Both the position numbers and the translations under genes were made by a program. The notes beneath the pieces were generated by a model. That model saw nothing but the letters and a program-made list of their open reading frames with translations, was not told where the DNA came from and did no database searches. A DNA stretch of 64,000 nucleotides from Variovorax terrae (GTDB taxonomy: Bacteria > Pseudomonadota > Gammaproteobacteria > Burkholderiales > Burkholderiaceae_C): positions 2,604,001 to 2,668,000 of the forward strand of contig NZ_JALGBI010000001.1 of the NCBI RefSeq assembly GCF_022809125.1, written 5' to 3'. Below are positions 1 through 64,000 of the stretch, in pieces (positions within the stretch are counted from its first letter, which is position 1; every line of letters starts with the position of its first letter).

Positions 1-1748
1 GTCCAGTTCTTGCTGTTGAACACCTTGGCGATCTTGGCCGAGCTGTTGGTGGCGGCGGTCGAGTTCAGCAGGCCGGCGTAGCGGGCGCCGTCCGACGGGT
101 CGACATAGCCGCTCACGCGGCCGTTGATCACGTCCACGTGGTCCAGTACCGGCTGGTTCAGCGGCTGGGTGATGCTGACCTGCTTGAGCGACGGGTTCGG
201 GAACGAATACGGCGAGTTGTTGGTGCCGGGGGGATCGCGCAGCACCACCGTCACGACCAGGTCGGTGCCGGGGCGGACCACCAGCTTTTCGCCCATGGTG
301 GCGCAGCCGTCGATGCGCACGTCGCCGTTGGCGGCGGCCGCGTTGGCGCCGGCCTTTTCCAGCAGCGCCTTGCCGGCATTGCGCGGCAGGCCCGGGTGGG
401 CGGCGCAGACGGTGAACGACAGGCGGTCGATCAGCTGGCCGTTGGCGACGAAGCTGTTGCCGCTGCGCAGGCCGTCGATGATGCCGCCGGCGGTCAGGTC
501 GCCCTTGCCCTTGCGCACCATCACGAAGTCGCGAGTGTATTCGCCGGGGTAGAAGTCGGCGGTGGATTCGCGCTGGTCGGGGCCGAAGCTGCCGCGGTTG
601 TGGTAGTCGGAGCTGGCGAAGAACCACCAGTTGCGGCCTTCACCCAGCAGGGCATCCCAGACGCCGCCGACCTGTGCGGCATAGACGCCCGTGCCGCCAT
701 AGGTGCCGCCGCCGACGGCGCCGGTGCCGTAGCTGCCGCGGCCTGCCTCAGCCTGGTGGCCGGGCATGGATTCGAAGCCGAAGGCGATGCGCGGAGCGGC
801 GTTGTTGAAGTTGCGCAGGTGCTCGATGTTGAAGCCGCTGTTGCTGGTCGGGTTGTAGGCGCCTGCGCGCTCCAGGTGGGCCGGCACGAAGTAGCTGGTC
901 GAGGGCGCCTTTTCGTTCATCCACTTGATGCCTTCCAGGGTCTTGAGGTGCCCCAGGTTGGCGGTGGCGGAAGCGTTGGTGCCCAGGATCTTGCGGGCGG
1001 TGGCGTCCATCAGCGCGTTGTTGCTGCTGCCGCTGACCGAGCAGTCCCAGTTGTTGTTGGCGCCGCGGCTGGTGTCGGTGTCGCTGCGGTCGAAGCAGTA
1101 TTCGTACTGCGCCTGCAGGTTGGCATTGCCGCTGTTGCCCGTCGCCGGGAAGGGCAGCTGGCCGTTCAGCACCGTGGTCGAGATGTGCTCGTGGCCCGGG
1201 GCGTTCTGCTCGACGCCGATCCAGATCGGCTTCTTGCGGTTGCGGCTCTCGGCTTCGGTGATCGGGTACTGGAACTCCGAGATTTCCTGCCAGCGCCACA
1301 TCGCCTTGGTGGTGGCGGTGCCGTCGCCCTTGATGGCGTCACGGCCGATGGTGGCCTGCCAGGTCTGGTTGGGCCCCTTGCCGGCGCTGGCCGGCTGGCC
1401 GCCGCTGGGAATGGTGTCGCCACTGGGAATGCCCAGCGCCGGAGCGACCGGCTCGAACGGGTCTTCCGCCAGCGTGCAGTTGCGGGTGCTGCTGCCGCCG
1501 TGGTCGGCCTGCACGAACCAGTCGAGGTTGAAAGTGCCGGCCGACTTGTCGATCAGCTTCTTCATCGACAGCGTGCCGTCGGAGCAGGTGGTGTGGTTGT
1601 GGAAGTCGCCGGTGACGTAGGTGCCCGATGCCTTGGTGTTGGCACGGTCGGCGGCCTGGGCGGTTTGCGGCGCGATGGCCGGCAGTGCGGCGGCCAGGGC
1701 GGCCAGGGCCAGGGCGGTCTCGCGCATCTTGAAGGAAGTGTGCTTCAT
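1..1748 (-). CDS. Secreted PHP-domain protein (C-terminus beyond window)
   Basis: The gene enters from the left edge; 582 codons are visible and its 3' end is missing. The start is an ATG followed by a typical signal peptide (residues 1-33, Ala-rich core, cleavage near AQA-AD), so the product is exported. Residues 48-58 read DFHNHTTCSDG, the first metal-binding motif of the PHP phosphoesterase fold (His50, His52, Asp57), and Asp82-His83 fits the second. A later SSDYH motif probably adds another His. PHP proteins hydrolyse phosphoesters with two or three metals; the substrate here cannot be read. A lipoprotein gene lies 50 bp upstream on the same strand, so the two may be co-transcribed. Confidence 0.75.
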   Translation of the reverse strand, partial: MKHTSFKMRETALALAALAAALPAIAPQTAQAADRANTKASGTYVTGDFHNHTTCSDGTLSMKKLIDKSAGTFNLDWFVQADHGGSSTRNCTLAEDPFEPVAPALGIPSGDTIPSGGQPASAGKGPNQTWQATIGRDAIKGDGTATTKAMWRWQEISEFQYPITEAESRNRKKPIWIGVEQNAPGHEHISTTVLNGQLPFPATGNSGNANLQAQYEYCFDRSDTDTSRGANNNWDCSVSGSSNNALMDATARKILGTNASATANLGHLKTLEGIKWMNEKAPSTSYFVPAHLERAGAYNPTSNSGFNIEHLRNFNNAAPRIAFGFESMPGHQAEAGRGSYGTGAVGGGTYGGTGVYAAQVGGVWDALLGEGRNWWFFASSDYHNRGSFGPDQRESTADFYPGEYTRDFVMVRKGKGDLTAGGIIDGLRSGNSFVANGQLIDRLSFTVCAAHPGLPRNAGKALLEKAGANAAAANGDVRIDGCATMGEKLVVRPGTDLVVTVVLRDPPGTNNSPYSFPNPSLKQVSITQPLNQPVLDHVDVINGRVSGYVDPSDGARYAGLLNSTAATNSSAKIAKVFNSKNW

Positions 1749-1798
1749 GGAAAAAGTCCTGTGGTCGGTCAGAAATAAAGAGGGATGGCCGGCGTGGC

Positions 1799-2308
1799 TC
1801 AGACGGTGGGCGCCTGGGCCTGGTCGCCGTACAGGCGCACCTTGCTGTCCTGCAGCCTGACACGGGTGGTGAAGGTGGTGGCGGTGCTGTCAGCGTCGGC
1901 GTTGGTGACCGTGGCGGTCAGCGTGCAGAAGCCCTTGGCGTCGCAGTCGGTGATGGTGGCGTTCGACAGCGTCACGCCGGGAAACACCAGGTCCGGCGTG
2001 GTGGCACGGGCGGTGGCTTCCTGAGCCAGGTGGGCGCGGATCTGCTCCTTGGTGTAACCGGCGTCGAGGAAACTGTCGTCGATCGTGTCCAGGAACGCGG
2101 GGCTGGTCAGGCCGCTGTAGCTATTGAGCGCGGCCAGCCCGCCGCCGTAGCTGCTGATGAAGGCGGACTGCTGGGCAGCGGTGGGCGTGGCGCCGCCGCC
2201 GGACGGGGTGGTGGTGGCGAGGTCGCCATCACCGCCACCGCAGGCGGACAAGAGGGCCAGCAGGGCGGCGGCGGCCGCGCTGCGCAAAACGAATCGGTGC
2301 GGAACCAT
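1799..2308 (-). CDS. Small lipoprotein of unknown function
   Basis: This 169-residue protein starts with a positively charged signal peptide ending in a lipobox (LLSAC, Cys about residue 23) followed by a Gly-rich linker, so it should be lipid-anchored to the envelope. The rest is a small mixed alpha/beta domain. A CDAKGFC segment near residue 125 could form a disulfide. I do not recognise a family. It precedes the secreted PHP-domain gene on the same strand and diverges from a TonB-dependent receptor. The three may form one envelope nutrient-acquisition unit, which is inference from position. Confidence 0.7.
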   Translation of the reverse strand: MVPHRFVLRSAAAAALLALLSACGGGDGDLATTTPSGGGATPTAAQQSAFISSYGGGLAALNSYSGLTSPAFLDTIDDSFLDAGYTKEQIRAHLAQEATARATTPDLVFPGVTLSNATITDCDAKGFCTLTATVTNADADSTATTFTTRVRLQDSKVRLYGDQAQAPTV

Positions 2309-2420
2309 GTTTGAAAGCCTTTCCAGGAGGGTTTGAAATTTTTTTCAGACCTTCGGCGGGACGCCGTTGATCCAAATCTGTGGAACAAGTTCAGTCTAAA
2401 AACATGTCATTACGAAGGCG

Positions 2421-2437
2421 TGACGGTTCGATGACGG
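2421..2437 (+). promoter_or_regulatory. TGACGG direct repeat, 11-bp spacing (candidate activator site)
   Basis: TGACGG occurs at 2421-2426 and again at 2432-2437, one helical turn apart, in the gap between the divergent lipoprotein and TonB-receptor genes. A looser TGTCAT copy lies just upstream at about 2405. OmpR/PhoB-type response regulators bind 11-bp direct repeats like this. The match to a PHO box is only partial, so the regulator is unknown. Confidence 0.25.
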
Positions 2438-2529
2438 AGCTGGCACAAAAGGTGCGCGCAAGCCTTAATCAAATTGACATCAGCGGTATGAATAATTTGC
2501 TTTTCTTCCTACAAAATCGCAAAACAAAC

Positions 2530-4617
2530 ATGCCTCAGCCACTTTGCCGGCACCCTCTTTTGCTGGCTGCATTCCTGAATGGCGCGGCGTTCGCGCACGA
2601 CGCCCCTCCGGGCCACTTGCCAGAGGTGGAGATCAGCGGCCCGCGGGACGCCACCATCGGTAGCGCCGACAGCGCCAGCGAGGGCGCCGCCGACAAGCAA
2701 TCGTTCCAGTCACGCCCCAAGCTGCGGCCCGGCGACATCGTCGAAGCCGTGCCCGGCGTGGTTGCCACCCAGCACTCGGGCGACGGCAAGGCCAATCAGT
2801 ACTTCCTGCGCGGCTTCAACCTGGACCACGGCACCGACTTCGCGGTCACCGTCGATGGCATGCCGGTGAACATGCCGACCCACGGGCACGGCCAGGGTTA
2901 TGCCGATCTCAACTTCCTGATTCCCGAACTGGTCTCGGGCGTGCGCTACCGCAAGGGCCCCTACTTCGCCGACAGCGGCGATTTCTCGCTGGCGGGCAGC
3001 GCCAGCCTCGACTACGTCAGCGCGCTGGACGCGCCCTTTGCCGAAGTGACGCTGGGCTCGCACAACTTCCGCCGCCTGGTGGCCGCCGGGTCGCGCACGG
3101 TGGACGACCGCACCTGGCTGGGCGGCATCGAAGTCGAGGGCAACAACGGCCCCTGGGACGTGGCGGAGAACCTGAAGAAGATCAACGCGGTGGTGCGCTA
3201 TTCACAGGGCTCGCAGCAGCGCGGCTTCAGCGTCACCGGCATGGCCTACCGCAGCAGTTGGACCGCGACCGACCAGATCCCGCAGCGGCTGATCGACAGC
3301 GGAGACATCGGCCGCTTCGGCTCGCTGAACAACACCGACGGCGGCAGCACCCGGCGCCTCAGCCTGTCAGGCAAATGGTTTGACAAGGGACCGCAGGGCG
3401 ACACGCAGCTGGGCTTCTACGCCATGGACTACCGCTTCGACCTGTTCTCGGACTTCACCTACTTCCTGAACAACCCGGTCAATGGCGACCAGTTCGAGCA
3501 GGTGGACCGGCGCCAGGTCTATGGCGCGCATGCGTCACGCAGCATGGCCAACCGCGTGGGCGGGCTGAGCGGCCTGCTGAGCTACGGCGTGCAATGGCGC
3601 GGCGACCGCATCGGGCAGGTGGGCCTGTACAACACCGAGGCGCGCGAGCGCCTGTCCACCGTGCGCGACGACAAGGTGTCGCAGGACCTGTTCTCGGTGC
3701 ATGCCCAGCAACTGCTCAGTTTCACCGACAGGCTGCGCGGCTATGCGGGCCTGCGCGGCGACCTGCTGCGCTACGACGTGAAGGGCCGCGAGGCGGTGAA
3801 CGGCGCGGCCAACAGCGGCAGCGGCCACGACGCCATCGTCAGCCCCAAGTTCGGCCTGGCCTACACCGTCAACCCGGCGAACGAGCTGTATGTCAATGCC
3901 GGCGTGGGTTTCCACAGCAACGACGTGCGCGGCGCCACCATCCGCGTCGATCCGCAATCGGGCCTGCCTGCCGACCGGGTGCCGGCGCTGGTCAAGGGCA
4001 CCGGTTCGGAGATCGGCTGGCGCTACCAGCCCAGCGAAGACACCAGTGCCACGCTGGCGCTGTGGCAGTTGAAGCTGGATTCGGAGCTGGTCTACGTCGG
4101 CGATGCCGGCACCACTGAACCGGGCCGCGCGAGCCAGCGCAGCGGCGTGGAAGCCACGCTGCGCCAGCGCCTCAACTCGGCCTGGAAAGTCGAACTGGAC
4201 GCAGCCCTTTCACGGGCGCGGTTCCGGGGCGACGCGCCTGCCGGCGAAGGCAACTATGTCGACAACGCCGTCGAGCGCGTGCTGGCCGCCGGCCTGACCT
4301 ACCAGTCCGGCCCGCTCACCGCATCGCTGCGGCTGCGCTACCTGGGCCCTCGTGCGCTGGACACCCTCAACACGGTGCGTTCGCAGTCCGCGACCTTGCT
4401 GAACCTGGGGACCCGCTACCGGGTCAACCACCACCTGACCCTGGGCCTGGACGTGTTCAACATCGCCGGGCGCAAGGGCAACGACATCGAGTACTACTAC
4501 GCCTCGTGCACCGCCCGCGAAGTGGCGGGCGGCAACTGCGGTGGAGGTGTGGACGACCGGCATGTGCACCCGATGGAGCCGCGCACGGTGCGGATCAGCG
4601 CGCGAATGACGTTCTGA
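2530..4617 (+). CDS. TonB-dependent outer-membrane receptor
   Basis: I place the start at 2530. This ATG opens a short signal peptide ending near AFAHD and gives a 695-residue protein; the frame is open further upstream (to 2380) but that part does not look like protein. Residues about 50-180 form the plug domain (GDIVEAVPGVV, then a His/Gly-rich HGHGQGYADLNF segment). The remainder is a 22-strand-type barrel ending in an aromatic Phe (RISARMTF). The receptor should move a scarce ligand across the outer membrane using TonB. The ligand is unknown: His-rich plug loops occur in metal-chelate receptors, but that is weak evidence. A 220-bp regulatory gap separates it from the divergent lipoprotein. 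Confidence 0.9.
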   Translation: MPQPLCRHPLLLAAFLNGAAFAHDAPPGHLPEVEISGPRDATIGSADSASEGAADKQSFQSRPKLRPGDIVEAVPGVVATQHSGDGKANQYFLRGFNLDHGTDFAVTVDGMPVNMPTHGHGQGYADLNFLIPELVSGVRYRKGPYFADSGDFSLAGSASLDYVSALDAPFAEVTLGSHNFRRLVAAGSRTVDDRTWLGGIEVEGNNGPWDVAENLKKINAVVRYSQGSQQRGFSVTGMAYRSSWTATDQIPQRLIDSGDIGRFGSLNNTDGGSTRRLSLSGKWFDKGPQGDTQLGFYAMDYRFDLFSDFTYFLNNPVNGDQFEQVDRRQVYGAHASRSMANRVGGLSGLLSYGVQWRGDRIGQVGLYNTEARERLSTVRDDKVSQDLFSVHAQQLLSFTDRLRGYAGLRGDLLRYDVKGREAVNGAANSGSGHDAIVSPKFGLAYTVNPANELYVNAGVGFHSNDVRGATIRVDPQSGLPADRVPALVKGTGSEIGWRYQPSEDTSATLALWQLKLDSELVYVGDAGTTEPGRASQRSGVEATLRQRLNSAWKVELDAALSRARFRGDAPAGEGNYVDNAVERVLAAGLTYQSGPLTASLRLRYLGPRALDTLNTVRSQSATLLNLGTRYRVNHHLTLGLDVFNIAGRKGNDIEYYYASCTAREVAGGNCGGGVDDRHVHPMEPRTVRISARMTF

Positions 4618-4690
4618 GCCCGTTACAGGGGCTTCTTGCGGGCGCGGCGCGGCCTGGCCTAAACTGGCAGACACAACAAGGAGACACGCC

Positions 4691-5023
4691 GTGAGCACCA
4701 CCACGCCTGAAGCCGTCGACCCGCGCAGCTTCACGAGCTTTGCCGAGTTCTATCCGTTTTACCTCAACGAGCACCGGAATCGCACCTGCCGCCGCCTGCA
4801 TTTCCTCGGCTGCAGCTTGGCGCTGGTCTGCCTCGCCGCGCTGGCCGCCACCGGCCAGCCGCTGTGGCTGCTGGCCGGCCTGCTGTGCGGCTACGGCTTC
4901 GCCTGGGTCGGCCATTTCGGCTTCGAGAAGAACAAGCCCGCCAGCTTCAAGCGCCCGCTGTACAGCTTCATGGGCGACTGGACGATGTACAAGGATGTCT
5001 GGACGGGCAAGATCCCGCTCTGA
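4691..5023 (+). CDS. Mpo1-like (DUF962) membrane protein
   Basis: This 110-residue protein starts at GTG 4691, with AAGGAG about 8 nt upstream. It carries the DUF962/Mpo1-like pattern: an N-terminal FYPFYLNEHRN segment, a conserved His (RRLHFLG), two membrane helices (about residues 38-75), then GHFGFEKNKPASFKRPLYS and a GDW motif. Yeast Mpo1 is a 2-hydroxy-fatty-acid dioxygenase; the role of bacterial members is largely unproven. Length and motif order fit the family well. It is convergent with the CocE-type hydrolase, with only 18 bp between stop codons. Confidence 0.85.
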   Translation: MSTTTPEAVDPRSFTSFAEFYPFYLNEHRNRTCRRLHFLGCSLALVCLAALAATGQPLWLLAGLLCGYGFAWVGHFGFEKNKPASFKRPLYSFMGDWTMYKDVWTGKIPL

Positions 5024-5041
5024 GCCCGCCTCCACCTTTCC

Positions 5042-6895
5042 CTAATCCCGGGCCGGCACCATGGGCAGCAGCACCTGCGAGGGATGCTGCGCCGACAGAT
5101 GCAGGCTGTTGCGCGCCTTCTGCCGGGGTCCGGCGCTGCCCTCGGGCGCACCGGTGTTCGGGTTCACGTCGAAGCGCGGAAAGTTGCTGCTCGAAATGTC
5201 CAGCCGGATGCGATGCCCCTTGCGGAACAGGTTGGACGTCGGCATCGGTTCGATCGTGATCTCGGCCACCTCGCCCGGCGCCAGCCATTGCGGCTCCTCC
5301 CACGAGCGCCGGTAGCGGCAGCGCAGGATGCCGTCGGTCAGGTTCATCGCATAGCCCTGCGGGTGATCGGCGCTGGGCGGGTACACATCGATCAGCTTGG
5401 CGGTGAAATCGGTGTCGGGCGCGCTCGACGACACCCACAGCCGGATGCTCACCGGCCCGGTGATTTCAATGTCCTGCTGCAGCACCGGCGACTGGAACAC
5501 CAGCACGTCCTCGCGCTCCGCCAGCGGCCCGAAAATCGGCCCGGCACCGAACAGGCCGGCGTGGGTGCGCTGGTCGTAGGCGCCAGCCACCATGAGCGGC
5601 TCACCCGAGGTGATCGAGCCACCAACGGTGGGCACCGGGTGCGCCGGATCAAACTCGTAGCTCAGCACGGCCTCGTTTGCGGCAGGCTGCGTTGACAGCG
5701 TGCCGTCGGCGTGCAGGAACCAGGGCGTGAACCGCGTGCCGGGCAGCGGCCAGTCCGGGGCCGCATGCCAGCCGCCGCCGTGGTCCAGCCGCCCTTCGGG
5801 CGTGCGCCGCCCCGAGCCGCCGCCCATGCGAAAGTAGCGCACGGCCGCGTCCTGCCCGGGCGGCATGGGCCGCCCCTTGAGCCAGTGGTCGAACCAGGCC
5901 AGCCGCATCTGCACATAGTCCTCGGCCAGCGAACCGTCCAGCGTGGCCGCGGCCCCGAAATCGACGTTGCCCGCGTGCGTGACGCTGCGCTCGCCATGCG
6001 TCCATGGGCCGAGCGCCATGCGTGCCAGGCCCCGGGGCCGGCTGGAGATGCCGAGGTAGTTGTCGGTGGTGGTCTGGGCGTAGGGATCCCACCAGCCGCA
6101 CAGCAGCATGACCGGGATGCCGTCGAACGCATCGTAGTGCCCTGCCGCGTAGAGCTCGGGCTGGCGCCAGTAGTCGTCGAAGCTGCCGCGCTCCCACTGC
6201 TCGAACAGGTACTCCTCGTACTCGGGCGCCCACTGCAGCGGCGAGTCGCCGCGCGTCCACGGCAGCCGCTTGAACCAGGCGCCGATGTCCGCCGCCGCCA
6301 GGGCCTGCTGCGCCGCGGCGTCGGACTGGTTGATGCCGTTCTGCGCATTGCGGAACGCCCAGGTGGCCTGCTTGAGCTCGAACGCTCCGCCATGCCGGAT
6401 GCCGCCGCGGAAGGCATTGGAAAACCCACCGCACTCGAGGAACATGGCCTTCAGCCCCGGCGGCCGCTGGCTCGCCAGCGCCGTCTGGGTGTGAGCCGCA
6501 TACGACAGGCCGTAGGTGCCGACGCGGCCGTTGCACCAGGGCTGGCCGGTGATCCAGGCCATCGTGTCGGCACCGTCGCGGGCCTCGCCCAGGTACTTGG
6601 TGAACTGGCCTTCCGAATCGAAGCGCCCGCGGCAGTCCTGCACCACCACGGCATAGCCCTGCCGCGCGAACCGGGCCGCCACTTCGCTCCGGCGCATCGG
6701 CCGCGGATCGGCGGCGCTGCGCTCGCGCCGGGTTTCGGCATCCTTTCCATAGGGCGTGCGTTCCAGCAGCACGGGCAGCGCTGCCTCGGCCGCGGGCCGG
6801 TACAGGTCGGTGGCCAGATGCACGCCGTCGCGCATGGCCACCCGCCAGGTGGTCTTGACGACGCCGCCGTCCAGGGTGATCGGTTCTTCGTTCAT
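5042..6895 (-). CDS. CocE/NonD family hydrolase (X-Pro dipeptidyl-peptidase type)
   Basis: This 617-residue protein has the CocE layout: an N-terminal alpha/beta-hydrolase domain with nucleophile motif GLSYAAH (Ser131), a helical cap, and a C-terminal jelly-roll (about residues 400-590). RDGVHLATDLYRP near residue 22 and QDCRGRFDSEG near 87 are typical. Relatives cleave acyl or amide bonds in esters, cocaine or beta-lactam precursors. It has no signal peptide and is probably cytoplasmic. It lies 12 bp downstream of a Bug receptor, itself 38 bp downstream of a porin. This suggests a porin-receptor-hydrolase route for importing and splitting one ester or amide; the substrate is unknown. Confidence 0.9.
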   Translation of the reverse strand: MNEEPITLDGGVVKTTWRVAMRDGVHLATDLYRPAAEAALPVLLERTPYGKDAETRRERSAADPRPMRRSEVAARFARQGYAVVVQDCRGRFDSEGQFTKYLGEARDGADTMAWITGQPWCNGRVGTYGLSYAAHTQTALASQRPPGLKAMFLECGGFSNAFRGGIRHGGAFELKQATWAFRNAQNGINQSDAAAQQALAAADIGAWFKRLPWTRGDSPLQWAPEYEEYLFEQWERGSFDDYWRQPELYAAGHYDAFDGIPVMLLCGWWDPYAQTTTDNYLGISSRPRGLARMALGPWTHGERSVTHAGNVDFGAAATLDGSLAEDYVQMRLAWFDHWLKGRPMPPGQDAAVRYFRMGGGSGRRTPEGRLDHGGGWHAAPDWPLPGTRFTPWFLHADGTLSTQPAANEAVLSYEFDPAHPVPTVGGSITSGEPLMVAGAYDQRTHAGLFGAGPIFGPLAEREDVLVFQSPVLQQDIEITGPVSIRLWVSSSAPDTDFTAKLIDVYPPSADHPQGYAMNLTDGILRCRYRRSWEEPQWLAPGEVAEITIEPMPTSNLFRKGHRIRLDISSSNFPRFDVNPNTGAPEGSAGPRQKARNSLHLSAQHPSQVLLPMVPARD

Positions 6896-6907
6896 GGGTG
6901 GGCCCGG

Positions 6908-7870
6908 TCAGTCGAGCTTGAGGTTGCGGTCCTTGACGAGCTTGGCCCAGCGTGCCGTGTCGTCCTGGATGAAGCGCGCCAGCTCCTGCGAGGTCGTCGG
7001 CGCAGGCTCGGCGCCCTGGGCGATCAACTGGCTTGCCACCTCGGGATCGCCGAGGGCACGCTGCAACATGGCGCTGGCACGGGCGATCACCTCTGGCGGC
7101 GTGCGGGCCGGCGCGAACAGCGCATACCAGATGTCGTATTCGAAGCCGGGCACGCCCGCCTCGGCCATCGTGGGCACGTCGGGCAGTGCGCGCGAGCGCT
7201 TCGCGCTGGCCACCGCCAGCGGCGTCAGCTTGCCCGCCTTGATCTGCTGGACCACGCTGGGCACGGCGTTGATGCCCAGCTGCACATGTCCGCCCACCAG
7301 CTCGTTCACGGCCGGAGCGCCGCCCTTGTAGGGAATCTGCACCATGCGCGTGCCGGTGGCCGCCTGGAACATCTCCATGGACAGATGGCCCGGGCTGCCG
7401 TTGCCGCTGGAGCTGTAGTTCAGCGACCCGGGGTTCTTGCGCGCCAGCGCAATCAGCTCCTGGACCGAGTGCGTGTTGAGGCTCGGGTGCGTCGTCAGGA
7501 TGGGGATGTTGATGAGCACGCGGCCCACCGGCGCGAAATCGCGCGCGGGGTTGTAGGCCAGCTTGCTGGACAGCAGCGGCGCCGTCACGATGCCCGAGCC
7601 GGCGCCCAGCAGCAGCGTGTAGCCGTCGGCGGGTGCCGCCGCCACGGCCTGCATGCCGGGCACGCCGGGGCGGTTGTCGATGATGACCGGCTGGTGCCAC
7701 AGGTCCGACAGCTTGCGCGCCACCACGCGCATGGCTGCGTCGGCCGCGGCGCCTGCGGGAAACGGCACCACGATGCGCACCGGCTTCTCGGGATAGTCCG
7801 CGGCTCGGGCGCCCGGCAGCGCCAGCCCCGCCAGCAGCAGGAGCATCAGGAATGGCTTGAATCTGTTCAT
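6908..7870 (-). CDS. Bug-family periplasmic solute receptor (TctC-like)
   Basis: This 320-residue protein has a signal peptide ending at ARA-ADYPEKPV, followed by the Bug signature: IVVPFPAG near residue 35, DNRPG near 67, ADGYTLLL near 82 and IPYKGG near 170. Bug proteins bind carboxylates or amides in a closed cleft and deliver them to a TctAB-type permease. No permease gene is nearby. The AGAAADAAMR glycine loop lacks the usual GG-D-x-x-AR wording, so ligand contacts may differ. It sits between the porin and the CocE hydrolase. Confidence 0.93.
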   Translation of the reverse strand: MNRFKPFLMLLLLAGLALPGARAADYPEKPVRIVVPFPAGAAADAAMRVVARKLSDLWHQPVIIDNRPGVPGMQAVAAAPADGYTLLLGAGSGIVTAPLLSSKLAYNPARDFAPVGRVLINIPILTTHPSLNTHSVQELIALARKNPGSLNYSSSGNGSPGHLSMEMFQAATGTRMVQIPYKGGAPAVNELVGGHVQLGINAVPSVVQQIKAGKLTPLAVASAKRSRALPDVPTMAEAGVPGFEYDIWYALFAPARTPPEVIARASAMLQRALGDPEVASQLIAQGAEPAPTTSQELARFIQDDTARWAKLVKDRNLKLD

Positions 7871-7908
7871 TGGAAGGCTCCAGGGTACATGCCGGGCGGG
7901 CCGGCGGG

Positions 7909-8922
7909 TCAGAAATCGTGGCGGATGCCTGCGCCGATCGCGCGCACGGCAACGTTGCTGCGGCTCGAATCGATGCCGTCGCGGTCGACGAAGGCCTGCA
8001 GCTCGGTGCGCTTGGACAGCGCATAGGTATAGGCGAGTTGCTGGCGCTTGCGCTGGCCGTTCAGGGAGGTCTGCACATCGCGCTGCATCACGTTGAGCAC
8101 TACCGCGTGCAGGCCCTGGCTGTACTTGGCGCCCACCAGCCGGTAGCCCACATCGGCGCGGCTGCTGCCGGGCTTGTTCTGGTACTGGTCGCGCCCGACC
8201 AGCACATACGGCTCGATCGCGCCGAAGCTGTAGCGCAGGCCCGCCTGCCACTTGCTGGAGAACTCGTTGAGCAGCAGCCCGCCCGGGCGCGTATCTTTGC
8301 CATAGCCGATGCCGGCGGTCCAGGGGCCGCTGGCGTAGTTCAGGCCCAGGTCCAGCGACTTGGCGCCGTTTTCCTCGTCGGGCGTCTTCGGGTCGCCGCG
8401 CAGGTAGTAGCGTGCACGCACGTTGAAGCCGCCCCAGGCCGGGCTCTGGTAGCCGATCGCGTTGGAGGTGCGGTTGCGCGCGTTCAGCATCGAGGTGCCG
8501 ATGGCCGTCGCGCCGGCGTCATTGGCGGCGAACGAGGTGATGGCCGTCACCTGCGAGTACAGCGGCGAGCCGGTCGGGTTGGCCGAATCCAGCCGCCCCA
8601 GCGCCAGCGTGCCATAGCTGCCGCGCAGGGCCACGTAGCTGTTGCGAAAGGCCGGCACGGTGGCGTTGCCGCTGTCCGCATCGATCCCCATCTCCAGGCC
8701 GAACAGCGCGGCAGCGCCGCCGCCCAGGTCCTCGCTGCCGCGAAAGCCCAGCCGCGAGGCATTGTCCCGCTCCTCCAGGACCCGGCTGCCGTCACCGTTC
8801 TTGAGGCTGTTGACGGTCAGGCGGATCTGGCCATAAACCTGCACGCCCTGCGCTGCCGCCTGCGACAGGGCTACCACCGCCAGGCCCGCGGCAGCCGCGG
8901 TGCGGATGAACATCTGCTTCAT
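7909..8922 (-). CDS. Gram-negative porin
   Basis: This 337-residue outer-membrane protein starts at 8922, with an AGGAGCGAG ribosome site just upstream. It has a signal peptide ending SQAAAQ, then VQVYGQIRL, the typical first strand of betaproteobacterial trimeric porins. SRLGFRGSEDLGGG near residue 57 is the usual second-strand signature, and the C-terminus ends in the assembly signal RHDF. It heads a three-gene run with a Bug receptor and a CocE hydrolase and diverges from a LysR gene, so it probably admits the substrate of that set. Confidence 0.93.
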   Translation of the reverse strand: MKQMFIRTAAAAGLAVVALSQAAAQGVQVYGQIRLTVNSLKNGDGSRVLEERDNASRLGFRGSEDLGGGAAALFGLEMGIDADSGNATVPAFRNSYVALRGSYGTLALGRLDSANPTGSPLYSQVTAITSFAANDAGATAIGTSMLNARNRTSNAIGYQSPAWGGFNVRARYYLRGDPKTPDEENGAKSLDLGLNYASGPWTAGIGYGKDTRPGGLLLNEFSSKWQAGLRYSFGAIEPYVLVGRDQYQNKPGSSRADVGYRLVGAKYSQGLHAVVLNVMQRDVQTSLNGQRKRQQLAYTYALSKRTELQAFVDRDGIDSSRSNVAVRAIGAGIRHDF

Positions 8923-9003
8923 TGAATCTCGCTCCTCGTGTTGAAAATTTGAGTCGGCGGATTCTCTGGCGGGGTGCGCACTCCCACAACGGTATGACGG
9001 TTG

Positions 9004-9019
9004 CGCATGACCCCATGCG
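9004..9019. promoter_or_regulatory. Inverted repeat CGCATG-N4-CATGCG, candidate LysR site
   Basis: A perfect 6-bp inverted repeat with centre ACCC lies midway in the 166-bp gap between the divergent porin and LysR genes. A second imperfect repeat (GATAGGGT-N6-ACCCCATC, 9059-9080, one mismatch) ends 8 bp before the LysR start. This fits a LysR regulator that activates the porin operon and represses itself. Binding is inferred from position and symmetry only. Confidence 0.4.
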
Positions 9020-9088
9020 ATTTGCGGCAGACTTGCCTCGGGCAGGCGCCCCTGCAAAGATAGGGTCGTTTCACCCCATCTTCAGCGT

Positions 9089-10024
9089 ATGAATTTCAAG
9101 CAGTTGGAAGCCTTCCAGGCCATCATGGCCAGCGGCTCGGCCACGGGCGCGGCCGAGCGCCTGGGGCTGTCGCAGTCGGCCATCAGCCGCCTGCTCGCGC
9201 AGTTCGAGGAAGATCTGGGCCTGCGCCTGTTCGTGCGCGAGAAAGGCCGGCTGGTGCCGACGCGCGAGGCCGAGGCCCTGCTGCAGGATGCGCAGGGCCT
9301 GGTGGATTCGGCCCAGTGCCTGCGCCGCCATTCCGAGCAACTGCGCCTGGGCGGCTTCAAGCGCCGCCTGCTGAAAGTGGCCGTGCCCAGCACGCTCGCC
9401 ACGGCGCTCATGCCCTCGATCGCGCAGCGCTTCATGCGCGAACACCCCGACGCTGTGCTGGAGATCCTGTCGGGCTCCTACTCCGACACCGAGCGCGCCC
9501 TGCTGAGCCGCGATGCCGATGTCGGCCTGGTGCGCCTTCCGATGGAGATGCCGGGCCTGCACGCCAGCGCCTGCCTGGAATCGGATGCCGTGTGCATCAT
9601 GCCGCTGGGCCATCCGCTGGAGCACCTGCCGTCGATCAGCCCGCTCGACCTGCTCGACACCACGCTGATCCTGCTGGGCCGCCAGCGCCTGATCCGCCAC
9701 GAGATCGACATGGCGTTCCGCCAGGCGCGCGTGCAGCCGCGCGTGGCGATCGAGGTGCATTCGGTCAGCGTCGCCTGCAGCCATGTGGCCCAGGGCCTGG
9801 GCGTGTCGATCGTCAATGCCCTGCTGGCCAGCTACTGCCGGCCCATGGGGTTCTCGAGCCGGCCGTTCAAGCCGCGCATCAGCTACCAGCTCGGTGTGGC
9901 CACGCTCGGGAGCTCGGCACAGGCGCCGCTGAACGCCGCGTTCTCGCAGTTGCTGCTCGACGCCATCCTGGCGGCCGTGCGCCCGGAAGACCACACCCGC
10001 ATCATCAGCGCGCCGGCCGCGTGA
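9089..10024 (+). CDS. LysR-family transcriptional regulator
   Basis: This 311-residue protein has the LysR layout: a winged helix-turn-helix at residues 2-60 (TGAAERLGLSQSAISRLLAQFEEDLGLRLF) and an effector-binding domain from about 90. It starts MNFKQLEAFQAIM, the normal start of the family. It diverges from the porin-Bug-CocE operon, the classic position for a regulator of that operon. The inducer is unknown, presumably the compound carried by the neighbouring Bug receptor. Confidence 0.92.
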   Translation: MNFKQLEAFQAIMASGSATGAAERLGLSQSAISRLLAQFEEDLGLRLFVREKGRLVPTREAEALLQDAQGLVDSAQCLRRHSEQLRLGGFKRRLLKVAVPSTLATALMPSIAQRFMREHPDAVLEILSGSYSDTERALLSRDADVGLVRLPMEMPGLHASACLESDAVCIMPLGHPLEHLPSISPLDLLDTTLILLGRQRLIRHEIDMAFRQARVQPRVAIEVHSVSVACSHVAQGLGVSIVNALLASYCRPMGFSSRPFKPRISYQLGVATLGSSAQAPLNAAFSQLLLDAILAAVRPEDHTRIISAPAA

Positions 10025-10030
10025 GGCGGC

Positions 10031-11233
10031 TCAGATCACATCCTTCAGGCCCACCGAGGCCAGCCGCCCGCTCGACCAGAAGCCGGCCGTGGTGCCCGAC
10101 AGCGACAGCAGCAAGCGCCGGATGAGCGGCTCCATCACCGTGGTCTGCTCATCGGCCAGCAGCAGGTAGCGCGGCTCCTGCCCGGCTTGCGCCTCGCTGA
10201 GCTGGCCGATCCAGTCGAGCGACAGCAGCGCCTCGAGCACCGGTTCAAGCTGCAGGGCGTCGATCCGCAGAAGCTGCACCAGCTCCGTCATGGTCAGCCC
10301 CCGGACCTCGGTTGCGCGGGCGCGGTGCAACTGCTGCAGCACTTCCACCGCGAGCTGGAACTGCCAGCCCGGCGTACCGCCGCGCCGCGCCACGCCGGTC
10401 AGCAGGCTGGGCAGGTAGGCCACGATCACCGCGCCCAGCAGCACGATGATCCAGGCCACGTAGATCCACACCAGCAGGATCGGCAAGGTGGCGAAGGCGC
10501 CGTACACCATTGAGTAGGTCGGCACCATGCCGAGGTAGATCGCCAGCATCTTCTTGGCCACCTCGATGCCCGCGGCCACGAACAGCCCGCCCACCCAGGC
10601 ATGGCCCCACTTGACCCGCGTGTTCGGCACGTAGTGGTACAGCGCCGCCATGCCGCCGGCCAGCAGGAAGAACTCAAGGGTGTCCAGCAGCAGGCGCACG
10701 CCGCCCGGCAGCGCCCCGACCACGCCGCGCGAAGCCGAAATCGCGTACGAGGTGATGGTCAGGCTGGCGCCCAGCAGCAGCGGCCCCAGCGTGATGGCCG
10801 CCCAGTAGATCAGCACGCGCTGCGCCAGCGGGCGCGGGCGCCGCACACGCCAGATGCCGTTGAGCGTGCGGTCGATCGTGAGGATCATCGCGATGGCCGT
10901 GACCAGCAGCACGGCCAGGCCCACGCCGCCGAGCTTGCTGGCCTGACCGGCGAACTGCGTGAGGTAGCCGATCACCTGGCGCGCGATGTTGTCGGGAATC
11001 AGGCTGTCGATCAGCCACTTCTGCAGCACCTGCTGCACCTGCGCGAACATCGGAAAGGCGGTGAACACGGCCAGCGCCACGGTGAAGAACGGCACCAGCG
11101 CGATCGAGGTGGTGAAGGTCAGGCTGCTGGCGGTGAGGCCCAGGTGGTCTTCGCGGAAACGCTCGCGCAGGGTCAGTGCCGTGGTCCTCCAGGGAAAGTG
11201 CGAGAGGTCTTTCAACAATTGCTGGAAATTCAT
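10031..11233 (-). CDS. YihY/BrkB-family inner-membrane protein
   Basis: This 400-residue protein starts at 11233; the frame stays open far upstream but that part is antisense to the dehydrogenase gene. It has six hydrophobic segments (about residues 38-60, 100-120, 142-165, 180-202, 215-235, 245-270) and the YihY/BrkB pattern LTFTTSIALVPFFTV and YxxVPNTRVKWGHAWVGG. A cytoplasmic winged-helix-like tail follows from about 300. The family was once misnamed RNase BN; its function is not settled. It diverges from the DUF2069 gene, with starts 21 bp apart. Confidence 0.88.
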   Translation of the reverse strand: MNFQQLLKDLSHFPWRTTALTLRERFREDHLGLTASSLTFTTSIALVPFFTVALAVFTAFPMFAQVQQVLQKWLIDSLIPDNIARQVIGYLTQFAGQASKLGGVGLAVLLVTAIAMILTIDRTLNGIWRVRRPRPLAQRVLIYWAAITLGPLLLGASLTITSYAISASRGVVGALPGGVRLLLDTLEFFLLAGGMAALYHYVPNTRVKWGHAWVGGLFVAAGIEVAKKMLAIYLGMVPTYSMVYGAFATLPILLVWIYVAWIIVLLGAVIVAYLPSLLTGVARRGGTPGWQFQLAVEVLQQLHRARATEVRGLTMTELVQLLRIDALQLEPVLEALLSLDWIGQLSEAQAGQEPRYLLLADEQTTVMEPLIRRLLLSLSGTTAGFWSSGRLASVGLKDVI

Positions 11234-11254
11234 CGCCGCTATGATGCCACCGAG

Positions 11255-11626
11255 ATGAAAAATGACTTGAAGACCGTTGACGCCACGCGCTGGCTCGCCG
11301 TGGGCAGCCTGCTGGGCCTGATCGTGCTCGGCCTGGCCTGGGAACTGTTCCTGGCCCCGCTGCGTCCCGGCGGCTCCTGGCTGGTGCTCAAGGTGCTGCC
11401 GCTGTGCATTCCGCTGGCCGGCCTGCTGAAGAACCGCATGTACACCTACCGCTGGGTCAGCCTGCTGGTCTGGCTGTATTTCACCGAGGGCGTGGTGCGC
11501 GCCTGGAGCGACCGCGCGCCCAGCGCCTGGCTGGCCCTGGTCGAAGTCCTGCTGTGCCTGGCCCTGTTCACTGCCTGCGCGCTCCATGTGCGCCTGCGCC
11601 TGAAAAACGCATCCACCGCTCCTTGA
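11255..11626 (+). CDS. DUF2069 membrane protein
   Basis: This 123-residue protein has four predicted membrane helices (about residues 14-34, 43-58, 66-84, 92-113), matching the small DUF2069 family of proteobacterial inner-membrane proteins of unknown function. An earlier ATG at 11241 is out of frame and stops at once, so ATG 11255 is the start. It ends 3 bp before the FAD-linked dehydrogenase, so the two are probably co-transcribed. Confidence 0.8.
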   Translation: MKNDLKTVDATRWLAVGSLLGLIVLGLAWELFLAPLRPGGSWLVLKVLPLCIPLAGLLKNRMYTYRWVSLLVWLYFTEGVVRAWSDRAPSAWLALVEVLLCLALFTACALHVRLRLKNASTAP

Positions 11627-11629
11627 TCC

Positions 11630-13051
11630 ATGAATGACCTGATCGACACCCTGCGCCGCCTCGTCGGCCCTGCCCACGTGCTCACCGACGGCGACCTCAC
11701 GGCCTGGGAGCAGGACTGGCGCAAGCGTTCGCGCGGCAAGGCGCTGGCCGTGGTGCGCCCCGCCAGCACGGCTGAAGTCGCGGCCGTGGTCAAGGCCTGC
11801 GCCGCGGCAGGCACGAGCATCGTGCCGCAGGGCGGCAACACCGGCCTGGCCGTGGGCTCCATCCCCGACGACAGCGGCACGCAGATCGTGCTGAGCCTTG
11901 CGCGCATGAGCGCGGTGCGCGCCATCGACGAGGCCAACCTCACCCTGACGGTGGAGGCCGGCTGCGTGCTGCAGACCCTGCAGGAGACGGCGGAGAAAGC
12001 CGGTTTTCTGTTTCCCTTGAGCCTGGCGGCCGAAGGCAGCTGCACCATCGGCGGCAACCTCGGCACCAACGCGGGCGGCACCCAGGTGCTGCGCTATGGC
12101 AACACGCGCGAGCTGTGCCTGGGGCTGGAGGTGGTCACGCCTCAGGGCGAGGTGTGGGACGGCCTGTCGGGCCTGCGCAAGGACAACACCGGCTACGACC
12201 TGCGCGACCTGTTCATCGGCAGCGAAGGTACGCTGGGCGTCATCACCGCGGCCACCCTCAAGCTCTACCCGCAGCCGGCGGCCACCCTCACCGCCTGGGC
12301 CGCCGTGCCTTCGCTGGCGCAGGCCGTGGCGCTGCTGGGCCTGGCGCAGCGGCAGCTCGGCGCCGGCCTCACCGGCTTCGAGGTCATGGGCCAATTCGCG
12401 CTGAGCCTGGTGGGCAAGCATTTCTCGCAGCTGCGCGTGCCGTTCCTGGGACAGGCCGACGCGCCGTACTGCGTGCTGCTGGAGAACTCCGACAGCGAGT
12501 CCGAACAGCACGCGCGCGAGCGCTTCGAAGCCCTGCTGGAATCGGCCTTCGAGGCCGGCCACGTGATCGACGCCGTGGTGGCCGAGAACCTGACCCAGGC
12601 CCACCAGCTCTGGCATGTGCGCGAAAGCATTCCGCTGGCGCAGGCCGAGGAAGGCCTGAACATCAAGCACGACATCTCGATCCCGGTGTCCCGCATCCCC
12701 GCGTTCTGCGCCGAGACCGACGCGCTGCTGGCGCGCGAGATCCCCGGCGTGCGCCTGGTGAACTTCGGCCACCTGGGCGACGGCAACCTGCACTACAACG
12801 TGCAGGCGCCGGCCAGCGGCGATGCGCGCACGTTCCTGCGCGAGCAGGAGGACCGCGTCAACACGCTGGTGTACGACCAGGTGCGCGCGTTCAACGGCTC
12901 GATTTCAGCCGAGCACGGCATCGGCAGCCTGAAGCTCGACAAGCTACCGGCCTACAAGTCGCCCGTGGCCCTGCAGCTCATGCGCGCCATCAAGCAGGCG
13001 CTGGACCCGCAGAACCTGATGAACCCGGGCCGGGTGGTGCAGGCGCCCTGA
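11630..13051 (+). CDS. FAD-linked D-2-hydroxyacid dehydrogenase (GlcD/D2HGDH family)
   Basis: This 473-residue protein has the PCMH FAD-binding domain (about residues 35-215) with VPQGGNTGLAVGS near 62 and a GGNLGTNAGG segment near 140. A C-terminal FAD-oxidase domain carries NFGHLGDGNLHYN (His381), the metal-site motif of D-lactate and D-2-hydroxyglutarate dehydrogenases, and ends with SAEHGIG and NPGRV. It should oxidise a D-2-hydroxyacid to the 2-oxoacid and pass electrons onward. A second paralogue lies at 18496-19968. The exact substrate cannot be read. Confidence 0.88.
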   Translation: MNDLIDTLRRLVGPAHVLTDGDLTAWEQDWRKRSRGKALAVVRPASTAEVAAVVKACAAAGTSIVPQGGNTGLAVGSIPDDSGTQIVLSLARMSAVRAIDEANLTLTVEAGCVLQTLQETAEKAGFLFPLSLAAEGSCTIGGNLGTNAGGTQVLRYGNTRELCLGLEVVTPQGEVWDGLSGLRKDNTGYDLRDLFIGSEGTLGVITAATLKLYPQPAATLTAWAAVPSLAQAVALLGLAQRQLGAGLTGFEVMGQFALSLVGKHFSQLRVPFLGQADAPYCVLLENSDSESEQHARERFEALLESAFEAGHVIDAVVAENLTQAHQLWHVRESIPLAQAEEGLNIKHDISIPVSRIPAFCAETDALLAREIPGVRLVNFGHLGDGNLHYNVQAPASGDARTFLREQEDRVNTLVYDQVRAFNGSISAEHGIGSLKLDKLPAYKSPVALQLMRAIKQALDPQNLMNPGRVVQAP

Positions 13052-13087
13052 AGCAAAAGACTCAGCAGGGCTGCGCGCCAGGCGCCG

Positions 13088-13714
13088 TCATGCCGGGCGC
13101 CTGGCCAGCAGGGCCCAGACCCCTGCAACCGACAGCAGCGAGCCGCCCGCGATGTGAAAGCCGCGCTGCGCCCGTGGTGACGCCAGCAGCCGCCGCGCCG
13201 AGCCGGCAAACACGGCGTACAGCGTCGCATTGAGCGTGGCCATGGTAACGAAGGTGGCGGCCAGCCCCCAGAGCTGCGGCGCCAGCGCCGCGTGCGGGTT
13301 GATGAACTGCGGCAGGAAGGCCACGAAGAACACGATGCCCTTGGGATTGAGGGCCGTGACCAGGTAAGTGTTGGCAAACAGCCGCCAGCGCGAACCCGGC
13401 ACGGCCGGCGCGGCCATCAGGGCCGGCGCCATGCCGGCCCGCAGGAGCTTGATGCCGAGGTAGAGCAAGTACAGGCCCCCGGCCCACTTGACCAGCGTGA
13501 ACCAGAACGCCGATGCCGCCAGCAGGGTGCCCAGGCCCAGCAGCGACACCCCCAGTGCCGTCGAATCGCCGAGCGCCACGGCGGCGACCAGCGGGATGTT
13601 GGCGCGCCGGCCATGCGCCATCGAGTAACTGATGACCGTCAGGATGGTCGGCCCGGGAATGATGAGCAGGACCGCGGACGCGGCGACGAAGGCCAGCCAG
13701 AGTTCAATGGACAC
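13088..13714 (-). CDS. LysE/RhtB-family amino-acid exporter
   Basis: I chose GTG 13714 because it has GAGGAG 7 nt upstream and gives 208 residues, the usual length. The frame continues upstream without protein-like sequence. The product has six hydrophobic stretches and the LysE motif LLIIPGPTILTVISYSMAHGRR near residue 15, plus LNPKGIVFFVAFLPQF near 125. LysE proteins export amino acids or related solutes across the inner membrane. It is convergent with the dehydrogenase and diverges from thyA. Confidence 0.88.
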   Translation of the reverse strand: MSIELWLAFVAASAVLLIIPGPTILTVISYSMAHGRRANIPLVAAVALGDSTALGVSLLGLGTLLAASAFWFTLVKWAGGLYLLYLGIKLLRAGMAPALMAAPAVPGSRWRLFANTYLVTALNPKGIVFFVAFLPQFINPHAALAPQLWGLAATFVTMATLNATLYAVFAGSARRLLASPRAQRGFHIAGGSLLSVAGVWALLARRPA

Positions 13715-13938
13715 GGGAACGCTCCTCGAAAAGGGGCCGCACGCCTCCAGCACGATGCGGGGGCGCGAGCTGCCAGCCGGTTTTATATCAGCTCGGCCCC
13801 CCGCACCACTGCCCTCTGCGCTCACCGGCTCGGTCCGCATAGAATTTGTCTTCCCTGGCCTGGAATGATCCCGGCCGGCACACGGGAAGCCGCGCGCTCA
13901 GGAGCGCCGGGCTCCCTCCATTGACCTGCCAGCCGCCC

Positions 13939-14790
13939 ATGACCACCGCCCCTGCCCCCGCCTCTCGCCCGGTCCGAAGCCAGTACGAAGACTTCATGCG
14001 CCATGTGGACACCCATGGCACGCCCAAGACCGACCGCACCGGCACCGGCACGAAAAGCGTGTTCGGCTACCAGATGCGCTTCGACCTCAACGAGGGCTTT
14101 CCGCTGGTCACCACGAAGAAGGTGCACCTGCGGTCCATCATCCAGGAGCTGCTGTGGTTCCTCACCGGCTCCAGCAACAACAACTGGCTCAAGGAGCGCG
14201 GCGTCACGATCTGGGACGAATGGGCGCGGCCCGACGGCGACCTCGGCCCGGTCTATGGCGTGCAGTGGCGCAGCTGGCCCACACCCGACGGCGGCCACAT
14301 CGACCAGATCGCCGAGGTCATCAAGACCCTCAAGACCAACCCCGACTCGCGCCGCATCATCGTGAGCGCCTGGAACGTGGCCGAGCTGTCGAAGATGGCG
14401 CTGATGCCCTGCCATGCCTTCTTCCAGTTCTACGTGGCGCCATCGCAGGTGGCGGGTGAGCCGGGCCGCCTGAGCTGCCAGCTCTACCAGCGCAGCGCCG
14501 ACATCTTCCTCGGCGTGCCGTTCAACATCGCGAGCTACGCGCTGCTCACGCACATGGTGGCGCAGCAGTGCGGCCTGGCCGTGGGCGACTTCATCTGGAC
14601 CGGCGGCGACTGCCACATCTACAGCAACCACCACGAGCAGGTGGCGCTGCAGCTGAGCCGCACGCCCTACCCCTACCCCACGCTGCACATCAAGCGCCGC
14701 CCGGCGTCGATCTTCGAGTACGAGTACGAGGACTTTGAGGTGCAGGACTACCAATGCCACGAGCCGATCAAGGCTCCCGTGGCGGTGTAG
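13939..14790 (+). CDS. thyA: Thymidylate synthase
   Basis: This 283-residue enzyme makes dTMP from dUMP, using methylene-tetrahydrofolate as methyl donor and reductant. Visible landmarks are [12 protein letters not shown] near residue 34, the folate-side [12 protein letters not shown], the catalytic Cys158 in [14 protein letters not shown], and [21 protein letters not shown] start at ATG 13939, where the family-like N-terminus MTTAPAPA begins; an upstream in-frame start at 13846 adds 31 unlikely residues. folA follows 11 bp later, the common pairing, since this reaction yields the dihydrofolate that FolA recycles. Confidence 0.97.
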
Positions 14791-14801
14791 CGAGTCGCGC
14801 C

Positions 14802-15287
14802 ATGTCTCTTCAACTTATCTTCGCGCGCGCCGCCAATGGCGTGATCGGCAAGGACGGCACCATGCCGTGGCATCTGCCGGAAGACCTCGCGCACCTCAAG
14901 CGCACCACCATGGGCGCGACGGTGGTCATGGGGCGCAAGACCTGGGAATCCATCCCGGCGAAGTTCCGGCCGCTCCCCGGGCGCAGGAACATCGTGGTGA
15001 CGCGCCAGGCGGACTGGCGGGCAGCCGGCGCGGTTCGCGCCGGCTCACTGCAGGAAGCCGTGTCGCTGTGCCCGGCGGACGCTCCCGCCTGGATCATCGG
15101 CGGCGCCGAAATCTATGCACAATCCCTGCCGCTGGCCTCAATCGCCGTCGTCACCGAAATCCACTGCGATTTCGACGGCGACGCCTACGCCCCGGAGCTC
15201 GGGCCGGACTGGATTGAAACCGCGCGCGAGGACCACACCTCATCCACGGGGCTGAAGTACAGCTTCGTCACCTACAAAAAGTCTTAA
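14802..15287 (+). CDS. folA: Dihydrofolate reductase
   Basis: This 161-residue enzyme reduces dihydrofolate to tetrahydrofolate with NADPH. It shows the expected order: IFARAANGVIGKDGTMPWHLPEDLAHLKR (substrate loop, residues 5-33), VVMGRKTWESIP (41-52), RNIVVTR (61-67) and WIIGGAEIYAQ (97-107, NADPH site). It begins 11 bp after thyA and restores the folate pool that thyA drains. The next gene starts 10 bp later, so all three may share a transcript. Confidence 0.97.
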   Translation: MSLQLIFARAANGVIGKDGTMPWHLPEDLAHLKRTTMGATVVMGRKTWESIPAKFRPLPGRRNIVVTRQADWRAAGAVRAGSLQEAVSLCPADAPAWIIGGAEIYAQSLPLASIAVVTEIHCDFDGDAYAPELGPDWIETAREDHTSSTGLKYSFVTYKKS

Positions 15288-15297
15288 GGAGATTGAC

Positions 15298-15903
15298 ATG
15301 TCCGGAGGGGGTTTCCACGTGCACGGCCCGCACGACCACGAGCTCGAGCACGCCGCGCAGGGAGAGCACGGCGAGACGGCGCACCACGGCGTCGGCGGCG
15401 GCAGCATGACCAACCAGATCGCGGTGTTCACGGCCCTCATCGCCACCGTGGGCGCGATCTTCGCCTACATGGGCGGCGCCACGCAGGCCAATGCCGGCCT
15501 GTTCAAGAACAACGCGGCCATCAAGAAGACCGAGGCCTCCAACCAGTGGAACTACTTCCAGGCCAAGAGCACCAAGCAGTCGCTGGCCGAGCTGGCGCGC
15601 GATCTTGCGCCCGAGGACAAGAAGACCGGCTACCAGGCCAAGGTGGAGCGCTACGAGAAGGAAAAGAACGAGATCAAGCTCGTGGCCGACAAGCTCGAGG
15701 GCGAATCCAAGGCCTGGGACGAGCAGTCCGACGCGCAGATGCACCAGCACCACCGCTGGGCCCAGGCCACCACGGCGCTGCAGGTGGCCATTGCCCTGGC
15801 GGCCATCGCGCTGCTGACCAAGAAGAAATGGCTGGAGTACGGCATGTTCGCCGTGGCGGGCATCGGCGTGGTGGTCGGCGGACTCGCCGCGCTACATATT
15901 TGA
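15298..15903 (+). CDS. DUF4337 membrane protein with His-rich N-terminus
   Basis: This 201-residue protein has AAGGAG upstream of ATG 15298. The first 35 residues are rich in His and Gly. A membrane helix spans about 40-60, a charged helical region about 65-150 is likely coiled-coil, and two more helices lie at about 157-175 and 181-200. This matches DUF4337, whose function is unknown. The stop TGA (15901-15903) lies inside a dispersed repeat copy beginning at 15898, so the last codon and stop come from the repeat. Confidence 0.8.
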   Translation: MSGGGFHVHGPHDHELEHAAQGEHGETAHHGVGGGSMTNQIAVFTALIATVGAIFAYMGGATQANAGLFKNNAAIKKTEASNQWNYFQAKSTKQSLAELARDLAPEDKKTGYQAKVERYEKEKNEIKLVADKLEGESKAWDEQSDAQMHQHHRWAQATTALQVAIALAAIALLTKKKWLEYGMFAVAGIGVVVGGLAALHI

Positions 15904-15957
15904 TAGCAAGCTATCGCCATCCGACCTGGACCTCGGGTCGGAATCACTGAAAAACGA
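15898..15957 (+). repeat. Dispersed ~60-bp repeat, copy A
   Basis: This copy begins ATTTGATAGCAAGC and aligns without gaps to copies at 17541, 29973, 51046 (reverse) and 41852 (reverse). Shared landmarks are ATAGCAA at the head and AC-N2-GGAC[A/C]T about 25-35 nt in. Here the head also forms a small hairpin, GATAGC-AA-GCTATC. It overlaps the end of the DUF4337 gene and supplies its stop codon. Confidence 0.8.
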
Positions 15958-16095
15958 CGTCCACTGCGTCGCTCGCCGGCATCCTGCCTGGCAGGGCGGC
16001 GCTTCCGAACGCGCGCGCCGCAAGTCTTGAGTCAGGTGCCGCCGTTCTGCTCGGCCGATGGCAGCAGCAGGGGCTTGGCTTCGCGTGGTTTATAT

Positions 16096-16122
16096 AATGA
16101 AATTAATTTCATTTAATAAAAC
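16096..16122 (+). promoter_or_regulatory. 18-bp perfect palindrome plus AATAAAAC, candidate IclR operator
   Basis: An 18-bp perfect palindrome (16096-16113, core ATGAAATTAATTTCAT) lies in an AT-rich patch just before the MmgE/PrpD gene. AATAAAAC follows at 16115-16122, its first base 10.5 bp from the palindrome centre. The same geometry recurs upstream of the FAD dehydrogenase at 18461-18485. The shared layout suggests one regulator, probably the IclR protein encoded between them, controls both promoters. Confidence 0.5.
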
Positions 16123-16125
16123 ACA

Positions 16126-17508
16126 ATGAATCACATGGATCTTCTTCCCGAGGCTTTGCTCGTGCGCCATCTCGCCGACCTGCAGCGCAAGCCGCTGCCG
16201 GCGGCCACGCGCGAACGCCTGGCGCAGGCCTTGCTGGACTGGTTCACGGCCGGCTGGTCCGCACAGGGCATGCCGGCCGCGCAGACGCTGCGCACGCTGG
16301 CGGCGGACTGCCTGGCAGGCCCCGGCACCGCGCCGGTCTTCGGCGGCGACAGCCTGCCGCCGCTGGCCGCCGGCTTCGCCAACGCCGGCATCGCCCATCT
16401 GCGCGAGATCGACGATGCGCACCGCGCCGCCATGCTGCACCCCGGCGTGGTCGCGGTCTCGCCCGTGCTCGCGCTGGCGGCCGCCCTGCCGCTGCCGCAG
16501 CGCCGCGTGGCCGACGCCATCATCGCGGGCTACGAGGTCGTGCTGCGCGTGGGCGAGGCGCTCGGTGCCCGGCACGCGGCGCGCTTCCATGCCACGGCCA
16601 CGGCCGGCGCGGTCGGCGCGGCGGCCGCGGCGGGCGTGGCGCTGGGCCTGTCGCCCGGGCAACTGCACCACGCCATGGGCATCGGCGCCACGCAGTCTGC
16701 GGGCCTGTGGCAACTGGTGGACGACGAGGCGCATGAGTCCAAGTCGCTGCACCCCGCGTTCGCGGTGCGCAACGGCATGATGGCGGCCTTCGCGGCGCGC
16801 GCCGGCCTGCCGGGCGCGCGGGCCTTCGTCTCGGGGCCGCGCGGCCTGTACGCGCTGCTTGCCAGCGACGGCCCGCTGGCGGCGCTGACCGCCGGCTTCG
16901 ATGCGCCCGAGCGCCTCAACACCACGACCGTCAAGGCCTGGCCCTGCTGCGCGCAGCTGTTCACGCCGCTGGACGCCGCGCGCGCCCTGATGGACGAGCA
17001 CCAGCCCGCGCCGCTGGAGATCGAGTCGGTGGAGGTGGTGATCTTTCCGCACGCGCTCAAGATCGCGGGCGTGGACTGGCCCGCCAAACCGGCCGAAACC
17101 TGCTTTTCGCTGCGCTATGTGCTGGCGACGCTGCTGCGCACGGGCGGCCTGCGCATCGAGGACATGGAGGCGCCGGACCTGGCCCAGCCCGCGCTGCTGG
17201 CGCTGGCGCGCAGGATCACGGTGTCCACCGACGAAACATTCCAGCGCGCCTTTCCCGAGAAGCGCCCCTGCCGCGTCACGATCACGATGCAGGACGGCCG
17301 GCGCTTCAGCGCGCTGCGCGAACTGCGGCGCGGCGACCCCGAAGACCCGTTCAGCTGGGACCAGCTCCAGGCCCGCATGCGCAGCTTTGCGCCGCGCATG
17401 GACGACGCGGCCGCCCGGCGCATCACGGCCTGGTGCGAGGGTTTTGCCGATGCGGGCCGCGACGACGCGCCCTGCACGCCCGACGCCGCGCTGTTCGGCC
17501 CGGCCTGA
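16126..17508 (+). CDS. MmgE/PrpD family protein (island A)
   Basis: This 460-residue protein matches MmgE/PrpD along its length: REIDDAHRAAMLHPGVV near residue 93, GYEVVLRVGEALG near 134, HATATAGAVGAAAAAG near 155 and a KSLHPAFAVRNGMMAAFAARAG block near 206. Members include 2-methylcitrate dehydratase and cis-aconitate decarboxylase, so an acid dehydratase, isomerase or decarboxylase role is likely. No clear ribosome site precedes ATG 16126; a second ATG at 16135 is possible. The gene is convergent with the IclR regulator and shares a promoter motif with the dehydrogenase operon at 18.5 kb. Confidence 0.88.
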   Translation: MNHMDLLPEALLVRHLADLQRKPLPAATRERLAQALLDWFTAGWSAQGMPAAQTLRTLAADCLAGPGTAPVFGGDSLPPLAAGFANAGIAHLREIDDAHRAAMLHPGVVAVSPVLALAAALPLPQRRVADAIIAGYEVVLRVGEALGARHAARFHATATAGAVGAAAAAGVALGLSPGQLHHAMGIGATQSAGLWQLVDDEAHESKSLHPAFAVRNGMMAAFAARAGLPGARAFVSGPRGLYALLASDGPLAALTAGFDAPERLNTTTVKAWPCCAQLFTPLDAARALMDEHQPAPLEIESVEVVIFPHALKIAGVDWPAKPAETCFSLRYVLATLLRTGGLRIEDMEAPDLAQPALLALARRITVSTDETFQRAFPEKRPCRVTITMQDGRRFSALRELRRGDPEDPFSWDQLQARMRSFAPRMDDAAARRITAWCEGFADAGRDDAPCTPDAALFGPA

Positions 17509-17540
17509 GTGCGCTCAGGTGTCGGCGCCGATTACTCCTG

Positions 17541-17600
17541 ATTTGATAGCAAACAATGACCGCCCGACGAGGACCTTCGGGCCATTTGGTTTGAAATTCG
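17541..17600 (+). repeat. Dispersed ~60-bp repeat, copy B
   Basis: This copy begins ATTTGATAGCAAAC and continues AATGACC, then CGACGAGGACCT, aligning gaplessly with copies A, C, D and E. It sits in the 119-bp gap between the convergent MmgE/PrpD and IclR genes, 33 bp past the MmgE/PrpD stop. Confidence 0.85.
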
Positions 17601-17627
17601 GCTGGCCGAGCACGCCGCCCGGGTTTT

Positions 17628-18407
17628 TCAGCCTCCCGGCTGCCAGTCGGCTGGCGGGCGGGTCGCGAAGCTCTGCTGGGCCAGCTCGCGGCGCACCACC
17701 TCCACCGCCTGCTGCTTGGCCGGGTCGCTGAAGCGCGAGGCCAGGCCGATCACCACCAGCGCGCCCAGGAACGTGCCGTCGCTGTCGAACACCGGCAGCG
17801 CCACCGACGTCATCTCGGCCACCCGCTCGGAGCGCGTCATCGCATAGCCCTTGTCGCGGATCTCGCGCGACTGCGGCGTCCTGCCGCCGGTGAAGGCGTT
17901 CAGCACATGGGCGGAGGAGCCGCCGTCCGCCAGCCGGATGCGGGTGCCGACCTCCACATGGTGGCGCACCTCCTTGGAGGTGTTCTCGCGGTACAGGCAG
18001 ACCCGCTCGTCGCCGCTGCGCACGTAGAACGCCACGGTCTCGCCGGTCTGGCGCATCACGCTGTGCAGCACTGGCTGCAGCCGCGTGCCCAGGTCGAAGG
18101 TGCTGCGGTAGAGCATGCCCATGTGCAGCAGCGCCGGCCCGGGCGCATAGCTGCCGCTGTCGAAGCGATGCACCATGCGCGCGCGCACCAGCACGCCCAG
18201 CAGGCGAAGCAGCGTGGCCTTGTCCAGGCCGGTCAGCTCGGCGAACTCGCGCAACGACAGGCGCAGCCGGTCTTCATTGAAGCTCTCGAGGATCGCGATA
18301 CCGCGCTCCAGCACGCCCGAGGGCGGCCTGGCCCCGGCCGCAGAGGCGTCGTCGGTCCCGCTGGCGGGTTGTTCTTCGGCAGGAGAAAGGGGGCGGGTGC
18401 GCGGCAT
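17628..18407 (-). CDS. IclR-family transcriptional regulator (island A)
   Basis: This 259-residue protein has a Pro/Ala-rich N-terminus, a winged helix-turn-helix at about residues 32-90 (VLERGIAILESF, then LREFAELTGLDKATLLRLLGVLVRARMV) and the IclR effector domain (about 105-250). It lies between the MmgE/PrpD gene (convergent) and the six-gene dehydrogenase operon (divergent). Both carry the same AT-rich motif, so it probably regulates both. The effector is unknown. Confidence 0.9.
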   Translation of the reverse strand: MPRTRPLSPAEEQPASGTDDASAAGARPPSGVLERGIAILESFNEDRLRLSLREFAELTGLDKATLLRLLGVLVRARMVHRFDSGSYAPGPALLHMGMLYRSTFDLGTRLQPVLHSVMRQTGETVAFYVRSGDERVCLYRENTSKEVRHHVEVGTRIRLADGGSSAHVLNAFTGGRTPQSREIRDKGYAMTRSERVAEMTSVALPVFDSDGTFLGALVVIGLASRFSDPAKQQAVEVVRRELAQQSFATRPPADWQPGG

Positions 18408-18460
18408 GCGGGGAGTCTAGCTTGACAGCAGAGCTGTGGGTCTTTTATAGTTTCGATTAT

Positions 18461-18485
18461 TAAAACATATTTTATTCAATAAAAC
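18461..18485 (+). promoter_or_regulatory. TAAAA-N4-TTTTA plus AATAAAAC, second candidate IclR operator
   Basis: An inverted repeat TAAAA-CATA-TTTTA (18461-18474) is followed by AATAAAAC (18478-18485). The distance from repeat centre to AATAAAAC is 10.5 bp, the same as at 16096-16122. Counted outward from AATAAAAC, 13 of the 22 preceding bases also match. The site lies between the divergent IclR gene and the dehydrogenase operon. Confidence 0.45.
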
Positions 18486-18495
18486 GCATAAGCTT

Positions 18496-19968
18496 ATGGA
18501 GACAAGCGCAGCCGCCTCGCCCGAAGCCTTTCTGGCCATGCTCGCCGGCATCGTGGGCGCCTCGCAGGTTCTCACCCGCGAGGAGGACGTGGCGCGCCAC
18601 GTGAGCGACTGGCGCCGCCGCTATCCGGGCCGGGCCCGCGCCGTGGTCCGGCCCGCGAACACGCAGGAGGTGTCGCGCGTGGTGGCCGCCTGCGCGGCGC
18701 ACGGCGTGCCCATCGTCCCGCAGGGCGGCAACACCGGGCTGGTCGGCGGCTCCACGCCCGACGCCTCGGGCACCGAGGTCGTGCTGAGCCTGTCCCGCAT
18801 GAACGCCGTGCGCAGCGTGGACCCGCTGGACGGCAGCCTGACGCTGGAGGCCGGCTGCACCGTGCTGGCCGCGCAGGAGGCCGCCGCCGCCGCGGGCCGG
18901 CTGTTCCCGCTGTCGCTGGCCTCGGAGGGCAGCGCCACCATCGGCGGCGTGCTGTCCACCAATGCCGGCGGCGAGCAGGTGCTGCGCTACGGCAACGCGC
19001 GCGACCTCGCGCTGGGCCTCGAAGTGGTGCTGCCCGACGGCCGCATCCTCGAGGCGCTGACCGCGCTGCGCAAGGACAACACGGGCTACGACCTCAAGCA
19101 CCTGTTCATCGGCGGCGAGGGCACGCTCGGCGTCATCACGGCCGCCACCTTCAAGCTGTTCGCGCCGCCGCGCAAGGTGGCCACGGCCTGGGTCGCCGTG
19201 CGCGACCCGCAGGCCGCGGTGGAGCTGCTGGCGCGGCTGACCGGTGCCGTCGGCGAGCGCGTGACGGCCTTCGAGCTGATCGGCCGCGAGGCGCTGTCCC
19301 AGGTGCTGGCCCACGCCGGCCCCGGCATGCGCAACCCGCTGGCCGACGCCCCCGCCTGGGCCGTGCTGTTCGATGTGTCCGAGGCCTCGGCCCGGCTGGA
19401 CCCGACGCCGGCCGTAGAAGAGGTGCTGGGCGCCGCCATGGACGATGGCCTGGTGGCCGACGCCGTGCTGGCCGCCACCGGCGCGCAGGCCCATGCGCTG
19501 TGGGCGCTGCGCGAGCATGTGCCCGAGGCGCAGCGGCTGGACGGCCCCTCGATCAAGCACGACATCTCGGTGGCCGTGTCGCGCATCCCCGCTTTCATCG
19601 CCGAGGCCGATGCGGCGCTGCAGGCCCTGATGCCCGGCATCCGCATCTGCTGCTTCGGCCATGTGGGCGACGGCAACCTGCACTACAACCAGAGCAAACC
19701 CGCCGGCATGGCCGACGCGGATTTCCTCGCGCGCGAAGACGCGGTGCACGACGCGGTGCACGCCATCGCCGCGCGCCTGCAGGGCTCGATCTCGGCCGAG
19801 CACGGCATCGGCCGGCTCAAGCAATCGGCCCTGCTGCACCACAAGCCCGCCGTGGCGCTGGACCTGATGGCCCGCATCAAGCAGGCCGTGGACCCCGCCA
19901 ACCTGTTCAACCCCGGCCGCCTGCTGCCGCGCGACCGGCTTTCATCCCACCAGGAACCTTCCCGATGA
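18496..19968 (+). CDS. FAD-linked D-2-hydroxyacid dehydrogenase (island A)
   Basis: This 490-residue paralogue of the 11630 gene has the same blocks: VPQGGNTGLVGGS near residue 74, IGGVLSTNAGGEQVLRYGNARDLALGLEVVLPDG, GEGTLGVITAATFKLF, CFGHVGDGNLHYN near 390, and SAEHGIG. It should oxidise a D-2-hydroxyacid to a 2-oxoacid. It opens a tight six-gene run and overlaps the next gene by 4 bp (ATGA). No obvious ribosome site precedes the ATG. Beside a mercaptopyruvate-type sulfurtransferase, D-3-mercaptolactate is one plausible substrate; this is inference. Confidence 0.88.
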   Translation: METSAAASPEAFLAMLAGIVGASQVLTREEDVARHVSDWRRRYPGRARAVVRPANTQEVSRVVAACAAHGVPIVPQGGNTGLVGGSTPDASGTEVVLSLSRMNAVRSVDPLDGSLTLEAGCTVLAAQEAAAAAGRLFPLSLASEGSATIGGVLSTNAGGEQVLRYGNARDLALGLEVVLPDGRILEALTALRKDNTGYDLKHLFIGGEGTLGVITAATFKLFAPPRKVATAWVAVRDPQAAVELLARLTGAVGERVTAFELIGREALSQVLAHAGPGMRNPLADAPAWAVLFDVSEASARLDPTPAVEEVLGAAMDDGLVADAVLAATGAQAHALWALREHVPEAQRLDGPSIKHDISVAVSRIPAFIAEADAALQALMPGIRICCFGHVGDGNLHYNQSKPAGMADADFLAREDAVHDAVHAIAARLQGSISAEHGIGRLKQSALLHHKPAVALDLMARIKQAVDPANLFNPGRLLPRDRLSSHQEPSR

Positions 19969-21326
19969 CCGTTTCCGTTTTCGACATGCAATCGCTCCAG
20001 CACCTGTGGAGCACCGATGAGCTGCGCGCCATCTTCTCCGAGGAGAACCGCGTGCAGAAGTGGCTCGACTTCGAGGCCGCGCTGGCCGCCGCCCAGGCCG
20101 AGCTGGGCATCATCCCGGCCGCCGCCGCGCAGGAGATCGCCGCGGCCGCCAAGGTGCAGAACATCGACCTCGCGAAGATGTCCGCCGAGATCCGCCGCAT
20201 CAAGCATTCGCTGGTGCCGGCGCTCAAGCAGTTGCAGGCCGCCTGCTCCAGGGAGAACGGCGAGTGGGTGCACTACGGCGCCACCACGCAGGACGTGGTG
20301 GACACCGGCGTGGCGCTGCAGCTCAAGGAGTTCCACGCGGTCGTGATACGCGACCTGCAGGCCGTGGGCCGGGAGCTCGCGCGCCTGGCCACGGCCCACC
20401 GCGACACGCCGATGGCGGGCCGCACGCACGGGGTGCAGGCACTGCCCATCACCTTCGGCCACAAGTGCGCGCTCTGGCTCGACGAGCTGGGCCGCCACCA
20501 CGAGCGCCTGGTGCAGGCCGCGCCGCGCGTGCTGGTCGGCATGCTGGCCGGCGCCGTCGGCAGCCAGGCTTCGCTGGGCGAGCAGGCCGAGCAGCTGGAG
20601 CGCCTGATGCTCGACAAGCTCGGCCTGGGCACGCCCGCCATCAGCTGGGCGCCCGCGCGCGACCGCTTCACCGAATACACGCTGCTGCTGGCGATGGTCG
20701 GCTCCACGCTCTCGAAGATCGGCAACGAGCTGTTCAACATGCAGCGCAACGAGTTCGGCGAGGTGGAAGAAGGCTTCTCCGAGGGCAAGCTGGGCTCGTC
20801 CACGATGCCGCACAAGCGCAACCCGACCTCGGCCGAGAACCTGGCCGGCCTGTCGCGCCCGCTGCGCTACAACGCCGCGATGATGGTCGAGGGCATGGTT
20901 CAGGAGGGCGAGCGCGACGGCATCGCCTGGAAGATGGAATGGAAGGCCCTGCCCGAGTGCTGCCTGATCGCCGGCGCCATGCTGTTCCAGGCCAGGAACC
21001 TGCTGGCAGGCCTCAAGGTCAACGCCGACGTGATGGCCGCCAACCTCGACAAGATGCGCGGCTACCTGCTGTCCGAGCGCGTGATGCTGGAGCTGTCCGA
21101 ACGCGTGGGCAAGCAGACCGCGCACGAATGGATCTACGAGGCCTCGATGCACGGCATCACCAGCAAGCTGAGCTTTGCCGACGCCATGCGCCAGCACAAG
21201 GGCCTGGGCGAACTGCTGACCGAAGCCGAGATCCAGGACCTGACCGACCCCGCGGCCTACCTGGGCCAGTGCGGCACCTCGGTGGACCGCGTGGTGGCGC
21301 AGCAGCAGGCCTGGCTGCAGGGCTGA
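19965..21326 (+). CDS. Fumarase/aspartase-superfamily lyase (ASL/CMLE-like)
   Basis: This 453-residue protein has the superfamily signature GSSTMPHKRNP at residues 277-287, with the catalytic Ser loop. It also has GRTHGVQALP (His155) and WVHYGATTQDVVDTG near 101, as in adenylosuccinate lyase and 3-carboxymuconate cycloisomerase. Members eliminate a C-N or C-O group from a succinyl unit, usually releasing fumarate. It is unlikely to be the housekeeping purB because it sits inside a catabolic operon, coupled by ATGA overlap to the dehydrogenase. A C-S cleaving role is possible from context but unproven. Confidence 0.85.
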   Translation: MTVSVFDMQSLQHLWSTDELRAIFSEENRVQKWLDFEAALAAAQAELGIIPAAAAQEIAAAAKVQNIDLAKMSAEIRRIKHSLVPALKQLQAACSRENGEWVHYGATTQDVVDTGVALQLKEFHAVVIRDLQAVGRELARLATAHRDTPMAGRTHGVQALPITFGHKCALWLDELGRHHERLVQAAPRVLVGMLAGAVGSQASLGEQAEQLERLMLDKLGLGTPAISWAPARDRFTEYTLLLAMVGSTLSKIGNELFNMQRNEFGEVEEGFSEGKLGSSTMPHKRNPTSAENLAGLSRPLRYNAAMMVEGMVQEGERDGIAWKMEWKALPECCLIAGAMLFQARNLLAGLKVNADVMAANLDKMRGYLLSERVMLELSERVGKQTAHEWIYEASMHGITSKLSFADAMRQHKGLGELLTEAEIQDLTDPAAYLGQCGTSVDRVVAQQQAWLQG

Positions 21327-21377
21327 AGCCGCAGCCCGGCGCAAGACACGCAACAACCCGCACCGGAGACAAAACCC

Positions 21378-22361
21378 ATGACCCCCCTTCTCCCCCTGCG
21401 CCGCCACATGGCGCTCGCACTGGCCGCCCTGCTGGGCCTGGCCGCCCTGCCCGCGCTGGCGGCCTACCCGGAGCAGCCCGTCAAGCTGGTGGTGGGCTTT
21501 CCGCCCGGCGGCGGCGGCGACCTGTATGGCCGCCTGATCGCCAATGCGCTGTCGAAGACCCTGGGCCAGACGGTGATCGTGGAGAACCGCACCGGCGCCG
21601 GCGGCAACATCGCGGCCGACGTGGTGGCCAAGGCCAAGCCCGATGGCTACACCCTGCTGCTGGCCATGAGCGGCAACATCGCCGTGTCGCCCGCACTCAA
21701 GCCGCAGACGCTGCCCTACAAGGTGCCGGAGGACTTCGAGCCCGTGGGCCTGATCCTGGAAGCGCCGCACGGCCTGTTCGTGGCCCACAACTCGCGCTTC
21801 AAGACGGCGCGCGAGGTGCTCGCCGCCGCCCGCACGCAGAAGCTGGCCTTTGCCTCCACCGGCACCGGCGCGGCCGCCCACATCGGCATGGAGATGGTCA
21901 AGCAGCGCGCCGGCGTGGACATCCTGCATGTGCCCTACAAGGGCTCGGGCCCGGCCATCACCGACATGCTGGGCGGGCAGGTGGACATGTTCTTCGCCAC
22001 CGCCTCGCCGCTGATCGGCCAGGTGCGCCAGGGCCAGCTCAAGGTGCTGGCCCTGACCGGCGACAGGCGCAGCCCCGCCCTGCCCGAGGTGCCCACCTTC
22101 AAGGAACTCGGCATCAACGTCGTGGTCACGCAGTGGTACGGCCTGGTGGCGCCGGCCGGCACGCCCAGGGACATCGTGCGCACCCTGTCGGAGCACCTGG
22201 CGCGCGCGCTGGCCACGCCCGAGGTACAGCAGGCGATCCGCAAGGACGCGGCGCTGGAAAAGAACGTGCCGGGCGACGAGTTCCGCCGCTACATCGTGGA
22301 CGACATCGCGCGCTACCGCGAGGCAGCCACGCCCGAGCTGATGAAGCAGATTTCACAATGA
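21378..22361 (+). CDS. Bug-family solute receptor (island A, first)
   Basis: This 327-residue receptor has a signal peptide ending PALA-AYPEQPV, then LVVGFPPGGGGDLYGR near residue 38, GAGGNIAADVVAKAKPDGYTLLL and VPYKGSGPAITDMLGGQVDMFF near 190. It closely resembles the Bug protein at 23290 (shared FPPGGGGDLYGR, PYKVPEDF and VTQWYGL/MTQWYGL motifs), so the pair looks like a duplication. It begins 51 bp after the lyase and its stop overlaps the first possible start of the sulfurtransferase. The ligand is probably the island's starting substrate. Confidence 0.93.
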   Translation: MTPLLPLRRHMALALAALLGLAALPALAAYPEQPVKLVVGFPPGGGGDLYGRLIANALSKTLGQTVIVENRTGAGGNIAADVVAKAKPDGYTLLLAMSGNIAVSPALKPQTLPYKVPEDFEPVGLILEAPHGLFVAHNSRFKTAREVLAAARTQKLAFASTGTGAAAHIGMEMVKQRAGVDILHVPYKGSGPAITDMLGGQVDMFFATASPLIGQVRQGQLKVLALTGDRRSPALPEVPTFKELGINVVVTQWYGLVAPAGTPRDIVRTLSEHLARALATPEVQQAIRKDAALEKNVPGDEFRRYIVDDIARYREAATPELMKQISQ

Positions 22362-22390
22362 CCCTCCGGCCCGCCTGGCCCTTTTTTCAC

Positions 22391-23260
22391 ATGACCTACC
22401 AGACCCTGATCTCCGCCACCGACCTCGCGCAGGCCCTGCACGGCCCCGAGGCTGCCCGCCCCCTGGTGCTCGACTGCAGCTTCGAGCTGGCCGACCTCTC
22501 GGCCGGGCGCCGCGCGCATGACGCCGGCCACATTCCCGGCGCGCGCTACGTGCACCTGGAAGACCAGCTCAGCGCGCCCAGGACCGGGCGCAACGGCCGC
22601 CACCCGCTGCCCAGCCGCGAGGACTTCGCCCGCACCCTGGCCGCACTGGGAGCCGGCGACGACACCCAGATCGTCATCTACGACAACGCCGGCGGCATGT
22701 ACGCCGCGCGCCTGTGGTGGATGCTGCGCTGGGCCGGCCACGCCGCCGCGGCCGTGCTCGACGGTGGCCTGCCGGCCTGGAAGGCGGCCGGCCAGCCGGT
22801 CAGCACCGACGAAACGCCTGCAGCGCCAGCCGCCGGCCGCTTCAGCCTGCGGCCGGCGCTGGTCACCACGGCCAGCTACGGCGAGGTGCGCGCCAACCTC
22901 GACACCGGCGCACGCCTGGTGCTGGACGCGCGCGCGCCCGACCGCTTCCGCGGCGAGAACGAAACGCTGGACCCGATCGGCGGCCACATTCCCGGCGCGC
23001 GCAACCGGCTGTTCCGCGACAACCTGGACGCCGACGGCCGCTTCAAATCCCCCGCCCAACTGCTCGGCGAGTTCCAGGCCCTCACCGGCGGCAGGCCGCC
23101 GGCCGAACTCATCAGCCAGTGCGGCTCGGGCGTGACGGCCTGCCACAACCTGCTGGCCCTGGAGATCGCGGGCCTTCGCGGCGCAGTGCTCTACCCCGGC
23201 TCATGGAGCGAATGGAGCGCCCAGCCCGGCGCGCCCATCGCCACCGGCCCGCAGGCCTGA
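22391..23260 (+). CDS. Two-domain sulfurtransferase (3-mercaptopyruvate type)
   Basis: This 289-residue protein has two rhodanese domains, each with a GHIPGAR motif (residues 47 and 198). The catalytic loop ISQCGSGVTAC (Cys244) has the CG-S-GVTA form typical of 3-mercaptopyruvate sulfurtransferases rather than the CRKG form of thiosulfate rhodaneses. The enzyme would move sulfur from 3-mercaptopyruvate to an acceptor, leaving pyruvate. The start could be ATG 22358, which overlaps the previous stop; I prefer 22391, where family-like sequence begins. Lying between two near-identical Bug genes and before a molybdoenzyme, it hints at sulfur metabolism. Confidence 0.88.
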   Translation: MTYQTLISATDLAQALHGPEAARPLVLDCSFELADLSAGRRAHDAGHIPGARYVHLEDQLSAPRTGRNGRHPLPSREDFARTLAALGAGDDTQIVIYDNAGGMYAARLWWMLRWAGHAAAAVLDGGLPAWKAAGQPVSTDETPAAPAAGRFSLRPALVTTASYGEVRANLDTGARLVLDARAPDRFRGENETLDPIGGHIPGARNRLFRDNLDADGRFKSPAQLLGEFQALTGGRPPAELISQCGSGVTACHNLLALEIAGLRGAVLYPGSWSEWSAQPGAPIATGPQA

Positions 23261-23289
23261 CGCTCTCACCCCAACACCGGAGACCTTCG

Positions 23290-24264
23290 ATGATGCGCAA
23301 ACGCGACCTGTTCCGCCACGGCGCGGCCTTGCTGACCACCTGCCTCGGCCTGCTGGCAGGCGCCGCGCACGCGGCCTACCCGGAGCAGCCGGTCCGGCTG
23401 GTGGTGGGCTTCCCGCCCGGCGGCGGCGGCGACCTGTACGGCCGCACCCTCGCCAGCGCGCTGGGCAAGCACCTCGGCCAGACCATGATCGTGGACAACA
23501 AGGCCGGTGCCGGCGGCAACATCGCCGCGGAGACCGTGGCGCGCGCCCGGCCCGACGGCTACACCCTGATCCTCGCCATGAGCGGCAACCTGGGCAGCGC
23601 GCCGGCCATCCGTCCCAGCCTGCCCTACAAGGTGCCCGAGGACTTCGTGCCCATCGCCCAGCTCGTGGAGACGCCGTTCGGCCTGATGGTCGGCAGCAAC
23701 TCGAAGATCAAGACGGTGCAGGAATACGTCGCGGCGGCCAAGGGCGGCAAGCTCACCTATGCCTCCACCGGCACCGGCGGCGCGGCACAGATCGTGATGG
23801 AGATGGTCAAGCAGCAGGCCGGCCTCGACATCCTGCACATCCCCTACAAGGGCTCGGGCCCGGCGCTCAACGATCTGTACGGCGGGCTGGTCGACAGCTT
23901 CTTCGCGCCCTACACCCCGCTCATGGGCCAGATCGTTGGCGGCAAGCTGCGCCTGCTGGCCGTGAGCACGGCCAAACGCGTGGCGGCCATGCCCAACGTG
24001 CCCACGCTCAAGGAGTCGGGCATCGACGTGGTGATGACGCAGTGGTACGGCCTGGCCGCGCCCGCGGGCACGCCCAAGGACGTGGTGGACACGCTCTCGC
24101 GCGCGGTCAAGGCCGCCTTGCAGGACCCCGAGCTGATCAAGGTCTACCGCGCCGACGGCGCGCAGGAATCCACGCTGGCCGGCGATGCGTTCCGCAGCTT
24201 CATCGTGAAGGACATCGCCAACTACAAGCGCGCCGTCGAACGCGGCAACCTGAAAGCAGAATAG
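23290..24264 (+). CDS. Bug-family solute receptor (island A, second)
   Basis: This 324-residue receptor has a signal peptide ending AAHA-AYPEQPV and the same FPPGGGGDLYGR, PDGYTLILAMSGN and IPYKGSGPALNDLYGG blocks as the Bug at 21378, its apparent tandem paralogue. It begins 29 bp after the sulfurtransferase stop with GGAGA upstream. Two similar receptors in one operon could bind two related ligands, such as a sulfide and its sulfoxide; this is inference. Confidence 0.93.
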   Translation: MMRKRDLFRHGAALLTTCLGLLAGAAHAAYPEQPVRLVVGFPPGGGGDLYGRTLASALGKHLGQTMIVDNKAGAGGNIAAETVARARPDGYTLILAMSGNLGSAPAIRPSLPYKVPEDFVPIAQLVETPFGLMVGSNSKIKTVQEYVAAAKGGKLTYASTGTGGAAQIVMEMVKQQAGLDILHIPYKGSGPALNDLYGGLVDSFFAPYTPLMGQIVGGKLRLLAVSTAKRVAAMPNVPTLKESGIDVVMTQWYGLAAPAGTPKDVVDTLSRAVKAALQDPELIKVYRADGAQESTLAGDAFRSFIVKDIANYKRAVERGNLKAE

Positions 24265-24304
24265 CGAGACCGCCGCTGGATCGCCCCGCCCAGACCCCCG
24301 TGAT

Positions 24305-26638
24305 GTGAACACCATGCCGCCCACCGATACGCCCAGCCTCGCCATGAAGCCCCACAGCGCCCACTGGGGCGTGTTCTCCGCGGCCTGGGACGGCCAGCGC
24401 CTCACGGTGCAGCCGCACCCGGGCGACCCCGACCCGAACCCGCTGCTGCAGAACTTTCCCGATGCGCTGCGGCACCGCGTGCGCGTGACCACGCCCATGG
24501 TGCGGCGCGGCTGGCTGGAGCGCGGCCCCGGGCCCGACGCCACTCGCGGCTGCGACGACTACGTGCCCCTGCCCTGGCCCGAGGCGCTCGACCTCGTGGC
24601 GCGGGAGCTGCGCCGCGTGGAGCAGGCGCATGGCATCGGCGCGATCTTCGGCGGCTCCTACGGCTGGTCGAGCGCGGGGCGCTTCCACCACGCGCAAAGC
24701 CAGGTGCACCGCTTCCTCAACACCGCCCTGGGCGGCTACGTGCGCTCGGTCAACAGCTACAGCGCGGGCGCCTCGGCCGTCATCCTGCCGCACATCCTGG
24801 GCAGCATGGACGAAGTGGCGCGCCGCAACGTGACCTGGGAGCAGATCGTCGAGCACAGCGACGTGGTGCTGGCCTTCGGCGGCATGGCGCTGCGCAACTC
24901 GCGCGTGGCCTCGGGCGGCATCAGCCGCCACATCGAGCGCGAATCGATGCGCCAGGCGGCCGAGCGCGGCTGCCGCTTCGTCAACATCAGCCCGCTGCGC
25001 CCCGACCTGCCCGAGGAAGCGCGCGCCGAGTGGCTGGCCGCGCGCCCCGGCACCGACACCGCCCTCATGCTGGGCCTGGTGCACACGCTGGTGAGCGAAG
25101 GCCGGCACGACCGCGACTTCATCGCGCGCTACTGCGACGGCTGGGATACCTTCGAGGACTACCTGCTCGGCCGCAGCGACGGCACGCCCAAGAGCGCCGC
25201 CTGGGCATCGGCCCTTTGCGGCCTGCCCGAGCGCCGCATCGCCGAGCTCGCGCGCGAACTGCACGGCAAGCGCGTGCTGGTGGTGGTGGCCCATTCGCTG
25301 CAGCGCGCCGAGCATGGCGAGCAGCCGGTGTGGATGGGCGCCGTGCTGGCCGCCGCCCTGGGCCAGCTCGGCCTGCCCGGCGGCGGCTACAACTACGCGC
25401 TGGGCACGCTGGCCCACTACGGCAAGCGCCTGAACGCCGTGCCCAGCGCCGCGCTGCCGCAGGGCACCAATGCCGTGAAGGAGTTCATCCCGGTGGCGCG
25501 CATTGCCGACATGCTGCTGCACCCGGGCGAGCCCTTCGACTACAACGGCCAGCGCCGCAGCTACCCGCACGTGCGCCTGGCCTACTGGGCCGGCGGCAAC
25601 CCGTTCCACCACCACCAGGACCTGAACCGCCTGCGCGAGGCCTTCCGCCGCCTGGACACGCTGATCGTGCACGAGATCGCCTGGACCGCCACCGCGCGCC
25701 ATGCCGACATCGTTCTGCCCTGCACCATGACGCTGGAGCGCGAGGACATCGGCGCCACGCCAACCGACCCGCTGATGGTGGCGATGCACCGCATCGCCGA
25801 GCCGCACGGGTTGAGCCGCGACGACTACGACATCTTCGCCGACCTGGCCGAGCGCCTGGGACAACGCGATGCGTTCACCGAAGGCCGCGACACCCGCGGC
25901 TGGCTGCGCCACCTGTACGAGAAGACCCGCGCCGCACTCGAGGCGCGCGGCGACGAGGCGCCCGACTTCGACACCTTCTGGGCGCGCGGCGAGCTGCGCC
26001 TGCCGCAGCGGCCCGACGACGGCGGCATCCTGCGCGCCTTCCGCGACGACCCGGCGGGCCAGCCGCTGCCCACGCCCAGCGGCAAGGTGCAGATCAGCTC
26101 GCCCACCGTGGCCGGCTTCGGCTACGCCGACTGCCCGGGCCACCCGGCCTGGCTGCCCAAGCAAGACGTGCCCGACGCGCGCCACCCGCTGTTCCTGATT
26201 GCCAATCAGCCGGCCACGCGGCTGCACAGCCAGCTCGACTTCGGTGGCCACAGCACGGCCAGCAAGCGCCAGGGCCGCGAAGTCTGCCGCCTGCACCCGG
26301 CCGATGCCGCCGCGCGCGGCATCGCCGACGGCGACATCGTGCGCCTGTTCAACGACCGCGGCGCCTGCCTGGCTTCAGTGCGCGTGACCGACGAGCTGAT
26401 GCCCGGCGTGGTGCAGTTGCCCACCGGCGCCTGGTACGACCCGCAGGACCCCGCCGCCGAGCGGCCGCTGTGCGTGCACGGCAACCCCAACGTGCTCACG
26501 CGCGACCACGGCACCTCGTCGCTGGCGCAAGGCTGCAGCGGCCAGTTGACGGCCGTGCAGGCCGAGCGCTTCGACGGCCCGCTGCCGGCCATCCGCGCCT
26601 ACGAGCCGCCGTCGCCAGTCTCGCGCTCCGACGTCTAA
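24305..26638 (+). CDS. BisC/DMSO-reductase-family molybdoenzyme, cytoplasmic type
   Basis: This 777-residue protein belongs to the TMAO/DMSO/biotin-sulfoxide reductase group. Residues 116-124 (GGSYGWSSA) hold the Tyr119 and Trp121 seen in DMSO-reductase active sites, and Ser153 in NSYSAGAS aligns with the serine ligand of molybdenum. A molybdopterin-dinucleotide domain fills the C-terminus (ANQPATRLHSQLD near 636, GNPNVLTRDHGTSSLAQG near 735). No Tat signal and no N-terminal iron-sulfur cysteines are visible, as in cytoplasmic BisC. It closes the six-gene run, 40 bp after the second Bug. Reduction of a sulfoxide or N-oxide substrate is likely. Confidence 0.85.
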   Translation: MNTMPPTDTPSLAMKPHSAHWGVFSAAWDGQRLTVQPHPGDPDPNPLLQNFPDALRHRVRVTTPMVRRGWLERGPGPDATRGCDDYVPLPWPEALDLVARELRRVEQAHGIGAIFGGSYGWSSAGRFHHAQSQVHRFLNTALGGYVRSVNSYSAGASAVILPHILGSMDEVARRNVTWEQIVEHSDVVLAFGGMALRNSRVASGGISRHIERESMRQAAERGCRFVNISPLRPDLPEEARAEWLAARPGTDTALMLGLVHTLVSEGRHDRDFIARYCDGWDTFEDYLLGRSDGTPKSAAWASALCGLPERRIAELARELHGKRVLVVVAHSLQRAEHGEQPVWMGAVLAAALGQLGLPGGGYNYALGTLAHYGKRLNAVPSAALPQGTNAVKEFIPVARIADMLLHPGEPFDYNGQRRSYPHVRLAYWAGGNPFHHHQDLNRLREAFRRLDTLIVHEIAWTATARHADIVLPCTMTLEREDIGATPTDPLMVAMHRIAEPHGLSRDDYDIFADLAERLGQRDAFTEGRDTRGWLRHLYEKTRAALEARGDEAPDFDTFWARGELRLPQRPDDGGILRAFRDDPAGQPLPTPSGKVQISSPTVAGFGYADCPGHPAWLPKQDVPDARHPLFLIANQPATRLHSQLDFGGHSTASKRQGREVCRLHPADAAARGIADGDIVRLFNDRGACLASVRVTDELMPGVVQLPTGAWYDPQDPAAERPLCVHGNPNVLTRDHGTSSLAQGCSGQLTAVQAERFDGPLPAIRAYEPPSPVSRSDV

Positions 26639-26641
26639 CCG

Positions 26642-26684
26642 CTGCTGCCTTGTGATGCTCGCGGCCCGGCCTTGGCGGCAGCAG
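26642..26684. terminator. Long-loop inverted repeat in a convergent gap
   Basis: CTGCTGCC (26642-26649) is complemented by GGCAGCAG (26677-26684) in the 63-bp gap between the convergent molybdoenzyme and dehydratase genes. The 27-nt loop and lack of a T-run make this a weak candidate for a shared terminator. Confidence 0.25.
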
Positions 26685-26701
26685 GCAAACCGGGTTCCGG
26701 G

Positions 26702-27835
26702 CTACCAATCCTGGACCGAGCCGTCGACGCCGATTCGCATGTTCGGCACGATGTCGGTGGCGGGGAGCCGCATCAAGGCCTCGTCGTTGAACTCGATGCC
26801 GATGCCGGGCCCCTCGGGCACTTCAAGATAGCCGCCAACCAGGCGCAGCGGCGCCTTCACGAGGTCACGCTTCGGGTAGTCGGACTCACCCGTGTACTCC
26901 TGCAGTGCGAAGTTCGGGATGCAGGCATCGAGCTGCACGCAGGCGGCCGTTGACACAGGCGACAAGGGGTTGTGGGGAATCACCTTGACGTGGCGGGCCT
27001 CCGCGAGCGCAGCCGCTTTCTTGCTGCCGCTCAGGCCCATGCACAGGCACAGGTCCGGGCGGATAAAGTCGCAGCCTCCGCTGGCCAGCAGTTCCTGGAA
27101 CTGGAAGATGGAGGTGAGCCGCTCGCCCGTGGCGATCGGCAAGCGGCACCGGGCCTGGAGCTCGCCCATCAGGGCCGGGCTGTCCGGAAGCATCGGGTCT
27201 TCGTAGAAATAGGGATGAAAGGGCTCCAGCCGCGCGGCCAGGGCAACGGACTCGGCGGGATTCATCTGGCGATGGAGTTCGATGCACAGGTCGACATCGC
27301 CGGCGAGGGCCTCGTGAACGGCCCCGACGCGCTGCACTGCGTCGGACGCCCAGGACTCGAAGGATTGGTGCAGGTGGTAGTCCGCAGAAAAGGGCGAGAA
27401 GCGGATGGCCGTGAAGCCCGCGGCTTTTTTCTGCAGCGCATCGCTCACCAGATCGTCGAGCGAGTCGCCATGTGCGTGGATGTAGCAACGCACCCGGTCC
27501 CGCGTCTTGCCCCCCATCAGTTCGTAGACGGGCACGCCCAGGCGCTTGCCCTTGATGTCCCACAGCGCAATGTCGATGGCCGAGATGGCGCCCGAGATCA
27601 GCGCGCCCATGAAATGGGAGCTCCGCTGGAGCAACTGCGCGTGGTGCTCGATAAGGGAGGGATCTTTGCCCTTCAGATAGGGCTCCATGGCGTGCAGCGT
27701 GGCCTGCGTCGGGCCAGGCCACCCATGCACACCGGCTTCGCCGATGCCGACCGTTCCGTCTTCGCACCAGATGCGCAGCAGGCACCAGCGGTCGACACGG
27801 AAGGTCTCTATTTTTTCAATGCGCGTAGCTTTCAT
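26702..27835 (-). CDS. Enolase-superfamily sugar-acid dehydratase (MR/MLE type)
   Basis: This 377-residue protein has the mandelate-racemase layout: an N-terminal capping domain (1-115) and a barrel. Metal ligands fit LCIELH near residue 193, YEDP near 219 and GERLTS near 245, with the catalytic His in VIPHNPLSP near 294. This pattern matches the galactonate/gluconate/mannonate dehydratase branch, which removes water from a sugar acid. It lies 9 bp after a Bug receptor on the same strand, suggesting uptake and dehydration of one sugar-acid-like substrate. Exact specificity cannot be read. Confidence 0.88.
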   Translation of the reverse strand: MKATRIEKIETFRVDRWCLLRIWCEDGTVGIGEAGVHGWPGPTQATLHAMEPYLKGKDPSLIEHHAQLLQRSSHFMGALISGAISAIDIALWDIKGKRLGVPVYELMGGKTRDRVRCYIHAHGDSLDDLVSDALQKKAAGFTAIRFSPFSADYHLHQSFESWASDAVQRVGAVHEALAGDVDLCIELHRQMNPAESVALAARLEPFHPYFYEDPMLPDSPALMGELQARCRLPIATGERLTSIFQFQELLASGGCDFIRPDLCLCMGLSGSKKAAALAEARHVKVIPHNPLSPVSTAACVQLDACIPNFALQEYTGESDYPKRDLVKAPLRLVGGYLEVPEGPGIGIEFNDEALMRLPATDIVPNMRIGVDGSVQDW

Positions 27836-27844
27836 TTGTTGAGT

Positions 27845-28831
27845 TCACTCGGGCTTGACGCCCGCGTCGAGGATGATCTTGCTCCATCGAGCCGCTTCGG
27901 ATTTCTGGAATGCCGCGAACTGCCCGGGCGTGTCGGACGACAGCGCGCCCATGCCCATCGCTTCGAACTTGGCGTGCACGTCGGGCTGCCTGCGCGCCTT
28001 CTGCCACTCGGCATTGAGCCGCTGGATGGCCTGCGCGGGCGCATGTCTGGGCGCGTAGAGACCGATCCATCCGGTGGAGTGAAAACCCTTCACGCCGGCT
28101 TCGGCAACGGTGGGCACGTCCGGCAACGGGGCGAGGCGGGTGTCGCCGGTCACGCCCAGCAGGCGCAGCTTTCCGCTCTTGACGTGAGGCTCCACCAGGT
28201 TGTAGCCCGTGAACATCATCTGCACCTGCCCGCCGAGCAGATCGGTCAGGGCCTGGCCGTCTCCCTTGTAGGGCACGTGGGTCAGCCGGGTGCCCGTCAT
28301 GCTGGCGAACAGCTCGCCCGACAGGTGTGAATTCGTGCCTTGCCCGCCGGACCCGAAGGACAGCTCGCCGGGCTTCTGTTTGGCCAGTGCGATCAACTCG
28401 GCAACGCTGCGCGCAGGCACCTGGGCATTGACGACCAGCACCACGGGCCCGCCTGCCAGGAGCGCAATGGGGGCGAAATCGCGCTCCGGCACGAAGTTCA
28501 ACTGCTTGTACAGATAGGGCGCGACGATCATCACCGTGGGCGCGGTGATCAGCAAGGTGTAGCCGTCCGCAGCGGACTTGGCCACATAGTCGGCCGCCAG
28601 GGTTCCACCCGCTCCCGGCCGGTTGTCCACGAAGAAGCTCTGCCCGGTGGCTTGCGTCATCTTCTGCGCGAAGATGCGCGCGAAATAGTCGGCAGCACCG
28701 CCCGCGTTGACGCCGACCACCACCTTCACCGGCTTGCTGGGGTAGTCGGCTGCCTGCGCCCAGGCGGCCGGGCCGGTTGCCAGGACGGCGGCGGCGCCAG
28801 GCATCAGCTTGAAGAGCTTTCTTCGGTTCAT
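27845..28831 (-). CDS. Bug-family solute receptor (dehydratase operon)
   Basis: I start at ATG 28831 because GGAGACAAGAAG precedes it; an in-frame start further up is less likely. The 328-residue product has a twin-Arg-like MNRRKLF start and signal peptide ending WAQA-ADYPSKPV. VVVGVNAGGAADYFARIFAQ, DNRPGAGG, AADGYTLLI and VPYKGDGQALTDLLGG follow. It heads a two-gene operon with the enolase-superfamily dehydratase and diverges from a LysR gene, so its ligand is probably the dehydratase's sugar acid. Confidence 0.92.
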   Translation of the reverse strand: MNRRKLFKLMPGAAAVLATGPAAWAQAADYPSKPVKVVVGVNAGGAADYFARIFAQKMTQATGQSFFVDNRPGAGGTLAADYVAKSAADGYTLLITAPTVMIVAPYLYKQLNFVPERDFAPIALLAGGPVVLVVNAQVPARSVAELIALAKQKPGELSFGSGGQGTNSHLSGELFASMTGTRLTHVPYKGDGQALTDLLGGQVQMMFTGYNLVEPHVKSGKLRLLGVTGDTRLAPLPDVPTVAEAGVKGFHSTGWIGLYAPRHAPAQAIQRLNAEWQKARRQPDVHAKFEAMGMGALSSDTPGQFAAFQKSEAARWSKIILDAGVKPE

Positions 28832-28891
28832 CTTCTTGTCTCCGTGCGTTGTCTCGATGGGAGCGATCTTCATCGTACGAGTGATAGAGAA

Positions 28892-28919
28892 CAAATAGAA
28901 TATCGGCTCCTCCTATTTG
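28892..28919. promoter_or_regulatory. CAAATAG-N14-CTATTTG inverted repeat, candidate LysR operator
   Basis: A perfect 7-bp inverted repeat lies in the 101-bp gap between the divergent Bug and LysR genes, ending 14 bp before the LysR start. Spacing and position fit a LysR-type recognition site controlling both promoters. Confidence 0.5.
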
Positions 28920-28932
28920 AATCTTCTATACC

Positions 28933-29871
28933 GTGGCCGTGTCAGCCTCCGTTCTCGCTTCGCGGCTTGTGGTGCGGGCGCGCTTGCGCCATCTTCAGGT
29001 GCTCGTGAAAGTGGCGGAGTTGGGGAGCGTCAAGCGGGCTGCGGAAGCCATCGGGCTCACGCAGCCCTCCACGACCCAGGCGCTCGCGGATCTGGAACAA
29101 CTGCTCGAGTGCACGCTGTTCGACAGGCATGCGCGAGGCATGCATCCGACGCCCATCGCCCTCGCGGTTCTGCCGCTCGCGCGCAGGATGCTCGACGCGC
29201 TCAACGACTGCGCGGAGGCGGTGGTGGCCTTCTCGGCCGAGGGCCGCAGCCTGGTGCGCATCGCGGCCCTGTCTGGCGCCGTGACGGGCATCCTGGCCAA
29301 GGCCTTGCCGGTCTTCAGCCAGCAGCACCCGGACATCCTGCTGCAGATTCAGGAAGCAGACATCGAACAGATCGGCGCCTTGATGGCGGGCGGCGGCCTC
29401 GACATGGTCTTCTGCCGGCAACCCCCTGTTGCCACGGAGGGCTGGCGCTTCGAGCCGCTGCTCGACGATGAGTTCGTGGTCATCGCCGCGCCACACCATC
29501 CGCTTGCCGGCAGGAAGCGGCTGACCTTCAAGGCGCTACGCGACGAAATCTGGCTGACCTCGCCCGTTGCATCTGCGCCGCGCCGGACCCTCGACCAGTG
29601 GAGCGCCGCGCAAGGCATCGAGCCCAGGCAGCGCCTGATTAGCACCCGCTCGATGGCTATCGTGTGGGCGGCCCTCGTGCACGAGCGATGCGTGTGCCTC
29701 GTGCCCCTCAGCATCGCCAGCCAGTTGCTGGACGCGGGGCAACTGGTGCGGCTGAACATAGCCGTGCCTTATGCGTTCGAGCCGATAGGAATGATGACGC
29801 CGATCGATTCATCAGGCTTGGCGACGCAGAAACTTCAGGCGTTCCTGCTGAGTTTCGAGAAGGCTAGGTGA
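28933..29871 (+). CDS. LysR-family transcriptional regulator
   Basis: This 312-residue protein starts at GTG 28933. The winged helix-turn-helix covers about residues 18-76 (LRHLQVLVKVAELGSVKRAAEAIGLTQPSTTQALADLEQLL), followed by an effector domain from about 105. It resembles the GbpR/CbhR-like LysR group that controls sugar-acid or Bug-linked operons. It diverges from the Bug-dehydratase pair and very likely regulates it. Confidence 0.9.
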   Translation: MAVSASVLASRLVVRARLRHLQVLVKVAELGSVKRAAEAIGLTQPSTTQALADLEQLLECTLFDRHARGMHPTPIALAVLPLARRMLDALNDCAEAVVAFSAEGRSLVRIAALSGAVTGILAKALPVFSQQHPDILLQIQEADIEQIGALMAGGGLDMVFCRQPPVATEGWRFEPLLDDEFVVIAAPHHPLAGRKRLTFKALRDEIWLTSPVASAPRRTLDQWSAAQGIEPRQRLISTRSMAIVWAALVHERCVCLVPLSIASQLLDAGQLVRLNIAVPYAFEPIGMMTPIDSSGLATQKLQAFLLSFEKAR

Positions 29872-29972
29872 CGGGACGACGCTCCCATCCAGCGGGACGA
29901 CGGTGGCGGGCGCAACACGCCGGGCATGAACAGGCAAGGCTCGCGCCTGTTGGCCGCAACCATTTGCTACTT

Positions 29973-30032
29973 ATTTGATAGCAAACAATGACCACTGCAC
30001 CTGGACATCCGGCTTAAATCATCCAAAATTCA
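29973..30032 (+). repeat. Dispersed ~60-bp repeat, copy C
   Basis: This copy begins ATTTGATAGCAAAC and continues AATGACC, then GCACCTGGACAT. Its head is part of an inverted repeat TTGCTA (29964-29969) / TAGCAA (29979-29984). It lies in the 262-bp gap between the LysR gene and xthA, about 100 bp before xthA; I see nothing else in that gap. Confidence 0.85.
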
Positions 30033-30133
30033 CCTCTAACGGGCCTCGCATCGACGCACGCGGGCACAATGCCATTCTTGAACGCGGCCCTCGCTGCCGC
30101 CCTCACCCCTGCAACGTGAACGAAGCCGACACC

Positions 30134-30907
30134 ATGAAACTTGCCACCTGGAACGTCAACTCCCTGGCCGTGCGCCTGCCCCAAGTGCTGGACTGGCTGG
30201 CCGCCAACCCGGTGGACGCGCTGTGCCTGCAGGAGCTCAAGCTCACCGATGACAAGTTCCCGCAGGCCGAGCTCGAGGCCGCGGGCTACCACAGTGCCGT
30301 GTTCGGCCAGAAGACTTACAACGGCGTCGCCATCCTGAGCCGCACCCCGGCGCGCGACGTGGTGAAGAACATCACGGGCTTTGCCGACGATCAGTCGCGC
30401 GTGATCACCGCCACGCTGGACACGCCCGAGGGCGCGCTGCGCGTGGTCAACGGCTACTTCGTCAACGGCCAGGAGCCGGGCAGCGAGAAGTTCGCCTACA
30501 AGATGCGCTGGCTCGATGCCTTGCGCGAACAGGTACGCGCGGAGTTGGCCGTGCATCCGCGGCTGGTGCTGCTGGGCGACTTCAACGTCGCGCCCGAGGA
30601 CCGCGACTCCTACGATCCCGAGGGCCTGCGCGAGACCATCCACCACACGACGGCCGAGCGCGACCACTTCAAGGCGCTGCTGGGCCTGGGCCTGACCGAT
30701 GCCTTCCGCCTGTTCGAGCAGCCCGAGAAAAGCTACTCGTGGTGGGACTACCGTATGCTCGGCTTCCAGAAGAACCGAGGCCTGCGCATCGACCACATCC
30801 TGGTGAGCGAGGCGCTCAAGCCCGGGGTGAAGTCCTGCACCGTGGATCGCGCGCCGCGCAAGAACAAGCAGCCCAGCGACCACGCGCCGGTGATCGTGGA
30901 GCTGTGA
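30134..30907 (+). CDS. xthA: Exodeoxyribonuclease III
   Basis: This 257-residue protein has the expected AP-endonuclease/exonuclease motifs: LATWNVNSLAVR at residue 3, LCLQELK with metal ligand Glu34, GDFNVAPEDRD near 152, LRIDHIL near 219 and the terminal SDHAPVIVEL with the catalytic His. It repairs abasic sites and removes 3' blocks. It stands alone, convergent with ntrC. Confidence 0.95.
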   Translation: MKLATWNVNSLAVRLPQVLDWLAANPVDALCLQELKLTDDKFPQAELEAAGYHSAVFGQKTYNGVAILSRTPARDVVKNITGFADDQSRVITATLDTPEGALRVVNGYFVNGQEPGSEKFAYKMRWLDALREQVRAELAVHPRLVLLGDFNVAPEDRDSYDPEGLRETIHHTTAERDHFKALLGLGLTDAFRLFEQPEKSYSWWDYRMLGFQKNRGLRIDHILVSEALKPGVKSCTVDRAPRKNKQPSDHAPVIVEL

Positions 30908-30936
30908 GCCCGCGGCCGTGAATCGGCGGGCGCTCT

Positions 30937-32478
30937 CTACTCCAGACCCAGTTCCTGAATTTTGCGCGTAATGGTGTTGCGCCCGATGCCGAGCTTTTGA
31001 GCGGCCTCGATGCGCCGCCCCCGCGTGTTGGCCAGCGCGGTCAGGATCAGCTTGGACTCGAAACGGCGGGTCAGTTCGTCCCACACGTCGTGCCGGCCCG
31101 TGGCCAGCAGGGCCAGCGCCTCGGCCTCGAGCCCTGATTCCCAGCTGCCCGCGCCGGGTGCCGGCACGGCGTTCGCTGTCGGCGCCGGCAGCGCGTCGCC
31201 CGCCGCATCCGCCTCCAGCGCCTTGACCGCGGGCTTCGCGGCCAGCTCGGCCAGGCGCGGCGCGGCCTCGGCGCCGGGTGCGGCCAATGTTCGCAAGGCC
31301 GGGGCATCGCCGGTGGTGCCGGCCACCTCGGGCGGCAGGTCCTTGGGCTCGATCACTTGCGCCGGCGCCATCACGGTCAGCCAGTGGCAGATGTTTTCGA
31401 GCTGCCGCACATTGCCCGGGAAACCAAAGGCGCCGAGCAAGGCCAGCGCAGCATCGGAAATGCGCTTGGGCTCCACACCGAGCTGCTTGGCGCTTTGCTG
31501 CAGGAAGTGGCGCGTGAGCATGGGCACGTCTTCCCTGCGCTCGCGCAGCGCCGGCAGGCGCAGGCGGATCACGTTGAGGCGGTGGAACAGGTCTTCGCGG
31601 AACACGCCTTCCTTGACGCGCTGCTCCAGGTCCTGGTGCGTGGCGGCGATCACGCGCACATGGGCCTTGACGGCGTTGTGGCCGCCCACGCGGTAGAAGT
31701 GGCCGTCGCTGAGCACGCGCAGCAGGCGCGTCTGCAAATCGAACGGCATGTCGCCGATCTCATCAAGGAACAGCGTGCCGCCCTCGGCCTGCTCGAAGCG
31801 GCCGCGGCGCATGGTCTGCGCGCCAGTGAAGGCGCCGCGCTCGTGGCCGAACAACTCGCTCTCCAGCAGGTCCTTGGGGATGGCCGCGGTGTTGATCGCC
31901 ACGAAGGGCCCGCTGGCGCGCGGCGAATGCTTGTGCAGCGCGCGCGCCACCAGCTCCTTGCCCGAACCCGATTCGCCGGTGATCATCACCGTGACGTTGC
32001 TCTGCGAGAGGCGCCCGATGGCGCGGAACACGTCCTGCATCGCCGGGGCCTGGCCCAGCATCTCGGGCGCGGCAGCCATGCGCTCCTCGGCCACTTCCTC
32101 GCGCTGGCTCTCTTCCACCGCACGGCGGATCAGCTCCACCGCCTTGGGCAGGTCAAATGGCTTGGGCAGGTATTCGAACGCGCCGCCCTGGAAAGCCGAG
32201 ACGGCGCTGTCGAGGTCGGAGAACGCGGTCATGATGATGACGGGCAGGCCCGGCAGCTTCTCCTTGACCTTGTCCAGCAGCTCCAGCCCCGAGCCGCCCG
32301 GCATGCGGATGTCGCTCACCAGGACCTGCGGGCCGTCCTCGTCCGTGGCGTCTTCGAGCGCCTGCAGCACTTCACGCGGGTTGGTGAAGCTGCGCGTGGG
32401 CAGTTCTTCGCGGAGCAGGGCCTTCTCCAGCACGAAGCGGATGGATTGGTCGTCGTCTACTATCCAGATCGGCTTCAT
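30937..32478 (-). CDS. ntrC: Nitrogen regulation response regulator NtrC (NR-I)
   Basis: This 513-residue sigma-54 activator has a receiver domain (1-120, phospho-acceptor Asp56 in VSDIRMPG), an AAA+ domain (about 140-385) and a Fis-type helix-turn-helix at the extreme C-terminus (RIEAAQKLGIGRNTITRKIQELGLE). The AAA+ domain shows Walker A GESGSGKE, the sigma-54 contact loop GAFTGA and Walker B LFLDEIGD. When phosphorylated by NtrB it activates nitrogen-assimilation genes. It follows ntrB by 34 bp. Candidate NtrC sites precede nearby glnA. Confidence 0.96.
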   Translation of the reverse strand: MKPIWIVDDDQSIRFVLEKALLREELPTRSFTNPREVLQALEDATDEDGPQVLVSDIRMPGGSGLELLDKVKEKLPGLPVIIMTAFSDLDSAVSAFQGGAFEYLPKPFDLPKAVELIRRAVEESQREEVAEERMAAAPEMLGQAPAMQDVFRAIGRLSQSNVTVMITGESGSGKELVARALHKHSPRASGPFVAINTAAIPKDLLESELFGHERGAFTGAQTMRRGRFEQAEGGTLFLDEIGDMPFDLQTRLLRVLSDGHFYRVGGHNAVKAHVRVIAATHQDLEQRVKEGVFREDLFHRLNVIRLRLPALRERREDVPMLTRHFLQQSAKQLGVEPKRISDAALALLGAFGFPGNVRQLENICHWLTVMAPAQVIEPKDLPPEVAGTTGDAPALRTLAAPGAEAAPRLAELAAKPAVKALEADAAGDALPAPTANAVPAPGAGSWESGLEAEALALLATGRHDVWDELTRRFESKLILTALANTRGRRIEAAQKLGIGRNTITRKIQELGLE

Positions 32479-32512
32479 GTGTTTTAGTCACCTTGGTATC
32501 GAACTCAATCAG

Positions 32513-33583
32513 TCAGGGCAGCGGAATCAGTATCTTGAAATCCGTCCGGCCCGCCACGCTTTCGCACTCGATCAAGCCATGGTGCTGCTGCACGAAGGTT
32601 TGCGCCAACGTCAGCCCCAGCCCTGAGCCGCCTTCCCGGCCCGACACCAGCGGGTAGAAGATGCGGTCTTTGATCGAGTCCGGCACGCCGGGCCCGTTGT
32701 CGATGACATGCAATTCCAATGCCAGTCGATAGCGCTGCTTACCGAATGTCACCTGCCGGGCGATCCGCGTGCGGAACACCAGTTGCGCATCGCCCGCCGC
32801 GATGCGTTCGGCCAGGGCCTGGCAGGCGTTGTGGGCGATGTTGAGCACGGCCTGGATCAGCTGCTCGCGGTCGCCGCGGAACTCGGGAATCGAAATGTCG
32901 TATTCACGAACCACCTTCAGCCCGCGTGGAAACTCGGCCAGGATCAGCGAGCGCACCCGCTCGCAGACCTCGTGGATGTTGACGTCGCCCACCACGTGCG
33001 GGCGGCGGTGCGGCGCCAGCAGCCGGTCGACCAGCGTCTGCAGCCGGTCGGCCTCGTGGATGATGACCTGGGTGTACTCGGTCAGGTCCCTGGAGTCAAT
33101 CTCCATCTGCAGCAGCTGCGCCGCGCCGCGGATGCCGCCCAGCGGGTTCTTGATCTCGTGCGCGAGGTTGCGGATCAGCTCCTTGTTGGCCTGGGCCTGG
33201 TCGATCAGGCGCTCCTCTCGGTCCTGCTTGGCCTGGGCTTCGAGCGGCAGCAGCTCCACGATGATCTCGCCCGGCCGCTCGGTCTGCGCCACGATCACAT
33301 GCACGGGCAGCGGATCGTGGTTCAGGCGCTTGAGCCAAGCGTCGTAGCGCAGCGCGGCGAACTCATTGCTGCCCGCGCCTTCGAGCGCGTTCTGCAGGAT
33401 CTGCGGTTCGGTGAAGCAGTCGGGCAGTTGCGAGCCTTCGATGGTGCGGCGCGAGGTGCCCAGGGCGTCTTCGAGTGCCGAGTTGGCGAACAGCACCGAG
33501 CCATCGCTGCGCACCACGGCGACCAGCGTGGCCAGGAGATCGAACGGTTGAAAGTACGCGGGCGGGGAAGTGGGCTTGTTCAA
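32513..33583 (-). CDS. ntrB: Nitrogen regulation sensor kinase NtrB (NR-II)
   Basis: This 356-residue soluble histidine kinase has a PAS-like domain (about 12-115), the H-box NLAHEIKNPLGG (phospho-His142) and an ATP-binding domain with VLNIAHNACQAL (N-box), DNGPGVPDSIKDRIFYPLVSGREGGSGLGL (G-boxes). In the known system it phosphorylates or dephosphorylates NtrC under control of PII. It lies between a small secreted-protein gene (6 bp upstream) and ntrC. Confidence 0.95.
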   Translation of the reverse strand: MNKPTSPPAYFQPFDLLATLVAVVRSDGSVLFANSALEDALGTSRRTIEGSQLPDCFTEPQILQNALEGAGSNEFAALRYDAWLKRLNHDPLPVHVIVAQTERPGEIIVELLPLEAQAKQDREERLIDQAQANKELIRNLAHEIKNPLGGIRGAAQLLQMEIDSRDLTEYTQVIIHEADRLQTLVDRLLAPHRRPHVVGDVNIHEVCERVRSLILAEFPRGLKVVREYDISIPEFRGDREQLIQAVLNIAHNACQALAERIAAGDAQLVFRTRIARQVTFGKQRYRLALELHVIDNGPGVPDSIKDRIFYPLVSGREGGSGLGLTLAQTFVQQHHGLIECESVAGRTDFKILIPLP

Positions 33584-33588
33584 GCCAC

Positions 33589-34074
33589 TTATTTTGACGC
33601 AGGAACGCGGCCCAGCTCGCGCTTGATGCCCGCGATGTCGCTTTCGTTGCGGGCGATGCTGGCCTTGAGCTCGGCCACGCGGTCCAGGTACTTCTGGTAG
33701 TTGCGCCCCTCGGCACCCTGCTTCTCGGGCTCGCCGTCGTTGTATTCCTTGAGCAGCTCGGCCTGGCGGGCCTCGGCCTTCTTGAGTTCGGCCTCGAGGA
33801 TGGCGCGGGCTTCGGAATCGCGCGCGCGCTGGTCGGCCGAATCCACGCGCGGCCCGGCCGCCGCCGGCGCCGCGGCCACGCGCACCTGCCCGGCCGGCAC
33901 GCGCGTGCCCTGCACCACGGTGACGTTGCCGCCTTCCACCACCTTGCAGCCGCGGGACTGGGCCTCGGCGGCATTGTTGGTGTATTCATTGCCGCAGCGG
34001 TAGATGCGGTCCTGGCTGTGACTGCCTGCTGTGAAAAATGCAGCAAGCACGGGAATCAATAACGCGTATCTCAT
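33589..34074 (-). CDS. Small secreted coiled-coil protein of the glnA-ntrBC locus
   Basis: This 161-residue protein starts at ATG 34074 with GAGGAGAAG upstream. It has a signal peptide (about 1-20), then QDRIYRCGNEYTNNAAEAQSRGCKVVEGG, a DUF4124-like segment with two Cys. A charged, probably coiled-coil helix covers about 80-155. Function is unknown. It lies 6 bp before ntrB and after the glnA terminator, so it may be transcribed with ntrBC. Confidence 0.75.
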   Translation of the reverse strand: MRYALLIPVLAAFFTAGSHSQDRIYRCGNEYTNNAAEAQSRGCKVVEGGNVTVVQGTRVPAGQVRVAAAPAAAGPRVDSADQRARDSEARAILEAELKKAEARQAELLKEYNDGEPEKQGAEGRNYQKYLDRVAELKASIARNESDIAGIKRELGRVPASK

Positions 34075-34167
34075 GCTCTTCTCCTCGCATTGCAAAAAAT
34101 GCAGGGACGGTCTGCCAGTATCGCGCTTTTCCTTAGAAATACAAAATAACCCTTTGATTCAAAAAGA

Positions 34168-34193
34168 AAAAGGACGGCATATGCCGTCCTTTT
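34168..34193. terminator. Terminator hairpin after glnA
   Basis: A perfect 26-bp palindrome (AAAAGGACGGCAT and its complement) ends in four T on either strand, 24 bp past the glnA stop. It fits a rho-independent terminator separating glnA from the small-protein-ntrBC genes. Partial read-through could still link them. Confidence 0.8.
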
Positions 34194-34216
34194 CATGCCA
34201 CAGGCAACGCGCCGGA

Positions 34217-35632
34217 TTACAGCGAGTAGTACATGTCGAATTCCACCGGGTGGGTCGCCATGCGGAAGCGCGTGACCTCCTGCATCTTGAGCTCGATGTA
34301 GGCGTCGATCATGGTGTCGGTGAACACGCCGCCCTTGGTCAGGAAGCTGCGGCCCTTGTCCAAGTAGTCCAGCGCCTGATCGAGGCTGTGGCACACGGTC
34401 GGCACCTTCGCGTCTTCCTCGGGCGGCAGGTGGTACAGGTCCTTGGTGGCGGCTTCGCCCGGGTGGATCTTGTTTTCCACGCCGTCCAGGCCGGCCATCA
34501 TCAGCGCCGAGAAGCACAGGTACGGGTTGGCCAGCGGATCGGGGAAGCGCGCCTCGATGCGGCGGCCCTTCGGGTTGGCCACATACGGGATGCGGATCGA
34601 GGCCGAGCGGTTCTTGGCCGAGTAGGCCAGCTTCACCGGGGCTTCGTAGCCGGGCACCAGGCGCTTGTAGCTGTTGGTGCCGGGGTTGGTGATGGCATTC
34701 AGCGCGCGCGCGTGCTTGATGATGCCGCCGATGTAGTACAGCGCGAAATCGCTCAGGCCGGCATAGCCGTCACCGGCGAACAGGTTCTTGCCGTCCTTCC
34801 AGATCGACTGGTGCACGTGCATGCCGGAGCCGTTGTCGCCCACGATGGGCTTGGGCATGAAGGTCGCGGTCTTGCCGTAGGCGTGGGCGACGTTCTGCAC
34901 CACGTACTTGAGCAGCAGGGTCCAGTCGGCGCGCTGCACCAGCGTGCTGAACTTGGTGCCGATCTCGTTCTGGCCGGCGCCCGCCACTTCGTGGTGGAAC
35001 ACCTCGACCGGGATGCCCAGCGATTCGAGGATCAGCGACATCTCGGCGCGCATGTCCTGCGTGCTGTCGACCGGGGGCACGGGGAAGTAGCCGCCCTTGA
35101 CGGTGGGGCGGTGGCCCTTGTTGCCGCCTTCGAGCTTCTTACCGGTGTTCCACGGGGCTTCGTATTCGTCGATCTTGTAGAACGAGCCCGACATGTCGTT
35201 GGCCCAGCGCACGTCGTCGAAGATGAAGAATTCGGGTTCCGGGCCGAAGAAGGCGGTATCGCCCAGGCCGGAGGCCTTGAGGTAGGCTTCGGCGCGCTTG
35301 GCGATGGAACGCGGGTCGCGGTCATAGGCCTTGCCGTCGCCGGGTTCGAGCACGTCGCAGGTCAGGAACAGCGTGGTTTCTTCGAAGAAGGGATCGATGT
35401 TGGCCGTGTTCGGGTCCGGCATGAGCAGCATGTCGGAGGCTTCGATGCCCTTCCAGCCGGCAACGGACGAACCGTCAAACGCATGGCCCGACGAGAACTT
35501 GTCTTCGTCGAAGTGGGAAACGGGCACGGTCACGTGCTGTTCCTTGCCACGGGTATCGGTGAAGCGGAAGTCGACAAACTTGACTTCGTTTTCCTTCACC
35601 AGTTTCATCACGTCTGCGACGGTCTTGGCCAT
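34217..35632 (-). CDS. glnA: Glutamine synthetase, type I
   Basis: This 471-residue enzyme makes glutamine from glutamate, ammonia and ATP. I start at ATG 35632, with AGGAGAA upstream. Clear blocks are FAFDGSS-type [11 protein letters not shown] near residue 50, FGPEPEFF near 130, the ATP motif [16 protein letters not shown] near 265, NRSASIRIP near 345, and the adenylylation loop with Tyr in DLYHLPPEE near 398. A sigma-54 promoter and NtrC-like sites lie upstream, so nitrogen limitation should induce it. Confidence 0.98.
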
Positions 35633-35683
35633 CAGGTTCTCCTGGTTGGATGGTTGCTGAAAATTTGCGGATGCGCCTGGGAA

Positions 35684-35699
35684 TGCAGTTTTTGTGCCA
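35684..35699 (-). promoter_or_regulatory. Sigma-54 promoter of glnA
   Basis: Read on the minus strand this is TGGCAC-AAAAA-CTGCA, matching the -24/-12 consensus TGGCAC-N5-TTGCA at all but one base. It lies about 50 bp before the glnA start. A TGCACC-like half site overlaps its -24 side. Confidence 0.8.
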
Positions 35700-35793
35700 A
35701 AGCTGGTGCATTCCCCCGGCTCGCGAAACCAGCCATTGTGCCTTGATGCGACCCTGGTTTTCGCATGGGATCGTGCTAAAAAGCCCGCATTTG

Positions 35794-35810
35794 AGACCCA
35801 TTTTGGTGCA
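35794..35810 (-). promoter_or_regulatory. NtrC-type enhancer site for glnA (proximal)
   Basis: On the minus strand this reads TGCACCAAAATGGGTCT, close to the NtrC consensus TGCACC-N5-GGTGCA in its left half and looser on the right. It lies about 95 bp upstream of the sigma-54 promoter, a normal enhancer distance. Confidence 0.55.
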
Positions 35811-35817
35811 TTTCGCC

Positions 35818-35838
35818 AACGCACCTTCAAGGTGCGTT
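35818..35838. promoter_or_regulatory. Palindromic NtrC-type enhancer site (distal)
   Basis: This 21-bp palindrome contains GCACC-TTGAA-GGTGC, matching the symmetric NtrC consensus GCACC-N5-GGTGC exactly in its conserved bases. It lies about 120 bp upstream of the glnA sigma-54 promoter and 26 bp from the proximal site. It also directly follows the stop of the CinA-like gene and could act as a hairpin; the lack of a T-run in the direction of transcription favours the enhancer reading. Confidence 0.6.
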
Positions 35839-35839
35839 T

Positions 35840-36679
35840 TTATGAGCGCACCAATTCGGGGCCAAGCCTGGCCTTGAAGCCGTGCAGGCCCGCCAGCAGC
35901 GCCGGATAGGCCTGCTCGACCAGGCCCGGCTCGCCCTTGACGCCCAGCTCGATGTGCCGCCCGTAGGTCGGGTGGTCCACGCTGGGCAGGCTGAACACCT
36001 TGACCCCGGCGTGGATGCGCTCGATGTCCTCCATCAGCGGCGTCAGGGTGGCCTCCATGGCGCCGAACACGATCACCGACTTCTCGATCCAGGCCGCGTG
36101 CTGGAACAGGTGCGCGTAGTGGTGGTCGAGCACCCATTCGATCATGGGCCAGGCCATCACCGGGAAGCCCGGCGCGAAATGCACCGCCCCGCCCGCCGCG
36201 CCGGCGCAGGAAAAACCGGGAATCTTGTTGTAGGGATTGGGAATGATCTGCGCGCCCTGCGGGAACACGCCCATGTTGAGGCGGTGGACGTTGTCGGCGC
36301 GGTCGGGCTCGTAGGCAATGCCTTGCTCGCGCGCGGTGTCCTGCATGCGCTCGCGGATCAGCGCCTCGGCCTGCGGGTGCAGCTGCAGCGGCACGCCCAG
36401 CGCCGCCGCGGCGCACTGGCGCGTGTGGTCGTCGGGCGTGGCGCCGATGCCGCCGGTGGAGAACACCACGTCGCCCGAGGCAAAGGCGCGCGCCAGCGTG
36501 GCGGTGATGCGCGCGGGCGAATCGCCCACGTACTCGGCCCAGGCCAGCGACAGCCCGCGCGCGTTGAGCAGCTCGATCACCTTGGGCAGGTGCTTGTCGG
36601 CGCGCTTGCCGGAAAGGATTTCGTCGCCGACGATGATGAGCCCGAAGCTGGGCGCGGGCGGATGTTGGGGTGCGTTCAT
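35840..36679 (-). CDS. CinA-N-domain molybdopterin-binding-like protein
   Basis: This 279-residue protein matches the N-terminal domain of CinA (MoaB/Mog fold): IIVGDEILSGKRADKHLPKVIELLNARGL near residue 15, FSTGGIGATPDDHTRQ near 73 and ALGVPLQLHPQAEALI near 92. It lacks the C-terminal nicotinamide-nucleotide deamidase domain of full CinA. Short forms like this are common and poorly understood. The next upstream gene ends 21 bp away on the same strand. Confidence 0.85.
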   Translation of the reverse strand: MNAPQHPPAPSFGLIIVGDEILSGKRADKHLPKVIELLNARGLSLAWAEYVGDSPARITATLARAFASGDVVFSTGGIGATPDDHTRQCAAAALGVPLQLHPQAEALIRERMQDTAREQGIAYEPDRADNVHRLNMGVFPQGAQIIPNPYNKIPGFSCAGAAGGAVHFAPGFPVMAWPMIEWVLDHHYAHLFQHAAWIEKSVIVFGAMEATLTPLMEDIERIHAGVKVFSLPSVDHPTYGRHIELGVKGEPGLVEQAYPALLAGLHGFKARLGPELVRS

Positions 36680-36700
36680 GGTGGCCAGGGTGAAATACCG

Positions 36701-37600
36701 CTAGAAAGGCGCGTCGGCGCCGATCCGCGGAACAGGGTTGTCGCCCGCCGGCTGAGCGGCGGGCAACGACAGCGGCGGCGCGGCCTCTTCGGGCGCCGCG
36801 GCGGCACGGCTTCTGCGCAACTCTTCCAGGGCTGCCAGGCAGTAGTGCGCAAACCAGAGCGAGGAGAACGCGAACACCAGCGTGTAGATCCAGATCGCCA
36901 CCGGCACCAGGATCACGAAGGCCGCCGCGAACAGCGCGCCCGAGGCCCAGACGATGCTGGGCGCGGCGCCAAGGTAGCCGGTGAGGATGCCGATGCCCAG
37001 CAGCCAGCCGCGGTGGCTACGGAAGATCTCGCGGCGCTCCTCCTTGCTGGCATGGTCGGCCAGCGCATCGAAGGTCATCACGCGGTAGGTCAGCCAGCCC
37101 CAGATCAGCGGCGGCAGCACCAGGATCAGCGGCGGCACCAGCCACAGCGGCACCGAGACCACCAGCGCGATCGCCGCCAGCAGCGTGGAGCCGAGCGACC
37201 AGAAGATGCTGACCAGCAGCGAGCCGCCCTTCTTGCGCTCCAACGCCGGGAAGCGGCGCTCGGCCACCATCGACACCAGCGCGGGCGTCATCATCACCGC
37301 CACCACCAGCAGCGACAGCAGCACGATCGCCGGCGTCACCACGAAGATGACGATCAACGGCGCCACCACGGTCTTGAGGTTGCCGGCGCCGATGCCCTGC
37401 AGCCAGCTCCACAGATTGTTGAGCAGCGAGTAGGAGTCGAGCGCGCCGCGCACCCATTCGAGCGTCGCGTCCCAATAGAAGTAGCCCAGGCCCAGCGACA
37501 GCGCCACCATCAGCACCAGCGGCAGAAACGACAGGGCGATCACGCGCGGGTGCAGGCAGTAAGCCACGGCGCGCCAGAAAGAATCGAGGAGCAGGCTCAT
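36701..37600 (-). CDS. EI24-domain membrane protein
   Basis: This 299-residue protein has about six hydrophobic segments (near 20-40, 80-105, 130-155, 160-178, 198-215, 222-245) and fits the EI24/CysZ-like family. It begins MSLLLDSFWRAVAYCLHPRVIALSFLP and ends in a Pro/Ala-rich tail. Some relatives (CysZ) permit sulfate entry, but this branch is uncharacterised. It is in a same-strand run with the CinA-like and sterol-desaturase genes. Confidence 0.8.
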   Translation of the reverse strand: MSLLLDSFWRAVAYCLHPRVIALSFLPLVLMVALSLGLGYFYWDATLEWVRGALDSYSLLNNLWSWLQGIGAGNLKTVVAPLIVIFVVTPAIVLLSLLVVAVMMTPALVSMVAERRFPALERKKGGSLLVSIFWSLGSTLLAAIALVVSVPLWLVPPLILVLPPLIWGWLTYRVMTFDALADHASKEERREIFRSHRGWLLGIGILTGYLGAAPSIVWASGALFAAAFVILVPVAIWIYTLVFAFSSLWFAHYCLAALEELRRSRAAAAPEEAAPPLSLPAAQPAGDNPVPRIGADAPF

Positions 37601-37627
37601 GCGCCAAGCATAACCGGGACGCCGCCG

Positions 37628-38587
37628 TCAGGCGCGGCCCAGCAGGCGCTTGAGCCCCAGCCACTGCTGCGCCCAGAAGCCGCGCCCGTAGTCGCGCCCC
37701 TGCTCCACCTGGTCGCGCACGCCGGTGGGCTCGTAGCGCAGCTCGAAGTCGGCGGTGCGAAACAGCATGTCCCACCAGGGCAGCAGCACGCCGAAGTTGC
37801 GGCCCCCCAGCGTGTCGCGGCCGGCCGACTCATGCCCGATGCCGATCGCATGGTGCATGCGGTGAAAGCGCGGGCTGATCCACAGCCGCTCGCCGATGCG
37901 GCCGAACCACAGCCGCAGGTTGGCGTGCTGCAGGCTCTCGCTGAGCTGGGTGAAGGCCACGATGGCGATGAACTGGCCCGGTGCGACGCCGATGAGCTGC
38001 GCCACCACCACGATGAGGCTGTCGCGGATCAGGTCGTCCAGCAGGTGGTTGCGGTTGTCGCTCCACATCGTCATCTGGCGCTGCGAATGGTGCAGCGAGT
38101 GCAGGCTCCACCACCAGTTGAACTGGTGCTGGCCGCGGTGGATCCAGTAGTCGACGAAATCGAACACGACCAGGTAGATCGCGAAGCTCACCACCGCATG
38201 GTCGGTCACGCCGGGCCACAGCGCGTCGATCTGGAAGGTGGTCAGGCCCTGCATGCGCAGCCAGCCGAACAGGTCGTCGAACAGCGGCGCGACGCCCAGG
38301 AACAGCGCCACGCGGAACAGGCCCAGCCGGTGGATCAGGGTGTAGAGGATGTCGGTGCGGATGGCGGCGCGGTCGGTCACCGGCTCCACCGGCCGCCAGC
38401 GCTGCAGCGGGCCGATCAGCACCAGCAGCACTGCGATCTGCAGCACGCCCACCAGCAGCCAGCCGGTGGCGTCGTAGGCGTCCTCCAGCCGCCCGCCCAG
38501 CCCGAGCGCGAAGGCCGCCGGCTGCAGCAGGGTCTCGAACAGCCACTGCTGCACGGCGGAGAAGGTGTCGGCCAGCCAGTCCATCAT
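37628..38587 (-). CDS. Sterol desaturase/fatty-acid hydroxylase family protein
   Basis: This 319-residue membrane protein carries the three-His-box pattern of diiron fatty-acid hydroxylases: HRGQHQ near residue 150, LHSLHHS near 161 and RFHRMHHAIGIGHE near 240, among four or more membrane helices. It should hydroxylate or desaturate a lipid using oxygen. The substrate is unknown. It is followed 27 bp later by the EI24 gene and preceded 7 bp by the deacetylase gene. Confidence 0.88.
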   Translation of the reverse strand: MMDWLADTFSAVQQWLFETLLQPAAFALGLGGRLEDAYDATGWLLVGVLQIAVLLVLIGPLQRWRPVEPVTDRAAIRTDILYTLIHRLGLFRVALFLGVAPLFDDLFGWLRMQGLTTFQIDALWPGVTDHAVVSFAIYLVVFDFVDYWIHRGQHQFNWWWSLHSLHHSQRQMTMWSDNRNHLLDDLIRDSLIVVVAQLIGVAPGQFIAIVAFTQLSESLQHANLRLWFGRIGERLWISPRFHRMHHAIGIGHESAGRDTLGGRNFGVLLPWWDMLFRTADFELRYEPTGVRDQVEQGRDYGRGFWAQQWLGLKRLLGRA

Positions 38588-38594
38588 GTCGGAG

Positions 38595-39428
38595 TCATCC
38601 GGGTCGCGCGGCGATCCAGGCCCGGTAGCCGGGATGCTCGCGCAGGGTTTGGAAGCAGAAGCCCCGCTCCTTCAGGCCCACGATCAGCGGCTCCAGCACG
38701 GCCGGCGCCCACGGGTCCTTGCGCGACCAGATGCCCAGGTGGGCCAGCAGGATGTCGCCGGGCCGGATGTCGCGCAGCGCTTTCCTGAGCAGCGCGTCAT
38801 TGGGATAGGTCTCGCTGGGCAGCTCGTCGCCCAGGAAGCCGGCCGGCGACCAGCCCACGTGCGCGTAGCCGCAGCTTCTGGCCGCCGCCAGCAGCGCGGG
38901 CGAGGTCTTGCCGCCGGGCGCGCGGAACAACGGTAGCGGCTTCCTGCCGGTGATCTGCTGCAGGCGCTCGGCCGAGCGGCCGATCTCCTCGCAGTACTGC
39001 TTCGCGTCCCAGGTCAGCTCCCGCCCCTCCTCCGGACCGGCCGAGGGCCGGATGCGAAAGCGCGGCACCGCCCCTGGAACGTCGGCGCGCCAGTAGGCGT
39101 GGTCCCAGGTGTGCGAGGCGAATTCATGGCCTTCGGCGGCGCGCGCCTTCCACCACGGCGCCCAGTGCTCACCCAGGCTGCCGTCGCCGGTCTTGGTGCG
39201 TTCGTTGGCGGCGAAGAAGGTCACGCGGACATTCTGCCGACGCAGGATGTCGGCAATCAGCGGCGCCACCTCCATGTGGCCGGTGTCGAACGTGAGGTAG
39301 ACCGGTTTTTCGCAGGCATTTGCGGCCGATGTCCAGGCGGGCTGGACGCCGGCCGCTACGAAAACGATAGCAGCCAACAGCGGGCGCCGGCGCTCAGCGC
39401 GGCGCGTGGTCGAGGGTCCAGACTCCAT
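38595..39428 (-). CDS. Polysaccharide deacetylase-family protein
   Basis: This 277-residue protein has a signal peptide (about 1-36) and the NodB-fold motifs YLTFDTGH (Asp48) and FASHTWDH near residue 105, then PLFRAPGGKTSPALL near 162. DILLAHLG near 230 is the last motif. The usual TFDDG is TFDTG, as in some variants. It would remove N-acetyl groups from a cell-wall or extracellular glycan. Its start overlaps the end of the beta-propeller gene by 35 bp. Confidence 0.85.
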   Translation of the reverse strand: MESGPSTTRRAERRRPLLAAIVFVAAGVQPAWTSAANACEKPVYLTFDTGHMEVAPLIADILRRQNVRVTFFAANERTKTGDGSLGEHWAPWWKARAAEGHEFASHTWDHAYWRADVPGAVPRFRIRPSAGPEEGRELTWDAKQYCEEIGRSAERLQQITGRKPLPLFRAPGGKTSPALLAAARSCGYAHVGWSPAGFLGDELPSETYPNDALLRKALRDIRPGDILLAHLGIWSRKDPWAPAVLEPLIVGLKERGFCFQTLREHPGYRAWIAARPG

Positions 39429-40377
39429 GCGGCGATTTTCCGACCTTGACCTGACGGATGACCTGGCGCGTCTGGGTGTCGATCACGCTGAGCTTGCGGG
39501 CCCAGCGCGAGGTCACGAGGATCAGCCGGCCGTCGGCCGACACGTCCATGCAGTCGGGCCCGCCGGGCGCGGGGTAGCTGGCCACGGCCTCCAGCGCCTG
39601 CAGGTCGATCTTGCTGATGGTGTTGGCCACGCGGTTGCTCACGTAGACGTGGCGCTTGTCGCCGGCGGCGCGAAAGGCGTGGGCGCCGTCGCCGGTGGCG
39701 ATGATCTTGGTGCGGCGCGGCTCCTTGCCCGTCACGTCGTAGACCTCGACGCCGTTGCCGCCGGTCAGGGCCAGCAGCAGGTGGCGGTCGTCGGCGGTGC
39801 CGAACACGTCGGCCGGCGTGGCGCCGGTCTTGACGCGCCACTTGAGGGTCTGCGTCGGCAGGTCCACCGCCACCAGCTCGTCGCTGTCCTGCATCGAGAG
39901 GTAGGCCGTGGTGCTCTTGCTGTCGATCCAGACGTGGCTGGGCGTCTTGCTGGACGCGATGCGCTTGGCCAGCGTGAGGTCCTTGCCGTCCCAGCGGTAG
40001 AGGTCGATGTGGTTGAGCCGGTTGCCCGCGATCACCAGCCACTTCATGTCGGGCGAAAAGCGCAGCTGGTAGGGGTCGGGGATGCCGCGCACGGTGCGCT
40101 GGACTTCGGCGGTGCGCGGGTCGATGAAGGTCAGCGAATCGCCCAGCGCGTTGGCGATGATCAGCGACTTCTCGTCCGGCGTCAGGTACAGGTGGTGCGG
40201 CTCCTTGCCGGTGGGGATGCGCTTGATCTCCTTCCAGGCCACCGGGTCGATCACGCTCACGTTCGCGTCGAGCGAATTGAGGACGAACACCGGGGTGGTC
40301 TGGGCCCGGGCGGCCCAGGGGGCGGCGGCAGCGAGCGAGACGGTCAGAAAGGCGGCAAGGCGAACAAAAGACTTCAC
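39394..40377 (-). CDS. Secreted YncE-like beta-propeller protein
   Basis: I start at GTG 40377, which opens a signal peptide (KSFVRLAAFLTVSLAAAAPWAARA). The frame stays open upstream only because it is antisense to the next gene. The 327-residue product is a seven-bladed propeller with repeated units such as VSVIDPVAWKEIKRIPTGKEPHHL, LTFIDPRTAEVQRTV and LSVIDTQTRQVIRQVKVGKSPHG. YncE-family proteins are periplasmic with no proven reaction. It overlaps the deacetylase start, so the two are likely coupled. Confidence 0.82.
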   Translation of the reverse strand: MKSFVRLAAFLTVSLAAAAPWAARAQTTPVFVLNSLDANVSVIDPVAWKEIKRIPTGKEPHHLYLTPDEKSLIIANALGDSLTFIDPRTAEVQRTVRGIPDPYQLRFSPDMKWLVIAGNRLNHIDLYRWDGKDLTLAKRIASSKTPSHVWIDSKSTTAYLSMQDSDELVAVDLPTQTLKWRVKTGATPADVFGTADDRHLLLALTGGNGVEVYDVTGKEPRRTKIIATGDGAHAFRAAGDKRHVYVSNRVANTISKIDLQALEAVASYPAPGGPDCMDVSADGRLILVTSRWARKLSVIDTQTRQVIRQVKVGKSPHGVWTLDHAPR

Positions 40378-40455
40378 AAAACACCACTTTGGGGGCAACC
40401 ATGAAGTGTAGCCGCCCCGCCGCAGCGGCCCGGTCTCATCCCGTAACATCCCGGC

Positions 40456-41223
40456 ATGGAATTGATCAATGTCAATGGCGTGCGGCTCGAAGTCCAGCGC
40501 CTGGAGGGCTCCAGCGCCCACTCGCCGCTCGTCTTCCTGCATGAAGGCCTGGGCTCGGTGGCCATGTGGAAGGACTGGCCGGCCGAGGTCTGCGCCGCCA
40601 CCGGGCGCGCCGGCGTGGTCTATTCGCGCCGCGGCTACGGCGGCTCCGACCCGGTGCCCGACGTGCGCGGCACGGGCCGCCTGGCGCCCGACTACATGCA
40701 CCGCGAAGCCTGGGAGGTGCTGCCCGCGCTGCTGCAGGCCCTGGCCATCGAGCGCCCGGTGCTGCTGGGCCATTCCGACGGCGGCAGCATCGCCCTGCTG
40801 CACGCCAGCCGGCACGCGGTGGCGGCCTGCCTCGCGATGGCGCCGCACGTGATCGTGGAAGAGCTCTCGGTGCGCTCGATCGCCGAAGCCCGCACCGCCT
40901 TCGAAAGCGGTGGCCTGCGCGAGCGCCTGGCGCGCTACCACGCCGACGTGGACGGCGCGTTCTGGCAATGGAACGACATCTGGCTGAGCGAGGCCTTCCG
41001 CAGCTTCGACATCCGCCCCGACTGCCGGCGCATCGATGCGCCGGTGCTGGCGATCCAGGGCCTGGACGACCCCTATGGCACGCTGGCGCAGATTGAGCAG
41101 ATCGCCCCCACGCGCGGCAGCGTCACGCTGGAAACCCTGGCGCAGTGCGGCCATTCGCCGCACCGCGACCAGGCGGCACGGGTGACGCAGCGCATCGCCG
41201 GTTTTCTGCAGACGCAGGATTGA
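40456..41223 (+). CDS. Alpha/beta-fold hydrolase
   Basis: This 255-residue protein has the classic fold: LVFLHEGLGS oxyanion loop near residue 25, SRRGYGGSD, nucleophile motif GHSDGGS (Ser107), acid Asp near 203 (GLDDPYG) and a terminal GHSPHRDQ with the catalytic His. It has no signal peptide. Substrate is unknown; an ester or C-C hydrolase is possible. It stands alone, 13 bp from the convergent Memo-AMMECR1 gene. Confidence 0.88.
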   Translation: MELINVNGVRLEVQRLEGSSAHSPLVFLHEGLGSVAMWKDWPAEVCAATGRAGVVYSRRGYGGSDPVPDVRGTGRLAPDYMHREAWEVLPALLQALAIERPVLLGHSDGGSIALLHASRHAVAACLAMAPHVIVEELSVRSIAEARTAFESGGLRERLARYHADVDGAFWQWNDIWLSEAFRSFDIRPDCRRIDAPVLAIQGLDDPYGTLAQIEQIAPTRGSVTLETLAQCGHSPHRDQAARVTQRIAGFLQTQD

Positions 41224-41235
41224 GGGGCAAAGGCG

Positions 41236-42927
41236 TCAGTCCGCCTCGGAAAAGGTCTGCACGCGGCAGACCCGGAGCCGCACTTCAGGCGACCAGAAAT
41301 CGAACGGCAGCCCGGCCTGGACCTTGAGGCGGGCCAGGAAGGCGCGCGGCGAAGGCAACTGCTCCCAAGCCTTCGGCGGCAGCAGGCCGGCGTGCAGCCG
41401 GCCCTCGTGCAGGCATTCGAGGATCACGCCGTCCCGGCCTGGTTCGAGCTGCCACAGCGCATGCGATTCGTTGGCGAAGTGCAGCAACCGGGGCTCGCCC
41501 AGCACCGACACCGTGACCACCAGCCCCGGCGCCTCGGCCGCCGTCACGGCGGTGAAGCGCGCATCGTTCTGCGCCGCGGCCGCCACATTGGCGCGCACGT
41601 CCTCCGCCAGCGGGCGGATGGCCCGCAGGCTGCCGGCACAGCCGCGCGGCCGGCCGTCCTGCGTGAGCGTCACATAAGCCGCGCCCGCCGACTGAAAGCT
41701 CTTGGTGCCCGGGCTCGGCTCCCTGGGTGCGCCCGTTGCCTCGTGCAGGCCGGCCCGCGCGAGCTGCACCAGCGCGAGCCCCTGCTCCAGCGTGATTTCG
41801 GGCTCCAATGGCTCGGAGGTCCGTGTCCCGTGGTCATCAGTTGCTATGAATTCCATAGCATCCAGTGGGCGGAAGACGACGCCCTCGCCGTCCGGCCCGG
41901 ACAGCTCGCAGCGCAGGCCCCGCGCGGCAGCCACCTGCCGCAGGGCCTGCAGCGGCACGGCCTCCGGCGCCTGCCGGCCGCCCTCGGCGCCGCGCGGCGG
42001 TGGCAAGGGGGCGCTGACCACGATCAGCGTCTGCGCCCCGTCCCACAGGCGGTCCAGCACCTGCGCCACCTCGTGCGGCGCGGCCTCGCCCACCAAGAGC
42101 GGCAGCAGGTCGAACTCGCCCAGCACCGATTGCAGCAACGGCAAGTGCATGCCCAGATCGTGCCCGCCCGCATACGCCTCGGGCCGCACGGCCACGAAAG
42201 GCAGGCCGGCCAGCACGTCGGCCGCCAGCGTGTCGGCCGGCACCGCGCCCAGCGGCGACACGCAGGCGCCCGGCCCCGCCAGCGCCACGCCCCGGAAGGC
42301 AGCCGGCTGCGCCGCGCTGCCGAGCAGCACCACGCGGCGGATCCGCCACGCCGGCAGCCGCGCCGATGAGCGCAGCCGCGCATAGGCCGGCCCGGCTGCG
42401 CGGCTCGCTGCCGCGTCGGCGATGGGCGGCACCACCAGCGCCTTGGGCGGCCGCGAGCGCAGCAGCGCCTCGTCCGCGGCCGGCAGCCCCGCGTCGAGCA
42501 GTGCCCTCAGGCGAGCCGGGTCTGCTTCCAAAAACGTAGCACCCGAGGTCCACGCGCTGCGGACCTTGAGCAGTTTTTCCTCGAATTCGCGGGAGGCGGC
42601 GCCGGCCGGCGGCGCCAGGCAGGCCAGGTAGTCGGCGCGGCGGCGGGCGGCCTCGATGCGCCCCAGCACGAACTGGCTGCGGGCCAGATTGCCCTGGATC
42701 GCGGTGTCGCCCGGCGCTCCGGCGGCGGCTTTCTCGAACAGCGCCAGCGCCACGCCCGCGAGGCCATCGTCGAAGGCGGCGCAGCCCGCCAGGTTGAGCG
42801 CGCCGGGATGGTCGGGCGCCACGCGCAGCACGCGGTGCACCAGCTGCCGCGCGGCCGCCTTGTCGCCGGTTTTCCAGCCCGCGGCCGCCTGCGCCAGGGC
42901 CTGGTCCACCGGGAAAGCAGAGGTCAT
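41236..42927 (-). CDS. TPR-Memo-AMMECR1 fusion protein
   Basis: This 563-residue protein joins three parts. Residues about 1-110 are TPR-like helices (RVLRVAPDHPGALNLAG, AIQGNLARSQFVLGR). About 150-355 resembles a Memo domain, with DLGMHLPLLQSVLGEFDLLPLLVG in place of the usual EHSIEVQLPFL and most metal-ligand His lost. About 380-555 is AMMECR1 (RPRGCAGSLRAIRPLAEDVRANVAAAAQNDARFTAV). Memo and AMMECR1 are parts of the AmmeMemoRadiSam system; no radical-SAM partner is here. Residues 359-379, between the last two domains, are encoded by a copy of the dispersed repeat. The start overlaps the preceding pseudouridine synthase stop by 4 bp. Confidence 0.75.
   Translation of the reverse strand: MTSAFPVDQALAQAAAGWKTGDKAAARQLVHRVLRVAPDHPGALNLAGCAAFDDGLAGVALALFEKAAAGAPGDTAIQGNLARSQFVLGRIEAARRRADYLACLAPPAGAASREFEEKLLKVRSAWTSGATFLEADPARLRALLDAGLPAADEALLRSRPPKALVVPPIADAAASRAAGPAYARLRSSARLPAWRIRRVVLLGSAAQPAAFRGVALAGPGACVSPLGAVPADTLAADVLAGLPFVAVRPEAYAGGHDLGMHLPLLQSVLGEFDLLPLLVGEAAPHEVAQVLDRLWDGAQTLIVVSAPLPPPRGAEGGRQAPEAVPLQALRQVAAARGLRCELSGPDGEGVVFRPLDAMEFIATDDHGTRTSEPLEPEITLEQGLALVQLARAGLHEATGAPREPSPGTKSFQSAGAAYVTLTQDGRPRGCAGSLRAIRPLAEDVRANVAAAAQNDARFTAVTAAEAPGLVVTVSVLGEPRLLHFANESHALWQLEPGRDGVILECLHEGRLHAGLLPPKAWEQLPSPRAFLARLKVQAGLPFDFWSPEVRLRVCRVQTFSEAD
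41793..41852 (-). repeat. Dispersed ~60-bp repeat, copy E (inside a coding sequence)
   Basis: Read on the minus strand this begins AATTCATAGCAACTG and continues ATGACC, then GGACACGGACCT, aligning without gaps to copies A-D. It is the most diverged copy, with a GCTATG-GAATT-CATAGC inverted head. It encodes residues about 359-379 of the Memo-AMMECR1 fusion with no stop codon in that frame. Confidence 0.7.
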
Positions 42928-43646
42928 CCAGAAATCTTAGCGAGGTCCTCCGCGCTCAACCAGCACCACTGGCCCGGCAGCAGCGCTGGCGGTAACACGA
43001 GCGCGCCGATCTGCGAGCGATGCAGCGCCTCCACGCGGTTGCCCACGGCCGCCAGCATGCGCTTGACCTGGTGGTATTTCCCCTCTGTGAGCGTGAGCCG
43101 CAGGTGGTGCTCGCCCACGGCCTCGCAGGCAGCGGCGCGCACCGGTTTCGGGTCGTCGTCGAGCACCACGCCTTGCAACAACTTTTGCACTTGCGCTTCG
43201 TCGATCGGGTGCTTGGCGGTCACCTCGTAGACCTTGGGCACATGGTGCCGGGGCGAGCTCATGCGGTGGATGAACTTGCCGTCGTCGGTGAGCAGCAGCA
43301 GGCCGGTGGTGTCCTGATCGAGCCTGCCCACAGCCTGCACGCCCTGCACCGGGCCTTTTTGCGGGCGCTGGCGCAGCGGCGCGGGCAGCAGCGTGTAGAT
43401 GCTCGGGTAGGTGGACGGCTTTTGCGAGCACTCGGTGCCCGCGGGCTTGTGCAGCATCAGGTAGGCGCGCTCGTGGTACGGCCACTCGACGCCCTGCACG
43501 CGAAAGCGCAGGCCGGCAGCCTCGACCTCCATCGCGGCATCGGTCACGGCGCCATCATCGAGGCTCACGAAGCCTTGCTGGATCAGCCCCGCGCAGACGC
43601 GCCGCGTGCCGAAGCCCTGGGAATAGAGAATGTCCTGGAGTTGCAT
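42924..43646 (-). CDS. rsuA: 16S rRNA pseudouridine synthase, RsuA type
   Basis: This 240-residue protein has an S4-like RNA-binding start (residues 1-45) and the RsuA/RluB catalytic motif AVGRLDQDTTGLLLLTDDG with catalytic Asp110. YLMLHKPAG near 62 and GKYHQVKRMLAAVGN near 200 are also typical. It would convert a uridine in rRNA, probably U516 of 16S, to pseudouridine. Its stop overlaps the start of the TPR-Memo-AMMECR1 gene (ATGA), so those two are coupled. Confidence 0.88.
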   Translation of the reverse strand: MQLQDILYSQGFGTRRVCAGLIQQGFVSLDDGAVTDAAMEVEAAGLRFRVQGVEWPYHERAYLMLHKPAGTECSQKPSTYPSIYTLLPAPLRQRPQKGPVQGVQAVGRLDQDTTGLLLLTDDGKFIHRMSSPRHHVPKVYEVTAKHPIDEAQVQKLLQGVVLDDDPKPVRAAACEAVGEHHLRLTLTEGKYHQVKRMLAAVGNRVEALHRSQIGALVLPPALLPGQWCWLSAEDLAKISG

Positions 43647-43714
43647 GGGAGCGAGTATCGCAAAGCGGGCAGCGGCGGCGGCAGGGCCTCGCACGCCCGC
43701 GCGCCCTGCCCCGC

Positions 43715-45001
43715 TCAGGCGCCCGCGACCACTGTGCCGCAGACCTCGCCGAACCCGATGCGCGCGGCGCCGGCGCGCTCGCAGTAGCCGCGCATCACCA
43801 GCGTATCGCCGTCTTCGAGCCAGGCGCGGGTGTCGCCGCCGGGCAGCGCGAGCGGCTGCTGGCCGCCCAGCGTGAGTTCGAGCAGCGAGCCGGCCTCCTC
43901 GCGCGCCGGGCCCGACAGGGTGCCCGAGCCCAGCAGGTCGCCCGGCTGCAGATTGCAGCCGTTGACGGTGTGGTGCGCCACCAGCTGCGCAGGCGTCCAG
44001 TAGGCCGCCTGCCGAGTGCCGCCGCGCGTGAGCCGCATCGCGGGCCCGCCGGCCGCGCGCATCCTGGCCGTCTGCAGCCAGACTTCGAGCACGATGTCGA
44101 GCGCGCCGTGCGCGCGGTGGCCGGGCGCGTCGAGGTAAGGCAGCGGCGGCGGATCGCCGGCCGGCCGCTCGAAAGGCGCGCGAAACGGCGCCAGCGCCTC
44201 CATCGTCACGATCCAGGGCGACAGCGTGGTGGCGAAGTTCTTCGACAGGAACGGGCCGAGCGGCTGGTACTCCCAGGCCTGGATGTCGCGCGCCGACCAG
44301 TCGTTGAGCAGGCACACGCCAAACAGGTGCCGCTCGGCCTCGCCGATGCCGATGGGGCAGCCGGGCGCGTTGCCCGCGCCGACGAGGTAGCCCAGTTCCA
44401 GCTCGTAGTCGAGCCGCCGCGACGGCCCCAGCTCCGGCGCATCGGCCTCGCCCTTGAGCTGGCCCATCGGACGGCGGACCGCCTGGCCGCTCACGCCGAT
44501 CGACGACGCCCGCCCGTGGTAGCCGATCGGCACCCATTTGTAGTTGGGCAGCAGCGGGTTGTCGGGGCGGAACAGCCGGCCCACGGTGGTGGCGTGATGG
44601 ATGCCGGTGTAGAAATCGGTGTAGTCGCCGATGCGGCAGGGCACGGCCATCTCGGCCGCCGCCTGCGCCAGCAGCGCGGCCCGCCAGGCGCCCTCGGCGC
44701 CGCTGCCGGCGGCGAGGCCGCGCGAGAGCGCCTGGCGCAGCGCCCGGCGCTCGCCGGGATCGGCGGCCATCAGCCGGTTCATGTCGTCGGTTTCGGTGAG
44801 GCCGACGGCCCTCAGGTCCAGCACCTGGTCGCCGATGGCGACGCCGATGCGCCAGGCCTCGCCGCTGCCGGCGCGGCGAAAGCGCCCGAAAGGCAGGTTC
44901 TGGATCGGGAAGTCGCAGCCTGCGGCATTGGCCGAGGCGACCCAGCTGCACAGCGCCGGGTCATGCGTGGCGTTGAGGGTGGCGTCGAGTGCGTCGCTCA
45001 T
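43715..45001 (-). CDS. fahA: Fumarylacetoacetase
   Basis: This 428-residue enzyme splits fumarylacetoacetate into fumarate and acetoacetate at the end of homogentisate (tyrosine/phenylacetate) catabolism. It has the SH3-like N-terminal domain and the FAH core: DYTDFYTGIHHATTVGRLFRPDNPLLPNYKWVPIGYHGRASS near 125, ELELGYLVG near 200 and LLNDWSARDIQAWEYQPLGPFLSKNFATTLSPW near 230. It is the last gene of a four-gene run with Bug, cyclase and TetR. No homogentisate dioxygenase is nearby, so the enzyme may serve a different fumaryl-type product. Confidence 0.92.
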   Translation of the reverse strand: MSDALDATLNATHDPALCSWVASANAAGCDFPIQNLPFGRFRRAGSGEAWRIGVAIGDQVLDLRAVGLTETDDMNRLMAADPGERRALRQALSRGLAAGSGAEGAWRAALLAQAAAEMAVPCRIGDYTDFYTGIHHATTVGRLFRPDNPLLPNYKWVPIGYHGRASSIGVSGQAVRRPMGQLKGEADAPELGPSRRLDYELELGYLVGAGNAPGCPIGIGEAERHLFGVCLLNDWSARDIQAWEYQPLGPFLSKNFATTLSPWIVTMEALAPFRAPFERPAGDPPPLPYLDAPGHRAHGALDIVLEVWLQTARMRAAGGPAMRLTRGGTRQAAYWTPAQLVAHHTVNGCNLQPGDLLGSGTLSGPAREEAGSLLELTLGGQQPLALPGGDTRAWLEDGDTLVMRGYCERAGAARIGFGEVCGTVVAGA

Positions 45002-45007
45002 GAACCC

Positions 45008-45991
45008 TCAGTCGACCTTGATGTTCGCCTTGCGGATCACCGCGCCCCAGCGCTCGCCCTCGACCTGCAGGAAATGGCCGAAGTCTTCCGGGCCGCCGCT
45101 GGCCAGCCGCAATGCCTGGGCCTGCAGCAGCGCCTTGGTCTCGGGCACCTGCAGCGCCGCGCGCACCTCGGCGTTCAGCCGCTTCACGATGTCGGGCGGG
45201 GTCTTGCCCGGAGCCAGCATGCCGACCCAGCTCTGCACCTCGTAGCCCGGGTAGGTCTCGCCCACCGTGGGCACCTCGGGCAACTGCGCAATGCGCTCGC
45301 GCGTGGTCACCGCCAGCGCCTTCATCGTGCCGGCCTTGATGTGCGTCAGCACCGAGGGCGCGCTGACGAACATCACGTCCACGCGGCCGCCCAGCACGTC
45401 GGTGATGGCCGGCGCGCCGCCCTTGTAGGGCACATGGGTCATCTCCACGCCGGCGGTCGTCTTGAACAGCTCCGCCGCGAGCTGGTTGGAGCTGCCCGCG
45501 CCGGTGGAGGCGAAATTGAGCACGCCGGGCTTGCTCTTGGCCATCGCCACCAGCTCCTTGAGCGAGTTCGCCGGCGAGTCCTTGGGCACGACGACAATCA
45601 GCGGCGAGGTGCCCACCAGCGCCACCGGCGTGAGGTCCTTCTCGGAATCGAAGGACAGCTTGTAGAGCATCGGGTTCACGACATGGGTGTCGAACGCCAT
45701 CAGCAGCGTGTAGCCATCGGCCTTGGCCTTGGCGACCTGCGCGGTGCCGATGGAGCCGCCCGCGCCGGCCTTGTTGTCGATGACCAGGGGCTGGCCCAGC
45801 GAGGTGGTGAGCTTGGGCAGCATCGCGCGCGCCACGTTGTCCACGATGCCGCCGGCCGGAAAGGGCACGACGATCTGGATCGGCTTGGCGGGCCAGGTCT
45901 GCGCATGCAGCGCCGGCCCGGCCAGGGCGAGCGCGGCGGCGGCGAGACCGAAGCGCAGAGGCTGGCGGCGGGTGAGGCGGAATTCGTTCAC
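45008..45991 (-). CDS. Bug-family solute receptor (FAH operon)
   Basis: I start at GTG 45991, where AAGGAAA lies 6 nt upstream. The 327-residue product has a signal peptide ending ALHA-QTWPAKPI, then IVVPFPAGGIVDNVAR, DNKAGAGGSIGT, ADGYTLLMAFDTH and VPYKGGAPAITDVLGG. It ends 6 bp before the fumarylacetoacetase start, so both are translated from one transcript. Its ligand is probably an aromatic-ring-cleavage or related acid. Confidence 0.93.
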   Translation of the reverse strand: MNEFRLTRRQPLRFGLAAAALALAGPALHAQTWPAKPIQIVVPFPAGGIVDNVARAMLPKLTTSLGQPLVIDNKAGAGGSIGTAQVAKAKADGYTLLMAFDTHVVNPMLYKLSFDSEKDLTPVALVGTSPLIVVVPKDSPANSLKELVAMAKSKPGVLNFASTGAGSSNQLAAELFKTTAGVEMTHVPYKGGAPAITDVLGGRVDVMFVSAPSVLTHIKAGTMKALAVTTRERIAQLPEVPTVGETYPGYEVQSWVGMLAPGKTPPDIVKRLNAEVRAALQVPETKALLQAQALRLASGGPEDFGHFLQVEGERWGAVIRKANIKVD

Positions 45992-46028
45992 GGTGTGTTT
46001 CCTTGACGTTGCGTTTGAAAAAAATGCC

Positions 46029-46817
46029 TCAGGATTCCAGGATCGCCACGGCGCGGCACCAGCCGGCCGAACCATGCTTGATCTTGATCGGGAAGCAGCT
46101 CACGGTGAACCCGTGCGAGGGCAGCTGTTCCAGGTTGATGAGCTTCTCCATCTGGAAGTAGCCGATGTCGCGGCCGGCCTTGTGGCCTTCCCAGATCACG
46201 GAGGCGTCGCCAGTTTCGCGGAAGCGCTCGATCACGAACGGAAACGCGGGGTCCCAGCTGTAGGAGTCGGTGCCGACCACGCGCACGCCCCGCTCCAGCA
46301 GCCACAGCGTGGCGGCGCGGCCGAAGCCGCAGGCGCATTTCCAGTAGTTCTCCTCGCCGTGGCGCGCGCCGGCGCTGGTGTTGGCCAGCACGATGTCGAG
46401 CGGCTTGAGGGTGTAGCCGATGCGCTGGAGCTCGGCCTCGATGTCGGCGGGCGTGACCACGTAGCCGGCCTCGAAGTGGCGAAAGTCGAGCTTCACGCCG
46501 TCGCGCAGGCACCAGTCCAGCGGCACCTCGTCGATGCCCGGCGCCGGGCGGCCGCCCGGCGCCAGCGCGTGATCGCTGGTGGGGTGGTAGTGCCAGGGCG
46601 CATCCATGTGCGTGCCGGCGTGGGTGGACAGCGTCACCTGCTCCACGGCCCAGGCCTTGCCCTCGGGCATGTGCTCGGGCCCGACGCCGGGCAGCAGCTT
46701 GCCGAACAGCTCCCAGGAGGCGTCGTGGTCGGTGTAGTGGATCTTCGGCCGGTGGTGCGCGGGCGAAGTCGGCTTGTCTTCCAGGGTGACGGAAAGGTCG
46801 ATGATCTGGCGTGGCAT
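46029..46817 (-). CDS. Cyclase-family hydrolase (kynurenine-formamidase-like)
   Basis: This 262-residue protein carries the cyclase-family metal motif HAGTHMDAPWHY (His66, His70, Asp72, His76), the same zinc or manganese motif as bacterial kynurenine formamidases and isatin hydrolases. LSVTLEDKPTSPAHHRPKIHY opens the protein. Members hydrolyse amides, lactams or cyclic imides. It lies between the TetR gene and the Bug-fumarylacetoacetase pair. A pathway starting with ring or amide opening is likely; the substrate is unknown. Confidence 0.85.
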   Translation of the reverse strand: MPRQIIDLSVTLEDKPTSPAHHRPKIHYTDHDASWELFGKLLPGVGPEHMPEGKAWAVEQVTLSTHAGTHMDAPWHYHPTSDHALAPGGRPAPGIDEVPLDWCLRDGVKLDFRHFEAGYVVTPADIEAELQRIGYTLKPLDIVLANTSAGARHGEENYWKCACGFGRAATLWLLERGVRVVGTDSYSWDPAFPFVIERFRETGDASVIWEGHKAGRDIGYFQMEKLINLEQLPSHGFTVSCFPIKIKHGSAGWCRAVAILES

Positions 46818-46867
46818 GGGAGTCCTGTGGGAGAAAAGGCGGATCGGGAAAGCAGCCGGCGAACGAA

Positions 46868-47584
46868 TCAGGGCCGCGCGCGGATGCCGGCCGTGATGAA
46901 GGCCACCAGCTGCCGCACGATGGCCTGCGGGTCGTCGGTGTTGCACAGCCCGCCCGAGATGCGGTGCAGGCGGTGGTACTGCTGGTCGGAGTCGCTCACG
47001 ATGTACATCAGCGCCCCGATGGCAAAGGCATAGCGCCAGAACGCCTCCTCGCGCGGCAGTGCCGGCTCGGCCTGCAGCATGGCGTCGACGAAGCGGATCG
47101 CCAGCGCGTCGTACTGCTCGAAGATGGCGTGGTTGGTCGCCTCCTGCGGCAGCGCGCGCGCCTGAATCAACAGGCGGATCAACAGCCGCGGCTCGCCAGT
47201 GGCCTCGAAGCTCAGCCGCACCGGCGGCCCCACCAGCGCCTCCACCACCGCCTCCAGCCCGGGCGCCCCTTGCGCGCAGGCGCGGTCCAGCGCATCGAGC
47301 CGCAGTTGGTTGAGCGGCCCGGCCACCGCGCGCATCAGTTCCTGCACCAGGATCTCGCGGGAACCGAAGTGGTAGTGGATGGCCGCCACGTTCACGCCGG
47401 CCTTCTCGGTGATCTCGCGCAGCGACGCGGCCTCGAAGCCGCGCGCCGCGAACACCTGCAGCGCCGCATACAGGATGCGGGCGCGGGTGGCCTTCTCGTC
47501 GCCGAAGCGGGAGGGCGACAGGGGCACGCCGGGCGCGTTGCCGGGCTGGCGGGCGGCGCGGGTCTTGGGGGATGAGGCAGGCAT
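46868..47584 (-). CDS. TetR-family transcriptional regulator
   Basis: This 238-residue protein has a TetR helix-turn-helix at about residues 32-80 (TRARILYAALQVFAARGFEAASLREITEKAGVNVAAIHYHFGSREILVQEL) and a ligand domain after it. It heads the cyclase-Bug-fumarylacetoacetase run and probably represses that operon and itself. A matching operator-like inverted repeat lies 5 bp before its start codon. Confidence 0.9.
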   Translation of the reverse strand: MPASSPKTRAARQPGNAPGVPLSPSRFGDEKATRARILYAALQVFAARGFEAASLREITEKAGVNVAAIHYHFGSREILVQELMRAVAGPLNQLRLDALDRACAQGAPGLEAVVEALVGPPVRLSFEATGEPRLLIRLLIQARALPQEATNHAIFEQYDALAIRFVDAMLQAEPALPREEAFWRYAFAIGALMYIVSDSDQQYHRLHRISGGLCNTDDPQAIVRQLVAFITAGIRARP

Positions 47585-47588
47585 CAGG

Positions 47589-47610
47589 AATTCAAATTTA
47601 TGATTGAATT
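47589..47610. promoter_or_regulatory. AATTCAA-N8-TTGAATT inverted repeat, candidate TetR operator
   Basis: A perfect 7-bp inverted repeat lies 5 bp upstream of the TetR start codon in an AT-rich gap. This is the usual spot for an autoregulatory operator. It could also act on the divergent nitrobindin-like gene. Confidence 0.5.
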
Positions 47611-47746
47611 TTGTATTTGATTTTGGATTCGCCCGCTACGCATTTCCACTAATGGCCCGAAGCGGCTTGGTACCATCGGCCGGTTGCCTGGGCGGCGTCC
47701 TGGCGCAGATCGCCGACGGCCTTCACATTCACCCGAGGGATTGAGC

Positions 47747-48409
47747 ATGGAAAACTTCCCCAAAGACATCTACACGGAACCCGAGCCGGATGTGGACACG
47801 CTCGCAAACCTGGGGCCGCTCACCGGCATGGCCGGCATCTGGACCGGCACGCGCGGACTCGACGTCAACCCCAAGCCCGATGGCCCCGAAAAGCAGGCGT
47901 TCATCGAGCACATGGAGCTGCAGCCGATCGATGCCCAGACCAATGGGCCGCAGCTGTTCTACGGGCTGCGCTACCACACGCGGATCGTCAAGCCCGACGA
48001 CGTCGAGACCTTCCACGACCAGGTCGGCTACTGGCTGTGGGAGCCGGCGACGGGCGCCGTGCTCCAGACGCTGTCGATCCCGCGCGGACAAACGGCGATG
48101 GCGGCCGGCCGCACCACGGCTGATGCGAGGGAGTTTCGCCTCCAGGCGGTGCGAGGGTCCGAGACGAACGGCATCGTGTCCAACCCGTTCCTGGAGTACG
48201 CCTTCAGGACGGAGAGCTACACCATCACGGTGACGATCAACGTCGATGGAACCTGGTCCTACGAGCAGGACACCGTCCTGATCATCCCGGGACAAGCCGA
48301 GCCGTTCCACCACACGGACCGCAACACGCTGCGCAAGATCGGCGAGCCGACGCCCAACCCCACGGCGCAGGCGGCGGCTGCGAAGCGGGGAACACCGCAG
48401 GGGCGATAG
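47747..48409 (+). CDS. Nitrobindin/FABP-like heme-binding beta-barrel protein
   Basis: This 220-residue protein has the DUF1794/nitrobindin pattern: LTGMAGIWTGTRGLDVNP near residue 26, MELQPIDAQTNGPQLFYGLRYHTRI near 57, and DQVGYWLWEPATGAVLQTLSIPRGQTAMAAG near 92. PFHHTDRNTLRKIG near the C-terminus may place a heme-ligand His. Nitrobindins bind heme and nitric oxide; lipid-binding roles are also proposed. No operon partner is evident. Confidence 0.8.
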   Translation: MENFPKDIYTEPEPDVDTLANLGPLTGMAGIWTGTRGLDVNPKPDGPEKQAFIEHMELQPIDAQTNGPQLFYGLRYHTRIVKPDDVETFHDQVGYWLWEPATGAVLQTLSIPRGQTAMAAGRTTADAREFRLQAVRGSETNGIVSNPFLEYAFRTESYTITVTINVDGTWSYEQDTVLIIPGQAEPFHHTDRNTLRKIGEPTPNPTAQAAAAKRGTPQGR

Positions 48410-48433
48410 GACACCCCGAGCGGCTGGCCCGCG

Positions 48434-49051
48434 CTACCCGGCCTCGTCGGACTTGATGACCCAGAGCACCTGCGCCTGGCCCTTGCCGATGTTGCGGAAG
48501 AAGTGCGGCTGGCTGCTGTCGAACTGGAAGCTGTCGCCCTCGTTCAGCATGTGAATCTGGTCGCCCACGTGCAGCTCGAAGCTTCCCTGCAGCACGAGCC
48601 CGCCTTTTTCACCGATGCGGGACCAAGGCTCCGAGCCGGAGCCGCCCCCAGGCTCGATCACCAGCATCAACAATTCCAGGCCCGCGTGCCCTGAGGGCGA
48701 CAGCAGTTCCTTGGTCAGGCCGAGCTTGGGAAACGGCAGGCTGCGGCGGTGGGCGGCCCGCATGACGATCCCGTCGTCCTTGGGCCTTGCCGACTCCACC
48801 TCGAAGAACCGGGCCAGGGGAACCTCGAGCGCCAGGCGCAGGCGCTCCAGCGTCTTCAGCGAAGGGGAGGTCTGGCCGCGCTCGATGTGGCTGAGCATTC
48901 CCACGGACACCTGGCTGCGCAGGGACAGTTCGGCCAGGGTCATGCCCTTCTCCGCGCGAAGCTCGCGCAGCCGTGAACCGAGCTGGTTCAAGGTGGCGGA
49001 GGAAGCAGCCTCCTCGTCGGGCAAGGAGGCGGTCGGGTCAGTGGTCAGCAA
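48434..49051 (-). CDS. XRE-family regulator with cupin sensor domain
   Basis: This 205-residue protein combines an XRE helix-turn-helix (about 24-80, LRELRAEKGMTLAELSLRSQVSVGMLSHIERGQTSPSLKTLERL) with a C-terminal cupin (about 120-200, with EKGGLVLQGSFELHVGD and FDSSQPHFFRN). Such regulators sense small metabolites and are often autoregulated. It diverges from RidA and the monooxygenase-Bug genes and probably controls them through the palindrome at 49092. Confidence 0.9.
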   Translation of the reverse strand: MLTTDPTASLPDEEAASSATLNQLGSRLRELRAEKGMTLAELSLRSQVSVGMLSHIERGQTSPSLKTLERLRLALEVPLARFFEVESARPKDDGIVMRAAHRRSLPFPKLGLTKELLSPSGHAGLELLMLVIEPGGGSGSEPWSRIGEKGGLVLQGSFELHVGDQIHMLNEGDSFQFDSSQPHFFRNIGKGQAQVLWVIKSDEAG

Positions 49052-49091
49052 TTCGGCCCTCCCTGTTCAAGGCATCGCAAGCAGAAGGAAA

Positions 49092-49114
49092 ATTTCATTC
49101 TAGTTGAATGAAAT
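49092..49114. promoter_or_regulatory. ATTTCATTC-N5-GAATGAAAT operator-like palindrome
   Basis: A perfect 9-bp inverted repeat sits in the 181-bp, unusually AT-rich gap between the XRE-cupin gene and RidA. It lies 41 bp from the XRE-cupin start. XRE-cupin regulators bind palindromes of this sort, so it is the likely shared operator. Confidence 0.6.
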
Positions 49115-49232
49115 CTGGTGTTTTCCCTGATTCATCCTGAAAATTTCAATATCAGAATAAATTAAAGCTCAAAAGAAGCAAGATTTTCAATACGATCAAT
49201 CAACCACCCCAGCCTTCATGGAGACAGGCCTC

Positions 49233-49583
49233 ATGACGATTCAACGGTATGAAAGCGGACGGCGGCTCAGCCAGGCCCTGGTGCACGACGGCCGGGTGTT
49301 CATCAGCGGCCAGACCGCCGAAGACCTGTCGCAGGACATTGCCGGGCAGACCCGCGAAGTGCTGGACAGCATCGACCGGCTGCTGGCCGTCGCGGGCTCG
49401 GACAAATCCAAGGTCCTGTACGCCAACATCTGGCTGCGCCACGGCGAGCACTTCGACGCCATGAACCAGGTCTGGGAGGCCTGGGTGCCCGAGGGCTGCG
49501 CGCCCTCGCGGGCCACCGTGGGCTCGCCGCTCGTGGGGCCCGAGACGATGCTGATCGAGATCGCGCTGCAGGCCGCCGCCTGA
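49233..49583 (+). CDS. RidA-family protein
   Basis: This 116-residue protein begins at ATG 49233, with GGAGACAGG upstream; an in-frame ATG at 49218 is less likely. It fits the YjgF/RidA fold: VFISGQTAEDLSQDIAGQTREVLDSIDRLLAVAGSDKSKVLYANIWL and SRATVGSPLVGPETMLIEIALQA. RidA hydrolyses reactive enamine/imine intermediates; divergent relatives serve amine or aromatic catabolism. It opens a run with a small monooxygenase and a Bug receptor. Confidence 0.88.
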   Translation: MTIQRYESGRRLSQALVHDGRVFISGQTAEDLSQDIAGQTREVLDSIDRLLAVAGSDKSKVLYANIWLRHGEHFDAMNQVWEAWVPEGCAPSRATVGSPLVGPETMLIEIALQAAA

Positions 49584-49614
49584 CCCCGCCGCACCACCGC
49601 TTCAGGAGCCCGCC

Positions 49615-49953
49615 GTGATCAGCATCCACATCGAGTACGAGGCCCGGCCGGGCCGCTTTGACGAACTCGTCGCCCGCCTGCGCGAGGAATCCCAGACCTG
49701 CATCGACGAGGACGAAGGCTGCCTGCGCATGGAGCTGGGGGTTCCTGAGTCTGCCGAGGGCTGGGTCACGCTCAGCGAACTCTGGCGCGATGCCCAGGCG
49801 CTGGAAGACCACAAGAACAAGCCCGGGCACTCGCACACCTGGCAGGAGCCGCTGGTGGGGAGCAAGCGCGTGCGCGTGTCCAGGGTGATCGCCTCCCCCG
49901 GCAAACCGGCCGCCCCTCGCGGCCAGGCCCCCGCGACAAGGACGCCCACATGA
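49615..49953 (+). CDS. ABM-family small monooxygenase
   Basis: This 112-residue protein starts at GTG 49615, with CAGGAG upstream. It has the antibiotic-biosynthesis-monooxygenase dimer fold: ARPGRFDELVARLREESQTCIDEDEGCLRMELGVPE and WVTLSELWRDAQALEDHKNKPGHSHTW. Such proteins oxidise quinols or aromatic compounds without cofactor. It lies between RidA and a Bug receptor it overlaps by 4 bp (ATGA), so it likely acts on the imported compound. Confidence 0.83.
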   Translation: MISIHIEYEARPGRFDELVARLREESQTCIDEDEGCLRMELGVPESAEGWVTLSELWRDAQALEDHKNKPGHSHTWQEPLVGSKRVRVSRVIASPGKPAAPRGQAPATRTPT

Positions 49954-50963
49954 AAACCCCCTCCTCGCCCCCGAGCCTGGCCCGCCGGCGCATCGGCCGG
50001 TTTGCCGCCGCGCTGGCGCTCCTGCTGGGCTGCATCGGCCCCGCGGGCGCGGCCGACTGGCCCGCCAAGCCGATCCGCATGATCATCCCCTTCCCGCCGG
50101 GGCAAACCAGCAGCGACGTGTTCGGCCGGGCGCTGGCCGACCGCCTGAGCCGCGTGTTCGGCCAGCCGGTCTATGTGGAAAACCGCTCGGGCGCGGGCGG
50201 CACGGTAGGGGCCGACCTCGTCGCCAAGGCCCCGGCCGACGGCTACACCCTGCTGCTGGCCGCCAGCGGCACCATCACGATCGCGCCGACGCTGTATGGC
50301 GCCAGGATGCCCTTCAACGTGCAGGCCGACCTGCAGCCGGTCTCGCTGTTCGCGCTGGTGCCCTACATGCTGGTGGCGCCGCCCTCGGCCGGCGCGCGCA
50401 CTGCGCGGGATTTCGTGAAGCTGGCCAAGGCCAGGCCCGGCAGCCTCAACTTCGTCTCCTCGGGCAACGGCACCACCCCGCACCTGTGCGGCGAGGTGTT
50501 CCGCAAGCAGGCGGGCATCGACATCACGCACATCCCCTACAAGGGCGGCTCGGAGGCCACGGCCGACCTGCTGGCCGGCCGCGTGCAGCTCTACTGCGCG
50601 GGCGGGCCGAGCACCTACGGCTACGTCAAGGACGGCAGCCTGGTCGCCCTGGGGCTGACCACCGCGCGCCGCAGCGCCGTGCTGCCCGGCGTGCCGACGC
50701 TGGCCGAGCAGGGCATCACCGGCATGGACAACATCAACTCGTGGGTCGGGCTGCTGGCGCCCGCCAAAACGCCGCGGCCCGTGGTGGACCGCCTGTACGC
50801 GGAGATCAGCAAGATCATGGCCACGCCCGAGATGCAGGCCCTGGTGTCCAACCAGGCCGCCGAGCCCATGGCGCTCACGCCCGACGAGTTTGGCCGGCGC
50901 ATCCGCGAGGAGACCGCCTACTGGGCCAACGTGATCCAGACCACGCACGCCAAGACCGATTGA
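49950..50963 (+). CDS. Bug-family solute receptor (RidA-ABM operon)
   Basis: This 337-residue receptor overlaps the monooxygenase stop by 4 bp. It has a signal peptide ending AGA-ADWPAKPI, then MIIPFPPGQTSSDVFGR, ENRSGAGGTVGADLVAKAPADGYTLLL and IPYKGGSEATADLLAGR. The glycine loop (PPGQTSSDV) differs from the usual PPGGGxD, hinting at another ligand. A repeat copy follows its stop. Confidence 0.92.
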   Translation: MKTPSSPPSLARRRIGRFAAALALLLGCIGPAGAADWPAKPIRMIIPFPPGQTSSDVFGRALADRLSRVFGQPVYVENRSGAGGTVGADLVAKAPADGYTLLLAASGTITIAPTLYGARMPFNVQADLQPVSLFALVPYMLVAPPSAGARTARDFVKLAKARPGSLNFVSSGNGTTPHLCGEVFRKQAGIDITHIPYKGGSEATADLLAGRVQLYCAGGPSTYGYVKDGSLVALGLTTARRSAVLPGVPTLAEQGITGMDNINSWVGLLAPAKTPRPVVDRLYAEISKIMATPEMQALVSNQAAEPMALTPDEFGRRIREETAYWANVIQTTHAKTD

Positions 50964-50986
50964 GCCGGCCGCGCGCCGCAAAAACG

Positions 50987-51046
50987 GAAAATATCAGGGA
51001 AATACCGCCAATGTCCTCGTGCAGCGGTCATTTCTTGCTATCAAAA
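50987..51046 (-). repeat. Dispersed ~60-bp repeat, copy D
   Basis: On the minus strand this begins TTTTGATAGCAAGAA and continues ATGACC, then GCACGAGGACAT. It lies in the 191-bp gap between the convergent Bug and FAD-monooxygenase genes. Its TTGCTATC head (51035-51042) is mirrored by GATAGCAA at 51117-51124, suggesting a second, decayed head. Confidence 0.8.
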
Positions 51047-51154
51047 GTGAAGCGCGCCCAGGAACTCGGTGCGCCGGCATGGCAGGTGGCCCCGCCCCTG
51101 CCGGCCATCTCCGTGCGATAGCAAAGCCGCTGCCCCAGGCTAGGCGCGCGCGGC

Positions 51155-52792
51155 CTACTGGCCCTGAGCCAGGGCCAGGATCTTTTGCGCTTGCGTCAGG
51201 CCGACATTGGCCTCCGATCCCACCCAGGCCACAAACTCATCCGGCCGCACGAGCACCAGCGGCGCACCGTAGCGCGCGGCCTCTCCCTCCGACGAGGCTT
51301 CCACCACCTCGAGCGGCAGTTGCAGGGCCGCAGCGGCCTCCCGGAACGCCTGCACGCTCGCCGGCGGCGCGCCCAGCGCCAGCAGCGTGAAGCCCGCGCC
51401 CAGCGCCTCGAACACGTTGCCGCCCGACGAAAGAGCCGCTGGCGCCAGGTGATGGCCGGGCTGCGCCTCGAAGCGATGCGCTCCCTTGGCGCTGCTGGCC
51501 CGCTCGGCCGATCCTTCCTGCCAGACCACCGGCGAGCCTTCGTAGTGGGGCTCGAAGGCATGGACTTCCCCAACCGCCCCCTGCGCGCGCGCCTGCCAGG
51601 CCGCCTCGAAGGCTTCGCGGTCGCGTGCGGGATCGTGCGCGTCGAGGAACCCGTGGTCGGTCTCGATCGACTTCGCGATGAAATCGCGGATGGTGGACTG
51701 GAACACCGGCCGGCGCTCCGCGTCGTAGGAATCCAGCAAGTGCTCGCCGCCCCAACCCCGCAGCACCGCGGCCAGCTTCCACCCCAGGTTGCGTGCGTCT
51801 TCCAGACCCGAGTTGACGCCGTAGCCGCCATAGGGCGGATGGCTGTGCGCCGCGTCGCCCGCGATGAAGATGCGCCCGTTGCGGTAGCTGTCTGCCAGCA
51901 TGAAGCGCAGGTCCCAGAACCCGATGTGCTCGAACTCGATGTCGAACGGCGCGCCCACGGCCTCCTGGAGATAGGCGCGGAAATCGAAGTTGTCGGCCGT
52001 CGTGCCCGGGGGCACCGGCGCATGGAAGAACCAGGTGCTGCCCAGGTCCACGCGCCCGAAGAACTTCCAGTAGCCCTTGAGTTCGGGCTGCAGCACGTTG
52101 TAGTAGGACTTGCCCGGGTAGCGCGCCAGCAGCTCGTGCAGGCCGTGTGAGCGGAACACCAGCAGCACCATCAGGCGGTCGTGGTCGGTGCGCGTCTGCG
52201 CCAGCCCGGCCTGCTCCCGCACCCGCGAGCGGGCGCCGTCGCAGCCCACCGCGTAGGCCGCGCGCAGGGTGCGCCGGCCCTCGCCGCCACGCTGCGCCAC
52301 CGTCACGGTCACCCCCTCGGCGCCCTGCTCCACGGTTTCGGCACCCCAGCCGTACAGCGTCTGCACCGTCGGCAGTTCGGCCGCGCGGCGGCGCAGCACC
52401 GCCTCCGTGGCGTACTGGGGCAGGCGCTCGTTGGCCGTGTAGTAGTAGGGCTTGACCAGGTCGCGCTGCAGCCAGTCGTAGTGGTAGCCGCCCAGCAAGG
52501 TGCCATAGGCCGTGAGGCCGCCGATGCCGTATTCGGGTGGAATGGTGCGCGCGGCGCGCAGTTGCTTCTCGGCGCCCCAGGCATGGAAATGCTCCATCGT
52601 GCGCTGCGTGAGGTTCTGCCCCTTGGGGATGGGCTGGGGCTGCGGATGGCGCTCCACCACGATGCAGCGGATGCCGCGCTGGCCCAGCTCGATGGCCAGC
52701 CCCATGCCGACCGGCCCGCCGCCGATGATCGCGACTTCGGCGTCGTCGTGCTGCGGCATTTCTTCTTTCTCAGTCATTGCGTTCAAGGTCAT
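51155..52792 (-). CDS. FAD-dependent aromatic monooxygenase (PheA/TfdB family)
   Basis: This 545-residue flavoprotein has the Rossmann motif IIGGGPVGMGLAIELGQRG near residue 22, the AVGCDGARSRVR segment near 182 and RIFIAGDAAHSHPPYGGYGVNSGLEDARNLGWKLA near 305. These define single-component NAD(P)H-dependent hydroxylases of phenols, resorcinols and related aromatics (MhpA/PheA/TfdB group). It follows a Bug receptor by 7 bp. Substrate is unknown, probably a hydroxylated aromatic acid. Other in-frame ATGs exist at 52777 and 52759. Confidence 0.9.
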   Translation of the reverse strand: MTLNAMTEKEEMPQHDDAEVAIIGGGPVGMGLAIELGQRGIRCIVVERHPQPQPIPKGQNLTQRTMEHFHAWGAEKQLRAARTIPPEYGIGGLTAYGTLLGGYHYDWLQRDLVKPYYYTANERLPQYATEAVLRRRAAELPTVQTLYGWGAETVEQGAEGVTVTVAQRGGEGRRTLRAAYAVGCDGARSRVREQAGLAQTRTDHDRLMVLLVFRSHGLHELLARYPGKSYYNVLQPELKGYWKFFGRVDLGSTWFFHAPVPPGTTADNFDFRAYLQEAVGAPFDIEFEHIGFWDLRFMLADSYRNGRIFIAGDAAHSHPPYGGYGVNSGLEDARNLGWKLAAVLRGWGGEHLLDSYDAERRPVFQSTIRDFIAKSIETDHGFLDAHDPARDREAFEAAWQARAQGAVGEVHAFEPHYEGSPVVWQEGSAERASSAKGAHRFEAQPGHHLAPAALSSGGNVFEALGAGFTLLALGAPPASVQAFREAAAALQLPLEVVEASSEGEAARYGAPLVLVRPDEFVAWVGSEANVGLTQAQKILALAQGQ

Positions 52793-52799
52793 GCGCTCA

Positions 52800-53798
52800 T
52801 CACTCCGCGGTGATCCCTTGGGCCTTGATCAGGTCGCCCCAACGCTTGGCGTCCGCCGTCATGAGCTGCTTGAACGCCTCGGACGTGCTGGACTCCGGCG
52901 TCATGCCCTGCACCTCGAACGCCGAGGCGATGGCCGGCTTGGCCAGGATCTCGCGCAGTTCCTTGTTCAGTGGCTCGATGATGGCGCGGGGTGTGCCGCC
53001 GGGCGCGAGCACGCCGTACCACATGTCGACGTTGAGGTCGCCCAGGTTGAGCGTGCGCAGCGGCGGCACCTGGGGCAGCAGCGGGCTCGGCTGGTCGGAG
53101 CTGATGGCCAGCGCGCGCAGCTTGCCCGTCTTGACGTGCTGCAAGGCCACGTGGATCGGCAGGAACATCACGTCGATCTGGCCGCCCAGCAGGTCGGTCA
53201 CGGCCGGGGCCGTGCCGCGGTAGCTGATGTGCGTCAGCGAGATCCTGGCCCGGTTCTTCAGCAACTCCATGGCCAGGTGGTGCGGCGTGCCGGCGCCGGG
53301 CGAGCCGTAGTTGAGCTCGCCGGGATGGCTCTTGGCATAGGCGATCAGCCCGCTCAGGGAATCCACCTTGGCCGTGGGTCCCGCCACCAGCAGGAGCTGG
53401 CCGCGGCTCGTGAGGCTGACCGGCGCCAGATCCGTGAGCGGATCGAAACCCAGCTTGGGGTAGAGGGCCGGCGCCATCACCAGCGTGCTGACCGTCACCA
53501 GCAGCGTGTTGCCGTCCGGCGCGGCGCGCGCCACCTCCTGCGTGCCGATGTTGCCGGAAGCGCCTGCCTTGTTGTCCACGAAGAACGGGCGCTTCAGGCG
53601 CTCGGCCAGCTGCGGTGCGACCAGCCGGGCGATCAGGTCGATGCCGGTGCCCGGCGTGAACGGCACCACGAGGCGCACGGATCCGGCAGAGGCCTGCGCC
53701 CGCACGAACGGCGCCGCGAGCAGGCCCAACCCGCCCGCCACGAACTGGCGGCGGCGCTGCGAGGAAAAGAGAGGTGATGGATGCATGGTCTTCTTCAT
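52800..53798 (-). CDS. Bug-family solute receptor (FAD-monooxygenase operon)
   Basis: I choose ATG 53798 (332 residues); 53786 is an alternative. The N-terminus RRRQFVAGGLGLLAAPFVRA is a twin-Arg-like signal. LVVPFTPGTGIDLIARLVA, DNKAGASGNIGTQEVA, DGNTLLVTV and SYRGTAPAVTDLLGGQ follow the Bug pattern. It is coupled to the FAD monooxygenase (7 bp) and diverges from the disrupted LysR gene. Its ligand is probably the monooxygenase's aromatic substrate. Confidence 0.92.
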   Translation of the reverse strand: MKKTMHPSPLFSSQRRRQFVAGGLGLLAAPFVRAQASAGSVRLVVPFTPGTGIDLIARLVAPQLAERLKRPFFVDNKAGASGNIGTQEVARAAPDGNTLLVTVSTLVMAPALYPKLGFDPLTDLAPVSLTSRGQLLLVAGPTAKVDSLSGLIAYAKSHPGELNYGSPGAGTPHHLAMELLKNRARISLTHISYRGTAPAVTDLLGGQIDVMFLPIHVALQHVKTGKLRALAISSDQPSPLLPQVPPLRTLNLGDLNVDMWYGVLAPGGTPRAIIEPLNKELREILAKPAIASAFEVQGMTPESSTSEAFKQLMTADAKRWGDLIKAQGITAE

Positions 53799-53827
53799 GT
53801 CAATGGGCAAAGCGGTGTTAGCCGACA

Positions 53828-53853
53828 ATTCAAACTGGTTTCCTGACTTGAAT
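53828..53853. promoter_or_regulatory. ATTCAA-N14-TTGAAT inverted repeat, candidate LysR site
   Basis: A perfect 6-bp inverted repeat lies between the divergent Bug and LysR genes, 17 bp before the LysR start. It has the spacing of a LysR recognition site. The regulator that would bind it is itself frameshifted. Confidence 0.4.
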
Positions 53854-53869
53854 CAAGCGGAAGATTCTG

Positions 53870-54810
53870 ATGAATTCCTCAGCCAAATTGATGAATCTGA
53901 ATGGCCGGCAGTTGCTGGCATTTCTGGAGATCAGCCGTCTCAAGAGTTTCGCCAAGGCCGCCGAGCGCATCCACCTGTCCCCCTCGGGCATGAGCATGCT
54001 CGTCAAGGAGCTGGAAGACCAGGTGGGCGCCCGGCTGTTCGAGCGGACCACGCGCTCGGTCACCCTGACCGATGCCGGCCGCCGCCTGATGCCGGCCGCC
54101 GCCTGATGCCGGCTGCGGAAAGAATCGTCAACGAGCTTCGCGCGCTGGACGCCGAGATCGGCGGAGCGGAGGCCGCCGTGCGTTCGCGCCTCCACGTCGC
54201 GGCCACGCCGACGGTCTCCACCAGCTTGCTGCCCCGCGTCGTGAGCGAGTTCGGGCGAAGCCACCCGCAGGTGCGCGTGCATCTGGCGGATCTGGATGTC
54301 ACCCAGGTGCGCCGCGCCGTGCTGGAGGGCGAGGCCGACATCGGGCTGGGGTTCTTTGTGAAGCCCGCGGTGGGGCTGCTGCGCGAGCCGCTGTGCAAGT
54401 TCCGGCTGATGCGTGTCGACCCGCCGAGCCAGGGGCCGGCCGGCATCGGCCCGAGCCAGCCCTGGAGCAGCCTGGCGGAGCTGCCGCTGGTGAGCCTGCC
54501 TCCGGACAACCCCATCCAGGCCGTGATCGAGGACCACCTCTCCCGCATCGGACGCGGCCATGAGGACAGGCCCGTGATGAACTTCATGGGAACCCTGATT
54601 GCCATGGTCGGCGCCGGACTGGGCCATGCCATCGTCCCGGCCTTCGCGCTCGAAGAATGCCTGCGCCATGGGCTGAGCGTGTCCATGCTGGTGGAGCCCG
54701 CCGTCCACCTCGATCTGTTCGTCGTCTCGCGCCGCGGCGCGCGGCCCAAGCCCGCTGCGCTCGAATTCGCGGCCGCGGTCAAGCGGGCGGCCACCCGCCT
54801 GGCCCACTGA
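53870..54810 (+). pseudogene. LysR regulator split by a 17-bp tandem duplication
   Basis: The gene starts at ATG 53870 (or 53891) with a LysR helix-turn-helix (LLAFLEISRLKSFAKAAERIHLSPSGMSMLVKELEDQVGARLF). The unit GATGCCGGCCGCCGCCT is present twice in tandem (54071-54087, 54088-54104), shifting the frame so that translation stops at 54106 after 78 residues. Removing one unit restores a normal 307-residue LysR reading DAGRRLMPAAERIVNELRAL. The stop and a downstream ATG overlap as TGATG (54104-54108), so the effector domain (54106-54810) might be made by reinitiation. It faces the Bug-monooxygenase operon. Confidence 0.85.
54071..54104 (+). repeat. 17-bp tandem duplication in the LysR gene
   Basis: Two identical 17-bp units lie back to back. 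A third, partial match (GATGCCGG) follows at 54105. Since 17 is not a multiple of three, the copy number sets the reading frame. Such a unit is typical of slipped-strand replication. Confidence 0.95.
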
Positions 54811-54837
54811 CCGGCAGGCACCGCAGGCCTTCAGGCC

Positions 54838-55842
54838 TCAAGCCCGCGACGTCGCAACGGCGTTGACTTCTGCCCCGGACCGCACCTCGATGCCGCACGC
54901 GGCAAGCCGTGCGGCGATGGTCTGGATTTCCTCGAGCCGCGGCGCGGGCATCGGGGGGCGCATCACGGGGGAGTCGATCCACCCGCGCAGCCACGACGCC
55001 ACCTTGTAGCGCACATGCAGGCGCCCCGGCTCGGCGTAGATGTACTCCTGGAGTTCCGCCAACCCGCTGTCCCACAGCGCCCGCGCTGCGTTGGCGTCGT
55101 TGCGCTCCCATGCGGCCATATGGGCGAGCATCGGCTCCATGCCGTAGTTCCACGAGCCTGTGATGGTTCCGTCGATGCAGCCCGTTGCCAGGTACTCATG
55201 GAAAAACTGCGCGCTCGAGCAGAGTAATGCGACGTCCGGAAGGCTCTGCCGGAAAGCGCGCGAAAGAATGCGATGGCCTGGATAGGCATAGGTCGTTTTC
55301 CAGCCCACGATGTTGGGAACCTCCCGGCAGTAGCGCAGCGCTGCCTGCAAGGGCAGCCCGATGCCCCAGGGCTGGGAAGGCGTCACCACGGGGTGCACGA
55401 AGATCGGCAGGTCCGTGGCCCGGTCCTGCTCGAGGATCTGGTCGAGCCAGACCTCGGGGTACTTGAGCGGATCCCACGCGGAGCTCACGTCCATCGAACC
55501 GGCCGGCGGCGAGACAAACAGCCCCTGGGCGCCCATCTGCTTGGCGTCCTTCGCACCATCGACCGTGTCGGAAGTCGTCCAGCCGAAGGTACCGGCAATC
55601 ACCGGCACCAGGCCGTTGGTTTCTTCGAGGACGATCTCCAGCACGCGCTGCTTTTCAGCGCGGGTCAGGTAGTAGATCTCGCCCGCCTCGGGGTTCGCCA
55701 CCAGGCCTCCGCGTTCTTTGAAGATGGGGTTCTTCAGATGCTGGCGAATCAGGTTCCGCAATCCGCTTTCGTCAATCTTCAGGTCGGGCCGCAGGGGTAG
55801 CAGGAGCGCCGAGTAGAGCCGGCGCGAGAGGGATGTCTTCAT
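54838..55842 (-). CDS. DapA/NanA-superfamily aldolase-like protein
   Basis: This 334-residue protein has the DHDPS/NAL barrel. The Schiff-base Lys is most likely Lys182 in IVGWKTTYA. The GTTGE loop is replaced by NPEAGEIYYL near residue 50, and the usual Tyr before the Pro loop is replaced in FVHPVVTPSQP near 148. It is therefore probably not dihydrodipicolinate synthase but an aldolase or dehydratase of another 2-oxo acid. It lies 35 bp after a Bug receptor in island B. Confidence 0.83.
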   Translation of the reverse strand: MKTSLSRRLYSALLLPLRPDLKIDESGLRNLIRQHLKNPIFKERGGLVANPEAGEIYYLTRAEKQRVLEIVLEETNGLVPVIAGTFGWTTSDTVDGAKDAKQMGAQGLFVSPPAGSMDVSSAWDPLKYPEVWLDQILEQDRATDLPIFVHPVVTPSQPWGIGLPLQAALRYCREVPNIVGWKTTYAYPGHRILSRAFRQSLPDVALLCSSAQFFHEYLATGCIDGTITGSWNYGMEPMLAHMAAWERNDANAARALWDSGLAELQEYIYAEPGRLHVRYKVASWLRGWIDSPVMRPPMPAPRLEEIQTIAARLAACGIEVRSGAEVNAVATSRA

Positions 55843-55877
55843 TGTTGAACGCTCCAGGGTACGAATGTGTTCACGTG

Positions 55878-56843
55878 CTATTCAAGCGGGACGTTGGCCC
55901 GCTGGACGGCCTTCTTCCACTGCAGGGAGTCGGCCGCCACGCGCTGCGCGAAGTCTTCGGGTGTGCCGCCCCGCGCGGTGATGGACAGCTTTTGCATCAG
56001 GGCCACCACCTCGGGGCTCTTGAGCACGTCGTTCAGCGCGCCGTTGAGCGCGAGCACGATCTCGCGCGGCGTGCCGGCCGGCGCCCATACCCCGAAATAA
56101 CCCTCGGGGTTGGCGAGCTTGATCCCCGCCTCCGCCATCGTGGGCACGTCCGGCATGCCGTGCAGCCTGGTGCGGCCGGTCACGGCCAGCATGCGCGCCA
56201 GGCCGCCGCGCACATAGCCCTCCGCCGAGACGGAACTGTCAAACATGAAGCTCAGGCGGCCTGCGGCCAGGTCCTGCACCGCCAGGGAGGTTCCCTTGTA
56301 CGGCACATGCGTGGCGCGCACGCCGGTGGCCAGCATGAAGTCTTCGGCGGACAAGTGCGCAATGGTGCCGATGCCCGCGGATCCAAAGCTGTTCTGGTCC
56401 CCCCGCTGCTTCATCGCGGCGACCAGCTCTGCCACCGTGCGTACCGATGAAGACGCGGGGATCAGCAGCGAACTGATGCCCGAGCCCAGATTGACCACCG
56501 GGGCAAAGTCCTTCTCGGGGTCGTACGGCAAGTTCGACCTGAGCGCCGCGGCCAGCGAGTGCGTGCTGCTGGAAGACAGCAGCAGCATGTAGCCATCCTT
56601 CTTCCCCTTGGCCACCGCGCCGGCGCCGATGAGGCCGCCTGCACCCGCACGGTTGTCGACGACGATCGGCTGCTTCAGAGCGGTGGAAAGATGCAGGGCG
56701 ATGGCCCGCCCGAACACATCCACGGAGCCGCCCGCCGGGAACGGCATGACCAGGACGATGGGCCGGCTGGGGTAGGCCTCGGCAAACGCCGGGCGTGCGG
56801 CAGCCCCGGCCAAGGCCAGGCTCAGAAGTTGCCTGCGCTTCAT
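55878..56843 (-). CDS. Bug-family solute receptor (island B, first)
   Basis: This 321-residue receptor starts at ATG 56843, overlapping the stop of the PEP-mutase-like gene by 4 bp. It has a signal peptide ending AFA-EAYPSRPI, then LVMPFPAGGSVDVFGR, DNRAGAGGLIGAGAVAKGKKDGYMLLL and VPYKGTSLAVQDLAAGR. It is in a three-gene run: PEP-mutase-like protein, Bug, DapA-like protein. Confidence 0.92.
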   Translation of the reverse strand: MKRRQLLSLALAGAAARPAFAEAYPSRPIVLVMPFPAGGSVDVFGRAIALHLSTALKQPIVVDNRAGAGGLIGAGAVAKGKKDGYMLLLSSSSTHSLAAALRSNLPYDPEKDFAPVVNLGSGISSLLIPASSSVRTVAELVAAMKQRGDQNSFGSAGIGTIAHLSAEDFMLATGVRATHVPYKGTSLAVQDLAAGRLSFMFDSSVSAEGYVRGGLARMLAVTGRTRLHGMPDVPTMAEAGIKLANPEGYFGVWAPAGTPREIVLALNGALNDVLKSPEVVALMQKLSITARGGTPEDFAQRVAADSLQWKKAVQRANVPLE

Positions 56844-57823
56844 CGCTGGTTCTCCGAGGCTTCCTGGGCCGGGCGATGGCCCCAGGTGGTTTCGTAGTCG
56901 CGCTGGCTTTCGGGCGGAATGAAGCTTGCCTCCAGTTCCCGCACCTTGGGCAGGCCCGTGAGGGCAGCGAGGTTGGGCACGCCATAGGGGCCGTTGCGCA
57001 TCTGCGCCTGCCATTCCGCGATGGCCGGCAAGCCGCGTGCCTTGAAGTCGTGCAGCACGTGCCAGGCAGCCTGCATGCCGACCGATGCCGTGATGGTCGG
57101 GTACAGCGCGACCCGCACGCCCAGGGCTTCAAGCTCCTTCGGCGTCGGTGGCGGACCGGCGCCGCCCCAGATCGTGAGAACCGGCACCTTCACCTTGCGG
57201 CACACTTCTTCGAGCTGTTCGCGTGTCTGGGAGGAGTTCAGCCAGATCAGGTCGGCACCGCCTTCATCGGCATAGGCCTGGCAGCGCGCGAGCGTCGATT
57301 CCCAGGTTTCGCCTTCGGCACCGAGCGCATCCACGCGCGCGCACACCACGAATTCGGGGTCGATGGCCTGGCGCGCGTCGATGGCGGCGCGGATTTTGCC
57401 AACCGCTTCGCGCTGACTGATGCAGCGGCGCCCGGCCAGGGTGCCGGACTTCTTGGGCGCCTCCTGGTCTTCGATCTGGAGGGCTGCGGCCCCGGAGCGC
57501 ACGCACTCCTGCACGGCGTACCAGACATTCACGGCGTTGCCAAAGCCCGTGTCGAAATCCACCAGCACGGGAATGTCCACGCGGGCGGCGATGTGGCGGG
57601 CATGGTCGACAAAGTCGCGCAGCCCCACAACCCCGGTATCCGGGTAGCCGTACAGGAACGCCGAGAGCTGCGATCCGGCAAGAAAGAAGGACTCGAAGCC
57701 CGCTTCCTGCGCCATCTTCGCCAGCAACGGACTGAATCCGCCAGGCATCACCAGGATCTCGTTTCGTGCGAGCAGCTCGCGCATGCGCCTGCGCTTGCGT
57801 GTGGCTTCATTCAAAGCTTCCAT
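56840..57823 (-). CDS. Isocitrate-lyase/PEP-mutase superfamily protein
   Basis: This 327-residue protein has the ICL/PEPM barrel: VLVDFDTGFGN (Asp89, Asp91) binding magnesium, and LQIEDQEAPKKSG (Glu118-Gly127). The superfamily lyases use KKCGH here; Ser126 replaces the catalytic Cys, as in PEP mutase or oxaloacetate decarboxylase relatives rather than isocitrate lyase. I start at ATG 57823, preceded by GGGGAAAG; an upstream in-frame ATG at 57850 is possible. It heads the run with a Bug and a DapA-like protein and diverges from an IclR gene. Confidence 0.85.
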   Translation of the reverse strand: MEALNEATRKRRRMRELLARNEILVMPGGFSPLLAKMAQEAGFESFFLAGSQLSAFLYGYPDTGVVGLRDFVDHARHIAARVDIPVLVDFDTGFGNAVNVWYAVQECVRSGAAALQIEDQEAPKKSGTLAGRRCISQREAVGKIRAAIDARQAIDPEFVVCARVDALGAEGETWESTLARCQAYADEGGADLIWLNSSQTREQLEEVCRKVKVPVLTIWGGAGPPPTPKELEALGVRVALYPTITASVGMQAAWHVLHDFKARGLPAIAEWQAQMRNGPYGVPNLAALTGLPKVRELEASFIPPESQRDYETTWGHRPAQEASENQR

Positions 57824-57946
57824 GTGTCTTTCCCCAAAAAGGCCTGGCAAGGCCTGTCAATGCGCACCGATTCCCATGAATCCGTGCAGACCCGCTGGCC
57901 ATTCCCTCTGCTTCAAGGACTTCCAGCGCCCGATTCAAAGCAGATT

Positions 57947-57980
57947 TTCCACATTGGACAATCATTTGGTTATTGTGGAA
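57947..57980. promoter_or_regulatory. TTCCACA-N20-TGTGGAA inverted repeat, candidate IclR site
   Basis: A perfect 7-bp inverted repeat lies in the 187-bp gap between the divergent PEP-mutase-like and IclR genes. A direct repeat ATACACTT (near 57980 and 57997) follows it. IclR regulators often bind symmetric sites in such gaps; this assignment is from position. Confidence 0.4.
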
Positions 57981-58010
57981 TACACTTAGAACCCTGATAC
58001 ACTTGTTTGC

Positions 58011-58799
58011 GTGAGCGGAAATCCCCCTATTCCCCCCCTCCCCGCGGACGAGCCAGCCGCCCAGGACAAGCGCGGCATCCAGTCGGTTGACGCCGCCGTC
58101 GCCATCCTCAATGTGGTGGCCTCCGCGGCAGGCCCCCAGCCGCTCACCGCCATCGCCAAGGCATCGGCCAATTCAGCCAGCACGACCCACCGGTATCTGG
58201 TGAGCCTGCAACGCGGGGGGCTGGTCCGCCAGGACCCCAGCACAGGGTGGTACGACCTTGGAGCTTCAGCGCTGCAACTCGGCCTGGCGGCCCTCAGGCG
58301 CATGGATTCGGTGGAGGTGGCTCAGCGGCATGCGGCGCAACTGGCGGTGGAAACGGGAACAGCCTGCTTCGTTTCCATCTGGAGCGAAGACGGCCCGATG
58401 ATCGTGCGCTGGTTCCACGGCCGGCGCGTGATCATGACCATGGCGGGCGTCGGAAGCGTGCTGCCGCTTCGGGAGTCTTCCTCCGGCCTGATCTTCGCTG
58501 CCTACCTGCCGGTCCATCTCGTGAAGACCTGGACGGCGGCCCACACCCTGGCCTACGACGAGTTGGAGCCCGAACTCAGGCAGATCCGCACCCAGGGTTT
58601 TGCCTGGGTGGACGGCAGGATGGGCACGGGGCTCCGAGGCGTTTCGGCGCCTGTGCTCGACATGTTCGGAGAAATCCGCTGCTCCCTGACCTTGCTGAGC
58701 CCCGATCCCGCGCTGATCCAACTCCCGAACGAGGCACAGGCGCGCCTGGTCGCCGCAGGTCGAGCGGCCTCGCTGCAATTGGGCAACCGCAGCGCCTGA
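58011..58799 (+). CDS. IclR-family transcriptional regulator (island B)
   Basis: This 262-residue protein starts at GTG 58011. The winged helix-turn-helix spans about residues 22-80 (IQSVDAAVAILNVVASAAGPQPLTAIAKASANSASTTHRYLVSLQRGGLV) and the effector domain about 95-255. It diverges from the PEP-mutase-Bug-DapA run and is convergent with the MmgE/PrpD gene, so it probably controls island B. Confidence 0.9.
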   Translation: MSGNPPIPPLPADEPAAQDKRGIQSVDAAVAILNVVASAAGPQPLTAIAKASANSASTTHRYLVSLQRGGLVRQDPSTGWYDLGASALQLGLAALRRMDSVEVAQRHAAQLAVETGTACFVSIWSEDGPMIVRWFHGRRVIMTMAGVGSVLPLRESSSGLIFAAYLPVHLVKTWTAAHTLAYDELEPELRQIRTQGFAWVDGRMGTGLRGVSAPVLDMFGEIRCSLTLLSPDPALIQLPNEAQARLVAAGRAASLQLGNRSA

Positions 58800-58873
58800 C
58801 GCTGCAAGGCACGGTCACGGCCTGCGGCCGGCCATCCCGCGCCAGCTTTGATTTTCCCGGGGGGTCGTTTCCT

Positions 58874-60256
58874 TCAAACTTCTTTGGCAAGCGTGCGAAG
58901 ACCCGCACACAACGGGCGAATCTTCGCAGTGGACGCAATGCCTCGCCAATCAGCGTAAGAGGCAGCAACGTCGGCAGCTTGCGCGCTGGCGCAATCGCGA
59001 AACTTCGCCTCCAGCTCCTGCTCGGACAGCGGGTTGCCGGGATAGCCCTTGGGATCCACGACCTTGCGGGTGAAGCTGCGGCCATCGCCCATGTGGAGGG
59101 TGGTGGTTGCCCAGCTCCTGGTCGTCGAAGGCATGTCGCCCGGCTGCGCCGGATCGGGCGACATCGCTACACGCGGGATGAAATCGGCGATATCGGATCG
59201 GTCCATGGCCGTGCGCCGGAATGTGGCCAAACGCAGGTCTTTGTCCAGGGCTGCGGCAGCAACGCAGTAGGCCATGCTGAAGCGAGCCTGCATCTCGTCG
59301 CGCGGCTGCACGTACATCAGGTTGCGGACAGCCGGCTCGGAAACCTGAGTGTCGATGCCCACGATGTCGGCCACAGCCAGCCCGTTCGCCTGCATCATGC
59401 CGATGACCGCATCCACCACACGATGGGTGCTGGCGCAACAGGGGTAACGCTTGAGCCAGACGCCGGGCGACACGATGGCAGGCGGCCCATCAAGACGTTG
59501 GAGGACGGAGCCAAAACCAGCGGCACCATCACCCGCCATCAGATCCAGGAAGCCCCGTTCACCCTCGAAGATTGCGGGGTCTGCCGTCACGCCGGCCGCA
59601 GCCATCTGCGCGGCGAGGATGCCGTTCTTCGCACCCAGGCCCGCGTGCAATGGCTTGGTGTTGGTGCCGAACTGGCGCTTGAAGCCCGCAGCCATGCTGG
59701 TGGCTATGCTCATGGCATGGCAGGACTGCTGCGCATCCAGCCGGAGCAGCCGGGCGCATGCCGCTGCGGCAGACGGCGCGCCAAGCGTCAGGGTGGTGTG
59801 CCAGCCGCGCGAATAATGCGTCATGTTGACGGCTTCCGCCAGGCACTCCTGCACTTCCACGCCAACGATGTACGCGTCCACCAGGTCGGCGCCGCTCGCG
59901 TCCATCTGCTCGCCCAACGCCAGCAGCGCGGGCACCATCACGGCGCTGACGTGAGAAGCGGCCGGATCCAGAACATCGTCAAAGTCGAGCGCATGGGCCG
60001 ATGTTCCGTTGAGCAGCGCCGCCCATGGCGCATCGACGCCGCCGGCTGTACCTGCCTGGCTGGCCTCGCCGCCACCGCCCCATCGACCCAGGCCGGCCCG
60101 CACGCGCCGCACCGCTTCGTCATCGACACCGGCAATGATGCAGCCGATGGTGTCCGCGATGGCGCGCTGCGCCTGGTCCATCGCGTCCGCTTGCCAGTTG
60201 CGCGGCGCCTGCGCGATCCACTGTGCCAGCCGCGCCGTAAATCCCGTGTTGCTCAT
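58874..60256 (-). CDS. MmgE/PrpD family protein (island B)
   Basis: This 460-residue protein has the family's N-terminal AIADTIGCIIAG near residue 32, HALDFDDVLDPAASHVSAVMVPALLALGE near 88, RGWHTTLTLGAPSAAAACARLL near 149, and KRQFGTNTKPLHAGLGAKNGILAAQMAA near 193. It is distinct from the island A copy. A dehydratase, epimerase or decarboxylase of a tricarboxylate-like acid is likely. It lies 24 bp after the Bug at 60281-61288. Confidence 0.88.
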   Translation of the reverse strand: MSNTGFTARLAQWIAQAPRNWQADAMDQAQRAIADTIGCIIAGVDDEAVRRVRAGLGRWGGGGEASQAGTAGGVDAPWAALLNGTSAHALDFDDVLDPAASHVSAVMVPALLALGEQMDASGADLVDAYIVGVEVQECLAEAVNMTHYSRGWHTTLTLGAPSAAAACARLLRLDAQQSCHAMSIATSMAAGFKRQFGTNTKPLHAGLGAKNGILAAQMAAAGVTADPAIFEGERGFLDLMAGDGAAGFGSVLQRLDGPPAIVSPGVWLKRYPCCASTHRVVDAVIGMMQANGLAVADIVGIDTQVSEPAVRNLMYVQPRDEMQARFSMAYCVAAAALDKDLRLATFRRTAMDRSDIADFIPRVAMSPDPAQPGDMPSTTRSWATTTLHMGDGRSFTRKVVDPKGYPGNPLSEQELEAKFRDCASAQAADVAASYADWRGIASTAKIRPLCAGLRTLAKEV

Positions 60257-60280
60257 GACGCTCTCCGCTGTTGCGTTGCT

Positions 60281-61288
60281 TCATTCGCGCTGGATGCCGG
60301 CCTGCTCGATCAGCTTTTCCCACTTGACCAGTTCCGATTGCACGAACGCGGTGAGCTGCGCGCCGCTCAGCGGCAGTCGCTCGAAGCCGTTCGGGACGAG
60401 TGTCTTCAGGAAATCGGGCGATTCGGTGATGGCCAGAATCGCCGGCGCCAGCACCTGGATCACCTCTGGCGGTGTGCCCTTCGGGGCAAATGCACCGACC
60501 CAGGAGCGCATCTCGGGGAAGCCTGGAATGGACTCGATCAGCGCGGGCACGTCCGGCAGCTGCGCATTCCGCTTGTTGGTGGTCACCGCAATGGCGCGGA
60601 CCTGGCCGTTGCGGATCGGCCCCATGGCGGTGTTGAAGTCCGAGCACATCATCACGGTGCGTCCGCCGATCAGGTCGGTAATGGCCTGCGGGCTGCTTTT
60701 GTAGGGCACCTGTACCAGGTCGATGCTGAAACCGCGCCGGATGTTTTCGCCGCAGACGGTTGCCATGCCGAAAGCCGTGCCGTATGCGTACTTGCCCGGG
60801 CTGGCACTCACGGTCTTGCGCAGGTCGTCCATGGACCTGATGGGCGAGTTGTTGGCGACCATCACCGCCAGAGGAACACCGCCGATCCCTGCGACCGGCT
60901 CGAAGTCCTTGACCGGGTCGTACGGCAGCGACTTCATCATCCAGGGCACCTGGGTGTGCGTGGTTCCCGTGCCCACGAGGATGGTGTATCCATCCGGCTT
61001 GGCCTTCGCCACCACCTCACTGGCGATCGTGCCGTTCGCCCCGGGCTTGTTGTCGACGATGAAGTAAGCCGTCTTCAGGCGCTCATTCAGTCCCTTGGCG
61101 ATCAGCCGGGTCATGATGTCCGTGGAGCTGCCCGCGGCGAACGGCACAAGCAGAGTCACATTGCGGTTGGGATAGGCCTGCGCTGCAGCCAGTCCGGAGA
61201 ACGCCAGGGCGGCCAGGGTCATGAGGACCCGGCTCACAGGGCGGACGGGATGCGGGCGCACGCGGCGCAGTAACTTTTGGGGGGTCAC
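60281..61288 (-). CDS. Bug-family solute receptor (island B, second)
   Basis: This 335-residue receptor starts at GTG 61288, with GGAGACAAAC upstream. It has a signal peptide ending AAAQA-YPNRNV, then LLVPFAAGSSTDIMTR, DNKPGANGTIASEVVAKAKPDGYTILV and VPYKSSPQAITDLIGGR. The loops AAGSSTD and VPYKSS are unusual, hinting at a different ligand. It heads a two-gene run with MmgE/PrpD and diverges from the hydrolase-dipeptidase-lyase run. Confidence 0.92.
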   Translation of the reverse strand: MTPQKLLRRVRPHPVRPVSRVLMTLAALAFSGLAAAQAYPNRNVTLLVPFAAGSSTDIMTRLIAKGLNERLKTAYFIVDNKPGANGTIASEVVAKAKPDGYTILVGTGTTHTQVPWMMKSLPYDPVKDFEPVAGIGGVPLAVMVANNSPIRSMDDLRKTVSASPGKYAYGTAFGMATVCGENIRRGFSIDLVQVPYKSSPQAITDLIGGRTVMMCSDFNTAMGPIRNGQVRAIAVTTNKRNAQLPDVPALIESIPGFPEMRSWVGAFAPKGTPPEVIQVLAPAILAITESPDFLKTLVPNGFERLPLSGAQLTAFVQSELVKWEKLIEQAGIQRE

Positions 61289-61471
61289 AGTTTGTCTCCG
61301 GCGATGTTATTGACGCTCGCATGGTAGGTTTGGCGCAGCGGATTTGCATGACTTTGCCGCGCATCATTAGAAACACTGATGCTTCGGCTTAGGGTGGCTG
61401 ATAGTAGGTTGCCGCAGATGGCTTTTGCCGCCCCCGCCGATCATGATGTGCGCCAGCCAAGGAGACTCAAC

Positions 61472-62251
61472 ATGCCAAAAGCCAATATCGGTGGAGCGCA
61501 GATTCACTACGAAGTCGTGGGACAGGGCCCGCCCCTCGTTCTCACCACAGGCCAGGGCACGGGCCCTGAAGCCCGCGCCCAACTCATTGACGGCCTCGCC
61601 CGCCGGCATCGCGTCCTCTCGTACGATCAACGCGGCACCGGCCGCAGCGAGCGGGTTCCGCAAGGCCAGTCGATGGAAGAACTTGCGCATGACCTGCTGG
61701 GGCTCATGGATGTGGCCGGCTTCGCGCAGGCGCACGTCATGGGCCTTTCCACCGGCACCGGCAAAGCCACCGCACTCGCGGCCCACCACGGCGATCGAGT
61801 GACACGCCTCGTGCTCGGTGCGCCATGGACACACGGAGATGACGATCTGCACGTGCTGCAGAACCTGCGCAAGGCCGCGGCGCGGACCATGCCCCCCGAG
61901 CACTACACGCACTTCAACTCGCTGCTGATCTACCCGCCCGAGTATCGGCGCCAGCATGCCGCGCGCTTCACCCAATTGGCCAGGGAAGCTGCGCTTCAGG
62001 ATGCACAAGGCATCTCCCAGCGCCTGGACGCCATCCTTGCGTTCGATGCACGGCCGCTGTATGGGCGCATTGCCTGCCCGACCCTGGTCCTGGGCGCCCG
62101 CGACGACCTAGTCATGCCCATCTGGTTCGCCCGGGATGCCGCCCGCGCCATTCGCGGTGCCCGGCTGGTGGAACTGGATGGCGGCGGCCACCTGTTCCCC
62201 GAGACGCGCACCGACGAATTTCTGGGCGCCGTCCTCCCCTTCCTCGCCTGA
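61472..62251 (+). CDS. Alpha/beta-fold hydrolase (RutD-like)
   Basis: This 259-residue protein starts at ATG 61472 with AAGGAGACTC upstream. It has LVLTTGQGTG near residue 23, VLSYDQRGTGRSE near 48, the nucleophile motif MGLSTGTG (Ser93), an acid Asp near 212 (GARDDLV) and the catalytic His in GGHLFPE near 235. It hydrolyses an ester or amide; the substrate is unknown. It opens a run with an M19 dipeptidase-like protein and an aspartase-like lyase. Confidence 0.87.
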   Translation: MPKANIGGAQIHYEVVGQGPPLVLTTGQGTGPEARAQLIDGLARRHRVLSYDQRGTGRSERVPQGQSMEELAHDLLGLMDVAGFAQAHVMGLSTGTGKATALAAHHGDRVTRLVLGAPWTHGDDDLHVLQNLRKAAARTMPPEHYTHFNSLLIYPPEYRRQHAARFTQLAREAALQDAQGISQRLDAILAFDARPLYGRIACPTLVLGARDDLVMPIWFARDAARAIRGARLVELDGGGHLFPETRTDEFLGAVLPFLA

Positions 62252-62277
62252 CAGGCCAACAATTTCAGGAATACACC

Positions 62278-63267
62278 ATGTCTCAAGACACCCTGCACAC
62301 ATCCGCCATCGTCATTGACGGCCTGGTCGTGTCCCGCTGGAGCCGCCAGGTTTTCGAGGACATGCACCGAGGCGGCCTGACCGCCGTCAATTGCACCTGC
62401 TCCATCTGGGAAGGGCTGCGCGACACCATGATCAACCTCGCGCGCTGGAAGCGGGCGTTCATCGACCATGCCGACCTGATCATGCAGGTGCGCAGCGCGG
62501 CGGACATCCGCAAGGCCAAGGAGGTGGGCAAAGTCGGAATCATCCTGGGCTGGCAGAACACGACGGGATTCGAGGACCGGCTCGACATGCTGCCCCTGTT
62601 CAAGGACATGGGCGTGAGCGTGATGCAATTGACGTACAACACGCAGAACCTGGTCGGCTCAGGTTGCTGGGAAGACCGCGACGGCGGCCTGTCGGGGTTT
62701 GGCCGCGAAGTGATCCACGAGATGAATCGGCTTGGCATCCTGGTGGACTTGTCGCACGTGGGTCCCAAGACGTCATCCGACGCCATCGCCCATTCCAGGC
62801 GGCCCTGCGCATACACCCATGTCGCCGCGCTCGGGGCGTTCAACAACCCGCGCAACAAATCCGACGCGCAGCTGCGCGAGATTGTCGAGCGCGGCGGCTT
62901 CGTCGGCGTTGCCACCTACCCCCCGTTCATGAAGACGGGCGCCGATACAACGGTTGACGATTGCATCGATCTGTTCGAGTACATGATCAATCTTTGCGGT
63001 GAAGGCAACATCGGCATCGGCACCGACTTCACCCAGGGCCATGACGACGCCTATTTCGACTGGCTGCGCCAGGACAAGGGCTATGCCCGCCGCGCCAACC
63101 CAGGCCGTGGCCGCGCGCCTTCCGTCAAGGGCATGGAGACACTGGCCGACTATCCGCGCCTGACCGCAGCGATGGAGCGGCGCGGGTGGACCGAAACCCG
63201 CATCCGAGCCGTGCTCGGAGAGAACTGGTTGAGGTTCCTGGGCGAGAGCCTCGAGGTGCAAGCATGA
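62278..63267 (+). CDS. Peptidase M19-like protein with altered metal site
   Basis: This 329-residue protein matches membrane dipeptidase (M19). The usual H-x-D ligand pair of DGHNDLP is replaced by DGLVVSR (residues 14-20), and the bridging Glu is Gln93 in GWQNTTG. The later His ligands remain (His160 in DLSHVG, His181 in YTHVAALG). A single-metal or altered hydrolase, perhaps acting on a substrate other than a dipeptide, is likely. It sits between the hydrolase (26 bp upstream) and an aspartase/fumarase-like lyase whose start overlaps its stop. Confidence 0.82.
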   Translation: MSQDTLHTSAIVIDGLVVSRWSRQVFEDMHRGGLTAVNCTCSIWEGLRDTMINLARWKRAFIDHADLIMQVRSAADIRKAKEVGKVGIILGWQNTTGFEDRLDMLPLFKDMGVSVMQLTYNTQNLVGSGCWEDRDGGLSGFGREVIHEMNRLGILVDLSHVGPKTSSDAIAHSRRPCAYTHVAALGAFNNPRNKSDAQLREIVERGGFVGVATYPPFMKTGADTTVDDCIDLFEYMINLCGEGNIGIGTDFTQGHDDAYFDWLRQDKGYARRANPGRGRAPSVKGMETLADYPRLTAAMERRGWTETRIRAVLGENWLRFLGESLEVQA

Positions 63268-64000
63268 TCGGCACAGAAACCACCCGCCAGGAAAGCGACC
63301 ACCTGGGCACGGTCGACATTCCGGCCGAAGCGCTTTATGGCGTCAATACGTGGAGAGGCGCGCAGAACCTGGCGTTTTCCGGATGCCCCCTCCAAGAAGA
63401 ACCCGAGTTTGCGACTGCGTTTGCCCAGTGCAAGCTGGCGGCCGCCTACGCCAATCGGGACCATGGGGTGATCAGCGAACGGGTCGCCGGTGCCATCGCG
63501 AGGACATGCGAGGAGTTGATCTCGGGCCAGCACCGGCAATGGCTGGTCGTGGACATCATGGAGGGATCGGGGGGAACCTCCACCAACATGAATTTCAACG
63601 AAGTCATCGCCAACCGCGCGCAACAGCACCTGGGGGGCTCGCTCGGCAAGTACGACCTGGTCCATCCCAACGACCATGTGAATCGGTCGCAGTCCACCAA
63701 TGATGTCTATCCGTCTGCCATGAAGATAGCCGTGCACGGAAAGCTGGGCGTGCTGGCCGAGGAGATTGAGCAGCTTGCGAAAAGCCTGGACGCGAAGGCG
63801 CTCGAGTTCGGGGATGTACTGCACCTGGGCCGCACCTGCATGCAGGACGCGCAGCCCATGTACCTTGGCCAGGCTTTCGGAGGCTATGCGTCGCTGACTC
63901 GGCGGCTGGCCGCATCGCTGCGGCAGGTGCAGCTTCAGCTGCTGGACCTGCCGCTGGGTGGCACAGCGATCGGAACCGGTCTGGGTTCGCCTCCTGGATA
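63264..64000 (+). CDS. Aspartase/fumarase-family lyase (C-terminus beyond window)
   Basis: The start overlaps the dipeptidase-like stop (ATGA) and 245 codons are visible before the window ends. STNMNFNEVIANRA near residue 110 and NDHVNRSQSTNDVYPSA near 138 are strong class-II fumarase/aspartase signatures. The position that is His in fumarase and Gln in aspartase (GRTxxQDA) is Cys192 here, so specificity may differ from both. The catalytic GSSxMPxKxN loop lies outside the window. The C4-lyase role parallels the island A lyase. Confidence 0.88.
   Translation, partial: MIGTETTRQESDHLGTVDIPAEALYGVNTWRGAQNLAFSGCPLQEEPEFATAFAQCKLAAAYANRDHGVISERVAGAIARTCEELISGQHRQWLVVDIMEGSGGTSTNMNFNEVIANRAQQHLGGSLGKYDLVHPNDHVNRSQSTNDVYPSAMKIAVHGKLGVLAEEIEQLAKSLDAKALEFGDVLHLGRTCMQDAQPMYLGQAFGGYASLTRRLAASLRQVQLQLLDLPLGGTAIGTGLGSPPG

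Follow-up and report, generated by a model that had tools for sequence, protein, structure and literature searches.

A conserved gene set around a fumarase-superfamily lyase in Variovorax terrae and its possible role in the catabolism of S-(2-succino) thioethers

Six plus-strand genes at 18496 to 26638 of the analyzed stretch of Variovorax terrae DNA (64,000 nucleotides, referred to here as the window) are real and operon-like (Table 1), and the computational analysis revealed a gene set conserved in beta- and alphaproteobacteria, a common predicted operator, a lyase related to C-S enzymes, and intact active-site motifs. We consider the chances about even that these genes form an IclR-controlled operon for the breakdown of an S-(2-succino) thioether in which the thiol moiety is a 2-hydroxy acid; the simplest candidate is S-(2-succino)-3-mercaptolactate, together with its sulfoxide. 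The intergenic gaps are −4, 51, 29, 29 (to 23290), and 40 bp, in keeping with a preliminary description of six same-strand genes with overlaps or gaps of 51 bp or less. The six genes and their spacing stood in that description, whereas the likeness of its two receptors (see below) and its start of the unit at 18496 did not. The unit extends upstream of 18496, since the PrpD and IclR genes join it by conserved neighborhood and a common predicted operator; these two genes and the operators had been left out of that account. A mandelate-racemase-like gene and a third Bug gene on the minus strand (26702 to 28894) were rejected as members, as a racemase-like match was found in 0 of 45 orthologous loci. 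RNA elements gave no match at gathering thresholds.

Table 1. Features of the unit in the window
Feature	Positions	Strand	Basis or remark
Operator before PrpD gene (predicted)	16087..16122		palindromes 16087-16103 and 16106-16122, 19 bp apart
MmgE/PrpD family gene, 460 aa	16126..17508	+	PF03972, PF19305
IclR-family regulator, 259 aa, divergent to main operon	17628..18407	-	PF09339, PF01614
Promoter-like element	18422..18451	+	TTGACA (18422-18427), 18-bp spacer, TATAGT (18446-18451); conserved
Operator before FAD gene (predicted)	18450..18485		palindromes 18450-18466 and 18469-18485, 19 bp apart
FAD-linked D-2-hydroxyacid dehydrogenase, 490 aa	18496..19968	+	PF01565, PF02913 (FAD_binding_4/FAD-oxidase_C)
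Fumarase-superfamily lyase, 453 aa	19965..21326	+	PF00206, PF10397 (Lyase_1, ADSL_C)
Bug/TctC receptor 1, 327 aa	21378..22361	+	PF03401
Two-domain rhodanese, mercaptopyruvate-type sulfurtransferase, 289 aa	22391..23260	+	PF00581
Bug/TctC receptor 2, 323 aa	23293..24264	+	PF03401; start at 23290 also possible
BisC-type S/N-oxide reductase (molybdopterin enzyme), 777 aa	24305..26638	+	TIGR00509 score, 1dms alignment

The 45 orthologous loci of the window clade (L020 to L063 and L065) belong to 52 loci that were found through six exact peptide words and therefore lean to close relatives; L064 and L066 to L071 are the sisters among the 52. Gene calls in the relatives came from a simple caller of our own, and their starts are approximate. 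PrpD and TctC genes were each found in 43 of the 45 loci, the FAD dehydrogenase in 41, the sulfurtransferase and the IclR regulator in 40 each, BisC in 35 (absent in ten), and a gene resembling persulfide dioxygenases (Blh/ETHE1 type) near the lyase in 14 (absent in 31). The 14 sister-clade loci contained one FAD-dehydrogenase match and no match to PrpD, IclR, sulfurtransferase, BisC, CMD, or persulfide dioxygenase. The recurrence of the set around the lyase in most of the 45 loci, with the sister clade lacking it, indicates more than chance. The genome search for this gene order that had been proposed earlier recovers the set itself, but the order is reshuffled in alphaproteobacterial loci. 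Among the exceptions, the FAD enzyme is absent from L028 and L030, the operon loci L057, L058, and L061 have no sulfurtransferase, and L033 and L040 have the lyase alone. Single loci encode further 2-hydroxyacid oxidoreductases from different families, which resemble an L-2-hydroxyglutarate oxidase in L034 and an NAD D-2-hydroxyacid dehydrogenase in L054. TctCBA transporter genes are present in Celeribacter, which fits a multicarboxylate substrate. The operon is rare: among 300 genomes of the order, 9 matched at an E value of ≤1e-150, namely its own genome, one at 81% (probably L037), and seven at 55 to 57%.

Tandem palindromic operator pairs were found in 42 of the 45 orthologous loci and in 0 of the 14 sister-clade loci. 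The pair before the PrpD gene overlaps the stretch TATATAAT at 16091, and the second boxes of this pair and of the one before the FAD gene are perfect matches to TTTYATTNAATRAAA in a whole-genome search. With up to 2 mismatches allowed, the genome contains 21 single-box sites per strand, versus 2 for the reversed pattern; one of the 19 sites beyond the perfect two lies in the pair before PrpD. As the operator control, the window was resampled ten times with a first-order Markov model. The promoter-like element is retained across an alignment of 33 IclR/FAD intergenic regions. The FAD-dehydrogenase operon and the upstream PrpD gene appear to be under a common predicted operator with the divergent IclR gene beside it, and in our reading the catabolic operon would be IclR controlled.

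The domains of the lyase (Table 1) bear out its earlier assignment to the fumarase superfamily, in which a C-S lyase is already known (2SL; PMC9706529), although the preliminary description did not mention it. A survey of the phylum matched 3 of 398 genomes, its own included, and the other two have 2SL-type loci. The best NCBIfam model for the window lyase is XcbD (NF052536), with 534.9 bits against a cutoff of 600; an XcbD from Nocardioides scores 687.6. It passes the PurB model TIGR00928 (369.0 versus a cutoff of 326.2), but so do two 2SL-locus proteins (383.3 and 370.5), and thus this model is not specific for PurB. Identification as the PurB of the cell was rejected because another locus in the genome (L002) fits far better, with 713.2 on NF006764 (cutoff, 446) versus 86.7 for the window lyase. 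Many of its relatives carry the adenylosuccinate lyase label in the sources. The best solved relatives are an unnamed “fumarate lyase” (3c8t; 328 bits) and Tad1, the best named one (about 284 bits).

In a tree of 38 of 84 rows, the window clade, its sisters, four 2SL-locus proteins (not the assayed 2SL sequences themselves), and two XcbD proteins form one clade (100/100) against an outgroup of seven other lyases only. The window lyase lies outside the four-row 2SL-locus branch, though within this larger clade. The rows dropped were L002 to L005, L008, L010, L012, L014 to L016, L019, L083, and 34 from the window clade and Cupriavidus; an earlier 75-row tree had very long branches and gave the same group an SH-aLRT value of 93. 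Identity to the window lyase is 45 to 47% for the four 2SL-locus proteins, 41 to 44% for XcbD, and 36 to 41% for the three outgroup rows measured. The S-T-M-P-H-K loop positions, His155, and His81, which we take to have catalytic roles, are invariant in 55 of 55 rows, including two 2SL-locus proteins and one XcbD. These comparisons support C-S cleavage as the probable reaction, and we propose that the gene encodes a putative S-(2-succino)thioether C-S lyase.

The CGSGVTA loop of the sulfurtransferase is found in 39 of 39 rows, and its cysteine, correctly given before as Cys244, has this number if translation starts at 22391 and becomes residue 255 in a 300-aa call from 22358. The CGSG loop presumably marks mercaptopyruvate sulfurtransferases (MSTs) rather than thiosulfate rhodaneses; human MST is the best solved relative, and its CGSG-type loop aligns with that of the window protein. 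The window protein scores 124.2 on the 3-mercaptopyruvate sulfurtransferase model (NF008557, SseA), below the cutoff of 250, and a 53% identical paralogue from a common family is present in the genome. In Celeribacter, this slot is occupied by a 38% identical protein that passes the MST cutoff (254.6 of 250). On the Blh model (NF040641), persulfide dioxygenase-like proteins of relatives score 373.0 and 333.6, below the cutoff of 625, and cover only approximately positions 140 to 423 of a two-part model. In some loci, the dioxygenase-like gene shares the operator region with PrpD; in the genome that contains the window, no more than a distant relative is present. Release of sulfane sulfur by the operon is supported by comparison as a probable function.

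What had been called a D-2-hydroxyacid dehydrogenase belongs more exactly to the FAD-linked D-2-hydroxyglutarate/lactate/glycolate family, with a “putative oxidoreductase” (3pm9) and D-2-hydroxyglutarate dehydrogenase (6lpn) as its best solved relatives; its score on the GlcD equivalog model (TIGR00387) is 245.6, against a cutoff of 567.9. The two Bug receptors, previously described as near-identical, are 61% identical over 310 aa, and the second is absent in a number of relatives. For the BisC-type enzyme, TIGR00509 is the best of 21 models (931.1 bits; cutoff of 1017.55 not reached), and the motifs SYGW and SYS, aligned with DMSO reductase (1dms), are invariant in 36 of 36 rows. We assume that these motifs contain the active-site Tyr and Trp and the Ser ligand. 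The idea that this BisC is exclusive to the operon was rejected, as plasmids carry closely related genes in stretches without an annotated lyase. The best solved relatives of PrpD are Bacillus subtilis IRG1 (129.7 bits) and iminodisuccinate (IDS) epimerase (92 bits). A His aligned to His99, described as a base of IDS epimerase in the available portions of PMC7347537, is kept in 42 of 42 PrpD rows; the other base, Tyr145, is replaced by Ala in the window protein, with Tyr in 2 of 42 rows (read at the nearest column of a stretch aligned with a gap). The MmgE/PrpD gene is a candidate for an epimerase of the succinyl carbon.

S-(2-succino)-3-mercaptolactate is a tricarboxylate and the nitrogen-free counterpart of succinated cysteine. 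In the proposed pathway, the Bug/TctC receptors would capture the S-(2-succino) thioether, a cytosolic BisC would reduce the sulfoxide to the thioether, and the MmgE/PrpD protein may interconvert the succinyl stereoisomers. The lyase would then eliminate the thiol to give fumarate and 3-mercaptolactate, the FAD dehydrogenase would oxidize the latter to 3-mercaptopyruvate, and the sulfurtransferase would convert this to pyruvate and a persulfide, which a persulfide dioxygenase, where present, could oxidize to sulfite. We infer the substrate and every enzyme activity. The organosulfur pathway suggested earlier gains support from the C-S kinship of the lyase, the sulfurtransferase slot (40 of 45 loci), the Celeribacter MST, and the dioxygenase-like gene (14 of 45), but the sister clade has 2-hydroxyacid dehydrogenases without sulfur genes, so pairing of lyase and dehydrogenase need not mean sulfur. 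It is only tentatively that we suggest an undescribed route as a whole, in which an IclR-switched regulon of beta- and alphaproteobacteria would combine uptake of S-(2-succino)-mercaptolactate and its sulfoxide, an MmgE/PrpD epimerase that renders either stereoisomer usable, a dedicated C-S lyase, and removal of the thiol via mercaptopyruvate as persulfide and sulfite; the carbon of both halves would reach central metabolism.

That the lyase is related to C-S enzymes would equally fit another S-(2-succino) substrate (succinated cysteine, thiodisuccinate, or similar), in which case the thiol released would differ from mercaptolactate or the intact substrate would first be oxidized by the FAD enzyme. 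In Proteus mirabilis, a 49% identical lyase and an MmgE/PrpD protein are encoded alongside cystathionine beta-lyase and DcuC, which would suggest cysteine as the product there. However, 2SL-type GNAT and amidohydrolase genes and cystathionine beta-lyase are absent in the 45 loci, and these encode a 2-hydroxyacid dehydrogenase (41 of 45) and TctC (43), whereas 2SL loci have amino acid ABC transporters instead; such a substrate is possible but rather unlikely. Alternatively, the substrate could lack sulfur and carry its succinate through N or O (iminodisuccinate type, or an ether such as carboxymethyloxysuccinate). It would be split to fumarate and an amino or hydroxy acid, of which the FAD enzyme would oxidize the hydroxy acid; the sulfur genes would then be passengers. 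The MmgE/PrpD-lyase pair does resemble that of iminodisuccinate epimerase, a distant relative that presumably has a fumarate-forming lyase as its partner, and the sister loci pair the lyase with an NAD 2-hydroxyacid dehydrogenase without sulfur genes. The lyase of the iminodisuccinate pathway and carboxymethyloxysuccinate lyase would be precedents for such a reaction. Given the sulfurtransferase in 40 loci, the separately rooted MST of Celeribacter, BisC in 35 loci, and the dioxygenase-like gene in 14, we regard a sulfur-free substrate as improbable.

Tad1 and IRG1/cis-aconitate decarboxylase, the best named solved relatives of the lyase and PrpD, respectively, suggest an aconitate/itaconate-type route in which the two proteins would act like trans- and cis-aconitate decarboxylases on an imported tricarboxylate. 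This is very unlikely, since 3c8t outscores Tad1, no NCBIfam model scores higher for the lyase than XcbD, such a route would leave the sulfur genes without an explanation, and the window genes adjoining the unit include no itaconate degradation enzymes. We see similarly little prospect for a sulfonate route akin to coenzyme M biosynthesis, with the lyase acting on sulfoacrylate or sulfopropionylcysteine: XcbD tops the NCBIfam matches, but its cutoff is missed, its neighbors phosphosulfolactate synthase and a PLP enzyme are not among the scanned window genes, and MST and persulfide dioxygenase act on sulfane sulfur and not on sulfonate. That the lyase is a spare adenylosuccinate lyase, as its pass on TIGR00928 and the names of its relatives might suggest, is hardly credible, since 2SL-locus proteins also pass this model, the genome has another PurB, and the neighbors are catabolic genes under a common predicted operator.

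Thiols are succinated wherever fumarate builds up, and succinated cysteine serves as a marker of disease. If the reading as an S-(2-succino)-mercaptolactate operon is true, it would add a second route that relies on a lyase, has a regulator of its own, and ends via mercaptopyruvate and persulfide, and it would bear on the fate of nitrogen-free succinated thiols in soil. It would also extend the known C-S lyases by a new one, put forward an MmgE/PrpD protein as a candidate epimerase, and correct the adenylosuccinate lyase label on many relatives. The earlier statement that no operon with this set had been described agrees with searches of the open-access literature, which yielded no description of this gene set. 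Of two organosulfur proteomics papers, PMC6370202 contained none of the terms sought, and PMC5373536 yielded only other clusters.

Among known systems, the mercaptosuccinate cluster of Advenella also combines catabolism of an organosulfur dicarboxylate with a gene for a rhodanese-related sulfurtransferase; however, it has a thiol dioxygenase, a cystathionine beta-lyase, and an ABC transporter, and a fumarase-type lyase, PrpD, and BisC are not named in the available portions of PMC5373536. The window sulfurtransferase is like SseA/MPST in its two rhodanese domains, CGSGVTA loop, and aligned Arg residues but is below the SseA cutoff and is a dedicated operon copy. XcbD (3-sulfopropionylcysteine synthase of bacterial coenzyme M synthesis) is similar to the window lyase in C-S chemistry and clade, but its context is biosynthetic. 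The iminodisuccinate module likewise has an MmgE/PrpD epimerase that acts on a succinyl compound (PMC7347537, in part), presumably together with a lyase that forms fumarate, but C-N is cleaved there, versus C-S as proposed here, and Tyr145 of the epimerase is not conserved in the window PrpD. Bacterial breakdown of succinated cysteine as described so far runs via N-acetylation (PMC9706529 and PMC12757645, each in part). In the available portions of PMC9706529, 2SL (scm/yxe loci; Hillmann 2022), a fumarase-superfamily lyase like that of the window, releases fumarate from an S-succino thioether, converting 2SNAC to fumarate and N-acetylcysteine in an equilibrium that favors the adduct, and therefore a downstream drain is needed. 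That system handles N-acetylated succinated cysteine with an acetyltransferase, a deacetylase, and an amino acid ABC transporter, genes of which type (scm/yxe GNAT and amidohydrolase) occur in 0 of the 45 window-type loci; instead, these loci have PrpD, the FAD dehydrogenase, the sulfurtransferase, BisC, and TctC.

The six genes that the preliminary description read as an operon are all found on the same strand, with −4 to 51 bp between neighbors. In domain searches, the D-2-hydroxyacid dehydrogenase has FAD_binding_4 and FAD-oxidase_C domains, and the fumarase-superfamily lyase has Lyase_1 and ADSL_C domains. The genes that follow encode TctC, rhodanese, TctC, and molybdopterin enzyme (BisC) domains, in that order. 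The two TctC (Bug) receptors had been called near-identical, but their measured identity is only 61%. The putative catabolic unit is also bigger than six genes, as an IclR regulator gene and an MmgE/PrpD gene (PrpD) are added upstream. A convergent neighbor cluster, consisting of a mandelate-racemase/galactonate-dehydratase-like gene, a third Bug receptor gene, and a LysR-like gene, is not conserved with the operon, the racemase-like gene having a match in none of the 45 related loci described below.

Coordinates of features in the window (contig 1, bases 2604001-2668000, of the 4.93-Mb V. terrae genome) and in related loci
Source	Feature	Coordinates	Strand
Window	Operator pair before PrpD	16087-16122	
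Window	MmgE/PrpD gene, upstream of the six genes	16126-17508	
Window	IclR regulator gene, upstream of the six genes	17628-18407	-
Window	Operator pair before FAD enzyme	18450-18485	
Window	FAD dehydrogenase gene	18496-19968	+
Window	Lyase gene	19965-21326	+
Window	BisC gene	24305-26638	+
Window	Convergent neighbor cluster	26702-29871	
L028	CysB-family regulator gene	19980-20909	
L030	CysB-family regulator gene	15848-16777	
L033 (Paracidovorax cattleyae)	Lyase gene	3007-4368	
L040 (Paracidovorax oryzae)	Lyase gene	4477-5835	
L034 (Cupriavidus)	AhpD/CMD-family gene	12438-12800	
L072 (Proteus mirabilis)	Lyase neighborhood	3685-10818	
L073 (E. coli plasmid NZ_CP069439)	Decayed lyase neighborhood	6557-10806	
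L101 (Pantoea sp. SS70 plasmid)	ABC transporter and BisC relative	4084-8974	

Neighboring genes were mapped for 52 loci encoding lyase relatives, with the orthologues of the window lyase forming a window clade of 45 loci (L020 to L063 and L065). Variovorax lyases with 89 to 91% identity to that of the window exist. Searches with tblastn place PrpD in 43 of these, TctC in 43, the FAD dehydrogenase in 41, the sulfurtransferase in 40, IclR in 40, and BisC in 35, along with a persulfide dioxygenase-like gene in 14 (12 of the 52 loci by clustering of called genes) and an AhpD/CMD-like gene in 13. The gene set proposed earlier recurs around the lyase in most of these loci, but its order does not hold throughout: Roseomonas types (e.g., L055) have lyase, sulfurtransferase, receptor, persulfide dioxygenase, PrpD, and FAD enzyme, followed by divergent IclR and BisC, and Celeribacter (L062 and L063) has CMD, lyase, TctC, TctB, TctA, sulfurtransferase, PrpD, and FAD enzyme. 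That the set persists while its order changes points to a joint function and not simply to neighbors inherited together. The sister lyase clade (14 loci) has no matches for PrpD, IclR, sulfurtransferase, BisC, CMD, or persulfide dioxygenase, with an FAD dehydrogenase match in 1 locus and TctC in 12.

The FAD enzyme is absent from L028 and L030, and the sulfurtransferase is absent from L057, L058, and L061. Both loci lacking the FAD enzyme have a CysB-family regulator gene beyond BisC; the L030 gene, the only one scanned, scores 458.8 bits (cutoff, 402), and the L028 gene belongs to the same cluster. In the two Paracidovorax loci, the lyase (81 to 82% identical) stands alone, without partners or operator pair in the stretch covered (3 and 4.5 kb upstream in L033 and L040, respectively). 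The small AhpD/CMD-family protein of L034 and 12 other loci has a CxxC motif, is encoded in or beside the operon, and perhaps has a role in thiol redox.

Alignment of 33 IclR/FAD enzyme intergenic regions, including that of the window, reveals a conserved TTGACA-TATAGT promoter followed, within GC-rich DNA, by an AT-rich stretch made up of a pair of palindromes at a spacing of 19 bp, with a consensus close to TTTYATTnAATRAAA. The same kind of pair lies directly upstream of PrpD in the window. Such operator pairs, at a score of at least 20 of 28, are found in 42 of the 45 window-clade loci, and none were found in 14 sister-clade loci or in ten shuffles of the window. Betaproteobacterial loci have a pair before PrpD and another before the FAD enzyme or, in loci without the FAD gene, before the lyase; Roseomonas types have one before the lyase and, in 4 of 6, before BisC as well; and Celeribacter has one before the CMD-lyase unit. 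In loci where PrpD and a persulfide dioxygenase gene point away from each other (e.g., L020), the pair sits between the two. PrpD, BisC, and, where present, the persulfide dioxygenase thus look like one regulon. No pair occurs in L033, L040, or L054, all three of which likewise lack IclR; L057 and L061 have the site, with IclR absent from the stretch covered. We infer that IclR binds the operator pairs. At a stricter score of 22, the 45 loci contain 78 pairs at a spacing of 19 bp and 1 to 34 at each of nine other spacings tried; the highest of these, 15 bp (34 pairs) and 20 bp (21 pairs), could come from the repetitive palindrome itself. Mismatch-free matches to the pattern in the whole V. terrae genome are limited to the two operon boxes.

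The top NCBIfam model for the window lyase is XcbD, 3-sulfopropionylcysteine synthase (534.9 bits, below the cutoff of 600). Among the best 40 of 144 records in a plasmid search, lyase relatives occur in two further contexts. One, a Pantoea scm/yxe-type locus (lyase, GNAT acetyltransferase, amino-acid ABC transporter, and amidohydrolase), also occurs in Niallia and two gammaproteobacterial genomes, and a locus of this kind is the setting of S-(2-succino) lyase (2SL) (PMC9706529). In the second context, found in Nocardioides and Mycolicibacterium, the relative is encoded in the coenzyme M operon. A 38-row tree separates seven other lyases from a 31-row clade (100/100) that contains the window clade, its sisters, four 2SL-locus proteins (named by locus type, the assayed 2SL proteins of E. 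italicus and D. dadantii being outside the tree), two XcbD proteins, and one Proteus mirabilis protein. Both described relatives in this clade make or break C-S bonds, and the catalytic motifs of the window lyase are intact. It passes the general PurB model, as do two 2SL-locus proteins, but another locus in the genome fits PurB far better, and we rejected the window lyase as the cell's PurB. Cleavage of a C-S bond is its probable activity.

In Proteus mirabilis, a lyase (49%) and MmgE/PrpD adjoin divergent cystathionine beta-lyase and DcuC genes; a mercaptopyruvate sulfurtransferase further along (328 bits; cutoff, 250) is possibly a housekeeping copy. The E. coli plasmid carries a decayed lyase relative with MmgE/PrpD and PLP-enzyme pieces.

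The sulfurtransferase had been described as mercaptopyruvate type. Its CGSGVTA loop is present in 39 of 39 rows, including one from Celeribacter, but the window protein scores 124.2, under the curated cutoff of 250; the Celeribacter protein, 38% identical to it, passes at 254.6. A second copy elsewhere in the V. terrae genome is 53% identical and also has a CGSGV loop, and 196 of 300 genomes from the same order encode relatives at an E value of ≤1e−75, so the operon protein is a dedicated representative of a common family. Persulfide dioxygenase-like proteins would dispose of the expected persulfide product; the sole relative encoded in the V. terrae genome is a distant one (41% across part of the protein; E value, 7e−19).

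The window FAD enzyme belongs to the D-2-hydroxyglutarate/lactate family. Additional 2-hydroxyacid oxidoreductases are an L-2-hydroxyglutarate-oxidase-like protein in Cupriavidus L034 and an NAD D-2-hydroxyacid dehydrogenase in Paraburkholderia L054. In L030, which lacks the FAD enzyme, an LldD-like gene overlaps a paralogue of PrpD at a distance of about 8 kb from the lyase and may be unrelated to the operon. Humans are known to convert mercaptopyruvate to mercaptolactate (PMC9856076). Three of 14 sister-clade loci pair the lyase with an NAD 2-hydroxyacid dehydrogenase without any sulfur gene, which counts against a sulfur-specific meaning of the hydroxyacid dehydrogenase. Sister-clade lyases about 56% identical to that of the window occur in L082 to L085 with Bug receptor and TctA genes and no sulfur genes, followed in L082 to L084 by an NAD D-2-hydroxyacid dehydrogenase gene; this group is a different catabolic operon, also unnamed.

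Among solved structures, B. subtilis IRG1 is nearest to PrpD, followed by IDS epimerase, for which PMC7347537 names His99 and Tyr145 as the bases. The His99 counterpart is kept in 42 of 42 PrpD rows, whereas the Tyr145 position holds Ala in the window protein and Tyr in just 2 of 42 rows. Both stereoisomers should arise from spontaneous succination, which would make an epimerase useful, but with the Tyr absent PrpD is no more than a candidate for that role. BisC aligns to mature DMSO reductase from its residue 18 and, judged by eye, has no export signal; it would thus work as a cytosolic enzyme with an S-oxide as its substrate. Its absence from ten loci, one of which (L031) is on a short contig, indicates that it is probably accessory. 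On a plasmid of Pantoea sp. SS70, the gene for a close relative of BisC comes directly after an amino-acid ABC transporter, an arrangement suggesting that an amino-acid S-oxide is imported and reduced.

Together, these proteins could take up a multi-carboxylate thioether, reduce its sulfoxide form, interconvert stereoisomers, and eliminate fumarate, leaving a hydroxy thiol that would be oxidized to mercaptopyruvate; the sulfur would then pass to a persulfide, and pyruvate and fumarate would enter central metabolism. S-(2-succino)-mercaptolactate is the most economical candidate substrate. PMC9706529 places the 2SL equilibrium strongly toward the adduct, and oxidation and sulfur transfer would therefore provide the pull. 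We consider the chances even that the entire scheme, from uptake to persulfide, is correct. In open-licence full-text literature, we found no description of this gene set, its operator, or its sulfurtransferase exit; a lyase from this superfamily that breaks down an S-succino compound is already known.
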